From NCBI RefSeq assembly GCF_000814025.1, contig NZ_JWLL01000005.1, forward strand, positions 434,001 through 498,000: a DNA stretch of 64,000 nucleotides. Direction: 5' to 3'. The notes below the pieces were generated by a model, which did no database searches, had not been told where the DNA came from, and saw only the letters and a list, made by a program, of their open reading frames with translations. The stretch's first letter is position 1. Every line of letters begins with the position of its first letter. The translations under genes and the position numbers were made by a program. The stretch comes from Tateyamaria sp. ANG-S1 (lineage in GTDB: Bacteria > Pseudomonadota > Alphaproteobacteria > Rhodobacterales > Rhodobacteraceae). Positions 1 to 64,000 of the stretch are shown piece by piece.

Positions 1-245
1 TTATCGGAACAGCCGTCAAAAGCGGCATAGATTTCAGTGGCATGGGCCTTGGCCTGGGCGGTCAGGCCGGTAGACAGGTGCACGGTCGCCTCGCAGACGA
101 ATTCATGTGCCGACTTGGAAAACACGACTTGGGCATTGGTCGGGCGTTCGGCATATTTCTGCACAACTGCCCCCAAATCATCCCGTACATGGGTTTGCAG
201 CGCTTCGCCGATGTCGATCTGTTTGCCACTGATTTGATACTGCAT
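1..245 (-). CDS. hpf: Ribosome hibernation promoting factor, 3' end cut by window edge
   Basis: The first 81 codons are visible; the rest lies beyond position 1. The N-terminus (MQYQISGKQIDIGEALQTHV) is the usual start of the HPF/YfiA fold, which binds the small ribosomal subunit and drives 100S dimer formation in stationary phase. A purine-rich GAAGGAG stands 6 nt before the ATG at 245-243. The position downstream of lptB matches the common alphaproteobacterial order lptB-hpf-ptsN; ptsN is not visible. Whether this is the long or short form cannot be seen. Confidence 0.9.
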   Translation of the reverse strand, partial: MQYQISGKQIDIGEALQTHVRDDLGAVVQKYAERPTNAQVVFSKSAHEFVCEATVHLSTGLTAQAKAHATEIYAAFDGCSD

Positions 246-464
246 TCTTGCTCCTTCTGGTATGTCCGCGACGCACGTCCTTGACCACCAAGTCATTGGC
301 GGCGCTGACGTATCTAGAATGGCGGATTTGGCCTGTCGTGACCCTGATCTATGTCAACACGCCTCGGATGGGCGACGACATTGCAGATCATGGACAGCGT
401 GACAGCCATACCGGTATTGCACGCCAAAAGTGCACCCGGAGTCAATGAAAAGCGGTTGTGTCGG
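246..464. promoter_or_regulatory. lptB-hpf spacer, probable hpf promoter region
   Basis: This 219-bp spacer separates lptB from hpf, unlike the tight lpt genes upstream, so hpf probably has its own promoter here. The only clear symmetric word is the 10-bp palindrome ATACCGGTAT at 408-417. No recognised sigma-54 or other consensus was identified. Confidence 0.3.
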
Positions 465-1223
465 TTACCCGATCCGGAAGTTCTCGCCCAGATAGACGCG
501 GCGCACATTCTCGTTCTGTACCACGTCGTGTGGTGTGCCGGACATCAACACCTGCCCATCGTGCAGAATATAAGCGCGGTCCACGATTTCGAGCGTTTCA
601 CGCACATTGTGGTCCGTGATCAGCACGCCAATCCCACGCTTTTTCAGATCGCCAACCAGATGCCGGATGTCTCCGACAGAAATCGGGTCCACCCCGGCAA
701 AGGGTTCGTCCAAAAGCAGGTATTTCGGATCCGCTGCGAGTGATCGCGCAATCTCCACCCGGCGCCGTTCCCCGCCAGACAGGGCCAGCGCGGGGGCGCG
801 GCGCAAATGTTCGATCGAAAACTCGCTTAGTAACTCTTCGAGCCGTTCGCGCCGTTTGTGGCGATCCGGTTCAGTGATGTCGAGGATGGCAAGGATGTTG
901 TCCTGCACGCTCAGCCCGCGAAAGATGCTCATCTCTTGCGGCAGATACCCGATCCCCATTTGCGCACGGCGATACATGGGCAGGTTGGTGACATCCGCAC
1001 CGTCCAGCGTGACGGAACCACCCTCGGCAGTGACGAGGCCTGCGACAGCATAAAAGGTTGTCGTTTTGCCGGAACCGTTTGGCCCCAGCAATGCCACGAC
1101 CTCGCCCCGGTTCAGCTCCATGGAAAAGTCCCGGATCACCAGCTTCTTGCGGTAGGACTTGCGCAAATGCGAAATGCGCAGACCGGATGAGCCCTCCGCC
1201 ACTTTCAGGTCAGGGGCCGCCAT
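465..1223 (-). CDS. lptB: LPS export ABC transporter ATP-binding protein LptB
   Basis: 252 aa, the normal size. It is the cytoplasmic ATPase of the LptB2FG complex that extracts lipopolysaccharide from the inner membrane. Walker [10 protein letters not shown] is at 47-55, Q-loop Q96, signature LSGGE at 148-152, Walker B LLLDEP at 169-174 with catalytic E173, and switch H205. The start ATG shares one base with the lptA stop (TGATG), indicating translational coupling. It is the last gene of the rnd-kdsD-lptC-lptA-lptB run. All ATPase residues are intact. Confidence 0.97.
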
Positions 1224-1711
1224 CAGTCGCTACCGGTTTGCAGGATCGTTTTGACGCTGCCCTGCATCCGTGCGGTGCCGTCTTCGAGGTTGACGGTCAT
1301 CCGTTCGGACGCAATCGCGCTTTGCCCTTGGGTCAGCAGTACGTCACCGGTCATCACGATCAGTCCGGTGTCGATGCTGTAATCAGCACGTTGGGATTCG
1401 GCCGCATCCGGGCCAGATACCAACGTGACGCCACCGGTTGCTTCCATCCGTTCGATCCCCGCCTGATTATCGCGATAGATCACAAGCACGCGGGGTGCAG
1501 ACAGGCGCATCTCACCCTGACCGATGACCACGTTGCCCGTGAACACCGCGGCCCCCGTTTCCTGATCCACGTTCAATTCGTCCGCACTCACCTCGACGGG
1601 GGCGGACGTATCCTGCTGGATCGCGCCAAAGGCAACCTGGGTGCCCTGTGCGTAAAGTGGAGTGATCAGACCCATCAGGATCAGGCAGGCTATGGCACGC
1701 AAAAAAGTCAC
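1223..1711 (-). CDS. lptA: LPS transport periplasmic protein LptA
   Basis: 162 aa with a signal peptide (hydrophobic residues 5-19, likely cleavage after LYA-QG near 22). The body carries the OstA/LptA beta-jellyroll pattern, with repeats of the type '[20 protein letters not shown]' and '[10 protein letters not shown]'. It forms the periplasmic bridge between LptC and LptD. The start is GTG at 1711, 4 nt after the lptC stop, with only a weak purine stretch upstream, so coupling to lptC is likely. Role from family and neighbours lptB and lptC. Confidence 0.93.
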
Positions 1712-1715
1712 GGGT

Positions 1716-2315
1716 CTATTCTTCTTCCAAGTCTTGCGGGCGGTATATCAACTTTACGCCGTTTGTGAAAACCAATTGGGCGTTCTCGCCCCCGCCCGGC
1801 TTTTCCAGACGCATGTTGCCAGCTTCCAACGTGCCGGACAGGCCCGTTCCATTCACTGGCCCGGGCGATATGACGGTCATGTTTTCGAAGTCGGTCAGCA
1901 GTTCTTCGGAGTTTAGCTTGTATCCGGTCGATGTGGTGATCACGACGTTGCCTTCAAGCGATGAGGCGCCGCGCATCATGTCGAAGGCTCCCCTGTCCGA
2001 AAACAAAACCACGCGCGTCCCTCCCGCGAGGTCGATATGCGCGGCTAGCTCTGTGGCGGTGTTGCTCTGACCATCGGCAGTCACCATCGTCCCGGCAGAG
2101 ACCGAGATACGGTCGCCGCTGCTGGAGGTGCCGGAAAAGAACGGCGCCGTTACTTGCTGGCCCTGCAATCGTTCCTGAATCTCTGTCTCTGCGAACGGGA
2201 CCGACGCCATCGGATCGATGTTGCGCGACAGCAGGAACAGCGTGGACAGCAGGGCAAGCGCCGCTAGCGGCAGCAGCACCTTGAGCCAGGCGACGAGCTT
2301 TGAATACCTGTCCAT
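1716..2315 (-). CDS. lptC: LPS export system protein LptC
   Basis: 199 aa. One N-terminal transmembrane helix (about residues 9-29) anchors a periplasmic beta-jellyroll domain with the phrases 'LEGNVVITTSTGYKLNSEELL' broken across several strands, as in LptC. LptC receives LPS from LptBFG and hands it to LptA. It is 9 nt downstream of kdsD and 4 nt upstream of lptA on the same strand, so Kdo synthesis and LPS export appear co-transcribed. Sequence is poorly conserved in this family; synteny adds most of the confidence. Confidence 0.9.
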   Translation of the reverse strand: MDRYSKLVAWLKVLLPLAALALLSTLFLLSRNIDPMASVPFAETEIQERLQGQQVTAPFFSGTSSSGDRISVSAGTMVTADGQSNTATELAAHIDLAGGTRVVLFSDRGAFDMMRGASSLEGNVVITTSTGYKLNSEELLTDFENMTVISPGPVNGTGLSGTLEAGNMRLEKPGGGENAQLVFTNGVKLIYRPQDLEEE

Positions 2316-2324
2316 GCCATGTCC

Positions 2325-3308
2325 TTAACCCAGCCCCACGCGCAAACAGTCGTGGATGTGAATGAGGCCCAGCGGCGTGCTGCCATTGTCCTCTTCCGCC
2401 ACGAACAGGCACGTCACCGACCGCTCACCGGCGCGCCCGTTCATGATACTGACCGCTTCTTGCGCCAGAATGTCCGGGCCTATTGTTCTAGGAGAAATGG
2501 TCATCACGTCGCGGGCCTTCAAGCCCAGCAACCGGTCGCTCATATGACGTCGCAGGTCACCGTCGGTGATGATGCCAACGAGGCTGCCCACGCCGTTTGT
2601 GACCCCAACAACGCCAAAGCCCTTTTCGCTGATCTCAAGCAGTGCGTCGGCCATGGTCGTGTCCTCACCAACCAGCGGCATGGAGGTGCCGCCGTGCATC
2701 AGGTCGGATACGCGCGTCAATTGGGCGCCCAACTTGCCACCGGGGTGGAAGTCGCGGAAATGCTCGGCGGTAAATTCCCGATGCTCCATCAGTGCTACGG
2801 CGAGCGCATCCCCCAGCGCGAGTGTCAGCGTGGTCGATGTTGTGGGCACAACGCCTGTGCCGCACGCTTCACCCAGATCGGGCAATTGCAGGACGACATC
2901 GCACGCGACGCCCAACGCGCTTTTCGGTGCCTTGGTAATGCCGATCAGCGGAATGTCGAACCGCCGGGAAAAGGCGATCATGTTCGCCAGTTCGGGTGCT
3001 TCGCCGGAGTTCGAGATTGCCAGTACCACATCAGCCCGCGTCACCATGCCCAGATCGCCATGGCTCGCCTCGGCCGGATGCACAAATTGTGCGGGCGTGC
3101 CCGTGCTGGCCAGCGTCGCGGCAATCTTGCGCGCAATATGCCCTGACTTTCCGATCCCCGTCACGATCACCCGGCCTGTCGCGTTCAGCAGAACGTCGAT
3201 GGCCGCGCGAAAGGTTTCATCCAGACCGTCAGCCAGGATGCCAAGCGCGTCTGCTTCCGTCCGGATCACCCGCCGTGCGGTGTCGATGAAAGGGGTCTTG
3301 CCGCTCAT
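2325..3308 (-). CDS. kdsD: KpsF/GutQ arabinose-5-phosphate isomerase with CBS pair
   Basis: 327 aa from ATG 3308, which overlaps the rnd stop as ATGA; an in-frame extension to 3383 exists but would sit inside rnd and lacks family similarity. The N-terminal SIS domain (about 35-175) has the sugar-phosphate loop GIGKSGHIA and the HPAEASHGDLGM motif; two CBS domains follow (about 205-325). It converts ribulose 5-phosphate to arabinose 5-phosphate, the first step to Kdo. The location directly before lptC supports a biosynthetic rather than a capsule- or gut-specific paralogue. Confidence 0.95.
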   Translation of the reverse strand: MSGKTPFIDTARRVIRTEADALGILADGLDETFRAAIDVLLNATGRVIVTGIGKSGHIARKIAATLASTGTPAQFVHPAEASHGDLGMVTRADVVLAISNSGEAPELANMIAFSRRFDIPLIGITKAPKSALGVACDVVLQLPDLGEACGTGVVPTTSTTLTLALGDALAVALMEHREFTAEHFRDFHPGGKLGAQLTRVSDLMHGGTSMPLVGEDTTMADALLEISEKGFGVVGVTNGVGSLVGIITDGDLRRHMSDRLLGLKARDVMTISPRTIGPDILAQEAVSIMNGRAGERSVTCLFVAEEDNGSTPLGLIHIHDCLRVGLG

Positions 3309-3919
3309 GAGTGGGCGAAGATGTCCGTGTCGGGCCAGCCCGCCAGGTCCAGACGCGCGCGCATGGGCAGGAAGTCGAAACATGCCTGCGCGATCTCCAT
3401 CCGTCCCTCGCGCTCTAACCGCTCGTTGAGCGCCTCGCGCAGTTTGTGCAGGTACAGAACGTCCGATGCCGCATATTCCAACTGCGCATCGGTCAGTGTG
3501 TCGGCACCCCAGTCGCTGGATTGCTGCTGCTTCGAGATGTCGATGCCCAGCATTTCCTGAAGCAGGTTCTTCAACCCATGCCGGTCAGTGTATGTGCGGA
3601 TCAGGCGGCTCGCGATCTTGGTGCAATAGACGGGTGCTGTGACCGCGCCAAAGGCGTTCAACATCGCCGCAATGTCGAAGCGACCGAAGTGAAAGAGCTT
3701 GAGTACGTTCGGGTCTTCGAGCAAGCGGCACAGGTTCGGTGCCTCGGTCTGTCCCAGCTTGATCTGCACGATGTGTGCGTTGCCGTCACCGCCCGATAGC
3801 TGCACCACACACAGCCTGTCGCGGTGCGGGTTCAGGCCCATGGTTTCGCAGTCGATGGCGACGACCGGTCCCAAATCAAGGTCATCGGGCAGGTCGGAAA
3901 TATGCAAATGGTTCGTCAT
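3305..3919 (-). CDS. rnd: Ribonuclease D, catalytic-domain-only form
   Basis: 204 aa, about half the size of E. coli RNase D. Only the DEDDy 3'-5' exonuclease domain is present: motif I AIDCETMGL (D23, E25), motif II LKLFHFGRFDIAAM, motif III QLEYAASDVLYL with the tyrosine. The HRDC domains that bind tRNA in the long form are absent, as in many alphaproteobacterial RND proteins. First gene of the kdsD-lpt operon, overlapping kdsD by 4 nt. Substrate not known from sequence; tRNA or small RNA 3'-end trimming is the family expectation. Confidence 0.92.
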   Translation of the reverse strand: MTNHLHISDLPDDLDLGPVVAIDCETMGLNPHRDRLCVVQLSGGDGNAHIVQIKLGQTEAPNLCRLLEDPNVLKLFHFGRFDIAAMLNAFGAVTAPVYCTKIASRLIRTYTDRHGLKNLLQEMLGIDISKQQQSSDWGADTLTDAQLEYAASDVLYLHKLREALNERLEREGRMEIAQACFDFLPMRARLDLAGWPDTDIFAHS

Positions 3920-3961
3920 GCGCCCGCTATAACGCGCGTTTCGCCCTTGGGAAAGCGCGCT

Positions 3962-4708
3962 TTAGGCGGGTTTTATCGCATCCAGTGCGGGGCGCGGATA
4001 CCGCTCCAGCAAGGTTTGCACCAGCGCCCGGCAGTCATGGCCCCGCCAATCGGGCGAATGGGCTGTCCGTGGCAAGTCCGGGTGTTTCAGGGTCAGCCGC
4101 CGCCAGGCGTGCACGATCAGCACCCGCAACGCTGCGGTTTGAACGGGCGTCATGTCCTGATCCAGTTCTTCCGAGATGTCGGTCAGAACGGCGTGCAGCG
4201 ACTTGTAGGCGTCGCGCATCCCCTCCGTCTCGATCTGTGATCCCAGCCAAGGGGGCAGGCTGTCTGGCGTGAGGCGCATGGCGTCTGACGGCAGCGGTTC
4301 GGTTGAACTGCATAGAAACAGGCGGGATGCGATCTGTGCAAACCTGGTTGGATCAAGCTCTGTGTTGCCCTGCATCAGAATGGCCACAGCCTCGGTCGCC
4401 TGACCGCCACCATAGATGCGCCCGCGTGCCGCATCACTGTCCGACCGTCCCTTGGCGGTCAGACTGTGCAGGCTATTGCGCCCCTGTTTCGCCGAACTCA
4501 CCCACCCGTCGCTGCGCAGGCGGTGCAGGGCCACGCGCGACGCCTCGGGCTTGATCCCGATCTCGCCCATGATGGCCGAAAGCGTCGGCCCATTCAGCGG
4601 CTGATCCGGCGCCAGATCGCCAAAAACAGTCACTAACAAGGACCAAACCCGTAACGGGCCAAGGTCGCTCAGGCTTTGAAGGGCTTGGGAATAAGCGTCA
4701 GTAGGCAT
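3962..4708 (-). CDS. paaX: PaaX family transcriptional repressor of phenylacetate genes
   Basis: 248 aa. The N-terminal winged helix (about 25-85: 'LSAIMGEIGIKPEASRVALH', 'LRSDGWVSS') and the C-terminal PaaX-type region ending in 'HDCRALVQTLLERYPRPALD' fit the family. PaaX represses paa genes until phenylacetyl-CoA binds. It overlaps paaZ by 11 nt and is the last gene of the paa operon, so it is probably auto-controlled. The shared TTTGTAACG words near 11.9 and 48.5 kb are my candidate targets. It could in principle be another GntR-like regulator, but the context is decisive. Confidence 0.93.
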   Translation of the reverse strand: MPTDAYSQALQSLSDLGPLRVWSLLVTVFGDLAPDQPLNGPTLSAIMGEIGIKPEASRVALHRLRSDGWVSSAKQGRNSLHSLTAKGRSDSDAARGRIYGGGQATEAVAILMQGNTELDPTRFAQIASRLFLCSSTEPLPSDAMRLTPDSLPPWLGSQIETEGMRDAYKSLHAVLTDISEELDQDMTPVQTAALRVLIVHAWRRLTLKHPDLPRTAHSPDWRGHDCRALVQTLLERYPRPALDAIKPA

Positions 4709-6713
4709 TCATGGTCAGCAGTTCATACTCTGCCACCACATCATCATCTTGGTTGGTCAATGTCACGTGCCAACGCACTTCGCCGTAGTCATCGTTCCGC
4801 GGCGTCTTTGCCTTGACCGTCAGGCGTACCTTTATGCTGTCGCCTGCTTCCACCGGCTTCATGAAGCGCAGGTTGTCGAGGCCCGTGTTCGCCAGTACCG
4901 GCCCCGGATCGGGCTGCACGAACAGACCGGCGGCAAAACTGAGCAACAGATAGCCATGCGCCACGCGACCCGGGAAAAACGGGTTCGCCTTGGCTGCCGC
5001 ATCGTCCATATGAGCATAGAATGTATCGCCGGTGAAATGAGCAAACGTCTCGATGTCGTCCAATGTCACCATGCGCGATGGGCTGTTGAATGTGTCGCCC
5101 AAAGCCAGATCGTCAAAGCGCCGGGTGAAGGGGTGAGGTTTGTCAGATGCCTCTGTCCCGCCTGGCACCCAACGCTGCCCGATGGCCGTCAGGATGTCGG
5201 GATTGCCCTGAATGGCCGTGCGCTGCATATAGTGTTTGACTGCGCGAATACCGCCCAGTTCCTCACCACCGCCCGCGCGGCCCGGTCCGCCATGCACCAT
5301 GTGCGGCAAGGGCGCACCATGCCCTGTCGCCTCCGCCATGCTGTCGCGGTTGTTGAAATAAAGCCGCCCGTGGAACGCGGCAGAGGCCATCGTGATCTCA
5401 CGCGCCACATCTGGGTCGTGGGTGATGACGGATGCGACCAGCGATCCCTTGCCCCGGTTCAGCAATTCCGCAGCGTGGCCCAAATCGCGGTATGGCATGA
5501 TTGTCGAAACTGGGCCAAAGGCTTCGACATCATGCACCGCTTGCGCCGCGTCCGGATCGGCACAGTGAAACAGCATCGGCGGTAGAAAGGCACCCTTGCT
5601 GCCCGCCATGGCAAAATCGTCCGGGTTACCAAATACTCGTTCCGCCTCTGATCCGATCTGTGCAGCCTTTTCCAAAACATCGTTTTTCTGCGTGTTAGAG
5701 ACCAATGCACCCATTTTCGTGGCCTCATCACGCGGATCGCCAATGGTCACGTTCTCAAGCCGCGCGCGGATTGCTGCCACCACTGCATCCACTTGCGCCT
5801 CTGGCACCATGATCCGCCGAATGGCCGTGCATTTCTGCCCGGCCTTCGCCGTCATCTCCCGCTGCACTTCCTTCACGAACAGATCGAACTCAGCGCTTCC
5901 AGGTTTGGCATCCGGCCCGAGAACGCTCGCGTTCAGACTGTCCTGTTCCGCAGTAAAGCGCACCGCGTTATCCAGCAAGTTCGCGTTGCTCCGCAGCTTG
6001 CGCGCCGTGTCGGCGGACCCTGTGAATGTCACCACATCCTGGCAATCCAGATGATCCAGTAGATCGCCAACGCCGCCAGACACAAGCTGCAACGCGCCTT
6101 CGGGCAGATACCCGCTGTCAATCATCAGGCGCACGCAGGCTTCGGTGACATAGGACGTCGCTGTCGCAGGCTTCACAATCGCGGGCACACCGGCCAGCAG
6201 TGTGGGAGCCACCTTTTCCAGCATCCCCCAGACCGGGAAGTTGAAGGCGTTGATATGCAGCGCAGCGCCTTGCAGCGGGGTACAGATGTGCTGGCCAAAA
6301 AACTGACCGCCACGCCCCAACTGCTCGGGCGGGCCATCCAGATACACCTGCGCATCCGGCATCTCGCGCCGACCTTTCGACGCAAACACCAGCATGGTGC
6401 CGATCCCACCATCAATGTCGATCAGGTGGTCGGACTGCGTGGCCCCCGTGTCAAAGCTGAGGTCATAAAGCACCTGCCGATGCTCCCGCAGATGCAGGGC
6501 CAGCGCCTTGAGCATCTTGGCCCGTTCATGAAATGTCATCGCGCGCAGGGTAGGGCCGCCAACATCGCGGGCATAGGCGCGCATCGCTTGCACATCCAGC
6601 GCGTCATTCCCGGCCTCGGCAATGACGTCACCGGTGATGGCGCTTGCAATCGACCGCGCCCCGGCCCCCGGCGGCACCCAGGCGCCCGCCGCAAATGAAT
6701 GAACCTGGCGCAT
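4698..6713 (-). CDS. paaZ: Bifunctional oxepin-CoA hydrolase / 3-oxo-5,6-dehydrosuberyl-CoA semialdehyde dehydrogenase
   Basis: 671 aa, full size. Residues about 1-520 form an aldehyde dehydrogenase with the catalytic cysteine in GQKCTAIRR and the general base in FTAEQDSLN; about 535-671 form a MaoC-like hotdog domain with [12 protein letters not shown] and [13 protein letters not shown]. The enzyme opens the oxepin ring and oxidises the resulting aldehyde in phenylacetate breakdown. ATG at 6713 has AGGGGG upstream. It lies 9 nt after paaE and overlaps paaX. Both halves keep their active-site residues, so it should be fully bifunctional. Confidence 0.97.
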
Positions 6714-6722
6714 GATAGCCCC

Positions 6723-7787
6723 CTAGTGTTGATCGTAGTCGATGCTGAGCGTGTCGCTGATCGGATAGCACTGGCAGGTCAGGACAAAGCCTGCCTCGAC
6801 CTCGTAATCCTCAAGCGCATGGTTGGTCAGCATCTCGTATTCGCCGTCCGTCACCTTGGCTTTGCAGGTCGAACAAACGCCCGCTTTGCAGGCGAATGGC
6901 GCGTCGAGGGAATTGGCCAAAGCAGTCTCTAACACCGACGAATCCTTGGCCATCTCCATCTGATGTGTTGTACCGTCCAGCGTGATCTGCACGGTCGTTT
7001 CCGCCGCGCCCTCGGCCCGCGCGCTGACGGCTTGTTTTGCCAAACGACCCTGCTGGCCCGCGCCAAAGAGCTCGAATTTGATCTGATCCTTGGTTAGCCC
7101 GTGCGTCTCCAGCGCCTCAGAAATGGCAAGCATCATCGGCTCTGGCCCGCAGATAAAGGCGGTGTCGACCGCCCCAACATCAATCCAGGATTTGAAGAGC
7201 AGCGCGCATTTCTCCTGATCGACACGGCCGGAAAACAGGTCGATGTCCTGCCCGGTTTCCAGCACGTGGATCAGTGTCAGGCGGCCCATGTAGCGGTTCT
7301 TCAGATCCTCCAGTTCCTCGCGGAACATGATCGTGTGGACCGCCCGATTGGCATAAACGAGGGTAAATGTGCTGTCTGGCTCGCGCGCAAGTACGGTTTT
7401 CAGGATCGATAGGACTGGCGTGATCCCGGACCCACCAGCAAAACCAAGGTAGGATTTGCACTTGTTAGGGTTTATTTCGGTGCCAAACTGCCCCATCGGC
7501 GCCATGGCGTGCAACGTGTCGCCCACCTGCAGCTCGGTATTGGCAAAGGTCGAAAATGCGCCGCCGTCGACGCGCTTGACCCCAACCTGCAGCTTGCCGT
7601 CATCCAGCCCGGCGCAGATGGAATAGTTCCGACGCAGCTCGGTCCCGTCGAAATCCTGTTTGAAGGTCAGGTACTGGCCGGGTGTGAAACGAAAGGTATC
7701 CGGTTCATCCGGTTGCAGCGTCAGCACCACCGCATCGCGGATCGTGCGGTGGATATCTGTTACAGTCAGAGGGTGGAATTGCGCCAT
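6723..7787 (-). CDS. paaE: Phenylacetyl-CoA epoxidase reductase subunit PaaE
   Basis: 354 aa starting at ATG 7787; an upstream in-frame extension would run into the preceding gene. An FAD-binding domain with RRNYSIC is followed by an NAD(P)H-binding ferredoxin-reductase domain (GGSGITPVLS, CGPEPMM), then a C-terminal plant-type [2Fe-2S] ferredoxin domain with cysteines in CKAGVCSTCKAKV and a last cysteine in LTCQC. It passes electrons from NADPH to the PaaA di-iron centre. It sits after the NTF2-like gene and 9 nt before paaZ. Confidence 0.96.
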   Translation of the reverse strand: MAQFHPLTVTDIHRTIRDAVVLTLQPDEPDTFRFTPGQYLTFKQDFDGTELRRNYSICAGLDDGKLQVGVKRVDGGAFSTFANTELQVGDTLHAMAPMGQFGTEINPNKCKSYLGFAGGSGITPVLSILKTVLAREPDSTFTLVYANRAVHTIMFREELEDLKNRYMGRLTLIHVLETGQDIDLFSGRVDQEKCALLFKSWIDVGAVDTAFICGPEPMMLAISEALETHGLTKDQIKFELFGAGQQGRLAKQAVSARAEGAAETTVQITLDGTTHQMEMAKDSSVLETALANSLDAPFACKAGVCSTCKAKVTDGEYEMLTNHALEDYEVEAGFVLTCQCYPISDTLSIDYDQH

Positions 7788-7797
7788 GGTCAGCCTG

Positions 7798-8154
7798 TCA
7801 GTAGTGGCGGAACAGCTTGGCTGAGATACGCCAGGTGCCGTCATCCAGCTGAATGATCTGGAAGTGATTTTCGAAGGACATGCCCAGCAAGTTGCGTTCG
7901 GTGATCGAGGCTGTCGCGATCTTGTCATCGACCTTCAGCCCGGTGATCTCACCGCTGTAGTCGTCGCCGACCTCATTTGCCTCAAGTGCGCCGTAAAATG
8001 GTTCCGGCCCGCCATGTAGCAAGTCCGGCCCGAGCCAGCCGGTCATGACGGCGCCATCGTGAAACACGGTTCTCAATAGGTCGATGTCGCGGGTGCGGGT
8101 GCCTTCGATATAGGCTTCGACAACCGCGCGTGCGGATGCTGTGACATCGGTCAT
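7798..8154 (-). CDS. NTF2-like / SnoaL-type small protein inside the paa operon
   Basis: 118 aa from ATG 8154. The sequence (AYIEGTRTRDIDLLRTVFH..., then a C-terminal beta-rich ITERNLLGMSFENHFQIIQL) has the cone-shaped NTF2-like pattern, resembling the putative lumazine-binding/SnoaL-like group. It lies between paaD (13 nt upstream) and paaE (10 nt downstream), a position empty in E. coli. Function unknown. Members of this fold can be hydrolases, isomerases or binding partners, so it may handle an unstable epoxide or oxepin intermediate; that is inference only. Confidence 0.85.
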   Translation of the reverse strand: MTDVTASARAVVEAYIEGTRTRDIDLLRTVFHDGAVMTGWLGPDLLHGGPEPFYGALEANEVGDDYSGEITGLKVDDKIATASITERNLLGMSFENHFQIIQLDDGTWRISAKLFRHY

Positions 8155-8167
8155 GGCAAGTCCTCCG

Positions 8168-8635
8168 TTAAATGCACTTGAAGTAATCAAAGGGTTCCAG
8201 GCAATCCGTGCAGCGCCATTGCGCCTTGCACGGGGTCGAGCCGAACTGGCTGATCTTCTCGACCTGGCTCGACTGGCAACGAGGGCATCGCTTTGGCCCG
8301 CCCGCGGGTTGCGGTGGCGCGATGCCATAGCTCTCCAGCTTGGCCTTGCCGGTGTCCGTCATCCAGTCGGTTGTCCAGGGCGGGGCGATTTGCCTTTTTA
8401 GAGACAGGTTTTCGATCCCTTTCGCATGCAGCGCGGTCTCAATCTCCATGTTGATGATGCTGGTGGCAGGGCAGCCGGAATAGGTGGGGGTCACGGTCAC
8501 TTCCAGCGTGTCGTCCAGCCACTGCACGTTCCGGATGATCCCCAGATCGACCAGCGAGATGACCGGGATTTCCGGGTCCGGGATGGCTGCAAGCCAGGTC
8601 CAGACCTCTTCCACCGATGCGCGCGTCGTCACCAT
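8168..8635 (-). CDS. paaD: Phenylacetate-CoA oxygenase subunit PaaD (MIP18/DUF59)
   Basis: 155 aa. The N-terminal MIP18/DUF59 domain has DPEIPVISLVDLGI and the conserved cysteine in PTYSGCPAT; the C-terminus has a CPRC...CTDC zinc- or Fe-S-type knuckle followed by FDYFKC. PaaD is needed for activity of the epoxidase and is thought to help in Fe-S or metal-site maturation. The start overlaps paaC by 7 nt. Normal length, all cysteines present. Confidence 0.95.
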   Translation of the reverse strand: MVTTRASVEEVWTWLAAIPDPEIPVISLVDLGIIRNVQWLDDTLEVTVTPTYSGCPATSIINMEIETALHAKGIENLSLKRQIAPPWTTDWMTDTGKAKLESYGIAPPQPAGGPKRCPRCQSSQVEKISQFGSTPCKAQWRCTDCLEPFDYFKCI

Positions 8636-9351
8636 GTCGCATCCGGGTGGCTGCGGGGCAGCACCTGCATCGTCGCCAGCATGTGGCCCAGATGTTCGGT
8701 ATGCCGCGCCCCGGTCTTGCCGCCCATATGCGCAAAGTCACTGTCGGGGCGTGACAAGGTCGCCTCCGCCAAAACAGTCTCTAAATAAGCGTCAAATGCG
8801 GGTCTCAGGGCCGACACGTCCATCAGATCGTCTTCATCCGTGCTGAACATCTCGCCCACATAAGGCCATAGCCGATCCAACGCCGCCTGCATCCGCTCAT
8901 GGCTTTCCTCAGTTCCGTCGCCCAACGCGATGACGGTATCGGAAGAGCGTTCGCGATGATACGTCACCTCTTTCACAGACTTCTGGGCGATGGCGGCAAT
9001 CTCGGCATCCTCATGCTCGGTTAAGGCCTTCAACGCCTCCAGATGCCACGCATCGAACAGGAATTGCCGCATCATGGTGACGCCGAAATCCCGGTTCGGC
9101 TGCTCGACCACCAAGAGGTTGCGAAAGTCCCACGCATCGCGGTGATAGGCGAGCGTGTCAGCAGTCCGCCCCTTGCCCTCACGTTCAGCAGCAAGGCCAA
9201 GCCAAAGCTGCGTTTGCCCGATCAAATCAAGCGCCGTGTTGGCGAGCGCAATGTCTTCCTCCAGCGCCGGCGCATGGCCGCACCATTCCGACACTCGCTG
9301 GCCCAGCACCAGTGTGTTGTCCCCCATGCGGATGAGACCCTGGACGCTCAC
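8629..9351 (-). CDS. paaC: Phenylacetyl-CoA epoxidase structural subunit PaaC
   Basis: 240 aa. Ferritin-like helical protein with LGQRVSEWCGHAPALEEDIAL and ALDLIGQTQLWL, the typical PaaC opening. PaaC lacks a functional di-iron centre in the family and scaffolds PaaA. The start is taken as GTG 9351, coupled to the paaB stop (GTGA); an internal ATG eight codons later is possible, but other PaaC proteins begin upstream of that point. It is flanked by paaB and paaD in the standard order. Confidence 0.95.
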   Translation of the reverse strand: MSVQGLIRMGDNTLVLGQRVSEWCGHAPALEEDIALANTALDLIGQTQLWLGLAAEREGKGRTADTLAYHRDAWDFRNLLVVEQPNRDFGVTMMRQFLFDAWHLEALKALTEHEDAEIAAIAQKSVKEVTYHRERSSDTVIALGDGTEESHERMQAALDRLWPYVGEMFSTDEDDLMDVSALRPAFDAYLETVLAEATLSRPDSDFAHMGGKTGARHTEHLGHMLATMQVLPRSHPDATW

Positions 9352-9632
9352 ATCGCCCCCACATCATCAGGAATGTCGAAGAAAGTCGGGTGGCGATACA
9401 CCTTGTCATCCGCCGGGTCATAGAGTGACCCCTTGTCGTCGGGAGATGATGCCGTGATGTCGGCGGCAGGCACCACCCAGATGCTCACCCCTTCCTTGCG
9501 ACGGGTATAAACGTCGCGCGCGTTTTGGATTGCGTGCTCGGCATCAGCGGCATGAAGCGAGCCGACATGCCGGTGGCTCAGCCCGTGCTGACCGCGAATG
9601 AACACTTCCCAAAGGGGCCATTCCTGTTTCAT
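9348..9632 (-). CDS. paaB: Phenylacetyl-CoA epoxidase subunit PaaB
   Basis: 94 aa from ATG 9632, which overlaps the paaA stop as ATGA. It opens with [21 protein letters not shown], typical PaaB, and continues with [20 protein letters not shown] and [19 protein letters not shown]. PaaB is a small subunit that bridges PaaAC heterodimers in the epoxidase complex. An in-frame extension upstream overlaps paaA and is rejected. Confidence 0.96.
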
Positions 9633-10606
9633 TCCGCCGCCACCTTTGCTGCCCGTTTTTTCGCGGCATGCGCCAGCCGCGCCTCGCGCACCCATGCGCC
9701 ATCGTCCCACGCTTTCTGCCGCGCCTCGATCCGCTCGACCGAACAGGGGCCGTTGCCCTTCAGCACGTCAAAGAACTCGGACCAGTCCGGCTCGGCAAAG
9801 TCGTAGCCGCCCTTTTCCTCGTTCCATGCAAGCGTCTCGTCCGGGATCGTGAGGCCCAGATACTCCGCCTGCGGCACCGTCTGATCCACGAATTTCTGGC
9901 GCAGCTCGTCGTTGGAATTCATCTTGATCTTCCACGCCATCGATTGCTCGGAATGCACGCTTTCCTTGTCCGATGGACCAAACATCATAAGGGACGGATA
10001 CCAGAACCGGTTCAGCGCATCCTGCGCCATGCGCTTCTGCGCTTCGGTCCCGTTCGCCATCTTCATCATGATGTCGAAGCCCTGACGCTGGTGGAACGAC
10101 TCTTCCTTGCAAATGCGCACCATCGACCGAGCATATGGGCCGTACGATGTGCGCTGCAACGGCACTTGATTCATGATGGCGGCTCCATCAACCAACCAGC
10201 CAACCGCACCCATATCGGCCCATGTTAGGGTCGGATACGCAAAGATGGAGGAGTACTTCATCCGCCCATCCAGCAGCATTTCGGTCAGCTCATCGCGGCT
10301 CACACCCAGCGTCTCGGCGGCGCAATACAGGTACAGACCATGTCCGGCCTCATCCTGCACCTTGGCCAGCAGGATCGCCTTGCGTTCCAGCGTGGGCGCA
10401 CGTGTGATCCAGTTGCCTTCGGGCAGCTGGCCGACAATCTCGGAATGCGCATGTTGACTGATCTGTCGGATCAACGTCTTGCGATAGCCTGCGGGCATCC
10501 AATCCTTCGGCTCGATCTTTTCGCCTGCGTCGATACGCGCCTGAAATGCGGCCAGCTTTTCAGGATCGTCCTGCGTCGCTTCGGATGTGATCATCTGTGC
10601 ATACAT
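9629..10606 (-). CDS. paaA: Phenylacetyl-CoA epoxidase catalytic subunit PaaA
   Basis: 325 aa, full length. A ferritin-like fold carrying the di-iron carboxylate ligands in the motifs [10 protein letters not shown] and EESFHQRQG (two E-x-x-H pairs plus separate glutamates). It performs O2-dependent 1,2-epoxidation of the aromatic ring of phenylacetyl-CoA. It sits 4 nt after paaJ and overlaps paaB by 4 nt. Together with paaB, C, D and E the multicomponent monooxygenase is complete. Confidence 0.97.
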
Positions 10607-10610
10607 CGTC

Positions 10611-11813
10611 TCAAGCCCTTTCGAGTATCATGGCGACCCCTTGCCCCACACCCACACACATGGTGCAGAGGGCATAGCGGCCGCCGGTGCGTTTCAATTG
10701 ATAGGCGGCGGTCATCACCAACCGTGCGCCTGACATGCCCAGCGGATGCCCAATCGCGATGGCGCCGCCCTGCGCATTCACGCGCGGATCGTCATCGGCG
10801 ACCCCAAAGCTACGCAGCGTCGCCAGCCCCTGCGAAGCAAAGGCCTCGTTCAACTCTATCACATCCATCTGGTCGATGCTGAGGCCCGCGCGCTTCAGCA
10901 CCTTCTCCGATGCAGGCACCGGCCCGATCCCCATCACGCGCGGCTCAACCCCGGCGGCGCACATGCCAACGATCCGCGCCATAGGTGTCAGGCCCTGCGC
11001 CTCTGCCGCCTCGGTCGAGGCAATGAGCATCGCTGCCGCACCGTCATTCACGCCGGAGGCATTGCCTGCCGTCACGCTCAACTCTGTCCCGTTGATCCCA
11101 CGCAAGCCCGCCAGCTTCTCTGCACTTGTACTGGGGCGCGGGTGCTCATCCGTATCCACCAAAACCGGCTCGCCCTTGCGCTGCGGGATCGTCACCGGCG
11201 CAATTTCCTCGGCAAAGGCGCCAGCCTCGTGTGCCGCAGCCCAACGCGCCTGCGACCGGGTGGCAAAGGCATCCTGCGCCTCGCGCTCGACCTTCCAGTC
11301 AGCCGCAACGTTGTCAGCGGTCTGCGGCATGGAATCGATGCCATATTCCGACTTCATCTTCGGGTTCACAAAACGCCAGCCGATGGTTGTGTCGTACACC
11401 TGATTTGCACGCGAAAACGCGGCTTCCGCCTTTGGCATGACAAAAGGCGCGCGGCTCATGCTTTCGATCCCGCCGGCGATGACCATATCCATGTCGCCCG
11501 CCTTGATCCCACGCGCCGCGATGCCGACGGCGTCCATGCCCGACGCACACAGCCGGTTCACCGTTATCCCCGGCACATCCACCGGCAGACCCGCCAGCAA
11601 TCCGGCCATACGCGCCACATTGCGATTGTCCTCGCCCGCCTGATTGGCGCAGCCCATGACGACATCATCGATGGCGGCCCAGTCAACATCCGGATTGCGC
11701 GCCATCAAGGCAGCAATCGGCGCTGCCGCCAGATCATCGGCCCGAACGCCGGACAAAGCACCGCCATATCGCCCGATAGGCGTGCGCTGCGCGTCACAAA
11801 TCCATGCGTCCAT
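10611..11813 (-). CDS. paaJ: 3-oxoadipyl-CoA / 3-oxo-5,6-dehydrosuberyl-CoA thiolase
   Basis: 400 aa from ATG 11813, preceded by the strong ribosome site AGGAGGAG; a longer reading frame to 11864 would cover the operator region. Thiolase residues are present: nucleophile C89 in [21 protein letters not shown] with the base histidine, and the final [10 protein letters not shown] cysteine. It carries out both thiolytic steps of the phenylacetate pathway and closely resembles PcaF of the beta-ketoadipate route, so service in both is possible. First gene of the paa operon. Confidence 0.94.
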
Positions 11814-11864
11814 GAAACTCCTCCTGACGGGAAAGTAGGGCAGTCGCCGATTCCGATCAATCAT

Positions 11865-11905
11865 AAATGTTACACAGATGCTTGATTGGTGGAAAATTTG
11901 TAACG
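11865..11905. promoter_or_regulatory. Candidate operator between paaJ and the E1 fusion gene
   Basis: The divergent spacer holds an inverted pair, GTTACA at 11869-11874 and TGTAAC at 11899-11904, 30 bp start to start, close to three helical turns. The right half reads TTTGTAACG. The same nonamer occurs 50 bp upstream of paaI (48470-48478), so both paa promoters share it. PaaX is the obvious candidate binder. Inference; no consensus for PaaX in Rhodobacterales was available to me. Confidence 0.45.
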
Positions 11906-11947
11906 CTTTATCACGCCCACTGGACCATTCCGCACCGGCAAGGTTCT

Positions 11948-14167
11948 ATGTCGCCACATCAGCCACTTGATACGGACCCCGCCATGGACCGCGCCGCAAT
12001 TGTTCACGACAACTTCCACCGGCGGCTCAAGGCCAGCGATCTGCCTTCGGGCGAGGGCGCAGGCGACATGGAGCCCGACGTGCTTCTGTCTCTCTACCGC
12101 GCGCAATGCCTGTCCCGGCAACTCGACCGCACCAGTCGTGCGATGCAGAAGGCAGGGCAGGGATACTACACCATCGGCTCCAGCGGGCATGAGGGGATGG
12201 CGGGCGTTGCCCACGCCCTGCGCCCCACCGATATGGCGTTCCTGCATTACCGCGACGCGGCGTTTCAGATCGCGCGCGCGGGGCAGGTGCCCGATCAGAA
12301 CCCCGCATGGGACATCCTGCTCAGCTTTGCGGCGTCCTCTGAGGACCCAATGTCCGGCGGTCGCCATAAGGTGCTCGGGTCCAAGGCACTCAACATCCCG
12401 CCCCAAACCTCGACAATCGCGAGCCATCTGCCCAAGGCGGTGGGCGCTGCCTATTCCATTGGCCTTTCCAAACGGCAGCGCCCGGAACACGCGCACCTGC
12501 CCGATGACGCGATCATCATGTGCAGTTTCGGCGATGCCTCTGCCAACCACTCCACGGCCCAGGGCGCGATTAACACCGCCTGCTGGACCAGCTTCCAAAA
12601 CGTACCGCTGCCCCTGCTGTTCGTGTGCGAGGACAATGGAATTGGCATATCGACCCCCACACCCTCCGGCTGGATCGCCGCCAACTTCTCCGCCAAGCCG
12701 GGCCTGACCTATTTCGCCTGTGACGGCCTCAATGTCGCGGAAACCGCGCGCGTCGCGGCTGAGGTGGCTGCGTTCGTCCGGCGGCACAAACGCCCCGCCT
12801 TCCTGCACATCCGGACCGTGCGGCTCTATGGACACGCGGGCTCCGACGTCGAGGCGACCTACCGTGCCAAGGCTCAGATCGAAGCTGATGAGGGCAACGA
12901 CCCGCTCCTTCACACGGTCCGTCTTTTGCGCGACATCGGTGCGTCCACGCCCGAGGACGCGTTGGCCCTTTATGCAGAGATAGGCAAAGAGTGCGAAGTG
13001 CTCTCCGCCAAGGCGACGAAACGCCCCCGTCTGCAAATTGCCGCAGATGTCAGTGCCAGCCTGATCCCGCCAAAGCGCACATGCGCGCCCACGAACGGCC
13101 CGTCCACCTTGCAACGCAGCAAAATCTTCGGCACCGACCTGCGCAGCAGCGAAGAACCGCAGGTGATGAGCAAACTGATCTCTTGGGCCCTCACCGACCT
13201 CATGCTCGAACACCCCGAAATCGTCATGGCAGGCGAGGACATCGGCAAAAAGGGCGGCGTCTACGGCGCGACACAGAAACTGCAATCCCGCTTCGGCCCC
13301 CACCGCGTCATCGACACACTACTCGACGAACAATCCATCCTCGGCCTTGCCATCGGCATGGCCCACAACGGCTTCATCCCGATCCCCGAAATTCAGTTTC
13401 TTGCTTACCTCCACAATGCCGAGGATCAGTTGAGGGGCGAGGCGGCCACACTCCCCTTCTTCTCCAACGGCCAATACGCCAACCCCATGGTCCTGCGAAT
13501 CGCCGGTCTGGGCTATCAGCGCGGCTTCGGCGGCCACTTCCACAACGACAACTCCCTTGCCGTCCTGCGTGACATCCCTGGCATCGTCATCGCTTGCCCC
13601 TCGCGCGGCGATGACGCGGCCAAGATGCTCCGCGAAGCGGTGCGGCTGGCCCGCGAAGAGCAGCGCGTCGTGGTCTTCATCGAACCCATAGCCCTCTACC
13701 CCATGCGTGACCTGCAAACCGAAGGCGACAGAGCGTGGATGTCGACCTACCCTGCGCCCGACGAACGGATCGCGCTGGGCGAGGTCGGGGTCAGTGGAAA
13801 TGGAACGGATCTCGCCATCATAACATACGGAAACGGACGGTACCTGTCGGAACAAGCCGCCAAGCGCCTGCGCAGCGAGGGCATCAATGCGCGCATCATC
13901 GACATGCGCTGGCTCGCACCCATGCCCGAAGCTGCCCTGATCGAACAGGCCCAAGCGTGCCGCGCCGCTCTCATCGTAGACGAATGCCGCCGGACCGGCA
14001 GCCAGTCCGAGGCGCTCATGACCCTCTTCACCGACGCAGGCATCCCAAACATCGCCCGCATCACGGCCGAGGATTGCTTCATCGCCACTGGCCCCGCCTA
14101 TGCTGCCACACTCCCATCGACAGACGGCATCGTGGACGCCGCCAGAACCCTCTGCGCCAAGTCTTGA
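11948..14167 (+). CDS. Fused E1 alpha-beta 2-oxoacid dehydrogenase component
   Basis: 739 aa from ATG 11948 with AAGG upstream; ATG 11984 is an alternative, and an earlier ATG at 11867 lies in the operator region. Residues about 20-380 are an E1 alpha thiamine-diphosphate domain (GSSGHEGMAG, FGDASANHS at 194-202, EDNGIGIS); about 407-739 are an E1 beta domain beginning MSKLISWALTDLM with GEDIGKKGGVYG and the transketolase-like C-terminus. It decarboxylates a branched-chain or related 2-oxoacid. No E2 or E3 gene is nearby, so it must use partners encoded elsewhere. Divergent from paaJ. Confidence 0.9.
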   Translation: MSPHQPLDTDPAMDRAAIVHDNFHRRLKASDLPSGEGAGDMEPDVLLSLYRAQCLSRQLDRTSRAMQKAGQGYYTIGSSGHEGMAGVAHALRPTDMAFLHYRDAAFQIARAGQVPDQNPAWDILLSFAASSEDPMSGGRHKVLGSKALNIPPQTSTIASHLPKAVGAAYSIGLSKRQRPEHAHLPDDAIIMCSFGDASANHSTAQGAINTACWTSFQNVPLPLLFVCEDNGIGISTPTPSGWIAANFSAKPGLTYFACDGLNVAETARVAAEVAAFVRRHKRPAFLHIRTVRLYGHAGSDVEATYRAKAQIEADEGNDPLLHTVRLLRDIGASTPEDALALYAEIGKECEVLSAKATKRPRLQIAADVSASLIPPKRTCAPTNGPSTLQRSKIFGTDLRSSEEPQVMSKLISWALTDLMLEHPEIVMAGEDIGKKGGVYGATQKLQSRFGPHRVIDTLLDEQSILGLAIGMAHNGFIPIPEIQFLAYLHNAEDQLRGEAATLPFFSNGQYANPMVLRIAGLGYQRGFGGHFHNDNSLAVLRDIPGIVIACPSRGDDAAKMLREAVRLAREEQRVVVFIEPIALYPMRDLQTEGDRAWMSTYPAPDERIALGEVGVSGNGTDLAIITYGNGRYLSEQAAKRLRSEGINARIIDMRWLAPMPEAALIEQAQACRAALIVDECRRTGSQSEALMTLFTDAGIPNIARITAEDCFIATGPAYAATLPSTDGIVDAARTLCAKS

Positions 14168-14257
14168 GATTCCGGTTTCACGAAATTCACCCTAGCCCTT
14201 GATCGCCCCTTTCCCTCCGGTCCACAGTCGCGCCAACAGGGAGAGAGGACAGCACCC

Positions 14258-15289
14258 ATGACGCATCAGGCAGCGTTCTACCGCGGCGGCAAACACTTCA
14301 CGGTCGAGGCGGTCGAAACACCCCAGCCCGGCCCCGGTCAGGTACAGATCGACGTCGCCTATTGCGGGATTTGCGGCACTGACCTGCATATCTACCTCGG
14401 TCACATGGACGGGCGCGTCGGCTTTGAGCGGACCATCGGGCACGAGATGTCAGGCGTCATCGCAGCCATCGGTGAAGGTGTCGAAGGGTTCACGGCAGGC
14501 CAACCCATCGTCGTCCGTCCACTCGATCACTGCGGCGTATGCCCGGCGTGCAAAGCCGGGCACGAGCACATCTGCCACAACCTGAAATTCATCGGCATCG
14601 ACAGCGACGGGGCATTCCAGCAAAAATGGAACGTCCCCGCCCACACGGTCCATATCCTCCCCAAAGACCTCAACCTCGCCCACGCTGCCCTCATCGAACC
14701 GCTCGCTGTGGCTGTCCACGACGTCGACCGCGGCAAGGTCCAGCCGGGCGAAGACGTCCTTGTCATTGGCGGCGGCCCCATCGGCATGCTCGTTGCTATG
14801 GCCGCGCGCAACGCGGGCGCGAACGTCACGGTGGCCGAGATCAACGACAACCGCCTCGCTTTCGCGGAGAAGGTCGGCTTCACGACCATGGACCCCAAAA
14901 CCACCGATGTCGCCAAGGCGATGCACGACGCCACGGGCGGCAAGGGGGCCGACGTCGTCTTCGAAGTGTCTGGCAGCCAACCTGGCGTCGATTTGATGAC
15001 CGCTGCTGCTTCCACACGAGGGCGTATTGTCATGGTCGCCATCCACGCCAGTAAACCCCAGATCGACATGTTTCAGTTCTTCTGGCGCGAGCTCGACCTG
15101 ATCGGTGCCCGTGTCTACCGGCCTGAAGACTACGACAAGGCCATGGACCTGCTCGCCAAAGGCGTCGTCGATTGCGACGCCTTTATCACCGACATTCAGG
15201 GGCTGAACGACATCGAGGGCGCGTTCAAAATGCTCACCGAGAACCCCAACGCCATGAAATCCATGATCCGCGTGACGGAGGGCCTGTAA
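14258..15289 (+). CDS. Zinc-dependent medium-chain alcohol/polyol dehydrogenase
   Basis: 343 aa. Catalytic zinc ligands C39 in CGICGTDLH and H62-E63 in GHEMSG; structural zinc cysteines C92, C95, C98, C106; Rossmann loop VIGGGPIGM. The family covers threonine, sorbitol, L-idonate and butanediol dehydrogenases. It directly abuts the KduD-like gene (stop TAA at 15287-15289, ATG at 15290), suggesting consecutive steps in sugar-alcohol or sugar-acid oxidation. The exact substrate is not readable from sequence. GAGAGGA precedes the start. Confidence 0.9.
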   Translation: MTHQAAFYRGGKHFTVEAVETPQPGPGQVQIDVAYCGICGTDLHIYLGHMDGRVGFERTIGHEMSGVIAAIGEGVEGFTAGQPIVVRPLDHCGVCPACKAGHEHICHNLKFIGIDSDGAFQQKWNVPAHTVHILPKDLNLAHAALIEPLAVAVHDVDRGKVQPGEDVLVIGGGPIGMLVAMAARNAGANVTVAEINDNRLAFAEKVGFTTMDPKTTDVAKAMHDATGGKGADVVFEVSGSQPGVDLMTAAASTRGRIVMVAIHASKPQIDMFQFFWRELDLIGARVYRPEDYDKAMDLLAKGVVDCDAFITDIQGLNDIEGAFKMLTENPNAMKSMIRVTEGL

Positions 15290-16057
15290 ATGCCAGTTCT
15301 CGACAGTTTCGACCTCACCGGCAAAACCGCCCTCGTCACCGGCGCAAAACGTGGGATTGGACGCGGGATGGCCGAAGCCCTTGCCGAAGCCGGCGCCGAC
15401 ATCATCGGCGTCAGCGCAACCCTCGAACCGGGCTCAGACATACAGCAAACCGTCGAAGCTATGGGTCGTAAATTCGCACCATACGCCTGCGACTTCTCTG
15501 ACCGCAGCGCCGTCAAAGCCTTTGCCGCCCAAGTCCTGCAAGACCACCCGCAGATAGACATCCTGATCAACAACGCGGGCACGATCCTGCGCACCCCCGC
15601 CGCCGACCATCCCGACGACATGTGGGATACGGTGATCGAGGTGAACCTGAACGCGCAGTTCATCCTCACCCGCGAGGTCGGGAAAACTATGGTCGCGCGC
15701 GGATCGGGTAAGATTATCTTCACCGCCTCTCTGCTCACGTTCCAAGGCGGGATCACAGTGCCGGGCTATGCGGCGTCCAAAGGTGGGATTGGCCAGCTCA
15801 CTATGGCTTTTGCTAACGAATGGGCAGGCAAGGGCGTAAACGTCAACGCCATCGCCCCCGGCTATATCGACACCGACAACACCGAAGCGCTGCGCAACGA
15901 CCCCGTGCGATCCAAATCCATACTAGAACGTATTCCGGCAGGTCGATGGGGCAAACCGGACGACTTCAAGGGCCCGGCTGTCTTCCTCGCCTCCGATGCC
16001 TCCGCTTACATGCACGGCCACGTTATGCTGGTCGATGGTGGTTGGATGGGCCGCTAG
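15290..16057 (+). CDS. SDR family oxidoreductase, KduD / 2-deoxy-gluconate 3-dehydrogenase-like
   Basis: 255 aa classical short-chain dehydrogenase. The cofactor motif TGAKRGIG lies at 17-24, NNAG follows, and the catalytic residues are S147, Y160 and K164. The C-terminal run IPAGRWGKPDDFKGPAVFLA and VDGGWMGR is very like KduD of pectin degradation, so a 2-dehydro-3-deoxygluconate or related keto-sugar acid is the likely substrate. Starts right after the zinc dehydrogenase stop. Its TAG stop overlaps the opposite-strand TAG of the next gene in a shared CTAG. Confidence 0.9.
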   Translation: MPVLDSFDLTGKTALVTGAKRGIGRGMAEALAEAGADIIGVSATLEPGSDIQQTVEAMGRKFAPYACDFSDRSAVKAFAAQVLQDHPQIDILINNAGTILRTPAADHPDDMWDTVIEVNLNAQFILTREVGKTMVARGSGKIIFTASLLTFQGGITVPGYAASKGGIGQLTMAFANEWAGKGVNVNAIAPGYIDTDNTEALRNDPVRSKSILERIPAGRWGKPDDFKGPAVFLASDASAYMHGHVMLVDGGWMGR

Positions 16058-16836
16058 TCCGTGATCGGATTAGGGCCGGAATAGGTCCAGCGATAGTCCG
16101 GCGGGGTCGGGCCCTTGTTGCGACCCCCTTGCTGTTGCTGTTCCCACGCATGAGACAGAACACCGACGCTGCGGGACAGGCAAAACAGCCCGCGCGCCAG
16201 TGGCGCGGGAAAGCCCAACTCAGCAAAAATCACAGCCGTCGCTCCGTCAATGTTCATCGGCACAGGCCTGCCCTTTTCTGCGGCAAGCGCCATTTCAATG
16301 CTGCGCGCCACCGCAGCATAACGTCCGGATACGATACCGTATGTCTTGGCATCATCGACAAGCGCCAAAAGCCGTGGCGCGCGTGGATCAACCGGCTTGT
16401 GAAACCGATGGCCAAAGCCCGGCAAAAACGGACCGTGCTCCGCCCGCCAAGTATCCAGCACATCGGTCAGCGGCGCATCCGACGCCTCAACCAGATGGTA
16501 CAACTCCACCGCCTGCTCGCCTGCCCCTCCATGCACGTCATCAAGCATGTTCACCGCCGATGCGATGGCGCCGTTCAACGGCAATCCGCACGTCACCGCC
16601 ATCCGCGCCGCAGCAATTGAAGGCGCTTGTGGCCCATGATCGACCGCTGCGACCAGCGCTGCCTCGAACAGCTTGGCCTGAGCCTCGGATGGCATGTCCC
16701 CTCGCACCATCAGCCAGATCATCTGGGGAAAGCTGACGTTGCCGATCAGGTCCTCAATCGGATGCCCACGCATCCGGATCTGCCCGGGCGCCATGTCGAT
16801 AATGTCAGTGGACCACCAATCAGAAACGTCACTCAT
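16054..16836 (-). CDS. Citryl-CoA lyase-like, short citrate synthase-fold protein
   Basis: 260 aa, much shorter than citrate synthase (about 370-430). The catalytic triad equivalents are visible: VHGGAGEQ (first His), GFGHRFHKPVDPRAP (second His), NIDGATAV (Asp). Short proteins of this type are called citryl-CoA lyases and cleave citryl-, citramalyl- or malyl-type CoA thioesters to acetyl-CoA and an oxoacid. It overlaps the CoA-transferase gene by 4 nt (ATGA), and tctA lies just upstream, suggesting that the imported acid is activated then cleaved. The direction and acyl group are inferred. Confidence 0.87.
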   Translation of the reverse strand: MSDVSDWWSTDIIDMAPGQIRMRGHPIEDLIGNVSFPQMIWLMVRGDMPSEAQAKLFEAALVAAVDHGPQAPSIAAARMAVTCGLPLNGAIASAVNMLDDVHGGAGEQAVELYHLVEASDAPLTDVLDTWRAEHGPFLPGFGHRFHKPVDPRAPRLLALVDDAKTYGIVSGRYAAVARSIEMALAAEKGRPVPMNIDGATAVIFAELGFPAPLARGLFCLSRSVGVLSHAWEQQQQGGRNKGPTPPDYRWTYSGPNPITD

Positions 16837-18065
16837 ATCGCCCCCTTGTCCGCCAGCGCGGCGATGTCCTCAACGCTCAGCCCCAAACTTCTCCAAACTT
16901 CGCCCGCATGCTCTCCAAGCTGTGGTGGTGGTGTCGCTACTTTCAACGGGGTCCCATCTAATTTGACGCCGGTATTAACGACCTCAATGTCGTGCCCCAC
17001 ACCGGGCACATCTGCATAGTGGGTCATCAAACCGCGCTCCGCCACCTGTGGATGCGCCAGCACGTCTGGCACCGACATCACGGCTCCGGCGGGCACACCG
17101 ATGGCGTTCAACGCCTGCGCCAAGTCCCGCGCCGAGCGATCCGCCAGCGCATCTTCAATCTCCGAACGCAATTCCATACGGTTCCGTTTGCGATTTTCCC
17201 TCGTGTGGTACTCCGGCTTGTCTCGCAGCGCAGCCAAGCCCAGGAAGTCCGTCAGCAAAACCCACTGCTCATCCTTGTTCGCCGCGATATTGATCAGCCC
17301 GTCACCCGTCCGAAACGTCCCCGACGGGGCAGAGGTAGGATTCTCGTTCCCATTGGCCCCCGGCTCAACACCCGCAATCACGTGATTAGAGACAACCCAC
17401 CCCATTGTCGCCAACACGCTTTCCAGCATCGAGCAGTCGATAAACGCCCCACGGGGACGCGCGTTCAGGGCCGATGCCACAGCAAAGGCCGCCGTCATCC
17501 CGCCAACCGTGTCGGCGACCGGATAGCCCACGCGCAAGGGCGCGCTGTCGCCATCTCCGGTGATCGACATGACGCCCGAAACGCCCTGCACAATCTGGTC
17601 GTAAGCCGGGCGATCCACCCACGGTCCGTCCTGCCCAAAACCCGAGATGGCGCAGTAGATCAGATCGGGTTTGTGCCCTTTCAGAACCTCATACCCAAGG
17701 CCCAATCGCGTCATCACACCCGGGCGAAAGTTCTCGACCACGACATCTGCCGTCTCGACCAGCCGTAGAAACAGCGCCTTTCCTTCGGGATGCTTGAAGT
17801 TCAATGTGACGGATTTTTTCCCTGCATTCTGTGCAAGGAAAGACACCCCCATCCCCTTCGCATTCAACTCGGGATCGGCACCCAATTGGCGGGCCAGATC
17901 ACCGCGCCCCGGCGCTTCGACCTTGATCACTTCGGCGCCCATATGCGCCAGTTGGTGGCAGCAAAACGGCCCTGCCAGAACGTTGGTTAGATCAAGAACG
18001 CGGACTCCGTCCAACGGGGCAGGGCGGGGGTTCACCTCGCCGTACCCGTGGGGATCAATCCCCAT
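16833..18065 (-). CDS. Family III CoA-transferase (CaiB/BaiF type)
   Basis: 410 aa, the usual size. N-terminal 'GVRVLDLTNVLAGPFC' and the catalytic aspartate region RPAYDQIVQGVSG, with GFGQDGPW before it, identify the family; the aspartate forms the mixed anhydride with the carboxylate substrate. It moves CoA onto an organic acid, here probably the substrate of the adjacent TctABC importer. It overlaps tctA by 11 nt and the lyase by 4 nt, so all five genes are one transcription unit. Confidence 0.93.
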   Translation of the reverse strand: MGIDPHGYGEVNPRPAPLDGVRVLDLTNVLAGPFCCHQLAHMGAEVIKVEAPGRGDLARQLGADPELNAKGMGVSFLAQNAGKKSVTLNFKHPEGKALFLRLVETADVVVENFRPGVMTRLGLGYEVLKGHKPDLIYCAISGFGQDGPWVDRPAYDQIVQGVSGVMSITGDGDSAPLRVGYPVADTVGGMTAAFAVASALNARPRGAFIDCSMLESVLATMGWVVSNHVIAGVEPGANGNENPTSAPSGTFRTGDGLINIAANKDEQWVLLTDFLGLAALRDKPEYHTRENRKRNRMELRSEIEDALADRSARDLAQALNAIGVPAGAVMSVPDVLAHPQVAERGLMTHYADVPGVGHDIEVVNTGVKLDGTPLKVATPPPQLGEHAGEVWRSLGLSVEDIAALADKGAI

Positions 18066-19569
18066 CCGCCACCCCGGCCGCCCGCGCCCGGGCGCGCCGC
18101 GCGCGGTAGCTGGGCAGGATGACCAGCAAGCAGGCGATAACCAACAAGCCCAGCGTCATTGGGCGTTCCCAGATAAAGCTGATCCCGTCATAAAGTTGCA
18201 TGGACCGGCTGAAGTTGTCCTCAAGCATCCCGCCAAGGATGAAGCCGATCAACAGTGGAGCAAGCGGGTAGTCCGCAAAGCGCAGGATCGTGGCGCAGAT
18301 GCCGAAGCCGACGAGCAGCAGCAGTTCGGTCGCGTTGTTCTGCCCGATATAGGCCCCCATCAGTGTGAAGAAGAGGATGAAGGGGATCAGGAAGTTGCGC
18401 GGCACCGCAAGGATTTTCGCGATATAGGGGATCAGCGGCAGGTTCAGGATCAGAAGGATCAGGTTGCCGATATACATCGAGATAATAACGGCCCAGAAGA
18501 TCTGCGGGTCGTCGACCATCAGGCGTGGGCCGGGTGTTACATTCAGTGCGATGAGCGCGCCGAGTAGGATCGCCGTGGTGCCTGAGCCGGGGATGCCGAG
18601 GGTCAGAAGCGGTACAAACGATCCGGTGCAGGCGGCGTTATTGGCGGTCTCCGGCGCGGCGAGGCCTTTGACGGAGCCTTTGCCGAACTCTTGCTTCTCC
18701 TTCTCGGGCGCGATGTTGCGTTCAACCGCATAGCCGAGGAATGAGGCGATGGTCGCGCCTGCGCCCGGCAGGACACCGATGAAGAAGCCTTGCAGGGACT
18801 GACGGCCAACGACCGGCGCGATGGATTTTGCCTCGTCTTTTGTGATCCGTAGGTCCTTGATGTCTCCGGACTGGCCAGTCTTGGAACGGCTGGGGTCCAT
18901 TACGAGGTACAGCGCTTCGGGCAATGCGAACATGGCCATGGCAAGCGTGATGAAGGCAAAGCCCGATTGCAGGTCCATCAGGCCCATGGTGAAGCGGGGC
19001 ATGTTGAACAGTGCACCTTCGCCCACTGTCGCCATGATAAGGCCAAGCAGGGTCATCATGATCGCTTTTGCCACTTGGCCCGTGCCAGCGAAGGCCGCGA
19101 TGGCCGAAAGGCCGACGACCATAAGCGCGAAGTATTCGGCCGAGTGGAACAGCAGCGCGACCGACGACAGCATCGGCGCAAAGATCATCAACAGGATGGC
19201 TCCGATGGAGCCGCCGCAGAAGGACGCGATAGCGGCGATGGTGAGCGCTTTGCCCGCCTTGCCGTCGCGGGCCATCGGGTAGCCATCAAAGCTGGTCGCC
19301 ACCGTGCCCGCGACCCCTGGCGCGTTGAGCAGGATGGATGAGGTCGAGCCGCCGAAGATCGCGCCGTAGTAAACGCCCGCGAGCAGGATGAGGGCGGCGG
19401 AGGGGTCGCCGAGCGAGATGGCGACGGGGATCATGATGGCAATGATCGACATCGGGCCAAGGCCGGGCAGCATGCCGATGAATGTGCCGATCAGGCAGCC
19501 GCCGATGACCATCAAGAGGTTCTGGAGGGAGAAGGCCGTTTGCAGGCCGATCAGGATACCTTCGAGCAT
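18055..19569 (-). CDS. tctA: Tripartite tricarboxylate transporter large permease TctA
   Basis: 504 aa from ATG 19569; an in-frame extension to 19617 covers the spacer and tctB and is rejected. About 11-12 membrane spans with the two family signatures GCLIGTFIGMLPGLGPMS near the N-terminus and GFFIGVLPGAGATIASFLGY in the middle, the two conserved substrate-site loops. It imports a tri- or dicarboxylate with cation gradient energy, receiving it from TctC. It begins 4 nt after the tctB stop and overlaps the CoA-transferase gene by 11 nt. Confidence 0.96.
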   Translation of the reverse strand: MLEGILIGLQTAFSLQNLLMVIGGCLIGTFIGMLPGLGPMSIIAIMIPVAISLGDPSAALILLAGVYYGAIFGGSTSSILLNAPGVAGTVATSFDGYPMARDGKAGKALTIAAIASFCGGSIGAILLMIFAPMLSSVALLFHSAEYFALMVVGLSAIAAFAGTGQVAKAIMMTLLGLIMATVGEGALFNMPRFTMGLMDLQSGFAFITLAMAMFALPEALYLVMDPSRSKTGQSGDIKDLRITKDEAKSIAPVVGRQSLQGFFIGVLPGAGATIASFLGYAVERNIAPEKEKQEFGKGSVKGLAAPETANNAACTGSFVPLLTLGIPGSGTTAILLGALIALNVTPGPRLMVDDPQIFWAVIISMYIGNLILLILNLPLIPYIAKILAVPRNFLIPFILFFTLMGAYIGQNNATELLLLVGFGICATILRFADYPLAPLLIGFILGGMLEDNFSRSMQLYDGISFIWERPMTLGLLVIACLLVILPSYRARRARARAAGVADGD

Positions 19570-19573
19570 GTCT

Positions 19574-20068
19574 TTACACCCCCATGAATGCAGGCAACGG
19601 GCGCAGGAAGATGCCAAGGACGACCTGCACGAGATACCAGACGACGCCGGTGGCGATGCCCGCGACCACGATCATCGTGATCCAGCGGCGTTCGCCGAGG
19701 ATCACGGAGCCCATGACGAGGAAGCCGACGGTGGCGATGATGAACCCGGCGGGGCGGAGGAGCAGGGCATATGCGACCATGAGACCGAGGAGCAGACCGG
19801 CCTGGCCGAGTTTGAACTCCTTGAGCTGGCGGTAGACGATGACGGAGGGGTTTTCCTCGCGCGGTTTGTCGGACTTCTCAAGCCCGAGTACGATGATCAG
19901 ACCGACGATGATGCCCATGACGCTCAGCACCTTGGGGAAGGTCGAGGGCCAGATGGGATTGCGCTGCATGAAAGGAGCCAGGCTGCCGTCCATGGTGAAC
20001 CACGCGGCGTAGCCGTAGGCGGCGAAGATGCCCAAAAGGATCAGTCCGATCCAGCGATCGAGTGCCAT
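19574..20068 (-). CDS. tctB: Tripartite tricarboxylate transporter small permease TctB
   Basis: 164 aa from ATG 20068, preceded by a GGGGGG-rich ribosome site; the longer frame to 20116 translates the 20088-20103 palindrome and is unlikely. Four membrane helices, typical for TctB, with a charged cytoplasmic loop EKSDKPREENPS. The subunit pairs with TctA. There is a 143-bp gap to tctC that holds a hairpin and a palindrome, which may lower expression of the membrane genes relative to the binding protein. Confidence 0.93.
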   Translation of the reverse strand: MALDRWIGLILLGIFAAYGYAAWFTMDGSLAPFMQRNPIWPSTFPKVLSVMGIIVGLIIVLGLEKSDKPREENPSVIVYRQLKEFKLGQAGLLLGLMVAYALLLRPAGFIIATVGFLVMGSVILGERRWITMIVVAGIATGVVWYLVQVVLGIFLRPLPAFMGV

Positions 20069-20087
20069 GATGTCCCCCCGATTGATC

Positions 20088-20103
20088 TGTCCCCGCGGGG
20101 ACA
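20088..20103. repeat. 16-bp perfect palindrome TGTCCCCGCGGGGACA, copy 1
   Basis: A perfect palindrome 20 bp upstream of the tctB start. The same 16-mer recurs at 40673-40688 inside fghA, and a 15/16 match is at 58752-58766 inside the DUF3095 gene. Three hits of such a word in 64 kb are not expected by chance. Its role is unknown; it may be a highly iterated palindrome of this genome rather than a tct-specific operator. Confidence 0.7.
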
Positions 20104-20170
20104 CCCCTGATTTCATTGAAGAAAAGGGTTAATTTTACTTAATCTTAACGGATTTCGCCCGTTTTTGGCA

Positions 20171-20197
20171 GGTGTGGGACCATGCCAGCCCCACACC
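20171..20197 (-). promoter_or_regulatory. Intercistronic stem-loop downstream of tctC
   Basis: GGTGTGGG (20171-20178) pairs with CCCACACC (20190-20197) across an 11-nt loop, 14 nt after the tctC stop. There is no U-run in the direction of transcription, so it looks like a 3'-end stabiliser or attenuator rather than a full terminator. Such hairpins commonly keep binding-protein mRNA more abundant than the permease part. Confidence 0.55.
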
Positions 20198-20211
20198 CAA
20201 GAGCGATCAGA

Positions 20212-21195
20212 TCAGAGGAAGCCGAGCTTCTTCATCAGGTCGCCGATGACCTGTTCCTGATCTTCGAGGAAGGCTTTGAACTCGTCCCCGTTGTTGTGGA
20301 TGTTGACCCAACCGTTGCGCGCACGCACGTCTTCCCACTCCGGGGTGTCATACATCTTGGTCAGCGCGTCCTGGTACATGGCCAGCTTGTCTTCGGGCAG
20401 ACCCGGGGCGCCAAAGAAACCGCGCCAGTTCACGAACTCGGTGTCGATCCCTTGCTCTTTCATGGTCATGGCGTCGGGGGCTGCGTCCACGCGCTCTGGT
20501 GCTGTCACGCCGATGATCTTCACTTCGCCTGCGTTGGCCAGATCAACCGCTTCGGAAAAGCCGGTGGAGAGTGCTGCGATTTCACCCGACAGGAGCGCCG
20601 CCATGGCTTTGCCGCCCGCGTCATAGGGGATGTATTTCACGCCCAGCGCGTCCTTGCCTGCAGCTTCCATCACCATGGCCGCCACGAGGTGGTCCATGCC
20701 GCCGGGAACCGAACCACCGCCGATGGCGGTGCTGTTGGGGTCCGCATCATAGGCGGCCAGCAGGTCTTCCATCGAGTTGATGGGGCTGTCCTTGCCCACC
20801 ACCATGGCGGCGTAGTCACCGATGGTGCCAGCGACCAGCGTCAGATCGCGGAAGTTATGCGGGAACACGCCTGTCAGCGAGCGGATCACGATGGGGGTCG
20901 AGTTGACCATCAGCGTGCCATGGTTGCTGTCTGCGTTTTCGATCAGGTAGCCGATGGCCTTGCCACCGCCGCCGCCCGACATGTTTTCGAACGATGCGTT
21001 GCCGACAAGGCCCGCACCTGTCAGCGCCTCACCGGTGCCGCGCGCGGTGCCGTCCCAACCGCCACCGGCGCCGCCGGGGATCAGGAAGTGGATGCTGTCG
21101 ACGACCTGATGGCCGTCTGCGAATGCTGCGCCACCCAGGCCAAATGCCATAGCTGCGCCAAGCAGGGCCCTGCGGCCCATTGCCAATGATTTCAT
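20212..21195 (-). CDS. tctC: Tripartite tricarboxylate transporter substrate-binding protein TctC
   Basis: 327 aa. The signal peptide has a twin-arginine-like MGRRALLGAA start and a probable AFA-DG cleavage near residue 26. The mature part begins HFLIPGGAGGGWDGTAR, the conserved binding-site loop of the Bug/TctC family, and has the second loop AIGGGSVPGGMDH. It catches the carboxylate in the periplasm for TctAB. GGGAGGACACCA precedes the ATG. First gene of the operon and divergent from tctDE. Confidence 0.96.
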   Translation of the reverse strand: MKSLAMGRRALLGAAMAFGLGGAAFADGHQVVDSIHFLIPGGAGGGWDGTARGTGEALTGAGLVGNASFENMSGGGGGKAIGYLIENADSNHGTLMVNSTPIVIRSLTGVFPHNFRDLTLVAGTIGDYAAMVVGKDSPINSMEDLLAAYDADPNSTAIGGGSVPGGMDHLVAAMVMEAAGKDALGVKYIPYDAGGKAMAALLSGEIAALSTGFSEAVDLANAGEVKIIGVTAPERVDAAPDAMTMKEQGIDTEFVNWRGFFGAPGLPEDKLAMYQDALTKMYDTPEWEDVRARNGWVNIHNNGDEFKAFLEDQEQVIGDLMKKLGFL

Positions 21196-21258
21196 TGGTG
21201 TCCTCCCATTTGACTTCGCGCGCTTTCACGCGAATGTTGCCCTGAAAACATGCGAACC

Positions 21259-21274
21259 TGACACAGACCTGTCA
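21259..21274. promoter_or_regulatory. Candidate TctD operator TGACA-N6-TGTCA
   Basis: A perfect 5-bp inverted repeat in the 104-bp divergent spacer between tctC and tctD, 26 bp before the tctD start. Its position suits control of both directions by the adjacent OmpR-type regulator. Short arms make chance occurrence possible. Confidence 0.35.
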
Positions 21275-21299
21275 TGGAGCCGCAACAGGGGCGGATCGG

Positions 21300-21965
21300 A
21301 TGAAATACCTGCTGATCGAGGACAATGCCGAACTTGCGGGCGCGCTGTGTACCCGGATGCGTCTGGATGGGCATGTGATCGACCACGCCTGTACATTGTC
21401 GGAAGGGTCGGACTTTTTGAGCGTGGGGGAGTACGATCTGATCCTGCTGGACATCATGCTGCCGGATGGCGACGGGCGTGCCTTTCTTGAGCGTCATCGG
21501 GCGCAGGCGGGGGATACGCCGGTCATTGTGCTCACCGCTCGGTCCGAGGTGTCGGATCGGGTGAGCATGCTGGATCTGGGGGCGGATGATTACCTGACGA
21601 AGCCGTTTGATCATGCCGAGTTGCAGGCGCGGTGTCGGGCTGTTTTGCGCCGGCGCACGGGATCGGCGCAGACGGTCATTCGGCGGGGCGATGCGGCGCT
21701 GGATCCGGTGGCGTCTGTTTTGCGCATTGGCGAGGCCGAGGTGACCTTGCGCAATCGGGAACTGCGCCTGCTGGAGCTGTTCATGAACGCGCCGGGCCAG
21801 ATCTTTTCCAAGGACAAGCTGGTGGATCGGTTGTTTTCCTATGATGGGACGGTGACCGAGAACGCGATCGAGGTTTATGTGGGGCGGCTGCGCAAGCATC
21901 TGGAGCCGTCGAGCCTGACCATTTCGACCCATCGGGGTCTGGGGTACCGGTTGGATGAGGGGTAG
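21300..21965 (+). CDS. tctD: TctD-like OmpR-family response regulator
   Basis: 221 aa. The receiver domain 1-115 has the acidic pair E7-D8, phosphoacceptor D51 in LILLDIMLPDGDG, and K of LTKPFDHAEL; the C-terminal winged helix (about 125-221) has RNRELRLLELFMNAPGQIFSK and VYVGRLRKHLE. It overlaps the kinase gene by 11 nt and is divergent from tctC, the arrangement of classic tctDE loci, so it probably activates tctCBA. All phosphorylation residues are present. Confidence 0.94.
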   Translation: MKYLLIEDNAELAGALCTRMRLDGHVIDHACTLSEGSDFLSVGEYDLILLDIMLPDGDGRAFLERHRAQAGDTPVIVLTARSEVSDRVSMLDLGADDYLTKPFDHAELQARCRAVLRRRTGSAQTVIRRGDAALDPVASVLRIGEAEVTLRNRELRLLELFMNAPGQIFSKDKLVDRLFSYDGTVTENAIEVYVGRLRKHLEPSSLTISTHRGLGYRLDEG

Positions 21966-23310
21966 GGCGACATCCCTGCGCCGTCGGCTGACCTGGACCC
22001 TGATCGGTGGGGCGGCGGTGTTGGCGGTGCTGTTTTATCTGGTGGTCCGCACCTACGCCCAGCAGATCGCGCAGCAGGGGCAGGACCGGATACTTGAGGC
22101 GTCGCTGACATCTCTTATGGATGCGGCGGTGGTGCGCGAGGGGCAGGTGGAGGTGGACGTGCCCTATGCCGCGTTTGCCATGCTGGACACGGCCGCCGAT
22201 GACCGGGTTTTTTATGCCATCCATCAGGGTGCGGAGTTGCTGACTGGGTATGATGGCTTGGTCGAGGGGCCGTTTGCTGCGATGGCCGGACCTGTGTTCG
22301 ATACGGTTGGCTTTGCCGGGACTGATCTGCGTTTGGCCCGCTTGACGCGGGTTTTGCCTGCCAGTCCCGCGCCGGTGATGCTGACTGTGAGTGTGGCGCA
22401 GACGCGGGATAGTCTGGCGGGAACATTGTGGGCGATTTCGGTGAATGCGGCGTTGTTTGGCGGTGCGTTTTTCGTATTGGCGGCGGGTATGGCATTGTGG
22501 ACATCGCGATCCACCATGCGCCCGCTGAGCCAGATGGCGGAGGCTGTGGCGCGGCGGGGGCCGCGGGATCTGCGGCCCGTGGTGCGGGCGGTGCCGACCG
22601 AGCTGTCGCCGCTTGTGACCTCCCTCAATTCACTGATGACCCGGCTGAATGCGTCGCTCACCCAGTCCGAGACCTTTATTGCCGAGGCGGCGCATCGCGT
22701 GCGGACGCCGCTGGCCACCGTGCGCACTCACGCAGAGGCGACGCTGATGCGGGTGGATCGGGATGAGAATCGCGCGGCCTTGCGGTCCATGATCCGGGCC
22801 ATCGACGAAAGCAGCCGCGCGGCGGGGCAGCTTTTGGACCATGCCATGGTCAGCTTTCGTGGTGATCAGATGGAGCGGAGCGCGGTTGATCTGGTCGGGA
22901 TTTGCCGCGAGTTGGTGGATCGGCTGACCCCGGTGGCCGAGATGAAGGATCTGGAACTGGTTTTGCAGGCGGATGGGCCTGTCGTTGTGCAGGCTGACCC
23001 GATCCTGATCCAGAACGCCGTGCGCAACCTGATCGACAATGCGCTGAAGTATTCCCCGGCCGAGGGGGCCGTGCGGATCGAGGTGCAGGCGGATCCGGTG
23101 GCGATTGTCGTGTGTGACGAGGGGGCCGGGTTCCCTGTTGCGCAGATTGCGGAGTTGTCCCAGCGGTTTCAGCGGGGGGCCAATGCGGGCGATACGGTGG
23201 GCTCGGGTCTGGGCCTGACCATCGCGCGGGATGTGGCGGAGGCGCATGGGGGACGGTTGGAATTGGCGAATGTCGAGGGGGGCGGGGCGTGCGCAACTTT
23301 GTATTTGTGA
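21955..23310 (+). CDS. tctE: TctE-like sensor histidine kinase
   Basis: 451 aa. TM1 about 15-35 and TM2 about 165-187 flank a 2CSK_N-type periplasmic domain (DTVGFAGTDLRLARL). A HAMP-like linker PLSQMAEAVARRGPRDLRP precedes the H-box AAHRVRTPLATV with H247; the N-box is NLIDNALKYSP and the G-box GSGLGLTIARDVAEAHGG. It should sense an external carboxylate, perhaps through the binding protein encoded next. It overlaps tctD by 11 nt and the downstream gene by 22 nt. Confidence 0.93.
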   Translation: MRGRATSLRRRLTWTLIGGAAVLAVLFYLVVRTYAQQIAQQGQDRILEASLTSLMDAAVVREGQVEVDVPYAAFAMLDTAADDRVFYAIHQGAELLTGYDGLVEGPFAAMAGPVFDTVGFAGTDLRLARLTRVLPASPAPVMLTVSVAQTRDSLAGTLWAISVNAALFGGAFFVLAAGMALWTSRSTMRPLSQMAEAVARRGPRDLRPVVRAVPTELSPLVTSLNSLMTRLNASLTQSETFIAEAAHRVRTPLATVRTHAEATLMRVDRDENRAALRSMIRAIDESSRAAGQLLDHAMVSFRGDQMERSAVDLVGICRELVDRLTPVAEMKDLELVLQADGPVVVQADPILIQNAVRNLIDNALKYSPAEGAVRIEVQADPVAIVVCDEGAGFPVAQIAELSQRFQRGANAGDTVGSGLGLTIARDVAEAHGGRLELANVEGGGACATLYL

Positions 23311-24290
23311 TCCTGTGCCTTTGGGCCAGTCTGGCCGCTGCTGCGGAACTGGAAGACCGGCAGACCTTTCATGGCGAGAACGGCGTGACCCTGCGCGTAT
23401 TGTCGAGCACGGATACGGATATTTTCGCGCCCATTCTCGAAGGGTTCATCGCCCGCAATCCGTCTGTATCTATCGACTATGCCGTCGCGGGTTCGGCGGA
23501 CATTGTGACGTTGATTGAGGACTGTCCCGACTGCTTTGACGTGGTGATTTCCAGCGCCATGGACCTGCAATTGAAGCTGGCCAATGATGGGCTCGCGCGG
23601 CGGTTACCGGGGCTGGCGCGCAGCAGTGATACCCAATGGCGCCAAAGCCTGTTCGGGTTCACGCTGGAGCCTGCGACCATGGTGCTGAACCGTGCGGCAT
23701 TCGAGGGGCGCAAGATGCCCACGACGCGGCAGGAGTTGATCGAGGCCTTGCGCGCAGAGCCGGAGCGTTTTCGCGGGCGGTTGGGGACCTACGATGTGCG
23801 GTTGTCGGGGCTGGGGTACTTGTTTGCCACACAGGATGCCCGCACGTCCGAGACGTTCTGGCGGTTGATGGAGGTGTTCGGGAACCTTGATGCCCGGCTC
23901 TACTGTTGTTCGGGTGATATGATCGACGACTTGGCGTCGGGTGAGTTGTTCGTCGCCTACAACGTGCTGGGCAGCTACACACAGACGCGGCCCGAGACGC
24001 TGGACAAGGTCGCCGTCATCACGCCCGAGGATTTTGCCACGACGATGATGCGTACGGCGCTTGTGCTCGATACGACAGAACTGGGTGAGACGGCGGCGGC
24101 GCTTGTGGCGTATCTGACGTCTGGCGCGTGGGCGGCGCAGGATCGGCCGGGCTTTCCGCTGCCTTCCCTGCGGGATGCAGAGGCGCAAATGTTGAGCGTG
24201 GTCAGCCTGGACCCTGGATTGCTCGTATATCTGGACCGTCTGAAGCGCGCGCTTTTCCTTGAGGCGTGGGCCTCGGCCCTGCTGCGCTAG
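23289..24290 (+). CDS. Orphan extracellular solute-binding protein of the tctDE operon
   Basis: 333 aa from GTG 23289, overlapping tctE by 22 nt. A signal peptide (1-19, cleavage at AAA-ELED) leads a type-2 periplasmic binding fold (LRVLSSTDTDIFAPILEGF...YAVAGSADIVTLIED; 'VVISSAMDLQLKLANDG'), like iron or carboxylate ABC binding proteins. No ABC permease or ATPase gene is adjacent. Translational coupling to the kinase suggests a co-sensor that presents ligand to TctE. A CPDC pair and a CC pair could form disulfides. Its TAG stop shares CTAG with the next gene. Confidence 0.88.
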   Translation: MRNFVFVILCLWASLAAAAELEDRQTFHGENGVTLRVLSSTDTDIFAPILEGFIARNPSVSIDYAVAGSADIVTLIEDCPDCFDVVISSAMDLQLKLANDGLARRLPGLARSSDTQWRQSLFGFTLEPATMVLNRAAFEGRKMPTTRQELIEALRAEPERFRGRLGTYDVRLSGLGYLFATQDARTSETFWRLMEVFGNLDARLYCCSGDMIDDLASGELFVAYNVLGSYTQTRPETLDKVAVITPEDFATTMMRTALVLDTTELGETAAALVAYLTSGAWAAQDRPGFPLPSLRDAEAQMLSVVSLDPGLLVYLDRLKRALFLEAWASALLR

Positions 24291-24658
24291 GTGGTTTCTA
24301 TGCAGTGGCGGCGGAAGGCACGTTTGAGCATGTCCAGCTCTTCGCGCAGAAGCGCTACTTCGTTGCGGATGTCGTCGCCAAGGGCTTCGCCCGCGATCAA
24401 TGTGAAGTCGCCCAACTTTTCGTCATCGGTCCCGTCGGTGATGACAAAGACCTGAACACCATCGGCGATGGCCTCTGCCGGAATCGGGACTTGCAACAGC
24501 CATCCGCCATTTTCGCCCTGTTCGGTCACCTGCACGTCCGGCACTTCGGTTTCCTGATGCGTCACCTTGATCTGGGGCACGCCGGTTCCGTTTTGCTGGA
24601 TCCGGGCCTGCCAGATCCCGTGCTGCATCTTGATCGGGGTCAGGGTCAGTGTGCTCAT
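24287..24658 (-). CDS. Conserved hypothetical protein, 123 aa
   Basis: No family recognised with certainty. A beta-rich N-terminal half (WQARIQQNGTGVPQIKV, QVPIPAEAIADGVQVFVI) is followed by a C-terminal helix with heptad character (NEVALLREELDMLKRAFR). No signal peptide or membrane span. It starts 13 nt after the 257-aa gene on the same strand, so the two are probably co-transcribed. Its stop overlaps that of the binding-protein gene in CTAG. Codon use matches the neighbours, supporting a real gene. Confidence 0.75.
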   Translation of the reverse strand: MSTLTLTPIKMQHGIWQARIQQNGTGVPQIKVTHQETEVPDVQVTEQGENGGWLLQVPIPAEAIADGVQVFVITDGTDDEKLGDFTLIAGEALGDDIRNEVALLREELDMLKRAFRRHCIETT

Positions 24659-24671
24659 GCGGTCCCTTTCA

Positions 24672-25445
24672 TCACAGTGCCGCGCGCGGGCGGCGCGAGA
24701 AGGTCAGATCGCGCAGCGTGACCTGGTTCATTTCCGGCCCTTCAAAGATGAGGTCGATCCAGGCCCCTTCCACCCGCTTCTCGTTCAGCTTGGAATAGGC
24801 GAGGTCAAACTCGACCGTCACGTCCGCCTCGTGCAGCGGCAACTCGCGCACGATTTGTTCGGTGTTGGGACCGTGGCGGACGTTGAGCCGGGCAAAGATT
24901 TCGATGGGTTTTTCCATCTCCACAATGGTGTTCATGCCCAGCAGGTGGTTCTTGGTCAGGCCGTTGACGGCGTCGCCGGGCAAGTTGACCACAAGCGACA
25001 GGAACGAGCCGTCGAATTTGAAAACGTCGAGCCGGACACCGTAGGGCGCAAGGTCTTCCTCGCGCCGGTTGCGCAATTGGCGCAGGGTCATCTCGCTGAA
25101 TTCGCAGTCGTGAAACAGCGTCACCTCACTGCCCAGCATCGACTTTGTCTGAACCGAAGACATGCCGGGGGTGCCCAGTGATCCGCGCCACAGCTCAGGC
25201 CGCCATGACCATTCGGTGTTGTGCGGGTGGGGAAAGGCCGAAGATCCGATGGCAGGCAGTCCAAGCCGTTCGTCGGCGCGGTGGATCAGCCGATCAAGAT
25301 GCGTGCGCAGCAGGCGCGCGGCAGACCGCAGGCTGCGCAATTCACCCAAATCCGTGGTCTTTGCATTCCGCGCGGCGCGCGCCCAGCGGCGCATCATCCG
25401 CTTGTGCGCGATCCGGTCGATGAAAGAGATGCGGTTGCCTGCCAT
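24672..25445 (-). CDS. Conserved Rhodobacterales protein (DUF6478-like), 257 aa
   Basis: Soluble, no signal peptide. A basic N-terminus (DRIAHKRMMRRWARAARNA) leads into a proline/tryptophan-rich segment (FPHPHNTEWSWRPELW) and a beta-rich core. From memory it resembles the DUF6478 family that is common in Rhodobacteraceae; no biochemical function is known to me. Paired with the 123-aa gene. The basic start might bind nucleic acid or membrane, but that is a guess. Confidence 0.75.
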   Translation of the reverse strand: MAGNRISFIDRIAHKRMMRRWARAARNAKTTDLGELRSLRSAARLLRTHLDRLIHRADERLGLPAIGSSAFPHPHNTEWSWRPELWRGSLGTPGMSSVQTKSMLGSEVTLFHDCEFSEMTLRQLRNRREEDLAPYGVRLDVFKFDGSFLSLVVNLPGDAVNGLTKNHLLGMNTIVEMEKPIEIFARLNVRHGPNTEQIVRELPLHEADVTVEFDLAYSKLNEKRVEGAWIDLIFEGPEMNQVTLRDLTFSRRPRAAL

Positions 25446-25532
25446 GTGCCCTGCGCAAATGCGTGTCGCGGTGCACTATCTATGCCAAAGGTTTCACTCG
25501 AATAAACCCGCGAAGAGACCTGTGGGTCGCTG

Positions 25533-26138
25533 TTAGGGGGTTGGCGTTGCAGAATTGCCTTGGGGTGCTACCACAGCGATAACCGACTGTGCCTGTGTCC
25601 GTTCCACCGTTTGCGTCAGCAGGCTTTGCCCCATCAGGTCGAGTGCCGCGCTGTCAGCATTTTCATATGCGGCGAGGCCGAGCACGTGGTTGCCCACCTG
25701 TGCAGCACCGCGCCAATAGGTTGTGCGCATATCGGCGCTGGGCGGTCCGCCCGTCACCTGTACCAGTGCCAGCGGTCCGTCGTCGCTGCGTTGCAGGACG
25801 GTTTCGGAGGCGCCTTCGAACTGGGCTGTGCTGATCGCGGCCGCGCCTGCCGCGGGCACCGTGGTGGCGGTTATGATCGCCAGCGGCGCCTCTGCCGTTT
25901 GTCGTCCCCCCAGCGTGTCGCAGCGCGCCATCAGCGCAAAGCTGTCGCGCAGGCTGCGCCTGTCGACGCAGAACCCGGGCGGTGGCATCAGTTTGATCGC
26001 GCCACCGCTCAGTTCTGCGTTGCTGAGCGCAAAGTTTTGCCCCGAACCGCCCAGATCGAGCCCTGCGAAGTCTTCGCAAGCGGCAAGGCCAAGCAGAGCG
26101 GCGCCGAGCAGGAGGCCCTTACAGGTCCCAGTACTCAT
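25533..26138 (-). CDS. Small lipoprotein, 201 aa
   Basis: The start is taken at ATG 26138 because it gives a lipoprotein signal: [18 protein letters not shown] with lipobox LAAC (Cys about 21). The gene overlaps the end of ilvD by 20 nt and follows it on the same strand. The mature part contains a few cysteines ([17 protein letters not shown]) and a long alanine-rich region. A longer in-frame start exists inside ilvD and is less likely. Function unknown; outer-membrane lipoprotein by signal. Confidence 0.8.
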
Positions 26139-27882
26139 GCCGTTCCGCTTTTGCTCCGGGATGTGTGACTGCGCCCTTGTACGTTTCGCCCACAAGCTGC
26201 GCATATTTCCACAGCGCGCCCGAGGCATAGATGTTTTCGCGTGGGCCGGACCAGTTGGCTTTGCGTTCCGCCAGTTCCTCGTCCGTGAGGTCCACGTTGA
26301 TTGTGCCTTCGATCGCGTTGATCGTGATCACGTCGCCATCTTTCAGCAGGGCAATGGGGCCGCCATGGGCTGCTTCGGGGCCGACGTGGCCGATGCAGAA
26401 GCCGCGTGTTGCGCCCGAGAAACGGCCGTCGGTGATCAGCGCCACCTTCTTGCCCATGCCCTGGCCGGACAGGGCCGCCGTGGTGGCCAGCATCTCGCGC
26501 ATGCCGGGGCCACCGGACGGTCCCTCGTTGCGGATGACGAACACGTCGCCTTCCTCGTAGGTGCGGTTCTGGACCGCATCAAAGGCATCCTGTTCGCATT
26601 CGAAGACGCGCGCCGGACCGGTGAAGATCTGGTGCTGGGCTTCCATGCCCGCGACCTTCACGATGGCACCTTCGGGGGCCACGTTGCCCTTCAGGCCAAC
26701 AACGCCACCGGTCTTGGTGATCGGGTTTTCGATGGGGTGGATGACACGGCCATCAGCTTCGAGGCTGATCTTGTCCAGTTCTTCGCCGATGGAGTAGCCG
26801 GTTGCGGTGATGCAATCCTCGTGGATCAGGCCCGCTTTGCGCAGTTCCTTCATCACGACATAGATGCCGCCGACTTCATACATGTCCTTGGCAACGTATT
26901 GACCGCCCGGTTTGAGGTCGACGAAGTAGGGCGTGTCGCGGAAGATTTCGCAGACGTCATCAAGGTAGAAGTCGATCCCGGCCTCGTGCGCCATGGCGGG
27001 CAGGTGCAGACCGGCGTTGGTCGAGCCACCCGTGCAGGCCACGACGCGGGCCGCGTTTTCGAAGGCTTTGCGCGTGCAGATGTCGCGGGCGCGGATGTTT
27101 TTCTCGATCAGGTTCATGACCGCGGCGCCGGACGCTTCGCCGTATTGGTCACGGGATTCGTACGGTGCCGGGGCACCCGCGGAGTTGGGCAGGGCGAGGC
27201 CGATGGCTTCGGACACGCAGGCCATCGTGTTGGCGGTGAACTGGCCGCCGCACGCCCCGGCAGAGGGGCAGGCGACGCGCTCGAGGATGTCGAGCTCCGC
27301 CTCGGTCATAGCACCGCTTTGCTGCTGGCCGACGGCTTCGAACATGTCCTGCACGGTCAGATCGCGGTTGGCGTAGGCCTCGGGCACCTTGGCACCTACG
27401 GGTGCGCGGCCCGGAAGGATGGATCCGCCGTAGAGGAAGACGGACGGTACGTTGAGACGGATCATCGCCATCATCATGCCAGGCAGAGATTTGTCGCAAC
27501 CGGCCAGACCCACGATGGCGTCATAGCAGTGGCCGCGCATGGTCAGCTCAACCGTGTCTGCGATGGCTTCGCGGGAGGCGAGCGAGGAGCGCATGCCCTC
27601 GTGCCCCATGGCAAGGCCGTCGGTGACGGTGATGGTGGTGAACTCGCGTGGGGTGCCGCTGGCCGACTTCACGCCCATCTTCACCGCTTGGGCCTGCCGG
27701 TTCAGGGCGATGTTGCACGGAGCCGCTTCGTTCCAGCAGGTGGCCACACCAACGAGAGGTTGGTGAATCTCCTGCTCCGTCATGCCCATGGCATAGTAGT
27801 AGGACCGGTGCGGCGCGCGTGCGGGCCCTTCGGTCACGTGGCGGCTGGGTAGCTTGGACTTGTCGAACTTGCCTGTAAGCAT
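26119..27882 (-). CDS. ilvD: Dihydroxy-acid dehydratase
   Basis: 587 aa from ATG 27882; the in-frame extension to 28014 covers the divergent promoter region and lacks family similarity. Fe-S ligand cysteines are in [21 protein letters not shown] and [24 protein letters not shown] and [15 protein letters not shown] are IlvD/Edd signatures. It makes 2-oxoisovalerate and 3-methyl-2-oxovalerate in valine/isoleucine synthesis. A close alternative is a sugar-acid dehydratase of the same family, but length and motifs favour IlvD. Confidence 0.95.
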
Positions 27883-28050
27883 CTGGCGTCTCCCCCGAAA
27901 AAGCGTCTGGACTGCAATAGCCATTGGCCCGCTGCGCTGCAAGCGCTCGCGGTTGTAATAGGTGGGGGCTGGCACTAGGTTCTGCGGACGGGTCGCGCCC
28001 GGTTGCTTTTCCAACCGTTTGGACAGGGGTGCGGGCCATCAGGACGTGCC

Positions 28051-31000
28051 ATGGATTCCACCATATTCGCTTTCATCTGGAAGCATTCCAAGCGTGATCA
28101 ATTGATGTTGCTGGGGCTGACGCTTGTCACGTTCCCGTTTCTCTATGCCACGCTGGAATTGCCGAAGCGGATTATCAACGACGCGATTGGTGCGACCAGC
28201 AGTATCGTAGATGTGTTCGGCCTTGAGCTGACGCAAATCCAGTTCCTGCTGGCTTTGTGCTTTGGTTATCTGGGTGCCGTGCTGGCCCACGGCCTGCTGA
28301 AGATGCGCTTGAATACGATGAAGGGTGTGACGGCCGAACGGCTCCTGCGTCGCTTCCGCTTCCAGTTGATCAGCCGCATGCTGCGCTTTCCGCGCAGCTA
28401 CTTCCGTTCGACCAGCCAGGGTGAGTTGGTCAGCATGGTCACGTCCGAGGCCGAGCCGATGGGCGGGCTGATGGGCGACATGGTGGCACAGCCTGTGTTC
28501 CAGGCAGGCCAGATGCTGATCATCGTGGTGTTTCTGTTCCTGCAATCGGTGTGGTTCGGGCTGGCCGGTATCGCGCTTATCCCGTTGCAGGCATGGATCA
28601 TTCCGATGCTGCAGCGCCAGATCAACCTGCTGAACAAGGAACGTATCCGCGAGATTCGATCCTTCTCTTCCGAGATTGGGGAGAGTGCTGCAGGTATTTC
28701 GGATCTGCGCACCAATGGTGGCCTGCGGTATCGCCTTGCGCAGTTCACCGACCGGCTGAGCAAGCTGTTCGAGGTGCGCTTCCAGATCTACCAGAAAAAG
28801 TTCTTTATGAAGTTTCTGAACAACTTCATCACGCAGCTTACGCCGTTCTTTTTCTACTCGGTCGGGGGCGTGCTGGCCATTCGCGGTGAAATCACCGTGG
28901 GGGCGCTGGTGGCGGCGATCGCGGCCTACAAGGACCTGTCGAGCCCCTGGAAGGAACTGCTGACCTACTACAACCAGACGCAGGATATGTCCCTGCGGTG
29001 GGAGATCGTGACTGACCGGTTTGCGCCGCGCGACATGATTGATGAGAGGTTGTTCGAGGGCGAGCCGGACGTCATTCCACACCTGCAAGGCGACATCGTT
29101 CTGGACAACGTGACCGTCCGCAATGCCGAAAACACGCCCGTGCTTGAGCGCATCGACCTTACGATTCCCAAAGGCGCGCGGGTGGCCATTCAGGTCAAGA
29201 ACCAGACCGAACGAACTGCCATTGCCGAGCTATTGGTGCGAGAGGTGCTGCCGACCCGTGGGTCGATCACCATCGCCGGTCACGATCTGTCGACCTTGCA
29301 CCAGGAGGTCGTGTCGGCCCGCATCGGATATGCGCAATCGCGCCCCTATCTGTTCGATGGCACATTGGGCACCAACCTGTTGATGCCGCTGATGACGCGA
29401 CCCAACACGGTCCCGTGGGGGCAGGGCCGCAAGGATCGCTACATGACCGAAGCGCTGCGGTCCGGCAACAGCCCGGACCGGGTCGATACCGAGTGGGTCG
29501 ATCCCGCCCTTGCCGGTCTGGGCACCGAGGATGAGGTGCGCGCGTGGTGGTTTGCGCTGGTCGAGGCGATGGGCATCGACGAATTCATGTTCCGTCGTAT
29601 GCTGGTCAGCCGCATGGATCCCAAGCAGCATCCGGAGCTGGCCAAGGCCATCGTTGCGTTGCGCCCGGTCGTTGAAGAGCGCTTGCGCGAGCAAGGGTTG
29701 AGCGATGCGGTTTATCGCTTCGATCCCGAAGAGTTCAACCCGGCGGTTCCGCTTGGCGGCAACCTGCTTTTTGCAGCGCCCTCCCGCGATATTTCGCAAC
29801 AGGGGCTGGCGCGGGACGAACGGTTCATCAATCTGGTGTTTGAACACGGGCTTGCCGAACAAGGCATCGCCATCTCGCAAACCCTGATCGAGACGCTGCA
29901 CCAGACCTTTGGCCGTGATGGCACGAGCCACCCGCTGTTTACCGCACTCAACATCGAGGAAGAGATGTATGAGCAACTGGTCGATATTTCCGCCCGCCGC
30001 CGCGAACGTGGGGATGTGGCGCTGACCGATGATGAGTTTGCGCTACTTCTGACCGTGCCATTTGCCTTTACCGCCGAACAGATTGGTCCGGCGTTCCCCG
30101 AAAGCTTCAAAAAAGAGATTGTGCAGATCCGTAAGACCAGAGGCTCCGCCCTGCGTGAGCAGACGCAGGAGTTCTTTATTCCCATTGCACCGGAGACATA
30201 TCTGCCGCGTCTCACGCTGGTGGAAAACACCCTGTATGGTCGGATTTCGATGTTTGCCGGTGCCAAGGAAGAAGTAATCGAGGACCTCGTGGCCGATGTT
30301 GTGAAAGAGCACGATCTGCGCCGTCAGGTGGCCGAGACGGTGTTCGATATTCGCACCGGTCTGGGCGGCACGAACCTGCCTACCATCTTTCATGAACGGG
30401 CGGCGTTTTCCCGGGCGGGGATCAAGCGCCCGGACATCCTTCTCCTGGACCGCGCGCTTGCCAGCCACGGCAGCGAAGAGCGTCGCAAAACCCGAGAAGC
30501 GCTGCGCGAGCTGCTGCCAGACTCCACGCTGATTTTTTTGGAAGAGAGCTTTAACAACCCCGACGCCTACGACCTGTTTGTCGAGATCAAGGATGGGCGG
30601 ATTGACGGCGTTCAGGCCCATGACGAAGACGACGAGGAAGCCGACGATCTGAGCCGCAAGCTGCGTGTGATTTCGCGAGCGGACCTCTTTTCGGGCGTCA
30701 ACAGTCGTAACCAGCGCCTGCTGGCTTTTGCCGCGCAGTGGTACACCGCCGAACCGGGGCAGCGCATCTTTTCCATGGAGGAAAAGCCCGATGCTGCCTA
30801 TCTGTGCGTCAAGGGAAGTGCCGTGCTGAGCTACGACGGTGAGAATGGCGAAGACCGACATGTGACCACGATTGAGCCTGGCCGCCTGATCGGCGATCTG
30901 GCCATCATCCTGAACGAGCCGCGGCAACTGCATTTGACGGCCCTGACCGAAGCGACTTTCCTGCGCATCGGTGCGGCCGAATTCCGCGCTGTTCTGGAGG

Positions 31001-31134
31001 AGGACGCCACCGTGCTGCGCAGCCTGCTGAACACCGTTGCCAGCCATTTGACCGGCGCTGCCGAGTTGCTGCGTCAGGCCAATGTGCAGATCCCCCAGGA
31101 CGAGGGGCCGCCACCGCCGCCATTGGATCGCTGA
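28051..31134 (+). CDS. Degenerate ABC exporter-like protein with cyclic-nucleotide-binding domain
   Basis: 1027 aa from ATG 28051. Residues about 10-320 form a six-helix ABC transmembrane domain (LRRFRFQLISRMLRFPRSYF). The nucleotide-binding domain from about 345 has lost every catalytic motif: the Walker A position reads VKNQTERTA (382-390), signature LPTIF (776-780), Walker B DILLLD then R801 instead of glutamate, and E832 at the switch-histidine position. An insert of about 325 residues (445-770) splits the domain. A CRP-like cyclic-nucleotide-binding domain (about 885-1005) closes the protein. ATP hydrolysis is not expected. Its stop overlaps the CPBP protease start (TGATG). Function unknown. 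Confidence 0.9.
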   Translation: MDSTIFAFIWKHSKRDQLMLLGLTLVTFPFLYATLELPKRIINDAIGATSSIVDVFGLELTQIQFLLALCFGYLGAVLAHGLLKMRLNTMKGVTAERLLRRFRFQLISRMLRFPRSYFRSTSQGELVSMVTSEAEPMGGLMGDMVAQPVFQAGQMLIIVVFLFLQSVWFGLAGIALIPLQAWIIPMLQRQINLLNKERIREIRSFSSEIGESAAGISDLRTNGGLRYRLAQFTDRLSKLFEVRFQIYQKKFFMKFLNNFITQLTPFFFYSVGGVLAIRGEITVGALVAAIAAYKDLSSPWKELLTYYNQTQDMSLRWEIVTDRFAPRDMIDERLFEGEPDVIPHLQGDIVLDNVTVRNAENTPVLERIDLTIPKGARVAIQVKNQTERTAIAELLVREVLPTRGSITIAGHDLSTLHQEVVSARIGYAQSRPYLFDGTLGTNLLMPLMTRPNTVPWGQGRKDRYMTEALRSGNSPDRVDTEWVDPALAGLGTEDEVRAWWFALVEAMGIDEFMFRRMLVSRMDPKQHPELAKAIVALRPVVEERLREQGLSDAVYRFDPEEFNPAVPLGGNLLFAAPSRDISQQGLARDERFINLVFEHGLAEQGIAISQTLIETLHQTFGRDGTSHPLFTALNIEEEMYEQLVDISARRRERGDVALTDDEFALLLTVPFAFTAEQIGPAFPESFKKEIVQIRKTRGSALREQTQEFFIPIAPETYLPRLTLVENTLYGRISMFAGAKEEVIEDLVADVVKEHDLRRQVAETVFDIRTGLGGTNLPTIFHERAAFSRAGIKRPDILLLDRALASHGSEERRKTREALRELLPDSTLIFLEESFNNPDAYDLFVEIKDGRIDGVQAHDEDDEEADDLSRKLRVISRADLFSGVNSRNQRLLAFAAQWYTAEPGQRIFSMEEKPDAAYLCVKGSAVLSYDGENGEDRHVTTIEPGRLIGDLAIILNEPRQLHLTALTEATFLRIGAAEFRAVLEEDATVLRSLLNTVASHLTGAAELLRQANVQIPQDEGPPPPPLDR

Positions 31135-32042
31135 TGGGTGTTCTGAGTTTCGACTATCGCCCACATGCGCTGATGATTGATCCGGCGCGCGACCGGGCGC
31201 AGCTTTGGCGACTGGCCTTTGGCATCGTATTGGTTGCCGGTTTCTTTCTGGTGCTCAGCAATCTTGTCTTGGGCACGATTCTTGGGCTGCTTGAGCCGCA
31301 AACTGCCAGTGCGGTGTTGCGGGATGCGCAGACGGGTCGGACCGCGGGCGGGATGCTGTTGCTGTTGTTCCAGTTGGGTCTGTTGGGTGTTGCCGCGGCC
31401 ATGGTCGTGATCATGGTGCACAAGAGGCAGCCCGCGACGCTGATTGGCCCCATTGGTCTGGCGGTGCGTCAGTTCGGTGCGGTGTTGTTCATGATGGTGC
31501 TGCTCACCATCGCGCTGTGGGTTTTGCCGCCCTATGACATGGGTGAGGGGACGTTGACCCTTAACATGTCGGTCAGCCGCTGGCTGCTCTTGCTGCCCAT
31601 CGCCATCGTTGCGGTGCTTGTGCAGATCGGGGCGGAAGAGATCGTGTTTCGCGGTTATCTGCAGCAGCAACTTGCGGCGCGGTTCCGTTCGCCTTTGATC
31701 TGGATGATCCTGCCTGCCGTCTTGTTCGGTGCCGGGCACTACCTGCCCGAAAGTGCTGGCAGCAATGCGTTGACGATTGCGATCTGGGCGACTGTTTTTG
31801 GTGTCCTTATGGCCGATCTGACGGCTCGCTCCGGCACGCTTGGTCCCGCGATGGCGGTGCACTTCGCCAACAACATCTCGGCTATGGTGTTGACGGCCAC
31901 GCCGGACGAGATGTCGGGCCTTGCGCTTTACGTTTTGCCGTTCGGGATGGCGGACGAGGCGGCGATGGCCGCTTGGCTGCCTGTTGATTTCGGTTTCATG
32001 CTGGTGAGCTGGTTGGCCGCGCGTCTTGCCATCCGCGCTTGA
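31134..32042 (+). CDS. CPBP family intramembrane metalloprotease
   Basis: 302 aa, about eight membrane helices. The CPBP/Abi motifs are complete: EEIVFRGYL (E168, E169, R173), FGAGHYLPE with a histidine, and HFANN with the last histidine. Members cleave prenylated or membrane peptides, or act in immunity to bacteriocins. Its ATG overlaps the stop of the pseudo-ABC gene by one base, so the two products are probably partners. Substrate unknown. Confidence 0.9.
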   Translation: MGVLSFDYRPHALMIDPARDRAQLWRLAFGIVLVAGFFLVLSNLVLGTILGLLEPQTASAVLRDAQTGRTAGGMLLLLFQLGLLGVAAAMVVIMVHKRQPATLIGPIGLAVRQFGAVLFMMVLLTIALWVLPPYDMGEGTLTLNMSVSRWLLLLPIAIVAVLVQIGAEEIVFRGYLQQQLAARFRSPLIWMILPAVLFGAGHYLPESAGSNALTIAIWATVFGVLMADLTARSGTLGPAMAVHFANNISAMVLTATPDEMSGLALYVLPFGMADEAAMAAWLPVDFGFMLVSWLAARLAIRA

Positions 32043-32100
32043 TTGCATTTGACGCTGCCCCGGATTATCTGACGGAACGGAACCGCAGCAGGAAGCCCAC

Positions 32101-33030
32101 ATGAACTGGATCACCAACTATGTCCGGCCCCGGATCAACTCGATCTTTTCGCGGCGCGAGACCCCGGACAATCTGTGGACCAAGTGTGACAACTGCGGCA
32201 CGATGCTGTTTCACCGCGAGCTGTCGGACAACCTGAATGTCTGCACCAACTGCGGGCACCACATGGCGGTCACGCCCCGCGACCGCTTCACGGCGCTGTT
32301 CGACGGCGGCATCTTTACCGAGGTCGAGGTGCCTGCGCCGCTGACCGACCCGCTGCAATTCCGGGACCAGAAGAAGTATCCCGATCGCATGAAGGCGGCG
32401 CAGAAATCGACGGGCGAGAACGAAGCGATGCTGGTCGCCCGGGGCGAGATTGGGCGCACGCCCATCGTCGCCTGCGCGCAGGACTTTTCGTTCATGGGTG
32501 GATCCATGGGCATGTATGTGGGCAACGCCATCATCGCGGCCGCCGAAGAGGCGGTGAAGTTGAAGCGCCCGCTGGTTTTGTTTTCAGCCGCCGGTGGCGC
32601 ACGGATGCAGGAGGGGATCCTGAGCCTGATGCAGATGCCACGCACGACTGTTGCGGTGCAGATGCTGAAAGAGGCGAACCTGCCTTACATCGTCGTACTG
32701 ACCCATCCCACCACGGGTGGTGTGACGGCCAGCTATGCGATGCTGGGCGACGTTCATATCGCCGAACCCAACGCGCTGATCTGCTTTGCCGGGCCGCGGG
32801 TGATCGAACAAACCATTCGCGAAAAACTGCCCGAAGGGTTCCAGCGGGCCGAGTACCTGCTGGACCACGGCATGCTTGACCGCGTGACCAAGCGGACCGA
32901 GATGCGGGATGAGTTGATCACCATCACCCGGATGCTCATGGGCGAGCCGCCTGCTGTCAAAGGCGACTTGCCAGCCCCCGCGCCCCTGCCTGTCGAAGAA
33001 CCCGCTGCCGAGGATGCGGCAAAGGAATGA
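32101..33030 (+). CDS. accD: Acetyl-CoA carboxylase carboxyltransferase subunit beta
   Basis: 309 aa. The N-terminal zinc ribbon cysteines are C29, C32, C48 and C51; the crotonase-type carboxyltransferase body follows, with [12 protein letters not shown] and [17 protein letters not shown]. With AccA it moves carboxyl groups from biotin to acetyl-CoA. AGGAAG precedes the ATG, and folC overlaps by 4 nt, the usual accD-folC pairing. The C-terminal tail is rich in proline, alanine and glutamate, as in other Rhodobacterales. Confidence 0.97.
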
Positions 33031-34298
33031 GCACCGGTTCCGACGCCATTCTCGAACGGATGATGGCGCTGCACCCCAAGGTCATCGACCTGACGCTGGA
33101 CCGCGTGTGGCGGCTGCTGGAGGCGTTGGGTAATCCGCAGAATGACCTGCCTCCGGTGATCCACGTCGCCGGTACGAACGGCAAGGGGTCGACCCAGGCC
33201 ATGATCCGCGCGGGTCTGGAAGCGGCGGGACATCGCGTCCATGCCTACACCTCGCCCCATCTGGCGCGGTTTCACGAGCGTATCCGGCTGGCAGGAACGC
33301 TGATCTCCGAGCCTGATCTGACCGCCTATCTTGATGAATGCTACGAGGCGAACGGTGGTGCCGACATCACCTATTTCGAGATCACGACGTGCGCCGCGAT
33401 CCTTGCGTTCGCCCGGACGCCTGCGGACTACACGCTGCTTGAGGTCGGGCTGGGTGGGCGTTTGGACGCCACAAACGTCATTGACACGCCCAAGCTGACG
33501 ATCATCACGCCGGTGTCCATGGATCACGAGGCATTCCTGGGCAACACGCTGGCCAAGATTGCAGGCGAAAAGGCGGGGATCATCAAGCGGGGCGTGCCCG
33601 TGATCGTGGGTCCGCAAGAGGATGACGGTCTGGACGTGATTGAGGCGCAGGCCACGCGGCTGGGCGCCCCTGTGTTGGCCTATGGCCAGCATTGGCACGC
33701 GGTGCCTGAACGCGATGGCATGGTCTATCAGGATGAGGTGGGTCTGCTCGACCTGCCGCGCCCCGTCTTGCCGGGGGATCACCAGATACAGAATGCGGGG
33801 ATTGCGCTGGCCGCGTTGCGCCATCTGGGCTGTGATGCCTCTGCCTGCGAGGCGGCAGTGACCCAAGCGCAATGGCCCGCACGGATGCAACGGCTGCGCA
33901 CCGGGCCGCTGGTCGACCAGGCGGGCGAGGCCGAGCTTTGGTTGGATGGCGGGCACAACCCTGCGGCCGGTGTGGCCCTGGCCAGTGTCCTGAGCGGCTT
34001 GCCCAAGCGTCCGACGCACCTGATCTGCGGTATGCTCAACACCAAGGATGCGCGCGGCTACCTGCGTCCGCTCGCGTCGCATGTGGACAGTCTGACCGCG
34101 CTCTCCATCCCCGGTGAAAAGAACACGCTTCCAGCGTCTGAGACGGCGCAAGCGGCGCGCGATGTTGGGATGGTAGCGCACGAGGCCGAGGATGCTACAG
34201 CCGCGCTACAGGCGATCATTGCACGCGATCCGCACGCGCGTGTCCTGATTTGCGGATCGTTGTACCTGGCTGGTGCGATCCTGCGCGAAAACGGCTGA
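33027..34298 (+). CDS. folC: Bifunctional folylpolyglutamate / dihydrofolate synthase
   Basis: 423 aa. A Mur-ligase-type P-loop [11 protein letters not shown], the [23 protein letters not shown] segment and the C-terminal [12 protein letters not shown] motif are present. It adds glutamate to dihydropteroate and folates. Coupled to accD by ATGA. Normal length and intact motifs. Followed by a 139-bp spacer with inverted repeats, which likely ends the operon. Confidence 0.96.
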
Positions 34299-34326
34299 CC
34301 TACATTCATCGCCGGTGTCTCAATAT

Positions 34327-34366
34327 TTCGGCACGCCCGCATTATGTTGACCATTCGGTGCCGAAT
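34327..34366. repeat. Inverted repeats downstream of folC
   Basis: TTCGGCAC (34327-34334) and GTGCCGAA (34358-34365) form an 8-bp inverted pair with 23 nt between; the right arm lies in the shorter palindrome ATTCGG-TG-CCGAAT (34353-34366). There is no T-run, so an operator for the next gene or a 3' stabiliser for folC is as likely as a terminator. Confidence 0.45.
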
Positions 34367-34437
34367 TTGCTACATCTAGCGCAGTTTTTCACCCTAACGT
34401 GGAACAACCGCGACGGGTTTGCTTGTGGGGAAGCAGT

Positions 34438-35013
34438 ATGTTCAGGCGAAAAAATGCGGGCGAATTGCCGTCCCAGGTCACGGATGATGCAGAGGACTAC
34501 GCATCGTCCAACATGAAGATGCTGGTCATCGCTGCCGCCTTCTTGATGGTGACGATTGTCTTGATCCTCTTGCAACCCGGCAGTGCGATAGAACCGGCGC
34601 AGACATTTGCAGAGAGCCCCGTGGTGGATGATCTGAGTGCATCCGAAGCGGAGGTGACGCGCGCCGATGCATCCCTGCTTGATCTGCAGGTGGTGTCCGC
34701 GTCCGAAGCGGTCAGCCGACAGTTGCGCCAGCCCATTCGCCTGACCGATACCGATGCGCGGCACACGGACCTGCGCAGCCTGACATCAGCGGTGTTGATC
34801 GGGTTCGGATACACTCCGCAGCAAGGCGACCGGCTGCAAGCGCTGCTGGTGCAGGCCCTGACCGAAGGGCAATCGAATGCCTATATTGACGCATTGCTGA
34901 ACACCGCTGCGGCGCGCAACGAATTTACCTTACCGCGCAAGCTGACGACGGCAGCAGGGCGGCTGGACACCGAAGCGTTGCTGGTGGCCCTGGTGCGTCA
35001 GTCGCAGGGCTAG
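34438..35013 (+). CDS. Hypothetical single-pass membrane protein, 191 aa
   Basis: The start is ATG 34438 with GGGAAG upstream. A basic, polar N-terminus (MFRRKNAG...) of about 25 residues precedes one membrane helix (MLVIAAAFLMVTIVLILL), then a soluble helical C-terminal domain of about 140 residues that would face the periplasm. No family recognised. Its stop overlaps the zapE stop in CTAG. It may be part of the envelope, but nothing in the sequence says more. Confidence 0.7.
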   Translation: MFRRKNAGELPSQVTDDAEDYASSNMKMLVIAAAFLMVTIVLILLQPGSAIEPAQTFAESPVVDDLSASEAEVTRADASLLDLQVVSASEAVSRQLRQPIRLTDTDARHTDLRSLTSAVLIGFGYTPQQGDRLQALLVQALTEGQSNAYIDALLNTAAARNEFTLPRKLTTAAGRLDTEALLVALVRQSQG

Positions 35014-36065
35014 GCGGCCCAGTCCGCGCTTTGCATTTCTCGCAGGCGCGAGGCTGTGCGTTCGAACTCGAACGTGCCTTCACCCTCAAGGTACAGCATT
35101 TCCGGTGTGTCGGCGGCAGAGCAGATCAGCCGAACATGCGCCTCATACAGCGCGTCGATCAGGGTGACAAAGCGCTTGGCTTCGTTGAAATTGCTGCGGC
35201 CCAGACACGGGATGTCGTCGACCATCAGCACCTTGCAGGCGTCGGCGATGGCGAGGTAGTCGCCCGGCCCAAGCGGCTTGGAACACAGGTCAAAGAAACT
35301 GCTGCGCCCGATGCCGTTGCGGAATTGCGGGATGGTGACGGTGCGCCCCTTGATTGTCAGGTCGAGCGGTTCAGCCCGCCCGCCTGACAGGTCCGCCCAG
35401 ATCGCGTCCATCTCGGCCCGCGCGGTTGCGCCAAGGGGCGAGAAGTAGACCGGGCTGCCCGACAGTCGGTCCTGTCTGTAGTCGGTGGGAGAGGCGAGTT
35501 CCCAAACGACCATCTTGTCCTTGAGCAGGTCGATGAATGGCACAAAAAGCTGTCGGTTCAGCCCGTCCTTGTACAGATCATCGGGCACCCGGTTGGATGT
35601 CGTCACGACGACGACACCGGCGGCAAACAGCGCCTCGAACAGACGGCCTACGATCATCGCATCGGTGATGTCGGTGATCTGCATTTCATCAAAGGCGAGC
35701 AGCCGGACTGAGGCGGCAACATCTGCGGCCACAGGCGCAATGGCATCATCCACGCCGCGCTGGCGGGCTGCGTGCATCGCGGCGTGGATCTCCTGCATGA
35801 AGGCGTGGAAATGCACCCGGCGTGCAGGCACATCCACACGCGAGGCAAAGAAGTCCATCAGCATCGACTTGCCGCGCCCGACACCGCCCCACAGGTACAG
35901 CCCCTTGGGTGGCTCGGGGGCCTTTCGGAACAGCCCCTTCTTGACCGGTGCGGCCAGCGCCGCGCGGATGCGTTCAAACTCGGGCAACACGGCCAGTTGC
36001 GCCGGGTCGGGCTGCAACTCGCCCTTGTCCACAAGCGCTTGGTATTCTGTCAGCAAATCACTCAT
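35010..36065 (-). CDS. zapE: Cell division protein ZapE / AFG1-like AAA ATPase
   Basis: 351 aa from ATG 36065. The P-loop GGVGRGKS lies at 60-67, the Walker B equivalent is RLLAFDEMQITD, and TTSNRVPDDLY (sensor 1) and the C-terminal AFG1 signature RSNFNEAKRFVTLIDALYE are present. ZapE modulates FtsZ rings in proteobacteria; the mitochondrial AFG1 homologue acts in membrane-protein quality control. Convergent with the 191-aa gene and divergent from the MFS gene. Complete and of usual size. Confidence 0.94.
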   Translation of the reverse strand: MSDLLTEYQALVDKGELQPDPAQLAVLPEFERIRAALAAPVKKGLFRKAPEPPKGLYLWGGVGRGKSMLMDFFASRVDVPARRVHFHAFMQEIHAAMHAARQRGVDDAIAPVAADVAASVRLLAFDEMQITDITDAMIVGRLFEALFAAGVVVVTTSNRVPDDLYKDGLNRQLFVPFIDLLKDKMVVWELASPTDYRQDRLSGSPVYFSPLGATARAEMDAIWADLSGGRAEPLDLTIKGRTVTIPQFRNGIGRSSFFDLCSKPLGPGDYLAIADACKVLMVDDIPCLGRSNFNEAKRFVTLIDALYEAHVRLICSAADTPEMLYLEGEGTFEFERTASRLREMQSADWAA

Positions 36066-36203
36066 CGCTGCCTGTCGTAGCGTGCAGGTCCCCACATGGG
36101 AAGCGCCGTCCGTTCAGGAATAGTGATGCGTAGACCAAGAATTCCTGATTTGACCCAAGTGCCTGCGTCCATACAGTCGGTGGGCACGCTTGAAGGTAAT
36201 CCC

Positions 36204-37445
36204 ATGTCCGCACGTACGCCCCTGTTCACCCCTGTCCTGATTGTCGGCTGCGTGATCATCATGGTCAGCTTTGCGGTCCGCGCGTCTTTCGGCGTGTTCC
36301 AGATCCCGATTGCCGAGGAGTTCGGCTGGTTACGCACCGAGTTTTCACTCGCCATTGCGATCCAGAACCTGGCTTGGGGGATTGGGCAGCCCATCTTTGG
36401 CGCGATTGCGGAGAAGATCGGGGATCGCAAGGCCATCATCATGGGTGCGCTGACCTATGCGGCGGGTATGGTCCTGTCCGCGTGGTCGACGACCCCGCTG
36501 GAGCACCAGCTTTATGCCTGGCTTGTGGGTTTCGGCGTGGCTGGCACCGGTTTTGGTGTGATCCTGGCGGTCGTGGGCCGGGCGTCGAGCGACGATAATC
36601 GGTCGATGAGCCTTGCTATTGCCACTGCGGCCGGATCCGCCGGTCAGGTCTTTGGCGCGCCGATGGCCGAATGGATGCTGACCATGATGACCTGGCAAAG
36701 TGTGTTCGTGATCTTTGCCGCGGCCATCCTTGCCCTGATCCTGTGTCTGCCACTGATGCGGGCGCCTGCCATGGCGTCAAAGGCCGAGCTTGAGGAAAGC
36801 ATGGGCGCCATTCTGATCAAGGCGTTCAAGGACCCGTCCTACACACTGATTTTCCTCGGCTTCTTTTCCTGCGGGTATCAATTGGCCTTTGTCACGGCGC
36901 ACTTTCCCGCCTTTGTGACAGAGGTGTGCGGACCCATTCTGCCGGGCAGCATGTTGCACAACATTGGCATCACCACGACGTCGGCGCTGGGGGCGTGGGC
37001 GATTTCGTTGATCGGGCTGGCCAATATTGCCGGTACGCTGGCTGCGGGTTGGGCGGGCAAACGGTTTTCCAAGAAGTACCTGTTGGCGGGCATCTACACC
37101 GCCCGCACGCTCGTGGCGGCGCTGTTCATCATCTTCCCAATGACGCCGGTGACGGTGATCGTCTTCTCCATCGCGATGGGGTCGCTGTGGCTGGCAACGG
37201 TGCCGCTGACCAGCGGGCTGGTCGCGCATATCTACGGGCTGCGCTACATGGGTACGCTCTATGGCATCGTGTTCTTCAGCCACCAACTTGGCTCTTTCCT
37301 TGGGGTTTGGCTGGGTGGCCGGATGTACGATCTCTATGGCTCGTATGAACAGGTGTGGTGGATTGGTGTCGCCGTGGGCGCGTTCAGCGCCATCGTACAT
37401 TTGCCGATCCGGGAACGGCCATTGGCGCAACCATCCGCTGCCTAA
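36204..37445 (+). CDS. MFS transporter, OFA/monocarboxylate-like
   Basis: 413 aa from ATG 36204 with GAAGG 7 nt upstream; a longer frame from 36096 has a non-hydrophobic leader and overlaps the promoter region. Twelve membrane helices; a long loop between helices 6 and 7 (MRAPAMASKAELEESMG). The FGVFQIPIAEEFGWLRTEFS opening resembles the oxalate/formate antiporter and monocarboxylate group. Substrate not determined. Its TAA stop overlaps the TAG of the opposite-strand hydrolase gene (CTAA). Confidence 0.88.
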   Translation: MSARTPLFTPVLIVGCVIIMVSFAVRASFGVFQIPIAEEFGWLRTEFSLAIAIQNLAWGIGQPIFGAIAEKIGDRKAIIMGALTYAAGMVLSAWSTTPLEHQLYAWLVGFGVAGTGFGVILAVVGRASSDDNRSMSLAIATAAGSAGQVFGAPMAEWMLTMMTWQSVFVIFAAAILALILCLPLMRAPAMASKAELEESMGAILIKAFKDPSYTLIFLGFFSCGYQLAFVTAHFPAFVTEVCGPILPGSMLHNIGITTTSALGAWAISLIGLANIAGTLAAGWAGKRFSKKYLLAGIYTARTLVAALFIIFPMTPVTVIVFSIAMGSLWLATVPLTSGLVAHIYGLRYMGTLYGIVFFSHQLGSFLGVWLGGRMYDLYGSYEQVWWIGVAVGAFSAIVHLPIRERPLAQPSAA

Positions 37446-38368
37446 CCGCGTGAGGCGCGGATTGCGTCCAGAACAGCATCGGTGTGGGTGTGGGGCAGAC
37501 CGTGAGCAGCCTCGGGGATGACGGCCTGTTGCGCCGCCGGGTTCCATGCGGTCAAGGTGTCCTGACAGGTCAACAGTATCACATCGTCCTGCGCACCCCA
37601 GACGGCAAGCACTGGCACACCGGCGGCGGCGATGGCTTTGTGCTGATCTTCACAGGTGTCGCGCAGCAGGCCGCGCAGGCTGGACAAGACGGCGGGAAAG
37701 AACCCGCGCCGCGCCGTTTCCGCGTGTTGCAGATCGCATATGTCGTCCACTGACGATGGCGCGCCCGCCTCTTTCGAGATGCCGCGCCGCAAGATCCAAG
37801 GATAGGTAGCAAGGAACACCCAGTCGCCGATCAATCGCAGATCGCGGGCGAACATGAGTTTTCCACTTTCCAGTTTGAACATCCCGGCTGGTGCCAGAAG
37901 GATCAATTGCGTGACGGATTGTGGCCGTCTGGCAGCAAAATGCGCGGCAATGGCACCGCCCATAGAGTAGCCCAAAAGGGTCACCGGTTCCGTAACGCTC
38001 TCATGCGCCAGCAAATCGACAAGCTGCTGATCGAAGAAGTCCGCAGTCTGGCTGCCCTGCACCCGATCCGAATAGCCGCGCCCGTAAAGGTCATAGATCA
38101 GGACACGAAAGCCCAGCAGGGCAAGCCCCTTCGCCATCCCGTACCAGACAAAGGACGGTGTGGTCAGTCCATGTATGCACACCGCGACGGGCCCGCGGTC
38201 CGGTCCCAGCCATTCGAAATGCGTGGTGCCTTGGGACAGCAGGGCGAACTGCCCCGACGCCTTGGCCCGGTCCGCGTCCGTTATGCCCTTGCGCGTCCAT
38301 TCGATGGTGAGCGGGATCGCGATGACCCCCAGAACGATCAGGATCGCCCACATCAAGAGGCGGTCCAT
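37442..38368 (-). CDS. Membrane-anchored alpha/beta hydrolase
   Basis: 308 aa. One N-terminal helix (about 4-22) may anchor the protein. Alpha/beta hydrolase features: oxyanion region VCIHGLTTPSF, nucleophile elbow GYSMGG, the acid in WGAQDDVIL and the final histidine in PEAAHGLPHT. Reaction unknown (esterase, lipase or haloperoxidase type). It overlaps the ornithine-cyclodeaminase-like gene by 16 nt and ends a five-gene minus-strand operon starting at fghA. Confidence 0.88.
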   Translation of the reverse strand: MDRLLMWAILIVLGVIAIPLTIEWTRKGITDADRAKASGQFALLSQGTTHFEWLGPDRGPVAVCIHGLTTPSFVWYGMAKGLALLGFRVLIYDLYGRGYSDRVQGSQTADFFDQQLVDLLAHESVTEPVTLLGYSMGGAIAAHFAARRPQSVTQLILLAPAGMFKLESGKLMFARDLRLIGDWVFLATYPWILRRGISKEAGAPSSVDDICDLQHAETARRGFFPAVLSSLRGLLRDTCEDQHKAIAAAGVPVLAVWGAQDDVILLTCQDTLTAWNPAAQQAVIPEAAHGLPHTHTDAVLDAIRASRG

Positions 38369-39267
38369 CGATCCAGGATGTACCGGCTGGTCATCAGGTC
38401 CAAATGCGCGCCGCCGCCGTTCTTGAATAGGGTGATGTCGTCCGGGTCGCGGGTGAAGGCGTCCAGATCGTAGTAGTCCGCAAGCAGATGATCGCGGGTG
38501 ATGGTGCCAGCCTCCAGAGGGATCTTTACCTCTCCGATATGCCCGACAGTGGTATCAAAACTGTCAACAAATATGCGCGATTTCAGCAGGGCGGTATCGT
38601 CAACCTCTCGCATATCGGGGCGGTAGGCACCGATCAGGTCGATATGCTGGCCGGGTTGCAGCCAGTCGCCCTGGATCAGCGGTTCAGTGGACATTGTCGC
38701 GCTGGTGATGATGTCGGCGCTGCGCACGGCTTGTTCCAGATCGTTTGCAACTGTCAGCGTCGGGCGTTCCGACGCCATGGTCAGCGCGTTGGCGCGGGTG
38801 CGGTTCCAGACCTGAAAATGGGCGTCCGGGAAAATGGTAGAGTAGGCATCATGCAGCGCGCGGCCCACGGTGCCAGCGCCCACGATCAGGATGTTGCGGC
38901 TGTCGGGCCGGGCCAACTTGCGCGCAGCGAGCAGACTGTCGCCCGCTGTCTTCCACTTGGTCACCAGATGAAAGTCGATGATGGCTTGCAAGGTCCCGTC
39001 GCGGTCGGAATACAGGTTCACGCCGCCATTGATCATCGGCGCACCGCGCCCCGGATTGCCGGGAAAGACGGTGGCCGTCTTGACCGCCATGCCCATCCCG
39101 TCGATCCACGCCGCGCGGCTGAGCAATGTATCAGGATCGCGGTAAAGGAACGTGTCGCCGATCTCGGCCTTGGGCAGTGCGTGGCCCGCCGCGAGCGCGT
39201 CGGTCAGGCCGATCCAGTCCAGCACCGCCTCGCCCTCCGCAAAGGGGATATAGGGGACGGAGGTCAC
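38353..39267 (-). CDS. Ornithine cyclodeaminase / mu-crystallin family protein
   Basis: 304 aa from GTG 39267, coupled to the HAD stop as GTGA with GAGG upstream. A Rossmann motif ILIVGAGTVGRAL and family segments AWIDGMGMAVKTATVFPGNP and GAYRPDMREVDD. The family includes ornithine cyclodeaminase, L-alanine dehydrogenase and ketimine reductases; no residue seen here fixes the substrate. Lies between HAD and hydrolase genes in one operon. Confidence 0.9.
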   Translation of the reverse strand: MTSVPYIPFAEGEAVLDWIGLTDALAAGHALPKAEIGDTFLYRDPDTLLSRAAWIDGMGMAVKTATVFPGNPGRGAPMINGGVNLYSDRDGTLQAIIDFHLVTKWKTAGDSLLAARKLARPDSRNILIVGAGTVGRALHDAYSTIFPDAHFQVWNRTRANALTMASERPTLTVANDLEQAVRSADIITSATMSTEPLIQGDWLQPGQHIDLIGAYRPDMREVDDTALLKSRIFVDSFDTTVGHIGEVKIPLEAGTITRDHLLADYYDLDAFTRDPDDITLFKNGGGAHLDLMTSRYILDRWTAS

Positions 39268-39884
39268 GCCGCCTCGCTTTCGGTCAGCAACCCTTCGGTC
39301 ACAAGGCGCTTGGCCCAGCCTTCCGGCCCCTTGAAATGATGCGTTCGCCAGCCGCGCATCTGGGCGGCGGCGATGTTGTCGCTGCGGTCGTCGGTAAACA
39401 GCAGGCTTTCGCCACGCAGGCCGCTGGCGTCTTCCAGCATCTGGTAGATCGTTGGGTCGGGTTTGACCACTTTCATGTGGCCGGAGATGAAATCGCGATC
39501 AAACTGGCGCATGAAGGGGTAATCCTTGGCCGCGCGATCATAGGTATCAACACCGAAATTGGTCAGGCTGAAGACCGGGACGCCATTGGCCCGCAAGGCG
39601 CCCATCAGCTTTACGGAATGGTCAATCTGGGGCGAGGCCATCTCGATCCAGCGGTCGTGCCACATCCGGATTTCCGTGACCCATTCGGGGTGCTTGGCGG
39701 CAAGATCATGGACTGACCGGGCGAAAGGTGCGCCGCGGTCTACCTCAAGGTTCATGCCATCCAGATCGACTTCGTTGAACAGCTGGCGCCGCCGCTCTTC
39801 CCCGATCACGCTGTCGTAGAACCGTTCGGGCTGCCATTCGATCAGCACGTTGCCGATGTCGAACACGACGGCTTGGATGGTCAT
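39264..39884 (-). CDS. HAD superfamily hydrolase
   Basis: 206 aa. The opening motif reads [12 protein letters not shown] where the nucleophile aspartate is followed by IGN instead of the common D-x-D, as in the YihX/epoxide-hydrolase-like group; motif II SLTNFG, motif III lysine in VVKPDPTIY, and motif [10 protein letters not shown] are present. Probably a small-molecule phosphatase or haloacid dehalogenase-like enzyme. ATGA overlap with the DUF188 gene upstream and GTGA with the next. Confidence 0.9.
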
Positions 39885-40330
39885 CTTTTCGCTGCTCTCA
39901 ATTCTCGTTCCAGTGCGTCCAGAAAACGCGATCTGTCGGCCTTGGTAAAGCCCTTGCCACCGCCTTGGCGGAACGGGTCGGCGGCGCGCAGGTCGGCCAT
40001 CAGGTCGCGGGTGGCAAGGACATTGCCGATATTGGCCTGCGTCAGCGCCTCACCGTTGTGTTTCAAAACCCGTGCACCCGCTTCCACGCATTTGGCGGCA
40101 AGGGGGATGTCACCGGTCACCACCACGTCGCCGGGTCCGGCCCGGTCGGCGATCCACATGTCGGCGATGTCGGGTCCTTCGGGCACGATAACAGTCTCGA
40201 TCAAGGGGTTTTGAGACGGGCGCAGCCCGCCGTTCGACACCACTTTCATCGGGACCTTGTGCCGTGTTGCGACCCGCTCTGCCTCGGCCTTTACCGGGCA
40301 GGCATCGGCGTCGATATAGAGCGTCGTCAT
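39881..40330 (-). CDS. YaiI/YqxD family (DUF188) protein
   Basis: 149 aa from ATG 40330, overlapping the fghA stop as ATGA; a TTG two codons earlier is less likely. It starts [10 protein letters not shown], the DUF188 hallmark, with [12 protein letters not shown] and [10 protein letters not shown]. The fold is PIN-like, so a nuclease role is often suggested, but no activity is established to my knowledge. The conserved aspartates are present. Confidence 0.93.
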
Positions 40331-41163
40331 GCCCAAAGGTGTTCGGCGTGGAAGGCGACGTGATCTTCCATGAAGGTCGAGACGAAGAAGTAGGAGTGGT
40401 CGTATCCCGGCTGCATCCGGAACTGGATCTGCTGGCGGCGTGCGGCGGCAGCTTCGGCGAGTGCTTCGGGTTTCAGAAGGTCGATGAACTGGTCGTTTGT
40501 GCCGGTGTCGATCAGCATCGGACCGTCAAAGCCACGCTCCCGCATGCACAGGGTCGCATCGTGGGGCGACCACAACTCTTCATTGTTCCCCAAATATGCA
40601 GAAAGCTGCTTGCGTCCCCAATCGCTGGCCGTGGGGTTTGTGATCGGTGAAAACGCCGACACAGACCGGAACTGTCCCCGCGGGGACATCGCCATGGTCA
40701 GCGCGCCGTGTCCGCCCATGGAATGGCCTGTGATCGACTGGCGATCCATGTCGATGTCGAAGTTGCGTTCCAGCAGGACAGGCAACTCGTCCATCACATA
40801 GTCCCACATGCGGTAATGGGAGGCCCACGGCTCTTCGGTGGCGTTCACGTAAAACCCGGCACCCTTCCCCAGATCATAGCCATCGTCATCTGCCACCTCA
40901 TCGCCGCGCGGTGAGGTGTCGGGGAAGCACAGTGCAATGCCGTGCTCGGCCGCCCACGCCTGTGCGCCCGCCTTGGTCATGGCGTTCTCATGGGTGCAGG
41001 TCAGGCCCGACAGGTACCAGAGCAGGGGGACGGGTCCATCCTTGGCCTCGGCCGGTAGGAACAGGCCAAAGGTCATGTCGCAGGAACAGGCGGTCGAGGC
41101 GTGTGTGTAGACCGCCTGCGTGCCGCCGAAGCAGGCGTTTTCAGAGACAGTATCCATGGGCAT
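40327..41163 (-). CDS. fghA: S-formylglutathione hydrolase
   Basis: 278 aa from ATG 41163 with AAAGGAA upstream. The serine nucleophile is in [11 protein letters not shown], with '[14 protein letters not shown]' and '[16 protein letters not shown]' carrying the histidine; all are FghA signatures. It hydrolyses S-formylglutathione to formate in glutathione-dependent formaldehyde detoxification. The partner dehydrogenase is not in the window. First gene of the fghA-DUF188-HAD-OCD-hydrolase operon. Confidence 0.95.
40673..40688. repeat. 16-bp palindrome TGTCCCCGCGGGGACA, copy 2
   Basis: An identical copy of the word at 20088-20103, here inside fghA where it encodes SPRG. Its presence both in a coding and a noncoding place argues that the DNA word itself is repeated in the genome. 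Confidence 0.7.
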
Positions 41164-41220
41164 GTTCCTTTCGTTTTCCCATCGCTACCGGGGGTTGGCG
41201 CGTGCGGCAAGTTGCAGGAG

Positions 41221-41254
41221 CCTCCGGCGGGAGTTTATTTGGCAAGATGAAGTT
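41221..41254. repeat. Dispersed 3'-end element, partial copy A
   Basis: CCTCCGGCGGGAG followed by a T-rich stretch and GGCAAGATGAAGTT. Nearly identical to the right half of the element at 60256-60343. It ends 4 bp short of the stop codon of the AEC transporter gene. The upstream hairpins of the full element are not clear here, only a GGCGCGTGCG remnant near 41198. Confidence 0.7.
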
Positions 41255-41257
41255 GGA

Positions 41258-42181
41258 TCAGCTCACCCATGCGATCACCGCTGTGAGGGTTGCCACGCTG
41301 AGCGTGGTCGAGACGAGGATGGCGGCAGAGACCCGTTGCGGGGCGACGCCGTAGTGCTGGGCCAGCATGTAGATGTTGCCCGCCACGGGCATGGCAGCGC
41401 AGGCGATGATCATCGCGGCCCCGAACGGTTCCACGTTGAAGAGGAATATGGCCGAGAAGGCGACAAAGGCCGGGTGCAGCACCAGTTTGCAGAAGCTGAG
41501 CCAGCCTGCGATCTGGATGCGCTCCGCTGATTTTGACGCAAGCGACGCGCCAATGGCAAAGAGGGCACCGGGTGTGGCCGCACCGCCGAGGATGGTCAGG
41601 AAGTCGTTCATCGGATCGGGGATGGGGATTCGAAAGCCAGACCACATGAGCCCCAGCGCCATGGCGACGATCATCGGATTTTTCAGCAGGCCGATGCCGA
41701 TGGTCTTGATGATCGCAGGTGACATACGCCCGTCGCGGCCCACGGTGATCAGGATGACGATCAGGCTGGAAAAGACGATGAGATCCGTGGCGAGCACCAG
41801 CATGACCGGGCCGATGGCTTCCGGGCCGAAGAGGAGGGCGAGCATGGGCAGGCCCAGGAATCCGGCGTTGCCGATGACGGCGCATTGCGCCTCGACCGCG
41901 TTGGTCTGCACGTCGAGCCCGCGCAGGAAGCCGACCATCGTGGCGATGCCGTAGACGAATGCGGTGCCCCACAGGTAAGCGGCCACCAGCCGCCCGTCCC
42001 ACACCTGCGCCAGCTCTAGGTTCGCGGCAAAGCGGAAGATCATCGCGGACAGGGCGAAGTAGAAGACGAACTTGGTCAGATAGGCCGTCGCCTCCTCGGT
42101 GAAGAACCGCGTGCGGCCTGCCCAGTAGCCAAGGCCGATCAATGCGAAAAAGGGCAGGGTCTTCAAAAGGATGGGCAACAT
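41258..42181 (-). CDS. AEC family (auxin efflux carrier-like) transporter
   Basis: 307 aa, about ten membrane helices. The opening FALIGLGYWAGRTRFF and the glycine-rich middle GNAGFLGLPMLALLFG, with a helix break at GGAATPGALFAIGASLA, are AEC/MdcF-type features. Likely exports or imports a small organic acid such as malonate or malate. Divergent from a tetR gene, which may control it. Substrate not readable. Confidence 0.88.
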   Translation of the reverse strand: MLPILLKTLPFFALIGLGYWAGRTRFFTEEATAYLTKFVFYFALSAMIFRFAANLELAQVWDGRLVAAYLWGTAFVYGIATMVGFLRGLDVQTNAVEAQCAVIGNAGFLGLPMLALLFGPEAIGPVMLVLATDLIVFSSLIVILITVGRDGRMSPAIIKTIGIGLLKNPMIVAMALGLMWSGFRIPIPDPMNDFLTILGGAATPGALFAIGASLASKSAERIQIAGWLSFCKLVLHPAFVAFSAIFLFNVEPFGAAMIIACAAMPVAGNIYMLAQHYGVAPQRVSAAILVSTTLSVATLTAVIAWVS

Positions 42182-42312
42182 GGATCAGGCATAGCGCGTG
42201 TTGCGCTGCCTATCCACTGTCGATGGCCCCGCTTGCCGTGAAAAGCGCCATTGCATTCTGCGGGACATGGAAGCGGTGGGCGGAGCAAGGCGCACGTTTG
42301 ATTTTCTTATAG

Positions 42313-42331
42313 AAACTGAACGAAACGGTTT
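42313..42331. promoter_or_regulatory. Candidate TetR operator
   Basis: AAACTG (42313-42318) and CGGTTT (42326-42331) form an imperfect inverted pair (5 of 6) in the 184-bp divergent spacer, 35 bp before the tetR start. Position suits autoregulation and control of the AEC gene. Weak evidence from symmetry only. Confidence 0.3.
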
Positions 42332-42365
42332 ATATTGTGCAGTATCCCGCCACACAGGAAGCCAG

Positions 42366-42983
42366 ATGAACGACGCAACGCCTATTGTCCGCAGGGGCCG
42401 AAAGTTTGACCAGGTTCTGGAGGGCGCGCGCGATGTGTTCATGGTGGATGGGTTCGAAGGGGCGAGCGTGGACGACATTGCCCGCGCCGCAGGCGTCAGC
42501 AAGGCGACGCTTTACAGCTACTTTCCCGACAAGCGGCTGCTGTTCATGGAGGTGGCGAATTCCGAATGTGCGCGTCAAAGCCAGGATGCCATCGACAATA
42601 TCGATATGAATGCGCCGCCTCGGGATGTTTTGAATCAGGCGGGCAAGCATTTTCTCAAGTTCATCACGTCCAAATTCGGCCAGCAGGTGTTTCGCATTTG
42701 CGTGGCGGAATCGGATCGTTTCCCCGAGATTGGGCGCGCATTTTACAAGTCCGGGCCCGAACGTATGCGCGCTGAAATGGGCGAGTATTTCGAGGCGGCC
42801 GTGGCGCGCGGGGACTTGAAGATCGATGACTATACCCTTGCCGCCGACCAGTTTGGTGAGCTGTGCAAGGCCGACCTCTGGCCGCGGCTGATGTTCGGGG
42901 TGATCGACAGTGTCACGGATGAGGACATCGACCGGGTGGTCGACAGCGCGGTCAAGACGTTCCTGGCGCGCTACGGCGCGTGA
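42366..42983 (+). CDS. TetR/AcrR family transcriptional regulator
   Basis: 205 aa from ATG 42366 with AGGAAG upstream; the in-frame run-in from 42198 is rejected because it covers the promoter. The N-terminal helix-turn-helix (about 12-58) reads GASVDDIARAAGVSKATLYSYF, broken here into the usual three helices; the C-terminal part has the TetR_C-like ligand domain of the AcrR/YbiH group. Probably represses itself and the AEC transporter. Effector unknown. Confidence 0.92.
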   Translation: MNDATPIVRRGRKFDQVLEGARDVFMVDGFEGASVDDIARAAGVSKATLYSYFPDKRLLFMEVANSECARQSQDAIDNIDMNAPPRDVLNQAGKHFLKFITSKFGQQVFRICVAESDRFPEIGRAFYKSGPERMRAEMGEYFEAAVARGDLKIDDYTLAADQFGELCKADLWPRLMFGVIDSVTDEDIDRVVDSAVKTFLARYGA

Positions 42984-43038
42984 TGTCGCAGGCGGGCTGA
43001 CTCGACTCAAAGGGCCGACTCGGCCTAGTTTGCGATAA

Positions 43039-43053
43039 GAACAAATTGCGAAC
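43039..43053 (+). promoter_or_regulatory. LexA (SOS) box GAAC-N7-GAAC upstream of imuB
   Basis: GAAC at 43039-43042 and GAAC at 43050-43053 with exactly seven bases between is the alphaproteobacterial LexA box (equivalent to GTTC-N7-GTTC on the other strand). It ends 8 bp before the imuB ATG at 43062. Established knowledge: imuB-type genes are SOS genes in this class. Confidence 0.85.
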
Positions 43054-43061
43054 ATTTGGTG

Positions 43062-44720
43062 ATGCCCAACCGTCGTATCCTGTCCATCTGGTTCCCCCGG
43101 CTGGGGGCCGAGCGTCTGATCCGGCGCCAGCCTGTGCTGGCCGATCAGCCTGTGGCCGTGGTCGAGGAGCAGCAGAATATGCAGGTCATCACCGCCCTGA
43201 ACGGAGTGGCGCAGGCCGATGGTTTGCAGGTGGGCCAGCCTGTGCGCGACGCTCATGCTATGTGCCTGAGATTATTGACATTTCCCCGTTCCATGCAGGA
43301 AGAGAAACGGTTCTTGGAGGCGCTGCAGCGCTGGGCGGGCAAGTTTTCCCCCTGGGTCGCGCCCGAGGATGGGGATGCCCTTGTCATTGATCTGACCGGA
43401 TGCGCACATCTCTTTGGGGGAGAGCGCGAGTTGATGCAGGTGGTGCAGGATGATTGCACCGATCTGGGGTTGAGTGTGCTGTTGGGGCTGGCGGATACCC
43501 GCGGCGCGGCGTGGGCGCTGGCGCGCTATGCGGGTAAGGCGGCGGGGTCTGATCGGTCGGGTGATTCCATTGATCAGGAGGCGCGGGCCACGCGGTCGCG
43601 TGCAGGCAAGCGACGGCATTGGACCAAGGGGGGTGCCGCCCCTGCTGTGACCATGCAAGCCACTGATATCAAACGCATTGCGCCGCCCGGACAGACCTAT
43701 GGCGCGCTGTCCCCGCTACCTATTGCTGCCTTGCGACTGGATGCCGAGATGACGGCACAGTTGGGCCGTCTGGGCTTGCGCCGGGTGGGGGATTTGCTGG
43801 GGCAACCGCGGGCCGGATTGGCGCGTCGGTTCGGGCGTGGGTTGGTCATGCGGCTGGATCAGGCGATGGGCAGCGCGCCCGAGCCTGTGTCGCCTGCAAA
43901 GCCGCCGGATCACTTTGCGGTTCGCATGACCTTGCCCGACCCGATTGGGCTGGCCGAGGACGTGATGGCGGCCATTGATCGGACCCTGCCTCGGCTATGT
44001 AAGATTTTGGAAGATAAGGGAAAAGGCGCGCGGCGGGTGATGCTGCAAGCCTATCGCAGCGACCATGCGGTTGAGGTGGTCGAGATCGGGCTGGCCCGCC
44101 CGACCCATGACCCGCACCGCATCCGCCCGCTGCTGGAGATGAAGATCGAGGAAATCGATGCGGGTTTTGGCATCGACATGATCCGGGTGCTGGCCACGCT
44201 GGTGGAGCCTGTCCACGACGTGATGACCGTGGGCCACCGCGAGGCGGGGGCGGCGGTGCAGGCGCGGCTGAACAACGCCAATGCGATGGATGATCTGATC
44301 GGGCGGCTGGGCGCACGGGTGGGCTTGGATTCCATCCGACGCTTTGAACCGGCGGACAGCCATATCCCTGAAAAATCACATAAAATCATGTCGGCGGCCT
44401 GGTCGAAACCGCATGAGGGACCGTGGCCCATGCCCACGAATCCGCGCCCCTTGCTGCTGTGGCACCCTGAACCTGTGCAGGCGCCGAACACGCCGAAACT
44501 GCCCGAAAATTTCCGCTGGCGGGGCATGAATCTGACCCGGCACCGCGCCATCGGGCCCGAGCGGATCGCGCCGGAATGGTGGCTGGACGATCCGAACTGG
44601 CGGTCAGGTACGCGGGACTATTGGGTGACGGACACGACGGACGGGCAGCGGTTGTGGCTGTTCTATGCGCATGGCGGCGCGATGTCGGCGGGGTGGTTTT
44701 GTCACGGATCCTTTGCCTGA
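43062..44720 (+). CDS. imuB: ImuB-like Y-family polymerase homologue (damage tolerance)
   Basis: 552 aa from ATG 43062; GTG 43059 is an alternative. The opening RRILSIWFPRLGAERLIRR and LVIDLTGCAHLFGGE replace the catalytic D-x-D and SIDE acids of active Y-family polymerases, as in ImuB, which is catalytically dead and recruits DnaE2 to the clamp. The C-terminal RRF-type segment near 'SIRRFEPADSHIPE' and the tail with 'YWVTDTTDGQRLWLFY' fit the family. A LexA box lies just upstream. Neither imuA nor dnaE2 is adjacent, which is unusual. Confidence 0.92.
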   Translation: MPNRRILSIWFPRLGAERLIRRQPVLADQPVAVVEEQQNMQVITALNGVAQADGLQVGQPVRDAHAMCLRLLTFPRSMQEEKRFLEALQRWAGKFSPWVAPEDGDALVIDLTGCAHLFGGERELMQVVQDDCTDLGLSVLLGLADTRGAAWALARYAGKAAGSDRSGDSIDQEARATRSRAGKRRHWTKGGAAPAVTMQATDIKRIAPPGQTYGALSPLPIAALRLDAEMTAQLGRLGLRRVGDLLGQPRAGLARRFGRGLVMRLDQAMGSAPEPVSPAKPPDHFAVRMTLPDPIGLAEDVMAAIDRTLPRLCKILEDKGKGARRVMLQAYRSDHAVEVVEIGLARPTHDPHRIRPLLEMKIEEIDAGFGIDMIRVLATLVEPVHDVMTVGHREAGAAVQARLNNANAMDDLIGRLGARVGLDSIRRFEPADSHIPEKSHKIMSAAWSKPHEGPWPMPTNPRPLLLWHPEPVQAPNTPKLPENFRWRGMNLTRHRAIGPERIAPEWWLDDPNWRSGTRDYWVTDTTDGQRLWLFYAHGGAMSAGWFCHGSFA

Positions 44721-45028
44721 CCGTACGGTGGGGTTAATGCAGCGTGCGGTGGGTCCGAGCGTGCGAAACTGCGAAGTTTCGACGGGAAACTGCGATATTT
44801 GGGCAGGGCAAACAGGGGCGAAATCAGGCTGTTTTGCGGAAACTGCACATTTTCCGCGTCAAACTGCGTGTTTTAGCCCCCGATGATCAGAGGGCACCGG
44901 TTAACCATTCGGTAAGGTGCGATGTCGCGTTAACCTTGATAAATATCCGGTGAATTTCGGGCAGTCTTTGCCTGTCTACAGACCAGACAAAACGGTCCTT
45001 TTGGCAGGTCGCGGCGATCAAGGATGCG
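44721..45028. other. Repeat-bearing gap between convergent imuB and DUF1284 genes
   Basis: No gene supported in these 308 bp. The gap holds the AAACTGC repeats (44764-44874), then GGTTAACC (44899-44906) and GTTAACC (44929-44935), which resemble CtrA half-sites. The second lies in the 12-mer GCGTTAACCTTG, which recurs at 55405-55416 upstream of the RHH gene. Promoter-like words between two gene ends are unexpected and may point to an unannotated transcript. Confidence 0.6.
44764..44874 (+). repeat. Four phased AAACTGC repeats in two 74-bp-spaced units
   Basis: AAACTGC occurs at 44766, 44787, 44840 and 44861: pairs 21 bp apart, the two pairs offset by exactly 74 bp. Each box is followed by NNNN-TTT. 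The first box of each pair is part of a perfect 7-bp inverted repeat: CGAAACT-GCGA-AGTTTCG (44764-44781) and GCGGAAA...TTTCCGC (44836-44857). The first hairpin could also serve the imuB transcript end. Confidence 0.75.
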
Positions 45029-45484
45029 CTACGCTTCCTGACTTTGTGGGTGCGTCGACGATGTAGCCTGCAACCGGGTGTCGCGGTAGCCGCTGGCCGC
45101 GACCGACGCGCAAAGCGGTTTCCATTGACAGCCACCACATGCGCCTTGCACCCGTTCGACGGCATATGAGCCACGCAGGTTGGCGAGCTGCGCGGCGCCA
45201 AGCGTCAGCCGGTCGCCAGCGACAAGATCGCGTTCGAGGGTGGATGCGACCTCTGCCAGTGCAATCTGGTCGCGCCGCCGGACACTGGCCGTGTGGCAGT
45301 GCCCGTCGCCCCCTTCGAGAAGGGGGGCACAGATGTCATCGGGTCCTTCGACGATCAGGACGTCTTCGCCGTCGCTGAGACGGGCGGCGATCCTGTCGAG
45401 GTTCGCGACAAAGGCCGGGGTGTAGCCTTTGCCCACATAGGTCAGCACGCACAGCAGATGGTGCGCGCGCAGGCGGACCGTCAC
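45029..45484 (-). CDS. DUF1284 protein, predicted Fe-S or metal protein
   Basis: 151 aa from GTG 45484, coupled to the bioY stop as GTGA. It opens VRLRAHHLLCVLTYVGKGY, the DUF1284 pattern, and has cysteines in DDICAPL, GHCHT and the cluster CGGCQWKPLC, suited to an iron-sulfur or zinc site. The family is often called a predicted iron-sulfur protein. Pairing with a biotin transporter gene hints at a link to Fe-S-dependent biotin synthesis; inference only. Confidence 0.88.
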   Translation of the reverse strand: MTVRLRAHHLLCVLTYVGKGYTPAFVANLDRIAARLSDGEDVLIVEGPDDICAPLLEGGDGHCHTASVRRRDQIALAEVASTLERDLVAGDRLTLGAAQLANLRGSYAVERVQGACGGCQWKPLCASVAASGYRDTRLQATSSTHPQSQEA

Positions 45485-46062
45485 GAACCGGGCGCGCGTT
45501 TGGCCCGTTTGGCCAGACCGAGCAGGACCATTGCGCCAAGTGCGGATTTCAGCACGCCCCCGACGATGAAGGGCAGCACGCCGCCTGTGATCGCTGCTTC
45601 GACACCGATCAGAACTGCCAGCCATGCGGCACCCACGACGAGGCAGAGCGCGTTGCCTGCCAGCATTGCGGCGAAGGCGAGGCCAAGGCGGTGGCCGTTC
45701 CAGCCGCGTTCCACGAGCCAGCCGGTCAGCGCACCCGCGAGGATGAACGCGAAGAGGTAGCCGCCGGTCGGGCCGATGAAGTGATGCGCCCCGGCAGCAC
45801 CGCCTGCGAGGACGGGAAGGCCAAGGGCCCCCTGACCGAGCCAGGCGATGATGGTCGCCCCGCCCAGCCGCCATCCGTAGAGCGCGCCGATCAGTGTTAC
45901 CGCAAAGGTTTGCATCGTCACCGGGACGGGCACCATCGGCACCTCGATATAGGACGACAGCGCGAGGAACAGCGTGCCGCAGATCACAAATGTGGCCTTC
46001 CAAAGAGAGGACATTTCACCGATCCCGATGGGACTGCCGACTGTATGTGTGGATGTGGACAA
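45481..46062 (-). CDS. bioY: Biotin ECF transporter S component BioY
   Basis: 193 aa if started at TTG 46062 (AAGAG upstream); TTG 46095 or ATG 46014 are alternatives, and the true start is uncertain. Six membrane helices with the family motifs VPMVPVPVTMQTFAVTLIGALYG in helices 1-2 and GPTGGYLFAFILAG in the middle. BioY binds biotin for uptake, alone or with BioMN; no bioM or bioN is adjacent. Coupled to the DUF1284 gene by 4 nt. Confidence 0.9.
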   Translation of the reverse strand: MSTSTHTVGSPIGIGEMSSLWKATFVICGTLFLALSSYIEVPMVPVPVTMQTFAVTLIGALYGWRLGGATIIAWLGQGALGLPVLAGGAAGAHHFIGPTGGYLFAFILAGALTGWLVERGWNGHRLGLAFAAMLAGNALCLVVGAAWLAVLIGVEAAITGGVLPFIVGGVLKSALGAMVLLGLAKRAKRAPGS

Positions 46063-46272
46063 GGGTTTGGCTCTTTTTTGTTGGACTGCGATCAAGGGTG
46101 CGAGTGACCAAGGTACTGTGGTCGAAGGACATTATGTTGGAAAGCAGGCGACATGCTGCGTCGGCTGTTACTTGCCGAAAGCATGGGGGTGTTTCAAGGG
46201 CAGTTGTGGCTCTGGCAGAGGGCGCCGGGCTATTTGCATCAGCGGTTGGTTCTTGGACCGGGTGCGGAGGGC

Positions 46273-46290
46273 AGGTATGCCAACATACCT
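46273..46290. promoter_or_regulatory. Perfect inverted repeat upstream of the YunG-like gene
   Basis: AGGTATG (46273-46279) and CATACCT (46284-46290) form perfect 7-bp arms around CCAA, 26 bp before the gene start. The place between bioY and this gene suits an operator. A biotin-responsive regulator such as BioR is known from alphaproteobacteria, but I cannot confirm a match to its consensus. Confidence 0.4.
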
Positions 46291-46316
46291 ATGACCGGTT
46301 TGGGAGGGATGTGCAG

Positions 46317-46679
46317 ATGCAGTTTGATGAGGACCGGGTGCGCGCCGCGCTTGAGACCGCATGGTCGTTGGACACGGCGCAGCAATGGTCGAAGGAGAAC
46401 CCGGCCAATGGGCAATGCAATGTCACCAGCGCCGTGATCCACGACCTGTTTGGGGGGCACGTTCTGCGGACGCCCTGTGCGGGCGTCTGGCATTACTACA
46501 ACCGTATTGATGGTCAGCGTTGTGATCTGACCGACAGTCAGTTTGTCCGGCCGGGTGCGCGTTTTGCTGTGCCTGATCCCTATCAGGATGAAGTGACGGA
46601 CCGTGATGCGGCTATGGAGGGCATTCCGGAGCGCGAATACGAGGCGTTGAAGGTGGCGCTGCTGGATCGGTTGTCGTGA
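46317..46679 (+). CDS. YunG-like protein
   Basis: 120 aa from ATG 46317 with GGGAGGG 8 nt upstream; a longer frame to 45894 lies antisense to bioY and is rejected. The core WSKENPANGQCNVTSAVIHDLF and GVWHYYNRIDGQRCDLTDSQF (each shown here only in outline: NPA-GQC-VTS, WH-YN-IDG-R-DLT-SQF) matches the YunG family of small soluble proteins. Function unknown. Divergent from bioY. Confidence 0.8.
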   Translation: MQFDEDRVRAALETAWSLDTAQQWSKENPANGQCNVTSAVIHDLFGGHVLRTPCAGVWHYYNRIDGQRCDLTDSQFVRPGARFAVPDPYQDEVTDRDAAMEGIPEREYEALKVALLDRLS

Positions 46680-46700
46680 TCGTTGGCGTGGCTGTGCGCC

Positions 46701-47990
46701 CTATCGCTTGTCCACGATCCGCACCGCCTTGCCCTGTGACCGTTCCACGCTGCCGGGGTGGGCGACATCGACTTTGACGCTGATCCCGATGGTTTGCTTG
46801 ATCCGTGACGCCAGCGCGCGGGCGGCGTCGGTGCTGTCGCCCCCGTTCGTCGCCTCGCACAGCACGCGCATCTGGTCCATGCGGTCGGGTTTGGTCAGTT
46901 CGATCTGGAAGTGTGGGGCGAGGCCGGGGGTGGCCATCAGGCATTCCTCGATCTGCGTCGGGAAGACGTTGACGCCGCGCAGGATGATCATGTCGTCGCT
47001 GCGACCTGTGACCTTTTCCATGCGCCGCATGGAGCGGGCGGTGCCGGGCAGGAGCCGGGTCAGGTCGCGGGTGCGGTAGCGGATGATTGGGAACGCTTCC
47101 TTGGTCAGCGAGGTGAAGACAAGTTCGCCCATTTCGCCGTCTTCGACGGGTTGCCCCGTGTTCGGGTCGATGATTTCGGGGAAGAAGTGGTCTTCCCAGA
47201 TGTGCAGGCCGTCTTTGGTCTCAACACATTCCATGGAGACACCGGGGCCGATGACTTCCGACAGGCCGTATATGTCGACGGCGTGCATGTCGAAGGCCTG
47301 TTCGATTTCGGTGCGCATGGCGTTGGTCCATGGTTCGGCGCCGAAGATGCCAACTTCGAGCGAGGAGGCGCGGGGATCGAGGTTTTGGGCATCGAATTCG
47401 TCGAGGACCGAGAGCGCGTAGGACGGCGTGACGGTGATCCCCTTGGGTTTGAAGTCTTCGATCAGGCGCACCTGCCGGGGGGTCATGCCGCCGGAGATGG
47501 GGATGGTGGTGAGCCCCAGTGCGTCTGCACCGAGGTGGATGCCAAGCCCGCCGGTGAAGAGGCCGTAGCCGTAGGCGTTGTGCAGGAGGTCGCCCGGTTG
47601 CAGGCCCGCTGCGCGCAGGGACCGTGCGACCACGTTGCCCCAGTTTTTGAGGTCGTTCTCGGTGTAGCCGACGACTGTGGGCTGGCCTGTGGTGCCGGAG
47701 GAGGCGTGGATGCGTTTTACATCCTTACGGGGGACGGCGAACATGCCGAACGGGTAGTTGGCGCGCAGGTCCTGTTTGGTGGTGAAGGGGAATTTGGCGA
47801 GATCGCTGAGGGACGTGAGGTCATCGGGGTGGATGCCTGCGGCGTCGAAGGCTGCTTTGTAGTGTGGCACGTTTTGGTAGGCGTGGTTCAGAGACCATTT
47901 GAGCCGGTCGAGTTGCAGCGCCGCGATCTCGTCCCGGCTGGCGATTTCGATGGGGTCCAGGGTGTGCTTGGCTGGGGTAAGGTCTTTCAT
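46701..47990 (-). CDS. paaK: Phenylacetate-CoA ligase
   Basis: 429 aa from ATG 47990, overlapping the paaI stop as ATGA. The AMP-forming P-loop is HASSGTTGQPTVVGYT; EPWTNAMRTEIEQAF and the C-terminal RSDDMIILRGVNVFPTQIEE match PaaK. It activates phenylacetate to phenylacetyl-CoA, the substrate of the epoxidase encoded at 4-12 kb. Frame continues upstream into paaI but lacks similarity there. Confidence 0.96.
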   Translation of the reverse strand: MKDLTPAKHTLDPIEIASRDEIAALQLDRLKWSLNHAYQNVPHYKAAFDAAGIHPDDLTSLSDLAKFPFTTKQDLRANYPFGMFAVPRKDVKRIHASSGTTGQPTVVGYTENDLKNWGNVVARSLRAAGLQPGDLLHNAYGYGLFTGGLGIHLGADALGLTTIPISGGMTPRQVRLIEDFKPKGITVTPSYALSVLDEFDAQNLDPRASSLEVGIFGAEPWTNAMRTEIEQAFDMHAVDIYGLSEVIGPGVSMECVETKDGLHIWEDHFFPEIIDPNTGQPVEDGEMGELVFTSLTKEAFPIIRYRTRDLTRLLPGTARSMRRMEKVTGRSDDMIILRGVNVFPTQIEECLMATPGLAPHFQIELTKPDRMDQMRVLCEATNGGDSTDAARALASRIKQTIGISVKVDVAHPGSVERSQGKAVRIVDKR

Positions 47991-48421
47991 TCCGTGTCCT
48001 CCTCGAAATGGGTGCCGGAGATTTCGCGGGAGAGGCCGCGGAAAAGGGCGATTTGGCGATGGTCGTCCCCGGTGACTGTGACGTCGTAGGTGCCGGAGCG
48101 GCCCTGGCGTGCGATTTCCGTCGCTTTGGCTGTCAGCACCTCGTCCAGCTGGCCGGGGGCGAGGTAGGTGATCTGGTTGGAGTGCGCGACCGTGAGCCGG
48201 TTGTAGCTGTTGCAGGCGAAGGCAAAGGCGCTGTCGGCCAGCGTGAAGATCATGCCGCCGTGGCATATGCCGTGGCCGTTGAGCATGTGTTTGCGCACCT
48301 GCATTGTCAGGGTCGCGGTGCCGGGGCCGATGTTTTCGATCCGCATGCCGAGGGCCTGACTGGCCTCGTCTGTGGCCCACATGGCATCCGCGCAGCGCTG
48401 GGCGCGCTCTTCGGGGGTCAT
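47987..48421 (-). CDS. paaI: Hydroxyphenylacetyl-CoA thioesterase PaaI
   Basis: 144 aa from ATG 48421. Hotdog fold with the family core HMLNGHGICHGGMIFTLADSAFAF, here cut to key residues N-G-H-x2-CHGG-x4-LAD. It removes CoA from dead-end phenylacetyl-CoA derivatives and so frees CoA. First gene of the paaI-paaK unit; the 50-60 bp upstream hold TTTGTAACG, shared with the main paa promoter. Confidence 0.95.
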   Translation of the reverse strand: MTPEERAQRCADAMWATDEASQALGMRIENIGPGTATLTMQVRKHMLNGHGICHGGMIFTLADSAFAFACNSYNRLTVAHSNQITYLAPGQLDEVLTAKATEIARQGRSGTYDVTVTGDDHRQIALFRGLSREISGTHFEEDTE

Positions 48422-48468
48422 CCGGCATCCTCCCCTATGCGTTTCAGACTTGCCCGACTTTGCCGCCA

Positions 48469-48478
48469 TTTTGTAACG
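48469..48478. promoter_or_regulatory. TTTTGTAACG word upstream of paaI, candidate PaaX half-site
   Basis: Matches the right half of the inverted pair at 11869-11904. It lies 48-57 bp before the paaI start, a normal operator position. A weak partner, GTTTCA, lies at 48441-48446, 31 bp away against 30 bp at the other site. Confidence 0.45.
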
Positions 48479-48537
48479 TATTCAAGCGTGTTGGCACGGC
48501 TCTTGAATTTGTGAGCGGGCCGCGCAAGTGTGGTGCC

Positions 48538-48885
48538 ATGACGCTTCAGACGCCACCCCCGTCCAATCTTCGCGAAATGCCGAGCCCGCAGGTGGCTTTT
48601 CACAGAACCGAACTGTCCGTGATCCTGTCGCTTTATGGCCGTATGGTCGCGGCGGGGGAATGGCGGGATTACGGGATTTCCTGTTTGCGCGATGTGGCCG
48701 TGTTTTCGGTGTTTCGGCGGACGGCGGAGAACCCGATGTACCGGATTGAGAAGCGGCCCAAGCTGCGCGGGAAGCAGGGGATGTATGCCGTCATCGGCAT
48801 GGACGGGCAGGTGCTGCGCCGGGGGCAGGATTTGAAGACCGTGTTGCGCGTGCTGGAGCGTAAGTTGATCCGGGCGGTTGACTGA
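48538..48885 (+). CDS. DUF2794 family protein
   Basis: 115 aa from ATG 48538. The body 'QVAFHRTELSVILSLYGRMV' and 'EWRDYGISCLRDVAVFSVFRR' with a basic beta-rich end 'MYRIEKRPKLRGKQGMYAV' is typical of DUF2794, a small soluble family confined to alphaproteobacteria. Function unknown. Divergent from paaI; shares the 116-bp spacer with its promoter. Confidence 0.88.
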   Translation: MTLQTPPPSNLREMPSPQVAFHRTELSVILSLYGRMVAAGEWRDYGISCLRDVAVFSVFRRTAENPMYRIEKRPKLRGKQGMYAVIGMDGQVLRRGQDLKTVLRVLERKLIRAVD

Positions 48886-48895
48886 ATTGTCCGCT

Positions 48896-48981
48896 GGCGC
48901 GGGCGCGATTTATTTTTGCTGACGAGGGGGCTGTCTGCCCCCTCGAGCTCCCCCGAAGGTATTTTTGGCCAGAAGAAAGGG
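48896..48981. repeat. Dispersed structured element, copy D
   Basis: A GCGC-rich start (48896-48907), an AT stretch GATTTATTTTTG, a perfect 9-bp hairpin CGAGGGGGC / GCCCCCTCG (48923-48931 and 48937-48945), then CTCCCCCGAAGGTATTTTTGGCCAGAAGAAAG abbreviated, abutting the NlpC stop codon. Same order of parts as the copies at 60256 and 62003, with different hairpin sequence. Confidence 0.65.
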
Positions 48982-49752
48982 TTAGGGGCGTTTGTGGCTG
49001 GTGAGGTCGCCGTCGCCGTTTGTTTTGATCCGTTTGATGGCGGGGGCGATGGGTTCTTCGACCACGGACATGTGGGTGGCGTTGGCGTGGATCATGTGGG
49101 TGGGGCTGGTGACGAGCGCCACGTGTCCCTTCCAGAAGAGGAGGTCGCCCGGTTGGTAGGGGCCGGTGGCGTCCTTGAACGCGGATTCCTGTTGGTCGCT
49201 GTCGCCGGGGCATGGGATGCCTGCCGTCGTGAGTGCGATTTGGGCGAGGCCGGAACAGTCGATGCCGGCGCGTGTGTTGCCGCCCCAAAGGTACGGCGTG
49301 CCGAGGAAGAGGCGGGCCGTGTCGATGGGGTTTGCGCTGTAGGGCAGGGGTGACAGGTTGGCCTTGGGCACGTGGCCGAAGGCGGTTTCGATGTAGTCCG
49401 TTGTGTCTGACAGGGCGGTCAGTTTGGTGCCGAAGGTCAGGCTCGCTGTGTCCGGCGATTTGAACGTCGCGCGGTCGTAGCTGTGTGCGGCGGGGGTTGT
49501 GACCATGTGGGTTGGGGTCGTCACTGGGCCGATGGCGTTGGCTGGGACAAAGCCGATATAGCCGTCGAGGTCGGCGCGGATATAGGCGTGGCCATCGGTT
49601 TGGCCTAGCATTGTCACATGCGCCCCGGCGATGAGTTGCCTGTCGCGAGGCCCGTTTGGGGCGCGGAGCAGGTCCACAAAAGGCGCTGTGATCTGGCCGG
49701 GGGCTGTGCCGTCCACCAGATGCGGGTCGGGGACGGTCCGGCGGTCTGTCAC
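48982..49752 (-). CDS. NlpC/P60 family endopeptidase with SH3-like domains
   Basis: 256 aa from GTG 49752, coupled to the aminopeptidase stop as GTGA. Residues about 20-130 contain bacterial SH3-like repeats (LLRAPNGPRDRQLIAG, YIRADLDGYIGFV); the NlpC/P60 domain follows with catalytic cysteine in AGIDCSGLAQ, PGDSDQQ and histidine in FWKGHVALV. Such enzymes cut gamma-D-Glu-diaminopimelate bonds in cell-wall peptides; with no visible signal peptide it may act on recycled muropeptides in the cytoplasm with the neighbouring aminopeptidase. Confidence 0.92.
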   Translation of the reverse strand: MTDRRTVPDPHLVDGTAPGQITAPFVDLLRAPNGPRDRQLIAGAHVTMLGQTDGHAYIRADLDGYIGFVPANAIGPVTTPTHMVTTPAAHSYDRATFKSPDTASLTFGTKLTALSDTTDYIETAFGHVPKANLSPLPYSANPIDTARLFLGTPYLWGGNTRAGIDCSGLAQIALTTAGIPCPGDSDQQESAFKDATGPYQPGDLLFWKGHVALVTSPTHMIHANATHMSVVEEPIAPAIKRIKTNGDGDLTSHKRP

Positions 49753-51119
49753 AGCTTGAGCATCTTTGGCAGCGCGTCGAGCAGGGCGCGGGTGCCCTGG
49801 CCGACGCCGCCCTTGGGCCGGGCGGGCGCGCTGCTGGGTTGCCAGCCGTAGATGTCAAAATGGATGTACGGGGCGCTGTCCACGAAGCGGCGCAGGAACA
49901 GGGCGGCTGTGATGGAGCCCGCAAACCCGCCCTTGGGGGCGTTGTCGAGGTCGGCGATGCCGGGTTCGATCATGGATTCGTAGGGCGCGTGGAAGGGCAT
50001 GCGCCAGACCGGGTCGGCGGTTGTGGTCGCTGCCTCTTCGAGTGCCGCTGAAAGCGGCGTCTCATCGGTGTAGTAAGGGGCGAGGTCGGGGCCGACGGCC
50101 ACACGGGCCGCGCCGGTGAGCGTGGCCATGGAGATGATAAGGTCTGGTGCGTCTTCATCCGCGAGGGCCAGTGCGTCGGCGAGCACGAGCCGCCCTTCGG
50201 CGTCGGTGTTGTTAATCTCGACCGTGAGGCCCTTGCGGCTGGTCAGGATATCCTGCGGACGGAAGGCGTTGCCGGAGACGCTGTTTTCCACCGCCGGGAT
50301 CAGGACACGGAGTTGCACGGGCAGGCCGGTGGCCATGATCATATGCGCAAGGCCGAGGACGGCGGCAGATCCGCCCATGTCCTTTTTCATCAGGCCCATG
50401 GAGGCGCCGGGTTTGAGGTTCAGCCCGCCGGTGTCAAAGCAGACCCCCTTGCCCACTAGCGTGAGTTTTGGCCCCGTGTCGCCCCATGTCATGTCGATCA
50501 GCCGGGGCGCGCGGTCGGCGGCGCGGCCCACGGTGTGGATCATCGGGAAGTTTTGCGCCAGCAGGTCGTCGCCCGTGATGACCGTGATGGCGGCACCATG
50601 GGTTTCGGCCAGATCGCGGGCGGCCTGTTCCAGATCGGGTGGGCCCATGTCAGAGGCCGGGGTGTTGATGAGGGTGCGGGTCAGCGCCTCGCCCCCGGCG
50701 ATGGCTTCGGTGCGCGTGGCGTCGATGCCTTCTGGGGCCACGAGGCGCGCAGCCATCGGGGACTGGTCCTTGTACCGGTCAAAGCGGTAGGTGGCGAGCA
50801 GCCATCCCAGTGCTTCGGTTTGCAGCGCGTCCGAGGGCAGGTCGGAGATCAGCCGGTATGTCCCCTTAGGCAGCTTGGCTGCCGCTGCTGCAATGTGAAA
50901 GCGGCCCCGTGCGCGGGTCGTTTCATTGCCATAGCCCAGCAGCGCATCCGTGCCACCGGGCAACAGCAAGGCTTGGCCTATGGCAGCGGTGAAGCTGTGC
51001 GCCTCGACCCACGCTTGCACCTCTTCGGGCTGTTCGGCCAGCCAGTCCGACAGGGCGCTGTCTGTCAAAAGATGGGCGGACCGGGTGGTGTCATCCGGTG
51101 TGGCAAAGCTAAGCGTCAT
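49749..51119 (-). CDS. Leucyl aminopeptidase family (M17) protein
   Basis: 456 aa. The M17 signature NTDAEGRLVLADAL is intact, as are VGKGVCFDTGGLNLKP with metal/lysine residues and MKKDMGGSAAVL. It removes N-terminal residues from peptides using two metal ions. The N-terminal domain is divergent, as in the PepB/YpdF-like branch. Coupled to the NlpC/P60 gene, suggesting joint use on murein-derived peptides. Confidence 0.93.
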   Translation of the reverse strand: MTLSFATPDDTTRSAHLLTDSALSDWLAEQPEEVQAWVEAHSFTAAIGQALLLPGGTDALLGYGNETTRARGRFHIAAAAAKLPKGTYRLISDLPSDALQTEALGWLLATYRFDRYKDQSPMAARLVAPEGIDATRTEAIAGGEALTRTLINTPASDMGPPDLEQAARDLAETHGAAITVITGDDLLAQNFPMIHTVGRAADRAPRLIDMTWGDTGPKLTLVGKGVCFDTGGLNLKPGASMGLMKKDMGGSAAVLGLAHMIMATGLPVQLRVLIPAVENSVSGNAFRPQDILTSRKGLTVEINNTDAEGRLVLADALALADEDAPDLIISMATLTGAARVAVGPDLAPYYTDETPLSAALEEAATTTADPVWRMPFHAPYESMIEPGIADLDNAPKGGFAGSITAALFLRRFVDSAPYIHFDIYGWQPSSAPARPKGGVGQGTRALLDALPKMLKL

Positions 51120-51135
51120 AGCGGCGTGGTCCTGC

Positions 51136-51209
51136 AGGGTCTGTTGTCGCAGACCCTAGGACACACACGCATAAATGGCACCCCACCCGAGCCCATTTCG
51201 GCGAAATGG
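51136..51209 (-). promoter_or_regulatory. Two hairpins between the 126-aa gene and the aminopeptidase gene
   Basis: AGGGTCTG / CAGACCCT (51136-51143 and 51150-51157, 6-nt loop) and CCATTTCG-G-CGAAATGG (51193-51209), both perfect. Neither has a T-run on the minus strand. They may end or process the transcript of the 126-aa gene, or form a leader for the aminopeptidase gene. Confidence 0.4.
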
Positions 51210-51256
51210 TGTGGCGCGTGTGCCGTAGAGGTTTGCCGGATGACGCGAGGCCCACC

Positions 51257-51637
51257 TTAGATCTGTATGTCTTGCAGGTCCCAGATGGCCGTAAGCGATC
51301 CTTCGCCGGTGCGCAGCAGGCGGCCCAGCGTGGCAGCGAGCGCGACCTGATCGCGCGCCTCGGTGCATTGCACGACGTCCTTGGCCACACGTGCGAGCAC
51401 ATCCATGCCGATCTGGTCGGCAATGGCGATCAGCGACTTGGCGGAGCGCCGCAGCTCTTCCAGCTCTCCCTTGCGGTAGAGCCGGTCGCAATGGGCCATG
51501 CGCAGGGCCAGTTCCTCCATCGCGCGGCACACGACATCTTCGGCATTGACCGGGTCCATTTCGCCGTAGAGCGCATGCAAACGGTCGTGATTGACCTGCA
51601 CGGATTCGTGCAGTTGAATTTGTGTTACTGTTGACAA
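51257..51637 (-). CDS. Hypothetical helical protein, HPt-like, 126 aa
   Basis: The start is probably TTG 51637, with AGAGG 7-8 nt upstream; no ATG gives a better N-terminus. Nearly all-helical (DVVCRAMEELALRMAHCDRLYRKGELEELRRSAKSL... in outline). The pattern of four helices with 'SLIAIADQIGMDVLARVAKDV' recalls histidine phosphotransfer domains, but the phosphoacceptor histidine position reads as RRSAKSL, without histidine. Divergent from sbtA. Function unknown. Confidence 0.7.
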   Translation of the reverse strand: MSTVTQIQLHESVQVNHDRLHALYGEMDPVNAEDVVCRAMEELALRMAHCDRLYRKGELEELRRSAKSLIAIADQIGMDVLARVAKDVVQCTEARDQVALAATLGRLLRTGEGSLTAIWDLQDIQI

Positions 51638-51882
51638 AACGTCACCTCTTCTCACCCAAAAGTCGTCCGCCCCCACGGCTGAATTCAGGCATAGGTCACA
51701 GACCCTTCCCAAATCGTTATGTTGGCTGTGTCTTTTCGCTCGAATTTGTTTTGAATTCCGGATAACCACCGCGCGCAATAGAGGTGGGTCATGGTGCCGG
51801 GGAGACCGCGTGCTGACATGGCCGAAGACGGCGGGACTTTGATTTTCGACCGGCTGAAGCCGGCGCAGACGAGGGGACAGAC

Positions 51883-52860
51883 GTGGACCAGATTCTGAGC
51901 CTTGCGGCGACAAACCTGTTGTCGCCCATTATCCTGAGTTTTGCCCTGGGCGTGGCTGCGTCACTGGCGCGGTCGGACCTGAATATCCCCGAAGCTGTGG
52001 CCAAGGGGATGTCGATTTACCTGCTTTTTGCCATTGGCTTCAAAGGTGGGGTCAGCGTTGCCGATCACGGCATTGACGGGACGCTGGCCGCGTCGCTGTT
52101 GGCGGGGATTGTTCTGTCGGCTGCGCTGCCCATCGTGGCCTTTGGGCTGTTGCAGGTGATGGGGAACCTGAGCCGGTTGGATGCGGCGGCGGTGGCCGCG
52201 CACTATGGGTCGATTTCGATTGTGACCTTTGTGGCGGCGACATCCGTTCTGGACAGCAGCGGGATTGCGTCCGAAGGGTATATGGTCGCCGTCGCTGCGG
52301 CGATGGAGGCCCCTGCGATCCTGTCGGCGCTTTGGCTGATCTCGCGCGGGGGGGACAGCCGCCGGATGGATCCCGAGCTGATGCGGGAGATCCTGCTGAA
52401 CGGGTCGATCGTGTTGCTGGTGGGCAGCTTTTTCATCGGCTGGATCACCGGGAACGAGGGACTGGCCAAGATCGAAGCCTTTATTGTGTCGCCGTTCCAG
52501 GGGGTTCTGTGCCTGTTCCTGCTGGATATGGGGCTGGTGGCGGGCCGTGGCCTGCGCGGCGGGTCGGGTGTGTTGAAGCCCGGTGTGCTGACCTTTGGTG
52601 TTGTGATGCCGCTGGTGGGGGCGACCTTTGGCTGTATCGTGGGGCTGCTTTTGGGTGTGAGCACGGGGGGCGTGGCGCTCTTCATGGTGCTTTCAGCTTC
52701 GGCCAGCTATATTGCGGTGCCTGCGGCGATGCGCGTGGCGCTGCCGGAGGCGAACCCGTCGATCTACCTGACCCTGTCGCTGGGGGTCACGTTCCCATTC
52801 AACCTGACGCTCGGCATCCCCATCTATGTTGCTGTCGCAAGCGCGCTGACCGGAGGATAA
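51883..52860 (+). CDS. sbtA: SbtA-type sodium-dependent bicarbonate transporter
   Basis: 325 aa from GTG 51883 with GAGGGG upstream. About ten membrane helices in two repeats: LLSPIILSFALGVAASLARSDL at the start, the serine-rich AHYGSISIVTFVAA loop and 'SASASYIAVPAAMRVALPEANPS' near the end are SbtA family hallmarks. Known in cyanobacteria as a high-affinity Na+/HCO3- symporter. Followed 4 nt later by its PII-like regulator. In a heterotroph it may supply bicarbonate to carboxylases; inferred. Confidence 0.92.
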   Translation: MDQILSLAATNLLSPIILSFALGVAASLARSDLNIPEAVAKGMSIYLLFAIGFKGGVSVADHGIDGTLAASLLAGIVLSAALPIVAFGLLQVMGNLSRLDAAAVAAHYGSISIVTFVAATSVLDSSGIASEGYMVAVAAAMEAPAILSALWLISRGGDSRRMDPELMREILLNGSIVLLVGSFFIGWITGNEGLAKIEAFIVSPFQGVLCLFLLDMGLVAGRGLRGGSGVLKPGVLTFGVVMPLVGATFGCIVGLLLGVSTGGVALFMVLSASASYIAVPAAMRVALPEANPSIYLTLSLGVTFPFNLTLGIPIYVAVASALTGG

Positions 52861-52864
52861 GCGG

Positions 52865-53176
52865 ATGCAGACCCATAAGGCCAAACGTGTTGCCATTATC
52901 ATCGAACAGGTGATGCAGAGCCGTCTGACCGATGCCATGGAAAAGGCGGGTGTGACCGGCTGGACCGTGTTGCCTGTGTTGGGCGGGTCGGGTGATTCCG
53001 GCACCTGGAGCCGTGAGGGGCAGGTGAGCCGGGGCACCGGCATGGTGCAGGTGCTGTGCGTGATCAAGCCCGAGCGGCTGGATGGGTTGCTGGACGCGGC
53101 CTTTGCCGTGGTGGAGCGGCATATCGGGATTGTCACCGTCAGCGATTGCGAAGTGCTGCGGGCCGAACGGTTCTGA
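52865..53176 (+). CDS. sbtB: SbtB-like PII-family regulator
   Basis: 103 aa with GGAGG upstream. A ferredoxin-like PII fold: VAIIIEQVMQSRLTDAMEKAG, the T-loop region VLPVLGGSGDSGTWSREGQV, and 'VVERHIGIVTVSDCEVLRAERF'. The tyrosine of classical GlnB T-loops is absent. SbtB proteins bind AMP/cAMP and gate SbtA. 4 nt after sbtA, so the pair is co-expressed. Confidence 0.92.
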   Translation: MQTHKAKRVAIIIEQVMQSRLTDAMEKAGVTGWTVLPVLGGSGDSGTWSREGQVSRGTGMVQVLCVIKPERLDGLLDAAFAVVERHIGIVTVSDCEVLRAERF

Positions 53177-53681
53177 GTGGAAAAAAGGGGCGACGCCTCC
53201 CACCGGATGCGCCGCCCGTACCACTCGTTACCCCACAGATCCGCGCGTCACTCACCCCATTCACTGGTTCCTTCTCCGCACGGATATGGCTGGCATATGC
53301 CTGTCTTTCATCTGTGTGTGCGTGACATGCGCACCGGTCCGAAACACCTGATGGTCCGGGCGCGTGTTCGCGGGATGAAAGGTGGCGTTCTGCCGTATTC
53401 CGGGCGCATGTGCCTGCTGCCGCGCCCTGCCGGGCGGTACGCTGACATGCGCGTTGGTCTGCCCGGTGCCATCTGTATGGCAGGTTGAAATTACCAATAC
53501 CTTGCGCTGAAAGACCCAGATTTAACGAATGGGAGCGTCAGGGGTTTTATCGAATTGGATCAGGGGTTTAGGGGCTTGAGACAGTTAGCTAAAGTTGGAC
53601 TTATTGCCCGCGAAAGCCTGCCAGACTTGCGCTGCGTGCGCCCTTGTTAGGACAACAGAAACCACGTTCGCCCGGAATCGG
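53177..53681. other. 505-bp region without a supported gene
   Basis: No recognised coding sequence on either strand. It holds the minus-strand terminator at 53181-53217 and a diverged direct repeat: GCATNTGCCTG at 53294 and 53406, and TGACATGCGC-N3-GGTC at 53323 and 53443. The region is probably the long 3' untranslated part of the DUF4139 transcript, or it holds a small RNA. Confidence 0.5.
53181..53217 (-). terminator. Probable intrinsic terminator for the minus strand
   Basis: On the minus strand GGGCGGCG pairs with CGTCGCCC (one G-U wobble) and is followed by C then TTTTTT. It would stop transcripts coming from the DUF4139 gene before they enter sbtB antisense. Confidence 0.6.
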
Positions 53682-55295
53682 CTATCGCAGTACCTTGCCT
53701 TCGGGCCATGTCAGTTGCGTTTCGATGTTGATGATCTGGCGCGCTCCGGCGTCCAGCGACAGTTGCCACTCCAGAATGCCGCGTTGGTCGTTCACCGCCT
53801 GCACGCCCGGGCGCGGTGTTGCGGTCCAGTCGATGACCAGATCTTCCTGCTCGGAAATGGGCACGGCGTCGCGCACGGAAATGTCCCATGTGCGGTCGGT
53901 CAGGTTCTCGACCTCGATCCTCACGTTTTCCGTTTCCTCATTGGAACGGGTGATGATCCCGCGATCCCCTTCGTTTCGGTCGAGCACGGTGCGTTTCAGG
54001 CGGAGCCCGTCGATGCGGCCAAAGAACAGCTCGGTCTCGGCATTGGGAGGCAGGGCGTCGATGCGGGTTTGCCCGACAAGCTGGCCGTCAACAGACAGGG
54101 TGGCACGCCCGGGCAACAGGATTTCTGGCGTCGTGTTGGTGATTTGCGCCAGACGGAAGGCGGTGTCGTCAAAGCGGGGGATGGCGCGGGCGCTGAGCGT
54201 TGCTGCCATGTTGAGTGTATCGAGCGCGATCTCAAGCTCTTCGCTTTGTGCGCGGATGGTGACGGGGGTGGGCAGGGTGTAGGAGATGCCGATGCCGTCG
54301 AAACTGGCGGCTGCCACTTCTTCCGTGATCACCGGTGCTTCGATGATGGGTTCGGCCATGCCCATCGCGCCATCGGCCTGCAGGCGGGAGAGCTCGCGTT
54401 TCTGTGCTACCGGGTCTTCGATCCGGCGGAGTTGCGGCCAGAGGTGGCTGGGTTCGGATTGGGCGAGGGGGTCGAGAGTGGAGAGTGTGAGTTTGATATC
54501 GGTCCAGTCTTCGGCCGTGAATTGTGTGATGAGGGCGCTGCGCGCGATGGACAGCGATGTGTCGTCTACGAGGTCAAAGGCATAGGATGGGGCCCAGGCG
54601 ACCCCGTCGGTCAGGTAAGACATGTCGAGCGTGGCTTCGACAGGTTCCGGGACGGTGACATTCAGCGCCAGCGTGGCGGGGGCGGTTTTTGTGGGCGTTG
54701 CGGCATCGAGTGCGGCCTGCGCCTGCGCGACAGCAAATTCCAGATCGAGACGGTCGCGGCGCAGCTGTCGCGCCTCTGCTTCGGCGGTGCGGATGGCGGC
54801 GCGGGCAGCGGTGCCGTCGCTTGCGATCAACTGGCCGATGGCGCGGAGCGTGTCCACATCCGTGGCCGCATCGTCGGGCACTCTCAAGCCGTTCAGGAAC
54901 AGGATTTGATCTTGGGCTGCTTGGGCCGAGGCAAGGGTCAGCGCAATTTGGTCGTCGAGCGCGGCCAGGGCTTCGGTTGCGGTGTCCAGTGCATCTTTGG
55001 CAGCGCGCCATTCGGGCGTGCGGGGCGCACGGTAGGGCGTGTCGGGCCGTTGTGTCCAACTGCGGGCCGTGATCGTCGCGCCCGTCATGTCGATATTCAT
55101 CGCATCAAGCGACAGGGTCGGGTCCATGTCGCGCAGTTCGAGTGTGTGTTGGCCTGCGGGCAGCGCGACCGTGGTGGTGCGGGACACGAGCGCTCCTTGG
55201 GCATAGACCGTCGCGGCCACGGGCGGGGCCTGCACCACGATGGTGTCGGCAAGGGCAGGTAGGGGCAGGAGGGCGAGGATCAGGGCAAGGCGCAT
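53682..55295 (-). CDS. DUF4139 domain-containing (MuiA-like) secreted protein
   Basis: 537 aa with a signal peptide (MRLALILALLPLPALA-DT). N-terminal DUF4140-like part (AATVYAQGALVSRTTTVALP), a coiled coil about 100-200 (ALAALDDQIALTLASAQAAQ, RQLRRDRLDLEFAVAQAQAAL), then DUF4139 (MSYLTDGVAWAPSYAFDL, ending 'INIETQLTWPEGKVLR'). The family includes Rickettsia/Salmonella mucoidy inhibitor A; exact role unknown. Stands alone, divergent from the RHH gene. Confidence 0.92.
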   Translation of the reverse strand: MRLALILALLPLPALADTIVVQAPPVAATVYAQGALVSRTTTVALPAGQHTLELRDMDPTLSLDAMNIDMTGATITARSWTQRPDTPYRAPRTPEWRAAKDALDTATEALAALDDQIALTLASAQAAQDQILFLNGLRVPDDAATDVDTLRAIGQLIASDGTAARAAIRTAEAEARQLRRDRLDLEFAVAQAQAALDAATPTKTAPATLALNVTVPEPVEATLDMSYLTDGVAWAPSYAFDLVDDTSLSIARSALITQFTAEDWTDIKLTLSTLDPLAQSEPSHLWPQLRRIEDPVAQKRELSRLQADGAMGMAEPIIEAPVITEEVAAASFDGIGISYTLPTPVTIRAQSEELEIALDTLNMAATLSARAIPRFDDTAFRLAQITNTTPEILLPGRATLSVDGQLVGQTRIDALPPNAETELFFGRIDGLRLKRTVLDRNEGDRGIITRSNEETENVRIEVENLTDRTWDISVRDAVPISEQEDLVIDWTATPRPGVQAVNDQRGILEWQLSLDAGARQIINIETQLTWPEGKVLR

Positions 55296-55434
55296 TGGGT
55301 GGCTTTCCTATCGGCGGGGTGCTGTCAGGGTGCCGGTATGTGTGCTGTGAGGAAAGGGGAATTTCGGCTTGTTTCGCCCGCGATGCCGTGGGGCGAGATA
55401 CGAGGCGTTAACCTTGTTCGCGCAGGTTCGGCGC

Positions 55435-55902
55435 ATGTCATTTGAACAGATCATGATCCGCGTGCCTGATTCCCTGTTGTCTGATGCGCGTCGTTTGGCG
55501 CGTGAGAAAGACGTCACGCTTGGTCAGCTTGTGCGGGATGCGCTGGATCAGGAGGTCCGCCGGGCGCGGCCGAAGACGCGCAATTGCGCGGATGAGGCGC
55601 TCGTCGCGCGCTTGCAGCGGCTCCTCGCTGCGGACATTGCTGCAGCAACATCTTGGGCGCAATTGGAACGTGTTTTGCGGTGTCGGGGCTTTGCCTTGCG
55701 CCCGGCGGGTGGAGGGCTGACATTGCATGACGCACAGGGCACACGCCTGTGCAAAAGCTCGGAAATCGGATTTGGCTACGCTCGCCTCGTCAAACGGTTT
55801 GGCGCTGTGATGCCGGGCCACCCGCATCGGATGGCCCATCTTTTGTCTGGCTCCACCAGGGTGGAGGAACCAGACAGTTTTGATGTGATCGAGCCGTTCT
55901 AG
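55435..55902 (+). CDS. Ribbon-helix-helix protein with relaxase-like C-terminal segment
   Basis: 155 aa from ATG 55435. Residues 5-40 (IMIRVPDSLLSDARRLAREK, TLGQLVRDALDQEV) form a ribbon-helix-helix DNA-binding unit. The C-terminal part (GFALRPAGGGLTLHDAQGTR, CKSSEIGFGYARLVKRFGA, PGHPH) resembles a segment found in alphaproteobacterial mobilisation relaxases, from memory. No other mobilisation gene is near, so it may be a chromosomal leftover or a repurposed DNA-binding protein. Upstream GCGTTAACCTTG matches the word at 44927. Stop shares CTAG with asd. Confidence 0.78.
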   Translation: MSFEQIMIRVPDSLLSDARRLAREKDVTLGQLVRDALDQEVRRARPKTRNCADEALVARLQRLLAADIAAATSWAQLERVLRCRGFALRPAGGGLTLHDAQGTRLCKSSEIGFGYARLVKRFGAVMPGHPHRMAHLLSGSTRVEEPDSFDVIEPF

Positions 55903-56921
55903 CCCTTTTTCAGAACCCGCTGGCCCAGCACCTCGGCAATCTGCACCGCGTTCAGGGCAGCGCCCTTGCGCAGGTTGTCCGACACGCACCAGAAGTTCAG
56001 GCCGTTGTCGATTGTGCTGTCCTGCCGGATGCGGCTGATGAACGTGGCGAAGTCGCCCACGCACTCGATCGGCGTGACGTAGCCGCCGTCTTCGCGCTTG
56101 TCGATCACCATGATACCTGGTGCTTCGCGCAGGATGTCGCGGGCTTCGTCCTCGTCCAGGAAGTCTTCGGTTTCGATGTTGATCGATTCCGAGTGGCCGA
56201 CGAAGACCGGCACGCGCACGCATGTTGCCGTGACCTTGATCGACGGATCGACGATTTTCTTCGTCTCGGCGACCATCTTCCACTCTTCCTTGGTCGAGCC
56301 ATCGTCCATGAAGACATCGATATGCGGGATCACGTTGAAGGCGATCTGCTTCTGGAACTTCTTGGGCTCAACCTCGGACGTGGGGTTGTAGACCGCCTTG
56401 GTCTGGTCCCAAAGCTCGTCCATCCCCTCCTTGCCCGCGCCGGACACGGATTGGTAGGTGCTGACCACCACGCGCTTGATCTTGGCCCGGTCGTGCAGCG
56501 GCTTCAGCGCCACGACCATTTGCGCGGTCGAGCAATTGGGGTTGGCGATGATGTTCTTCTTCGCATACCCCTCGATCGCGTCGGCGTTCACTTCCGGCAC
56601 GATCAGCGGCACATCGGGGTCGTAGCGGTAAAGCGACGAGTTATCGATGACCACGCAGCCCGCCGCAGCCGCCTTGGGCGCGTATTTCTTGGTCGCGTCG
56701 GACCCGATGGCGAAAAGCGCCATGTCCCAGCCCGTGAAGTCGAATGTGTCGAGGTCCTTTGTCGTCAGTGTCTGATCCCCGAAGGACACTTCCGTGCCCA
56801 AGGAACGGCGGCTTGCCAGAACGGCCAGCTCGTCCACGGGAAACTGGCGCTCGGCCAGGATGTTCAGCATTTCGCGGCCCACATTGCCGGTGGCGCCTGC
56901 GACGACGACACGATACCCCAT
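55899..56921 (-). CDS. asd: Aspartate-semialdehyde dehydrogenase
   Basis: 340 aa from ATG 56921 with AAGGAG upstream. NADP-binding GATGNVGREM at 9-18, catalytic C130 in NPNCSTAQM, SVSGAGKEGMDEL and CVRVPVFVGHSE (with the base histidine) are intact. It makes aspartate semialdehyde for lysine, methionine, threonine and cell-wall diaminopimelate. Single gene; its stop overlaps the RHH gene's stop. Confidence 0.97.
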   Translation of the reverse strand: MGYRVVVAGATGNVGREMLNILAERQFPVDELAVLASRRSLGTEVSFGDQTLTTKDLDTFDFTGWDMALFAIGSDATKKYAPKAAAAGCVVIDNSSLYRYDPDVPLIVPEVNADAIEGYAKKNIIANPNCSTAQMVVALKPLHDRAKIKRVVVSTYQSVSGAGKEGMDELWDQTKAVYNPTSEVEPKKFQKQIAFNVIPHIDVFMDDGSTKEEWKMVAETKKIVDPSIKVTATCVRVPVFVGHSESINIETEDFLDEDEARDILREAPGIMVIDKREDGGYVTPIECVGDFATFISRIRQDSTIDNGLNFWCVSDNLRKGAALNAVQIAEVLGQRVLKKG

Positions 56922-56984
56922 AATAGACTCCTTTTCGGGTAGGTGCGTGGCCCTTACACCCAATGTCTGCTGGGGGAAAGGGCG

Positions 56985-58157
56985 TCAGTCGGTGGCATCA
57001 CGGCTAAGTGCGTAGATGGCCACACCTATCGCCAGCGCAATAGCGAAAAAGCCGAAGATCGCGATGTAGGGGGCGGTGGGGTCGCTGCCTGTCGTCGCCG
57101 TGTGGATGCGGCCGGAGATGGTTTGCATAACGCCCACGCCACCGATTCCAAAGAGGTTCATCAGTGTGACCCCGCGCCCGGTCAGGTGCGGGGGAAAGAA
57201 ACTGCGGGCGTGGGCGATGATGACGGGGAAGGATGCGCCGAGTGCGCCGATGGCTGCAAAGAGCGCGATGGAGGTCCAGGGGCCTGCATCGATCCAGAAG
57301 ATGACGAGCGCTAGGGCGACGATGGTGAGTGCGTTGCCGGTGAACACGACCCATTTGCGGGTGCCGAAGATGCGGTCGAGCGGGCCATAGGCGATGGTGC
57401 CGAGGATCATGGCGAGGCTCATCACCAGTGTGGCGATGCCGATCTGAGCCGTCGTTTGGTCGAACACGTCGCGCAGGTATGGCCCGATCCAGAGGCCGCG
57501 TACGGCGGCGACTGGGGCGTAGTTCACGAACATGATGGGAATGATGAACCACAGGACGGGCATGCGCAGGAGGTCGAAGAGGGAGCCTTTGCCCGCCTCT
57601 TCGGCCTTGGCCGGGTCGCGGACGGACATGAGGATGCCGAGGGCGACGGTGGCTGAGATTGCGGCGAGCGCCCACATCGTGTTGCGCCAGCCGATGGTAT
57701 CGACGGCAAAGGCGGTGGGGTAGCTGGAGATCAGGTTGCCGATGGTGCCGATGCCGATCATCAGCGCGGCGAGCGTGGCAAAGCGGGCCGGGTCGAACTC
57801 GCGTGCGAAGATGTAGAAGCTGGCCATCAGGACGGGCGAGCAGCCGATGCCGATCAGGGCCATGGCGGCGTGGATGTAGATGGGGCCTTGGGCCACGGCG
57901 AAGAGGGCCGCGCCGCCTGCGCCCCCGATGAGGAACAGCCAGCCGCCGGTGCGGCGGGGGCCGAGCGTGTCGAGCGCCTTGCCCACGGGCAGTTGCATGA
58001 GCGCGAAGGCGAGGAACCAGTAGCCGGAGGCTGTGGCGAGCACATCGGGCGTGACGCCCAGTTCCGCCTTAAGCGGGCCGGTCAGAACGGCCAGGAAGGC
58101 ACGAAAGAACTGGCTCAGCACATAGGCCAGCGCCAGCAGGATCAATCCGGTTTGCAT
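56985..58157 (-). CDS. MFS transporter
   Basis: 390 aa from ATG 58157; the upstream in-frame leader is poor and overlaps the DUF3095 promoter. Twelve hydrophobic helices, with the MFS-type loop VGKALDTLGPRRTGGW between helices 2 and 3 and GPLDRIFGTRKW in the second half. Resembles the NarK/YjiJ-like or cyanate-permease-like group; substrate unknown. Divergent from the DUF3095 gene. Confidence 0.88.
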   Translation of the reverse strand: MQTGLILLALAYVLSQFFRAFLAVLTGPLKAELGVTPDVLATASGYWFLAFALMQLPVGKALDTLGPRRTGGWLFLIGGAGGAALFAVAQGPIYIHAAMALIGIGCSPVLMASFYIFAREFDPARFATLAALMIGIGTIGNLISSYPTAFAVDTIGWRNTMWALAAISATVALGILMSVRDPAKAEEAGKGSLFDLLRMPVLWFIIPIMFVNYAPVAAVRGLWIGPYLRDVFDQTTAQIGIATLVMSLAMILGTIAYGPLDRIFGTRKWVVFTGNALTIVALALVIFWIDAGPWTSIALFAAIGALGASFPVIIAHARSFFPPHLTGRGVTLMNLFGIGGVGVMQTISGRIHTATTGSDPTAPYIAIFGFFAIALAIGVAIYALSRDATD

Positions 58158-58260
58158 GGGGTCCTCACTCCTGCCGCTTGCGTGGCATGGGCGCTGGGCA
58201 GGTGCAAGGCGCATTGTGATGGGGCGGGCCCGTGTTAGGGTCGGGGTGAAGAGGGACAAG

Positions 58261-59388
58261 ATGTTTTATGACGACCTGCCGCGATTGGCGGCTTTTGGGG
58301 ATGTGGCGGATTTGAGCCATTACACAGCCTTGCCCGATGATTGGGTGGTTGGTGTGTCCGACATCGTGGGGTCCACAGATGCGGTCGCAGCAGGCAGGTA
58401 CAAGACGGTGAACATGATCGGGGCTGCCGTGATTTCGGCCCAGATCAATGCGGCTGGGGGGCGTGCTTTTCCGTTTGTGTTCGGTGGTGACGGTGCCGCC
58501 TTTGCCCATCCGCCGGAGTTCGCGGCAGAAGCGGCGCAGGCGCTGGGCGCTGTGCGGGTCTGGGCGCAGGCCGAGTTTGGGATGGGCTTGCGTGTCGGGC
58601 TTTTCACTGTCGCTGACATTCGTGCTGCCGGGCCAGAGGTGGCCGTTGCGCGCTATGCTGTGTCGGACGGCGTGGACTATGCCATGTTCGCGGGCGGCGG
58701 TGTCAGTTGGGCCGAGGCGCAGATGAAAGCCGGGGCCCAGACGGTGCCTCCTGTCCCCGCGGGGACGCAGCCGGACCTGACGGGGCTTAGCTGTCGCTGG
58801 AGCCATATGAAGGCGCGGAACGGGACGATCCTGTCGTTGCTTCTGTCTCCAGTTGAAGGTGGCGATGCCCTGCGCTTTGGTGCCGTGGTCGAAGCGGTGC
58901 TGGCCGAGGTTGCGCATTTGGAGCGGGGTGGACACCCTGCACCACCGGAAGGGCCGGGTACGGGTTGGCCGCCGGCCGGGGCCACGTTGGAAGCCCATGC
59001 CAGCCATGGCGGTAAGGGCGTGAAGGCCCGTAAGCGGCAGGTGCTGTTCGAGACGTTGATTGCGTGGGTGCTGATCAAGACCGGGATCAAGCTGGGCGGG
59101 TTCGATCCGACGCATTACCGCAAGACCGTGGGCGACAATGCCGATTTTCGGAAGTTCGATGACGGGTTGAAGATGACTGTGGATTGCGATGCAGGCACGG
59201 TGTCGCGCCTGCGCGCTATGCTGGATAAGGCGCGGGCCGAGGGTGTGGCCCGCTACGGGATGCACACGCAGGATGAGGCGATGATGACCTGCATCGTGCC
59301 GTCGATCATGGACGACACGCATGTGCATTTTATCGACGGTGCCGCGGGCGGGTATACGCAAGCCTCTGTTGGGCTGAAGTCCGGATAG
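58261..59388 (+). CDS. DUF3095 protein, possible nucleotide cyclase-like
   Basis: 375 aa from ATG 58261 with GAAGAGGGAC upstream. The first half (VGVSDIVGSTDAVAAGRYKT, AAVISAQINAAGGRAFPFVF, GGDGAAFAHP) looks like a class III adenylate cyclase fold: a D-I-x-G-S-T metal motif followed by the GGDG turn. The C-terminal half is specific to DUF3095. A cyclic-nucleotide product would connect with the cNMP-binding protein at 28-31 kb, but this is inference. No transmembrane part. Confidence 0.85.
   Translation: MFYDDLPRLAAFGDVADLSHYTALPDDWVVGVSDIVGSTDAVAAGRYKTVNMIGAAVISAQINAAGGRAFPFVFGGDGAAFAHPPEFAAEAAQALGAVRVWAQAEFGMGLRVGLFTVADIRAAGPEVAVARYAVSDGVDYAMFAGGGVSWAEAQMKAGAQTVPPVPAGTQPDLTGLSCRWSHMKARNGTILSLLLSPVEGGDALRFGAVVEAVLAEVAHLERGGHPAPPEGPGTGWPPAGATLEAHASHGGKGVKARKRQVLFETLIAWVLIKTGIKLGGFDPTHYRKTVGDNADFRKFDDGLKMTVDCDAGTVSRLRAMLDKARAEGVARYGMHTQDEAMMTCIVPSIMDDTHVHFIDGAAGGYTQASVGLKSG
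58752..58766. repeat. Palindrome TGTCCCCGCGGGGAC, copy 3 (15 of 16)
   Basis: Inside the DUF3095 gene; differs from copies 1 and 2 only in the last base (G for A). Encodes VPAG here, so reading frame and protein context differ from the fghA copy. Confidence 0.6.
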
Positions 59389-59402
59389 AGCGCGGGCCCG
59401 TA

Positions 59403-59423
59403 AGGCGGATGTGTCCTCCGCCT
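59403..59423. terminator. Short hairpin between convergent DUF3095 and aldolase genes
   Basis: AGGCGGA (59403-59409) pairs with TCCGCCT (59417-59423), 7-nt loop, followed by ATTT. It overlaps the last codons of the aldolase gene and might work in both directions. Confidence 0.4.
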
Positions 59424-60189
59424 ATTTCACCCACCTCTGCGCCAGTTCGCGCAGGCTTTTGGCGAGGATCAGAAGGTCGAGCCCGGTCGCCACGAAACGC
59501 GCGCCCCAATCGAGCGCGTCTTGGGTGAACTCGGGCGTTGTGGCGAGGATGCCGGGGGCTTTGCCTGCGGCTTCGATGCGGGCGATGGCCCCCTTGATCG
59601 TGGCCTGCACCTCCGGGTGGGTGAGTTGGCCCATGTACCCCATGTCTGCGGAGAGGTCCGCCGGGCCGATGAAGACGCCGTCGATGCCGTCGACCGCCAG
59701 GATGTCGTCGAGATTGGCGATGCCCGCGCGGTTTTCGACCTGGATGAGCAGGCAGATTTGATCGTCTGCCGTGGGGCCGTAGTCGGTAATGGCGCCGAAC
59801 CGGCTGCACCGTGCGCCGGAATAGCCGACGCCGCGCCCGCCTGTGGGTGGGTAGCGGACGTCGTGGACCAGTTGCTGTGCCTGTTCCGCCGTTTCGACCA
59901 TCGGCACCAGCACCGTTTGTGCGCCCGCGTCGAGCACCTGCTTGATGATCCAAGTCTCGCCCACCGGCACGCGGACGGCGGCGTGGCTGTCGGAGGCTTC
60001 CAGCGCCATGAGCTGCATGCGCATGCGCGAGATGTCGTAGGGCGTGTGTTCGCCGTCGATCAGCAGCCAGTCGAAGCCTGCCGTGCCCGCGATTTCGGTG
60101 GCAAGCGGGTCGCCGAGTGACAGCCAGCAGCCTATGACGGTTTCGCCGTTTTTGATCGCGGCCTTGAACGGGTTAGTGGGGGCGGGCAT
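59422..60189 (-). CDS. HpcH/HpaI family class II aldolase
   Basis: 255 aa, the normal size. FDWLLIDGEHTPYDI, QVENRAGIANLDDILAVDG in part, and GVFIGPADLSADMGY carry the metal ligands (Glu of VENR and Asp of PADLS). Family members split 4-hydroxy-2-oxo acids to pyruvate and an aldehyde, e.g. 4-hydroxy-2-oxoheptanedioate or 2-keto-3-deoxy sugar acids. No catabolic neighbours decide the substrate. Alone on the minus strand, 153 bp downstream of the membrane winged-helix gene. Confidence 0.92.
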   Translation of the reverse strand: MPAPTNPFKAAIKNGETVIGCWLSLGDPLATEIAGTAGFDWLLIDGEHTPYDISRMRMQLMALEASDSHAAVRVPVGETWIIKQVLDAGAQTVLVPMVETAEQAQQLVHDVRYPPTGGRGVGYSGARCSRFGAITDYGPTADDQICLLIQVENRAGIANLDDILAVDGIDGVFIGPADLSADMGYMGQLTHPEVQATIKGAIARIEAAGKAPGILATTPEFTQDALDWGARFVATGLDLLILAKSLRELAQRWVK

Positions 60190-60255
60190 GGGCGGTCTCC
60201 TTTGTCTGGTCGCACCCTAGACCTGTGGTCGCGCTGGTGGCTACTGGTGAAATGC

Positions 60256-60343
60256 GGCGCGTGCGCGCCACGTGATTTTATACATCTGCCATCCGGCAGA
60301 TGGGGTTTGCCTCCGGCGGGAGTTTTTCTGGCAAGATGAAGTT
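60256..60343. repeat. Dispersed structured element, copy B (full)
   Basis: Parts in order: hairpin 1 GGCGCG-TG-CGCGCC (60256-60269); ACGTGATTTTATA; hairpin 2 CATCTGCC-ATCC-GGCAGATG (60283-60302); GGGTTTG; CCTCCGGCGGGAG with a T-rich stretch; GGCAAGATGAAGTT, ending at the first base of the winged-helix gene's stop codon. Copies at 62003 and 48896 keep the order and pairing with other stem sequences. Confidence 0.8.
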
Positions 60344-61047
60344 CAGAGGACTTTGATGACGTCTTTTTCCACGGCCAGCATGTAGCCGCGTCTGGCGATG
60401 TTTTTGACGAGCAGTTCGCTGACGATCTGGTTGCCGAGGGTGTCGCGCAGGCGTTTGATGCGGGTGGCGCCTGCGGCCTCTTCGCAGTCGGCGGCGGAGC
60501 GGCCGGAGATCATCCCTTCGATTTCGGAGCCGGACAGGACGTCGTCGTCTATGCGCGCTTCGGCGAGGATGGACATGGTTTCCATGGCGGCGTCGGTGAG
60601 TTTGAAGCCGAGGTTGTTGAGGTAGACTGTGTTTTCCTCGCGGCTGATGAGCAGGGAGTTCACCTGTATGCCTGCCCGCTCGATCTGCGCCATGCGGCGG
60701 TTGAAGCCCACGAGCAGGACGAGAAAGACGAGGGCGGCGATCATCATGCCGGTGGCAAAGACCAGAAGGACGAAGATGACCACCCGGTAGCTGGCCAGTG
60801 TGTCGGCGAAGGCGGTGCCGGATTGGGCCAGGATTTCCAGCAGCTTGATTTCGGCCTGGCTGGTGAGGTCGGCGTTCTCAATGAACATGCGTTCGACCCG
60901 CGCGTCGAAGGCACCAGCGTCGGGCAGGGTGAAAAAGAGGAGGGCCGCGGCCAGGATCAGAAGCAGCACGATGCCCGCGATCCCGAGGATCACGAGCCGC
61001 CCGCCTGTGCGCCGCATGTCAGAAGCGGAGGTAGAATTGTCCTGCAC
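60343..61047 (-). CDS. Membrane-anchored winged-helix (OmpR-type) regulator
   Basis: 234 aa from GTG 61047, which has AAAGGAA 6 nt upstream; ATG 61017 has no ribosome site. TM1 18-41 and TM2 89-115 enclose a periplasmic loop of about 47 residues; the C-terminal cytoplasmic part (about 140-234) looks like a winged-helix effector domain, with RIKRLRDTLG (196-205) as recognition region and VKNIARRGYMLAV (214-226) as the wing. This is the reverse order of ToxR. It overlaps the 93-aa secreted protein gene by 29 nt. No receiver domain, so the signal probably comes through the periplasmic loop. Confidence 0.82.
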   Translation of the reverse strand: MQDNSTSASDMRRTGGRLVILGIAGIVLLLILAAALLFFTLPDAGAFDARVERMFIENADLTSQAEIKLLEILAQSGTAFADTLASYRVVIFVLLVFATGMMIAALVFLVLLVGFNRRMAQIERAGIQVNSLLISREENTVYLNNLGFKLTDAAMETMSILAEARIDDDVLSGSEIEGMISGRSAADCEEAAGATRIKRLRDTLGNQIVSELLVKNIARRGYMLAVEKDVIKVL

Positions 61048-61300
61048 TGGCTTTCCTTTGATCGAGGCCTTCGGGACCAAACACGGACTGAACCTGCAGC
61101 AAAGTCCAGCCTTGCGCCGCAAGCCGTGATCGGAGTTGTGCGGTTGCATTGCCTGCCGAGCAGGCGCCGGACACCTGCGCGACACCATAGTGCAGGCGCA
61201 GGGGGTTGTCCTGTTTGGCCTTGTAGTCCGCGTAGCACTGGGCATGTGCGGTCCCGGCAAGCGCCAGCGACAGGAAGAGGGAGACGGCGATCTGTTTCAT
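61019..61300 (-). CDS. Small secreted protein, 93 aa
   Basis: A signal peptide (MKQIAVSLFLSLALAGTAHA-QC) and a mature chain of about 73 residues with two cysteines (QCYADYKA, SGACSAGNA), likely one disulfide, and 'QLRSRLAAQGWTLLQVQSVF'. No family recognised. It is the first gene of a two-gene unit with the membrane winged-helix regulator and could be its periplasmic ligand or target. Divergent from the 149-aa secreted protein. Confidence 0.8.
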   Translation of the reverse strand: MKQIAVSLFLSLALAGTAHAQCYADYKAKQDNPLRLHYGVAQVSGACSAGNATAQLRSRLAAQGWTLLQVQSVFGPEGLDQRKASAGQFYLRF

Positions 61301-61333
61301 GGCCCCAACCTGCGCCGGGTGGGCGGGATATTC

Positions 61334-61386
61334 AATAACGACAGAGGCGTGGGGCTTGCGTTATTCGATAACAGGGGGGCGTTATT
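61334..61386. promoter_or_regulatory. CGTTATT box cluster between two secreted-protein genes
   Basis: CGTTATT occurs at 61359-61365 and 61380-61386, exactly 21 bp apart, and inverted (AATAACG) at 61334-61340. The middle copy forms the perfect palindrome GTTAT-TCG-ATAAC (61360-61372). The spacing and place in the 176-bp divergent spacer fit binding sites for a winged-helix regulator, with the product of the adjacent gene as first candidate. Confidence 0.5.
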
Positions 61387-61476
61387 GCCTGTCTTGACGG
61401 GGGTGCCCGAGGTTGAGGACAGCACCGGCATACGCCTGGTTTGCCTCGTATCTGTACCCTCTGGAAAGGACGCCTC

Positions 61477-61926
61477 ATGACACTTCGTATTCACCGCCAG
61501 TTCATCGGCGCAGTTGCTGCTGCCGCCATTGCCATCACCGGTTTCTCTGCTGCCCCGGCCCGTGCGGGGGATGATGAGGTTGGCGCTGCCCTCGCTGCGC
61601 TGTTGGGGTTGGCGATTGTCGGCGCGGTCATTCACGACCGGAACAAGGACAAGAAAAAGCGCCATACGGTGCACACGCCCGTGCATCCCAAGCCGCTGCC
61701 CAAGCGAGTGAACCGCAAGCTTTTGCCGCAGCAGTGCCTGCGCAGCTTCAATACGGATCGCGGACACCGGCGCGTCTTTGGCCAGCGGTGTCTGCACAAC
61801 AACTACAAGTACGCGCACAGCCTGCCAGCGGCGTGCCATCGCGAGTTCTACACGGATCGTGGCTGGCGTCGTGGATATGGTGCGCGCTGCTTGGATCGTC
61901 ATGGATACCAGTTGGCCCGTCGGTAA
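61477..61926 (+). CDS. Secreted basic protein with a duplicated cysteine motif, 149 aa
   Basis: ATG 61477 with GGAAAGGA upstream. Signal peptide 1-30 (cleavage ARA-GDD), a second hydrophobic stretch 35-52, a lysine/histidine-rich linker ([19 protein letters not shown]) and two copies of a C-x-R-x-F-x-T-D-R-G-x-R-R-x-x-G-x-R-C-L motif at 87-106 and 120-139. The duplicated module with cysteine pairs is common in Rhodobacterales periplasmic proteins of unknown role. Confidence 0.82.
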
Positions 61927-61967
61927 GAGCGGGCGGATGGGCCGCGATTGCGTGGCCCACCTTGGCA

Positions 61968-61996
61968 GGGGCGGTGTTCGGGCACCGCCCCTTTTT
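61968..61996 (+). terminator. Intrinsic terminator of the 149-aa gene
   Basis: GGGGCGGTG (61968-61976) pairs perfectly with CACCGCCCC (61983-61991) over a 6-nt loop, followed by TTTTT (61992-61996). Confidence 0.9.
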
Positions 61997-62002
61997 CATT
62001 GC

Positions 62003-62080
62003 GTCGCCGGGGCGGCGACACGTGATGTTTGCACTTTCCGCTGGAAAGTGCGTTTTGTGCCTCCGGCGGGGATTTTTTTG
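62003..62080. repeat. Dispersed structured element, copy C
   Basis: Hairpin 1 GTCGCC / GGCGAC (62003-62008 and 62014-62019), then ACGTGATGTTT, hairpin 2 GCACTTTCC-GCT-GGAAAGTGC (62031-62051), GTTTTGTG, and CCTCCGGCGGGGA with seven T. The stem sequences differ from copy B while pairing is preserved. The GGCAAGATGAAG tail is missing; rnhB starts 22 bp later. Confidence 0.75.
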
Positions 62081-62101
62081 AAACAGGGAAGAGGACGGTC
62101 T

Positions 62102-62692
62102 GTGCCTGACTTTGAGATCGAAGCGCGGATTGGGGGCCGTGTAGCTGGGGTTGATGAAGTGGGGCGCGGGCCGCTTGCGGGGCCGGTGACGGCGGCGGCG
62201 GTTGTGTTGGACCCGGACGCCATTCCCGAGGGGCTCGACGATTCGAAGAAACTGACCGCCCGCAAGCGCGAGGCGGTGTGGGGCGCGATCCTTGAGAGTG
62301 CGGACGTGTCTGTGGCGCATGCGTCCGTGCGGGAGATCGAGGAGCTGAACATTTTGCGCGCCTCGCATCTGGCTATGACCCGTGCCCTCGATGGGCTGCG
62401 CAATCGTCCCGATCATGCGTTGATTGATGGGACGATGTTGCCGCGTGATCTGACCCTGCCTGCAACCCCTGTTGTGCGCGGCGATGCGCGGTCGTTGAGC
62501 ATCGCGGCAGCCTCAATTGTGGCCAAAATATGTCGCGATCGGATCATGGTGGATTTGGCGCAACAGCATCCCGGATATGGCTGGGAGACGAACATGGGAT
62601 ATCCGTCAAAAAGCCACAGGTTGGCGTTGGAAAATCTTGGGGTGACCCCACACCATAGACGAACCTTCAAACCCGTCCACAAGATGTTGTGA
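62102..62692 (+). CDS. rnhB: Ribonuclease HII
   Basis: 196 aa from GTG 62102 with GAGG 8 nt upstream. Active-site acids are in [15 protein letters not shown] (D and E), the D of ALIDGT and the '[13 protein letters not shown]' region. Removes ribonucleotides from DNA and RNA-DNA hybrids. The rnhB-ccrM order is common in Rhodobacterales. The frame is open upstream but has no similarity there. Confidence 0.95.
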
Positions 62693-62715
62693 CAAGGGAT
62701 TTTCTTAAGTTGTTG

Positions 62716-63905
<1,190 letters not shown>

Positions 63906-63969
63906 TTTCACGAGACACCGCCAGGTGCCTGCGGCCTTACCCAAGGCCCATAAGTGGCACTGCACCTAT

Positions 63970-63996
63970 GCCCCGCCTTTTTGGCGGGGCTTTTTT
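63970..63996 (+). terminator. Intrinsic terminator downstream of ccrM
   Basis: GCCCCGCC (63970-63977) and GGCGGGGC (63983-63990) pair perfectly around TTTTT, followed by TTTTTT (63991-63996). Confidence 0.95.
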
Positions 63997-64000
63997 GTTA

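Follow-up and report, generated by a model that had tools for sequence, protein, structure and literature searches.

Gene and domain organization

The window, the whole 64,000-nucleotide stretch of Tateyamaria sp. ANG-S1 DNA that was analyzed, carries an intact open reading frame at 28051-31134 on the forward strand, which runs uninterrupted for 1027 codons from an ATG at 28051 to a stop codon at 31132-31134, as a previous sequence-only reading of the locus had claimed. The features of its product, hereafter the window protein, are listed in Table 1. A search of 27600-32200 against Rfam at gathering thresholds returned no small RNA or riboswitch.

Table 1. Features of the open reading frame and their positions in the window
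Feature	Residues	Positions	Strand	Basis
Whole gene: ATPase-degenerate ABC exporter-type protein with repeat-region insert and C-terminal cNMP domain (1027 aa)		28051-31134	+	
Exporter-type membrane domain	1-330	28051-29040	+	Pfam and family column counts
First part of the NBD, Q-loop degenerate (S430)	340-446	29068-29388	+	
Degenerate Walker A, VKNQTERTA	382-390	29194-29220	+	Alignment columns
Family-defining insert, ~289 extra residues	447 to ~735	29389-30255	+	
Internal repeat copy 2 (FNPAVPLGGNLLFAAP element)	534-612	29650-29886	+	hhalign to copy 3
Internal repeat copy 3 (YLPRLTLVENTLYGRI element)	690-768	30118-30354	+	hhalign
Degenerate ABC signature, LPTIF	776-780	30376-30390	+	Alignment columns
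Walker B remnant, D800 kept, catalytic Glu replaced by R801	796-801	30436-30453	+	Column counts
Switch histidine column, E832	832	30544-30546	+	His in 0/86
cNMP-binding domain, phosphate-cassette-like G948, D949, R958	901-985	30751-31005	+	Pfam and column counts

A six-helix exporter membrane domain was recognized both by Pfam (ABC_membrane, residues 66-290, E 1.8e-19) and by fold matches to PCAT1 and MsbA chains, PCAT1 (8vox) being the top fold match of the protein model with a Z of 23.6 and a SUR2B chain also appearing among the matches. The best NCBIfam match was MsbA_lipidA (E 1.1e-37), at 129.8 bits against a cut-off of 602, and the Pfam ABC_tran match to the nucleotide-binding domain (NBD; residues 365-470) remained below threshold, at 23.7 bits against a cut-off of 25. 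The NBD framework, which had been said to align still, was indeed retained in the AlphaFold model, where residues 343-854 are predicted to adopt the RecA-like and helical NBD fold and superimpose on the ComA NBD (3vx4) with a Z of 22.8 and 2.4 Å over 221 residues.

The insert corresponds to a tandem repeat of the segment that follows the Q-loop: copies 2 and 3 align over 78 columns with a probability of 98.6 and an E-value of 4.7e-16, and copy 3 continues into the remainder of the NBD. The presence of a large insert had been correctly recognized, but its proposed size of about 325 residues is reduced to about 289 by the PCAT1 alignment, in which the query jumps from residue 445 to 749 where the PCAT1 chain goes from 585 to 600. 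Structure prediction of this segment, also proposed previously, was run with AlphaFold on residues 440-740 alone (mean pLDDT 79), but the model matched no fold relative: no Foldseek hit had an E-value below 0.6 and VIA Z values did not exceed 2.6, which does not in itself prove a new fold. A profile search of the insert against PDB sequences gave a best E-value of only 0.55. No PDB relative was found either by sequence or by fold, and the idea that the insert is a known domain was rejected on these searches.

The CRP-like cNMP domain attributed to the end of the chain was detected by Pfam (cNMP_binding, E 1.6e-13), and the predicted domain shows the cNMP fold with the phosphate-cassette arginine. 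This Arg958 is found in 99/99 aligned rows and Asp or Glu occupies position 949 in 97/99, one of the 99 rows being a non-cNMP tail (from L139). The cassette has Asp in place of Glu and lacks the usual RTATV run, so its ligand is uncertain. Five class III cyclase matches were found in the genome of the window.

Loss of the ATPase motifs across the family

The motif changes claimed from the sequence were all located at the positions assigned to them (VKNQTERTA from residue 382, LPTIF from 776, R801, and E832 at the switch histidine column), and the homologue alignment that the same reading had called for showed that all 86 close homologues are degenerate as well. In these Roseobacter-clade proteins, a set from which one match below 290 bits was left out (the membrane-only L112), the Walker A lysine, Q-loop glutamine, signature glutamine and switch histidine are missing in 86/86, and the catalytic column holds Glu in a single protein (1/86). 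The equivalent of S777 is Ser in five of them and that of Q780 Gln in none, whereas the Walker B aspartate D800 is retained in 72/86. An intact combination of Walker A, Walker B Glu, signature and switch His was accordingly not found in this clade (n = 86), and new near-invariant residues have appeared in the former Walker A, namely E387 (84/86) and R388 (85/86).

Not one of 156 distinct family members, a set that leaves out ORFs below 800 aa and near-duplicates and includes 12 Roseobacter-clade representatives, retains all six key ATPase residues. Homologues with intact Walker A/B had been named as the observation that would count against the original proposal; the close ones are all degenerate, but distant relatives retain parts of Walker A/B, the most complete of them (L232) having five of the six residues. 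Motif loss is therefore gradual over the family and fullest in the Rhodobacterales clade, and the degenerate state did not come about through local decay. In the second paralogue of the window lineage (L002), Walker A, the signature and the switch His are degenerate, but the Asp of Walker B and the catalytic Glu are present. Considering L002 and L232, ATP binding or slow hydrolysis may persist in parts of the family.

The insert-defined family was identified in 131/385 alphaproteobacterial genomes. In a membrane-domain tree of 72 of the 156 members, three membrane-only rows and three exporters, the 16 Rhodobacterales-type rows form one clade (SH-aLRT 100), while the root and the membrane-only placement are unsure because the outgroup branches are very long. 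All 22 genomes with a window-type protein have another family member, which in 21 of them is a paralogue of 47-53% identity, a count that leaves G760, G815, G821 and G839 unclassed since each gave an incomplete match, a split one or one of about 30% identity. The paralogue in the window genome lies at C27:162554-165547 and has 51% identity. By sequence, neither a homodimer of the window protein nor its pair with L002 would give one complete composite site, although another partner might supply one. Annotated copies, among them five inspected records out of 30 listed of 351 matched, bear no more than the label of ABC transporter or cyclic nucleotide-binding protein, which hides the number of family copies.

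Selection and inverted conservation

The claim that the gene is kept by selection was borne out by the intact frame and by whole-gene dN/dS values of 0.03-0.06 over five pairs, with 0.03-0.08 for individual domains. Long open frames were present in all 86 Roseobacter-clade members, and decay of a single local copy was ruled out by these low ratios together with the degenerate state of 86/86 homologues.

Within the family, conservation is highest in the membrane domain, where 76 of the 326 positions scored across the 156 members reach 85% or above, 32 of these 76 being polar or charged. When pairwise identity is held at about 0.41, this level is reached by 68-73/297 positions of the membrane domain and 10-19/214 of the NBD core. 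In contrast, 30 canonical exporters at matched identity (about 0.41), a control that includes three ORFs of odd length (469, 815 and 829 aa), showed 19/290 in the membrane domain and 75/221 in the NBD. Conservation is thus inverted with respect to canonical exporters, being high in the membrane domain and low in the ATPase domain.

Genomic context

The gene-neighborhood survey proposed by the sequence-only reading, which had named the adjacent CPBP gene as a possible partner, pointed instead to a cNMP protein and a glycosyltransferase module. A cNMP domain is fused to the ABC protein (17 loci) or encoded directly downstream on the same strand (117 loci) in 134/143 class-wide loci; the other nine have no cNMP protein in the available stretch, in one case (L265) because the contig ends. 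One stand-alone cNMP protein is the 155-aa product in Rhizobium (L116, 10800-11267). Near canonical exporters it was found in 0/29 loci, where the flanks were only 1.5 kb. At least three glycosyltransferases occur in 85/143 loci and fewer than three in 58/143, and a His phosphatase occurs in 77/143; these genes are usually divergent from the ABC-cNMP genes (139 of the 143 loci used).

Across 149 genera of the window's taxonomic family, in raw counts that ignore kinship, 31 have both the ABC protein and the marker glycosyltransferase, 0 the protein only, 5 the glycosyltransferase only and 113 neither; the marker accompanies the ABC protein in 31/31 genera. In the window lineage the ABC gene lies apart from the glycosyltransferase cluster and has a second paralogue, and the genome of the window carries the module on another contig. 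No glycosyltransferase match was found near 80 window-type loci (0/80), so there the glycan link rests on co-occurrence. In Sinorhizobium meliloti, SMb20813 has been named as an msbA homologue (PMC10945364), SMb20811 has been mentioned as a variant site (PMC6180224), and smb20804 and smb20805 have been placed with K-antigen polysaccharide (PMC5539429); judged by position, SMb20813 would be the gene in L114. No description of the ABC/cNMP family was found in the titles and abstract openings of the open-licence PMC literature searched.

Related membrane domains without an ATPase domain are mostly located in copper operons, including on plasmids of Phaeobacter, Roseovarius and Thalassospira, and are annotated as 'ABC transporter transmembrane domain-containing protein' or 'ABC transporter ATP-binding protein'. 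They share the membrane-domain signature of the window family, each of three such relatives keeping 28 of the 32 conserved polar sites against 3-6 of 32 in four canonical exporters, but differ from it in their copper context and in giving no NBD or cNMP match. Counting against a glycan role, these relatives could mean that the membrane domain handles something else, such as a metal.

Comparison with known systems

Homodimeric exporters of the MsbA/PCAT type share the membrane-domain fold and the NBD framework with the window family, which differs from them in lacking a complete ATPase set in all 156 members, in its insert, in its inverted conservation and in its cNMP partner. The N-terminal C39 peptidase domain of PCAT and HetC was not found in the window protein by Pfam scan. 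CFTR and SUR are ABCC proteins that act as a channel or channel regulator and, as in the role proposed here for the window family, use the ABC fold for gating and not for pumping, although one catalytic site is retained in CFTR, which is controlled through phosphorylation.

HetC of Nostoc also joins an ABC exporter to a cNMP domain. It is reported to be a peptidase-containing exporter whose cNMP domain is required for function and bound ppGpp in vitro (PMC10986499). As described there, HetC differs in its N-terminal cNMP domain, its C39 peptidase and its requirement for an ATPase residue (PMC10986499), whereas in the window family the cNMP domain is C-terminal or separate and the ATPase motifs are lost. 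Degenerate sites are reported to be common in heterodimeric and full exporters and able to hold ATP; TmrAB, TM287/288, ABCB2/B3 and MRP1 resemble the window family in combining an exporter fold with non-catalytic nucleotide-site residues, but keep one working composite site (PMC7756269). Unlike such exporters with one degenerate site, the window protein and its paralogue have lost both Walker A and the signature.

Functional interpretation

The reading favored here, held tentatively and at somewhat less than even confidence, is that the window protein serves a surface-glycan system as a putative membrane gate or translocator, controlled by a nucleotide ligand and independent of ATP. The family would have given up ATP hydrolysis and converted its NBD into a domain that transmits signals. 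A small nucleotide, such as cAMP or cGMP, or perhaps ppGpp as with HetC, would bind the cNMP domain and rearrange the paired pseudo-NBDs and their repeat-built insert, and this rearrangement could open or close a charged membrane-domain cavity. A product of the glycosyltransferase module, for example a glycolipid or oligosaccharide, would then pass or be held without ATP as the driving force. The window protein and its paralogue may each form a homodimer or pair with one another. The earlier suggestion of a sensor, scaffold or regulated channel is consistent with these data insofar as a pseudo-ATPase under selection with a ligand tail fits a regulated role not driven by ATP, but its three options were not separated.

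A sensor or scaffold without transport, in which the membrane domain and pseudo-NBD would relay the nucleotide signal to envelope enzymes such as glycosyltransferases with nothing crossing the membrane, is considered rather unlikely. The lost ATPase motifs, the cNMP partner in 134/143 loci and the genetic link to glycosyltransferases speak for it, and the insert without a fold match could dock enzymes. However, the conservation of the membrane domain with its 32 polar positions, and the existence of related membrane domains that stand by themselves in copper operons, with neither NBD nor cNMP domain, point to chemistry inside the membrane domain. It is also unlikely that the protein is a working exporter in disguise, either paired with an ATP-hydrolyzing half-exporter or binding and slowly using ATP in an unusual site, in the manner of type I exporters that have a single degenerate site. 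The reported frequency of degenerate sites, able to hold ATP, in heterodimeric and full exporters (PMC7756269) argues for such an exporter, together with the retention of D800, near-canonical relatives such as L232, the Walker B Asp and Glu of L002, and the second family member in every window-type genome. Against it, neither half of a composite site is preserved (Walker A on one side, S777 and Q780 on the other), so that a canonical partner alone would not complete a site; moreover, L002 is itself degenerate in three motifs and NBD conservation is inverted.

The sequence-only reading had suggested that the protein may form a membrane signaling pair with the CPBP protease, which is now regarded as very improbable. 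The CPBP gene overlaps the stop codon of the ABC gene in the window, its product carries the EExxxR, FxxxH and HxxN motifs, and it directly follows the ABC gene in 76 of the 77 window-type loci for which the downstream sequence extends to 1.2 kb or more (L019, L046 and L054 falling below this cut-off); a CPBP-like gene is also present in 22/22 genomes with a window-type copy. However, accD is downstream in all 77 loci, in L043 and L054 the ABC gene is immediately followed by accD, and CPBP matches were found in 0/143 class-wide loci. Of 149 genomes of the window's taxonomic family, 101 have a CPBP-like gene; 75 of these 101 lack the ABC protein, and five further genomes carry the ABC protein without CPBP; in 15/15 inspected stretches lacking the ABC gene, CPBP still lies beside accD-folC. 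These observations leave obligate pairing unsupported, and CPBP was rejected as an obligate partner. The two are also separate proteins and not an ABC_perm_CPBP fusion (NF041647), CPBP scoring 38.9 bits against a cut-off of 435. Finally, a decaying exporter remnant without present function would account for the lost ATPase motifs, but it is contradicted by the selection data in every domain, the 86 long frames and the near-invariant E387 and R388 where motifs once were, and its probability is considered almost negligible.

A broader version of the gate reading, regarded as possible but doubtful, would define an alphaproteobacterial class of membrane proteins, descended from ABC exporters and working without ATP, in which the pseudo-NBD and its tandem-repeat insert relay a second-messenger signal from a cNMP subunit to a charged membrane gate for surface glycans, while a related NBD-less branch serves copper resistance. 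ABC transporters are defined by ATP-driven transport, and here a broad, conserved bacterial family has its ATPase motifs gone or broken and its membrane domain as the part most protected by selection. The family makes it testable whether the ABC exporter membrane fold can work as a ligand-controlled gate, and it points to a glycan module, without an identification in these searches, that is common to many alphaproteobacteria, including rhizobia and marine roseobacters. These findings suggest that exporter-type transporters can be converted into machines that are under signal control and need no ATP to run.

Domain architecture and loss of the catalytic motifs

The window protein is encoded by an unbroken reading frame of 1027 residues (28051-31134, + strand), and its closest named homologue, from Tateyamaria omphalii (locus L018), is 96% identical. 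Its ATPase domain was detected just as a sub-threshold fragment in the Pfam scan, and its top NCBIfam matches, MsbA and bacteriocin exporters, scored far under the cut-offs. All the motif changes named in the sequence-only reading were verified at their sites. The insert in the nucleotide-binding domain (NBD) was likewise found, at a length of about 289 residues instead of the 325 first proposed (in the PCAT1 alignment, query residues 445 to 749 span chain residues 585 to 600). The predicted structure keeps the NBD fold around the insert, and within 343-854 a total of 221 residues superpose on the ComA NBD (2.4 A, Z 22.8). The protein has a known fold, yet does not fit what defines an ABC exporter catalytically. 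Searches of the open-licence literature, where most subscription journals are missing, gave no account of the family.

The insert is built from repeats: the element following the Q-loop, with NLLxG-like motifs at its end, reappears two more times ahead of the signature. In profile comparisons, copies 2 and 3 matched with a probability of 98.6 (E 4.7e-16, 78 columns), and copy 1 matched them weakly (probabilities 53 and 62). AlphaFold predicted a mostly helical insert in which residues 554-577 and 709-732 form corresponding short strand-helix-strand elements, and no relative was found in the PDB by sequence or fold search.

Features located in the window protein and in homologue loci
Feature	Position	Source
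Exporter membrane domain	residues 66-290	Pfam
cNMP domain	residues 901-985	Pfam
Glycan module (two GT28-like, two GT4, histidine phosphatase, Methyltransf_17), OppB/OppC nearby	L366 (window genome C31:90001-110000) 6469-13234 and 17597-19784, - strand	
Membrane-only ABC-exporter genes in copper-resistance operons	L397 11848-13152; L398 11866-13359; L399 11848-13152; L401 8001-9200	

The motif losses were compared in a Roseobacter-clade set of 86, made up of the window protein, 80 homologue loci and 5 further proteins, paralogues counted in. The Walker A lysine, the signature glutamine and the switch histidine were absent from all 86, arginine occupying the lysine column in 85; the catalytic glutamate was kept solely by L002, the window genome's own second paralogue, and the Walker B aspartate by 72. 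E387 and R388 are near-invariant at the columns expected to hold GK, which indicates that the Walker A site was re-fixed and is not drifting. Across five Tateyamaria-clade pairs, dN/dS lay at 0.031-0.062 over the full gene and, when the four parts (membrane domain, NBD, insert, cNMP domain) were scored singly, at 0.03-0.08, denoting purifying selection. The degeneration is therefore common to the clade and not local to the window copy, which supports the earlier proposal of a pseudo-ATPase kept by selection.

Distribution and descent of the family

An insert profile built from 31 sequences matched 131 of 385 alphaproteobacterial genomes and 31 of 398 genomes of a phylum sample, all 31 labelled as own, same family or same class. 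None of the 156 distinct full-length members kept all six key residues (Walker A Lys and Ser/Thr, Q-loop Gln, Walker B Asp, catalytic Glu, switch His), the best, L232, having five. The 140 members outside the Rhodobacterales type retained the Walker A lysine in 78 cases, usually with D or E right after it, the signature glutamine in 124, the catalytic glutamate in 72, the switch histidine in 42 and the Walker B aspartate in 22. Because of this partial retention, the ancestor was most likely a working exporter already bearing the insert, and the Rhodobacterales-type proteins, a single clade on the tree (SH-aLRT 100), are the most degenerate one; the root is uncertain because the outgroup branches are very long. 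A third Rhodobacterales subtype (L119 and L113) is 58-59% identical to the window protein, and its gene adjoins a glycosyltransferase cluster on the Sulfitobacter plasmid of L119.

Conservation of the membrane domain and a membrane-only branch

Conservation was compared at a matched pairwise identity of about 0.41 between five samples of 30 family members and 30 canonical exporters from the same class, including three control ORFs of odd length. Positions conserved at >=85% numbered 68-73 of 297 in the family membrane domain and 10-19 of 214 in the NBD core, versus 19/290 and 75/221, respectively, in canonical exporters. Conservation is thus reversed, and selection guards the family membrane domain. 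Polar or charged residues occupy 32 of 76 conserved membrane-domain positions, and four canonical exporters have 3-6 of these 32.

Five plasmid records of membrane-only proteins (399-497 aa) were inspected among the matches listed (30 records), and ABC_tran matched none of the five. Four, from Phaeobacter (two plasmids), Roseovarius and Thalassospira, lie in copper-resistance operons with an azurin-like protein, a copper oxidase and a copper P-type ATPase; the fifth, from Defluviicoccus, has other neighbours. The copper-operon copies are annotated merely as ABC transporter proteins. Comparable genes, likewise in copper-resistance operons, in loci L125, L129 (its operon scanned protein by protein) and L131 each keep 28 of the 32 polar positions. 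These three copies also carry 5-6 histidines within their first 60 residues. Of all the findings, this membrane-only branch hints most strongly at a membrane domain able to work without ATP.

The cNMP partner

The usual partner of the insert-family protein is a cNMP protein: among 143 loci, the cNMP domain is fused in 17 and encoded by a separate same-strand downstream gene in 117, where the domain starts -60 to 600 nt from the end of the ABC frame in 115 and outside this range in two. No cNMP was in view at nine loci, at one of which (L265) the contig ends. Canonical-exporter control loci had none in 29, with flanks of just 1.5 kb. In the versions shown, stand-alone cNMP proteins mostly hold the classical cassette (GEIAIL..PRTATV-like); in the fused Rhodobacterales type, Asp mostly takes the place of the cassette Glu and the residues past the Arg differ. 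Arg958 was present in 99/99 rows, one being a wrongly included non-cNMP tail. A precedent for an ABC exporter with such a domain is HetC of Nostoc, which needs its cNMP domain and bound ppGpp, not cAMP, in vitro (PMC10986499). Class III cyclase domains were matched at five places in the window genome, one of them at C28:498848-499303, about 850 bases beyond the window end. In Ruegeria TM1040 (L118), the paralogue has a DUF294 nucleotidyltransferase-like gene (18838-19015) some 8 kb away.

Paralogues and the CPBP neighbour

Among 149 genomes, 22 carry a window-type copy (at least 57% identity, near full length), and 21 of these have a second copy, 47-53% identical, the exception (G083) having two other copies; the second type occurs alone in five genomes, and four were left unclassed. 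This co-occurrence suggests an A/B heterodimer. Since L002 retains the Walker B Asp and the Glu but has degenerate Walker A, signature and switch-His sites, neither a homodimer nor an A/B heterodimer would have a canonical composite site. At L120, the second paralogue (8554-11595, -) is divergent from a DUF3307 gene (11715-12095, +), whose cluster members also adjoin it in L118, L122 and L123.

Sequence past the ABC gene sufficed in 77 window-type loci; the CPBP gene comes next in 76 of them and accD is downstream in all 77. In L043 and L054, accD stands immediately 3' of the ABC gene. CPBP-like genes occur in all 22 genomes bearing the window-type copy. The signalling pair once proposed deserves little credence, as 75 genomes have a CPBP-like gene and no pseudo-exporter, five have a pseudo-exporter and no CPBP-like gene, and 0/143 class-wide loci had a CPBP match. 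Fifteen stretches lacking the ABC gene were inspected (two from genomes with the second paralogue elsewhere); all of them keep CPBP-accD-folC, and six have ilvD just upstream. CPBP is probably a bystander, and in the simplest history the ABC gene ended up between ilvD and CPBP.

Association with a glycan module and possible function

A glycan module is a frequent class-wide context of the insert family, at least three glycosyltransferases being found in 85/143 loci and a histidine phosphatase in 77/143, as exemplified by plasmids of Rhizobium leguminosarum, Sinorhizobium meliloti, Azospirillum lipoferum and Sulfitobacter. The module genes typically run GT28-like, GT4, GT4, phosphatase and GT28-like and face away from the ABC and cNMP strand; in many loci a Methyltransf_17 gene comes next on the ABC strand (its cluster in 36/139). 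Opp-type importer genes lie near some loci (SBP 14/143, OppB and OppC 11/143 each). No module genes were found near the window copy, and glycosyltransferase models matched 0/80 window-type loci; the window genome encodes the module on C31, a contig distinct from those of both its pseudo-exporter genes. Across 149 genera of the window's family, 31 had both pseudo-exporter (E up to 1e-100) and marker glycosyltransferase (E up to 1e-50), five the marker alone and 113 neither, so that the marker accompanied 31/31 pseudo-exporter genomes (Fisher p ~4e-27, shared ancestry uncorrected), two or three of them counted on a distant copy alone, of about 30% identity.

A function as pure sensor or scaffold, with the cNMP domain as its input, is unlikely, if worth keeping in mind, next to a membrane domain under such selection. 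Concealed ATP use, or a partner that uses ATP, seems rather improbable. In exporters with one working site, degenerate sites can bind ATP without hydrolysis (PMC7756269); however, the window protein has lost the signature too, which argues against this arrangement. The reading tentatively preferred is a ligand-controlled gate or translocator, in which ATPase activity would be gone, a putative ligand would exert the control and a glycan may be the cargo.
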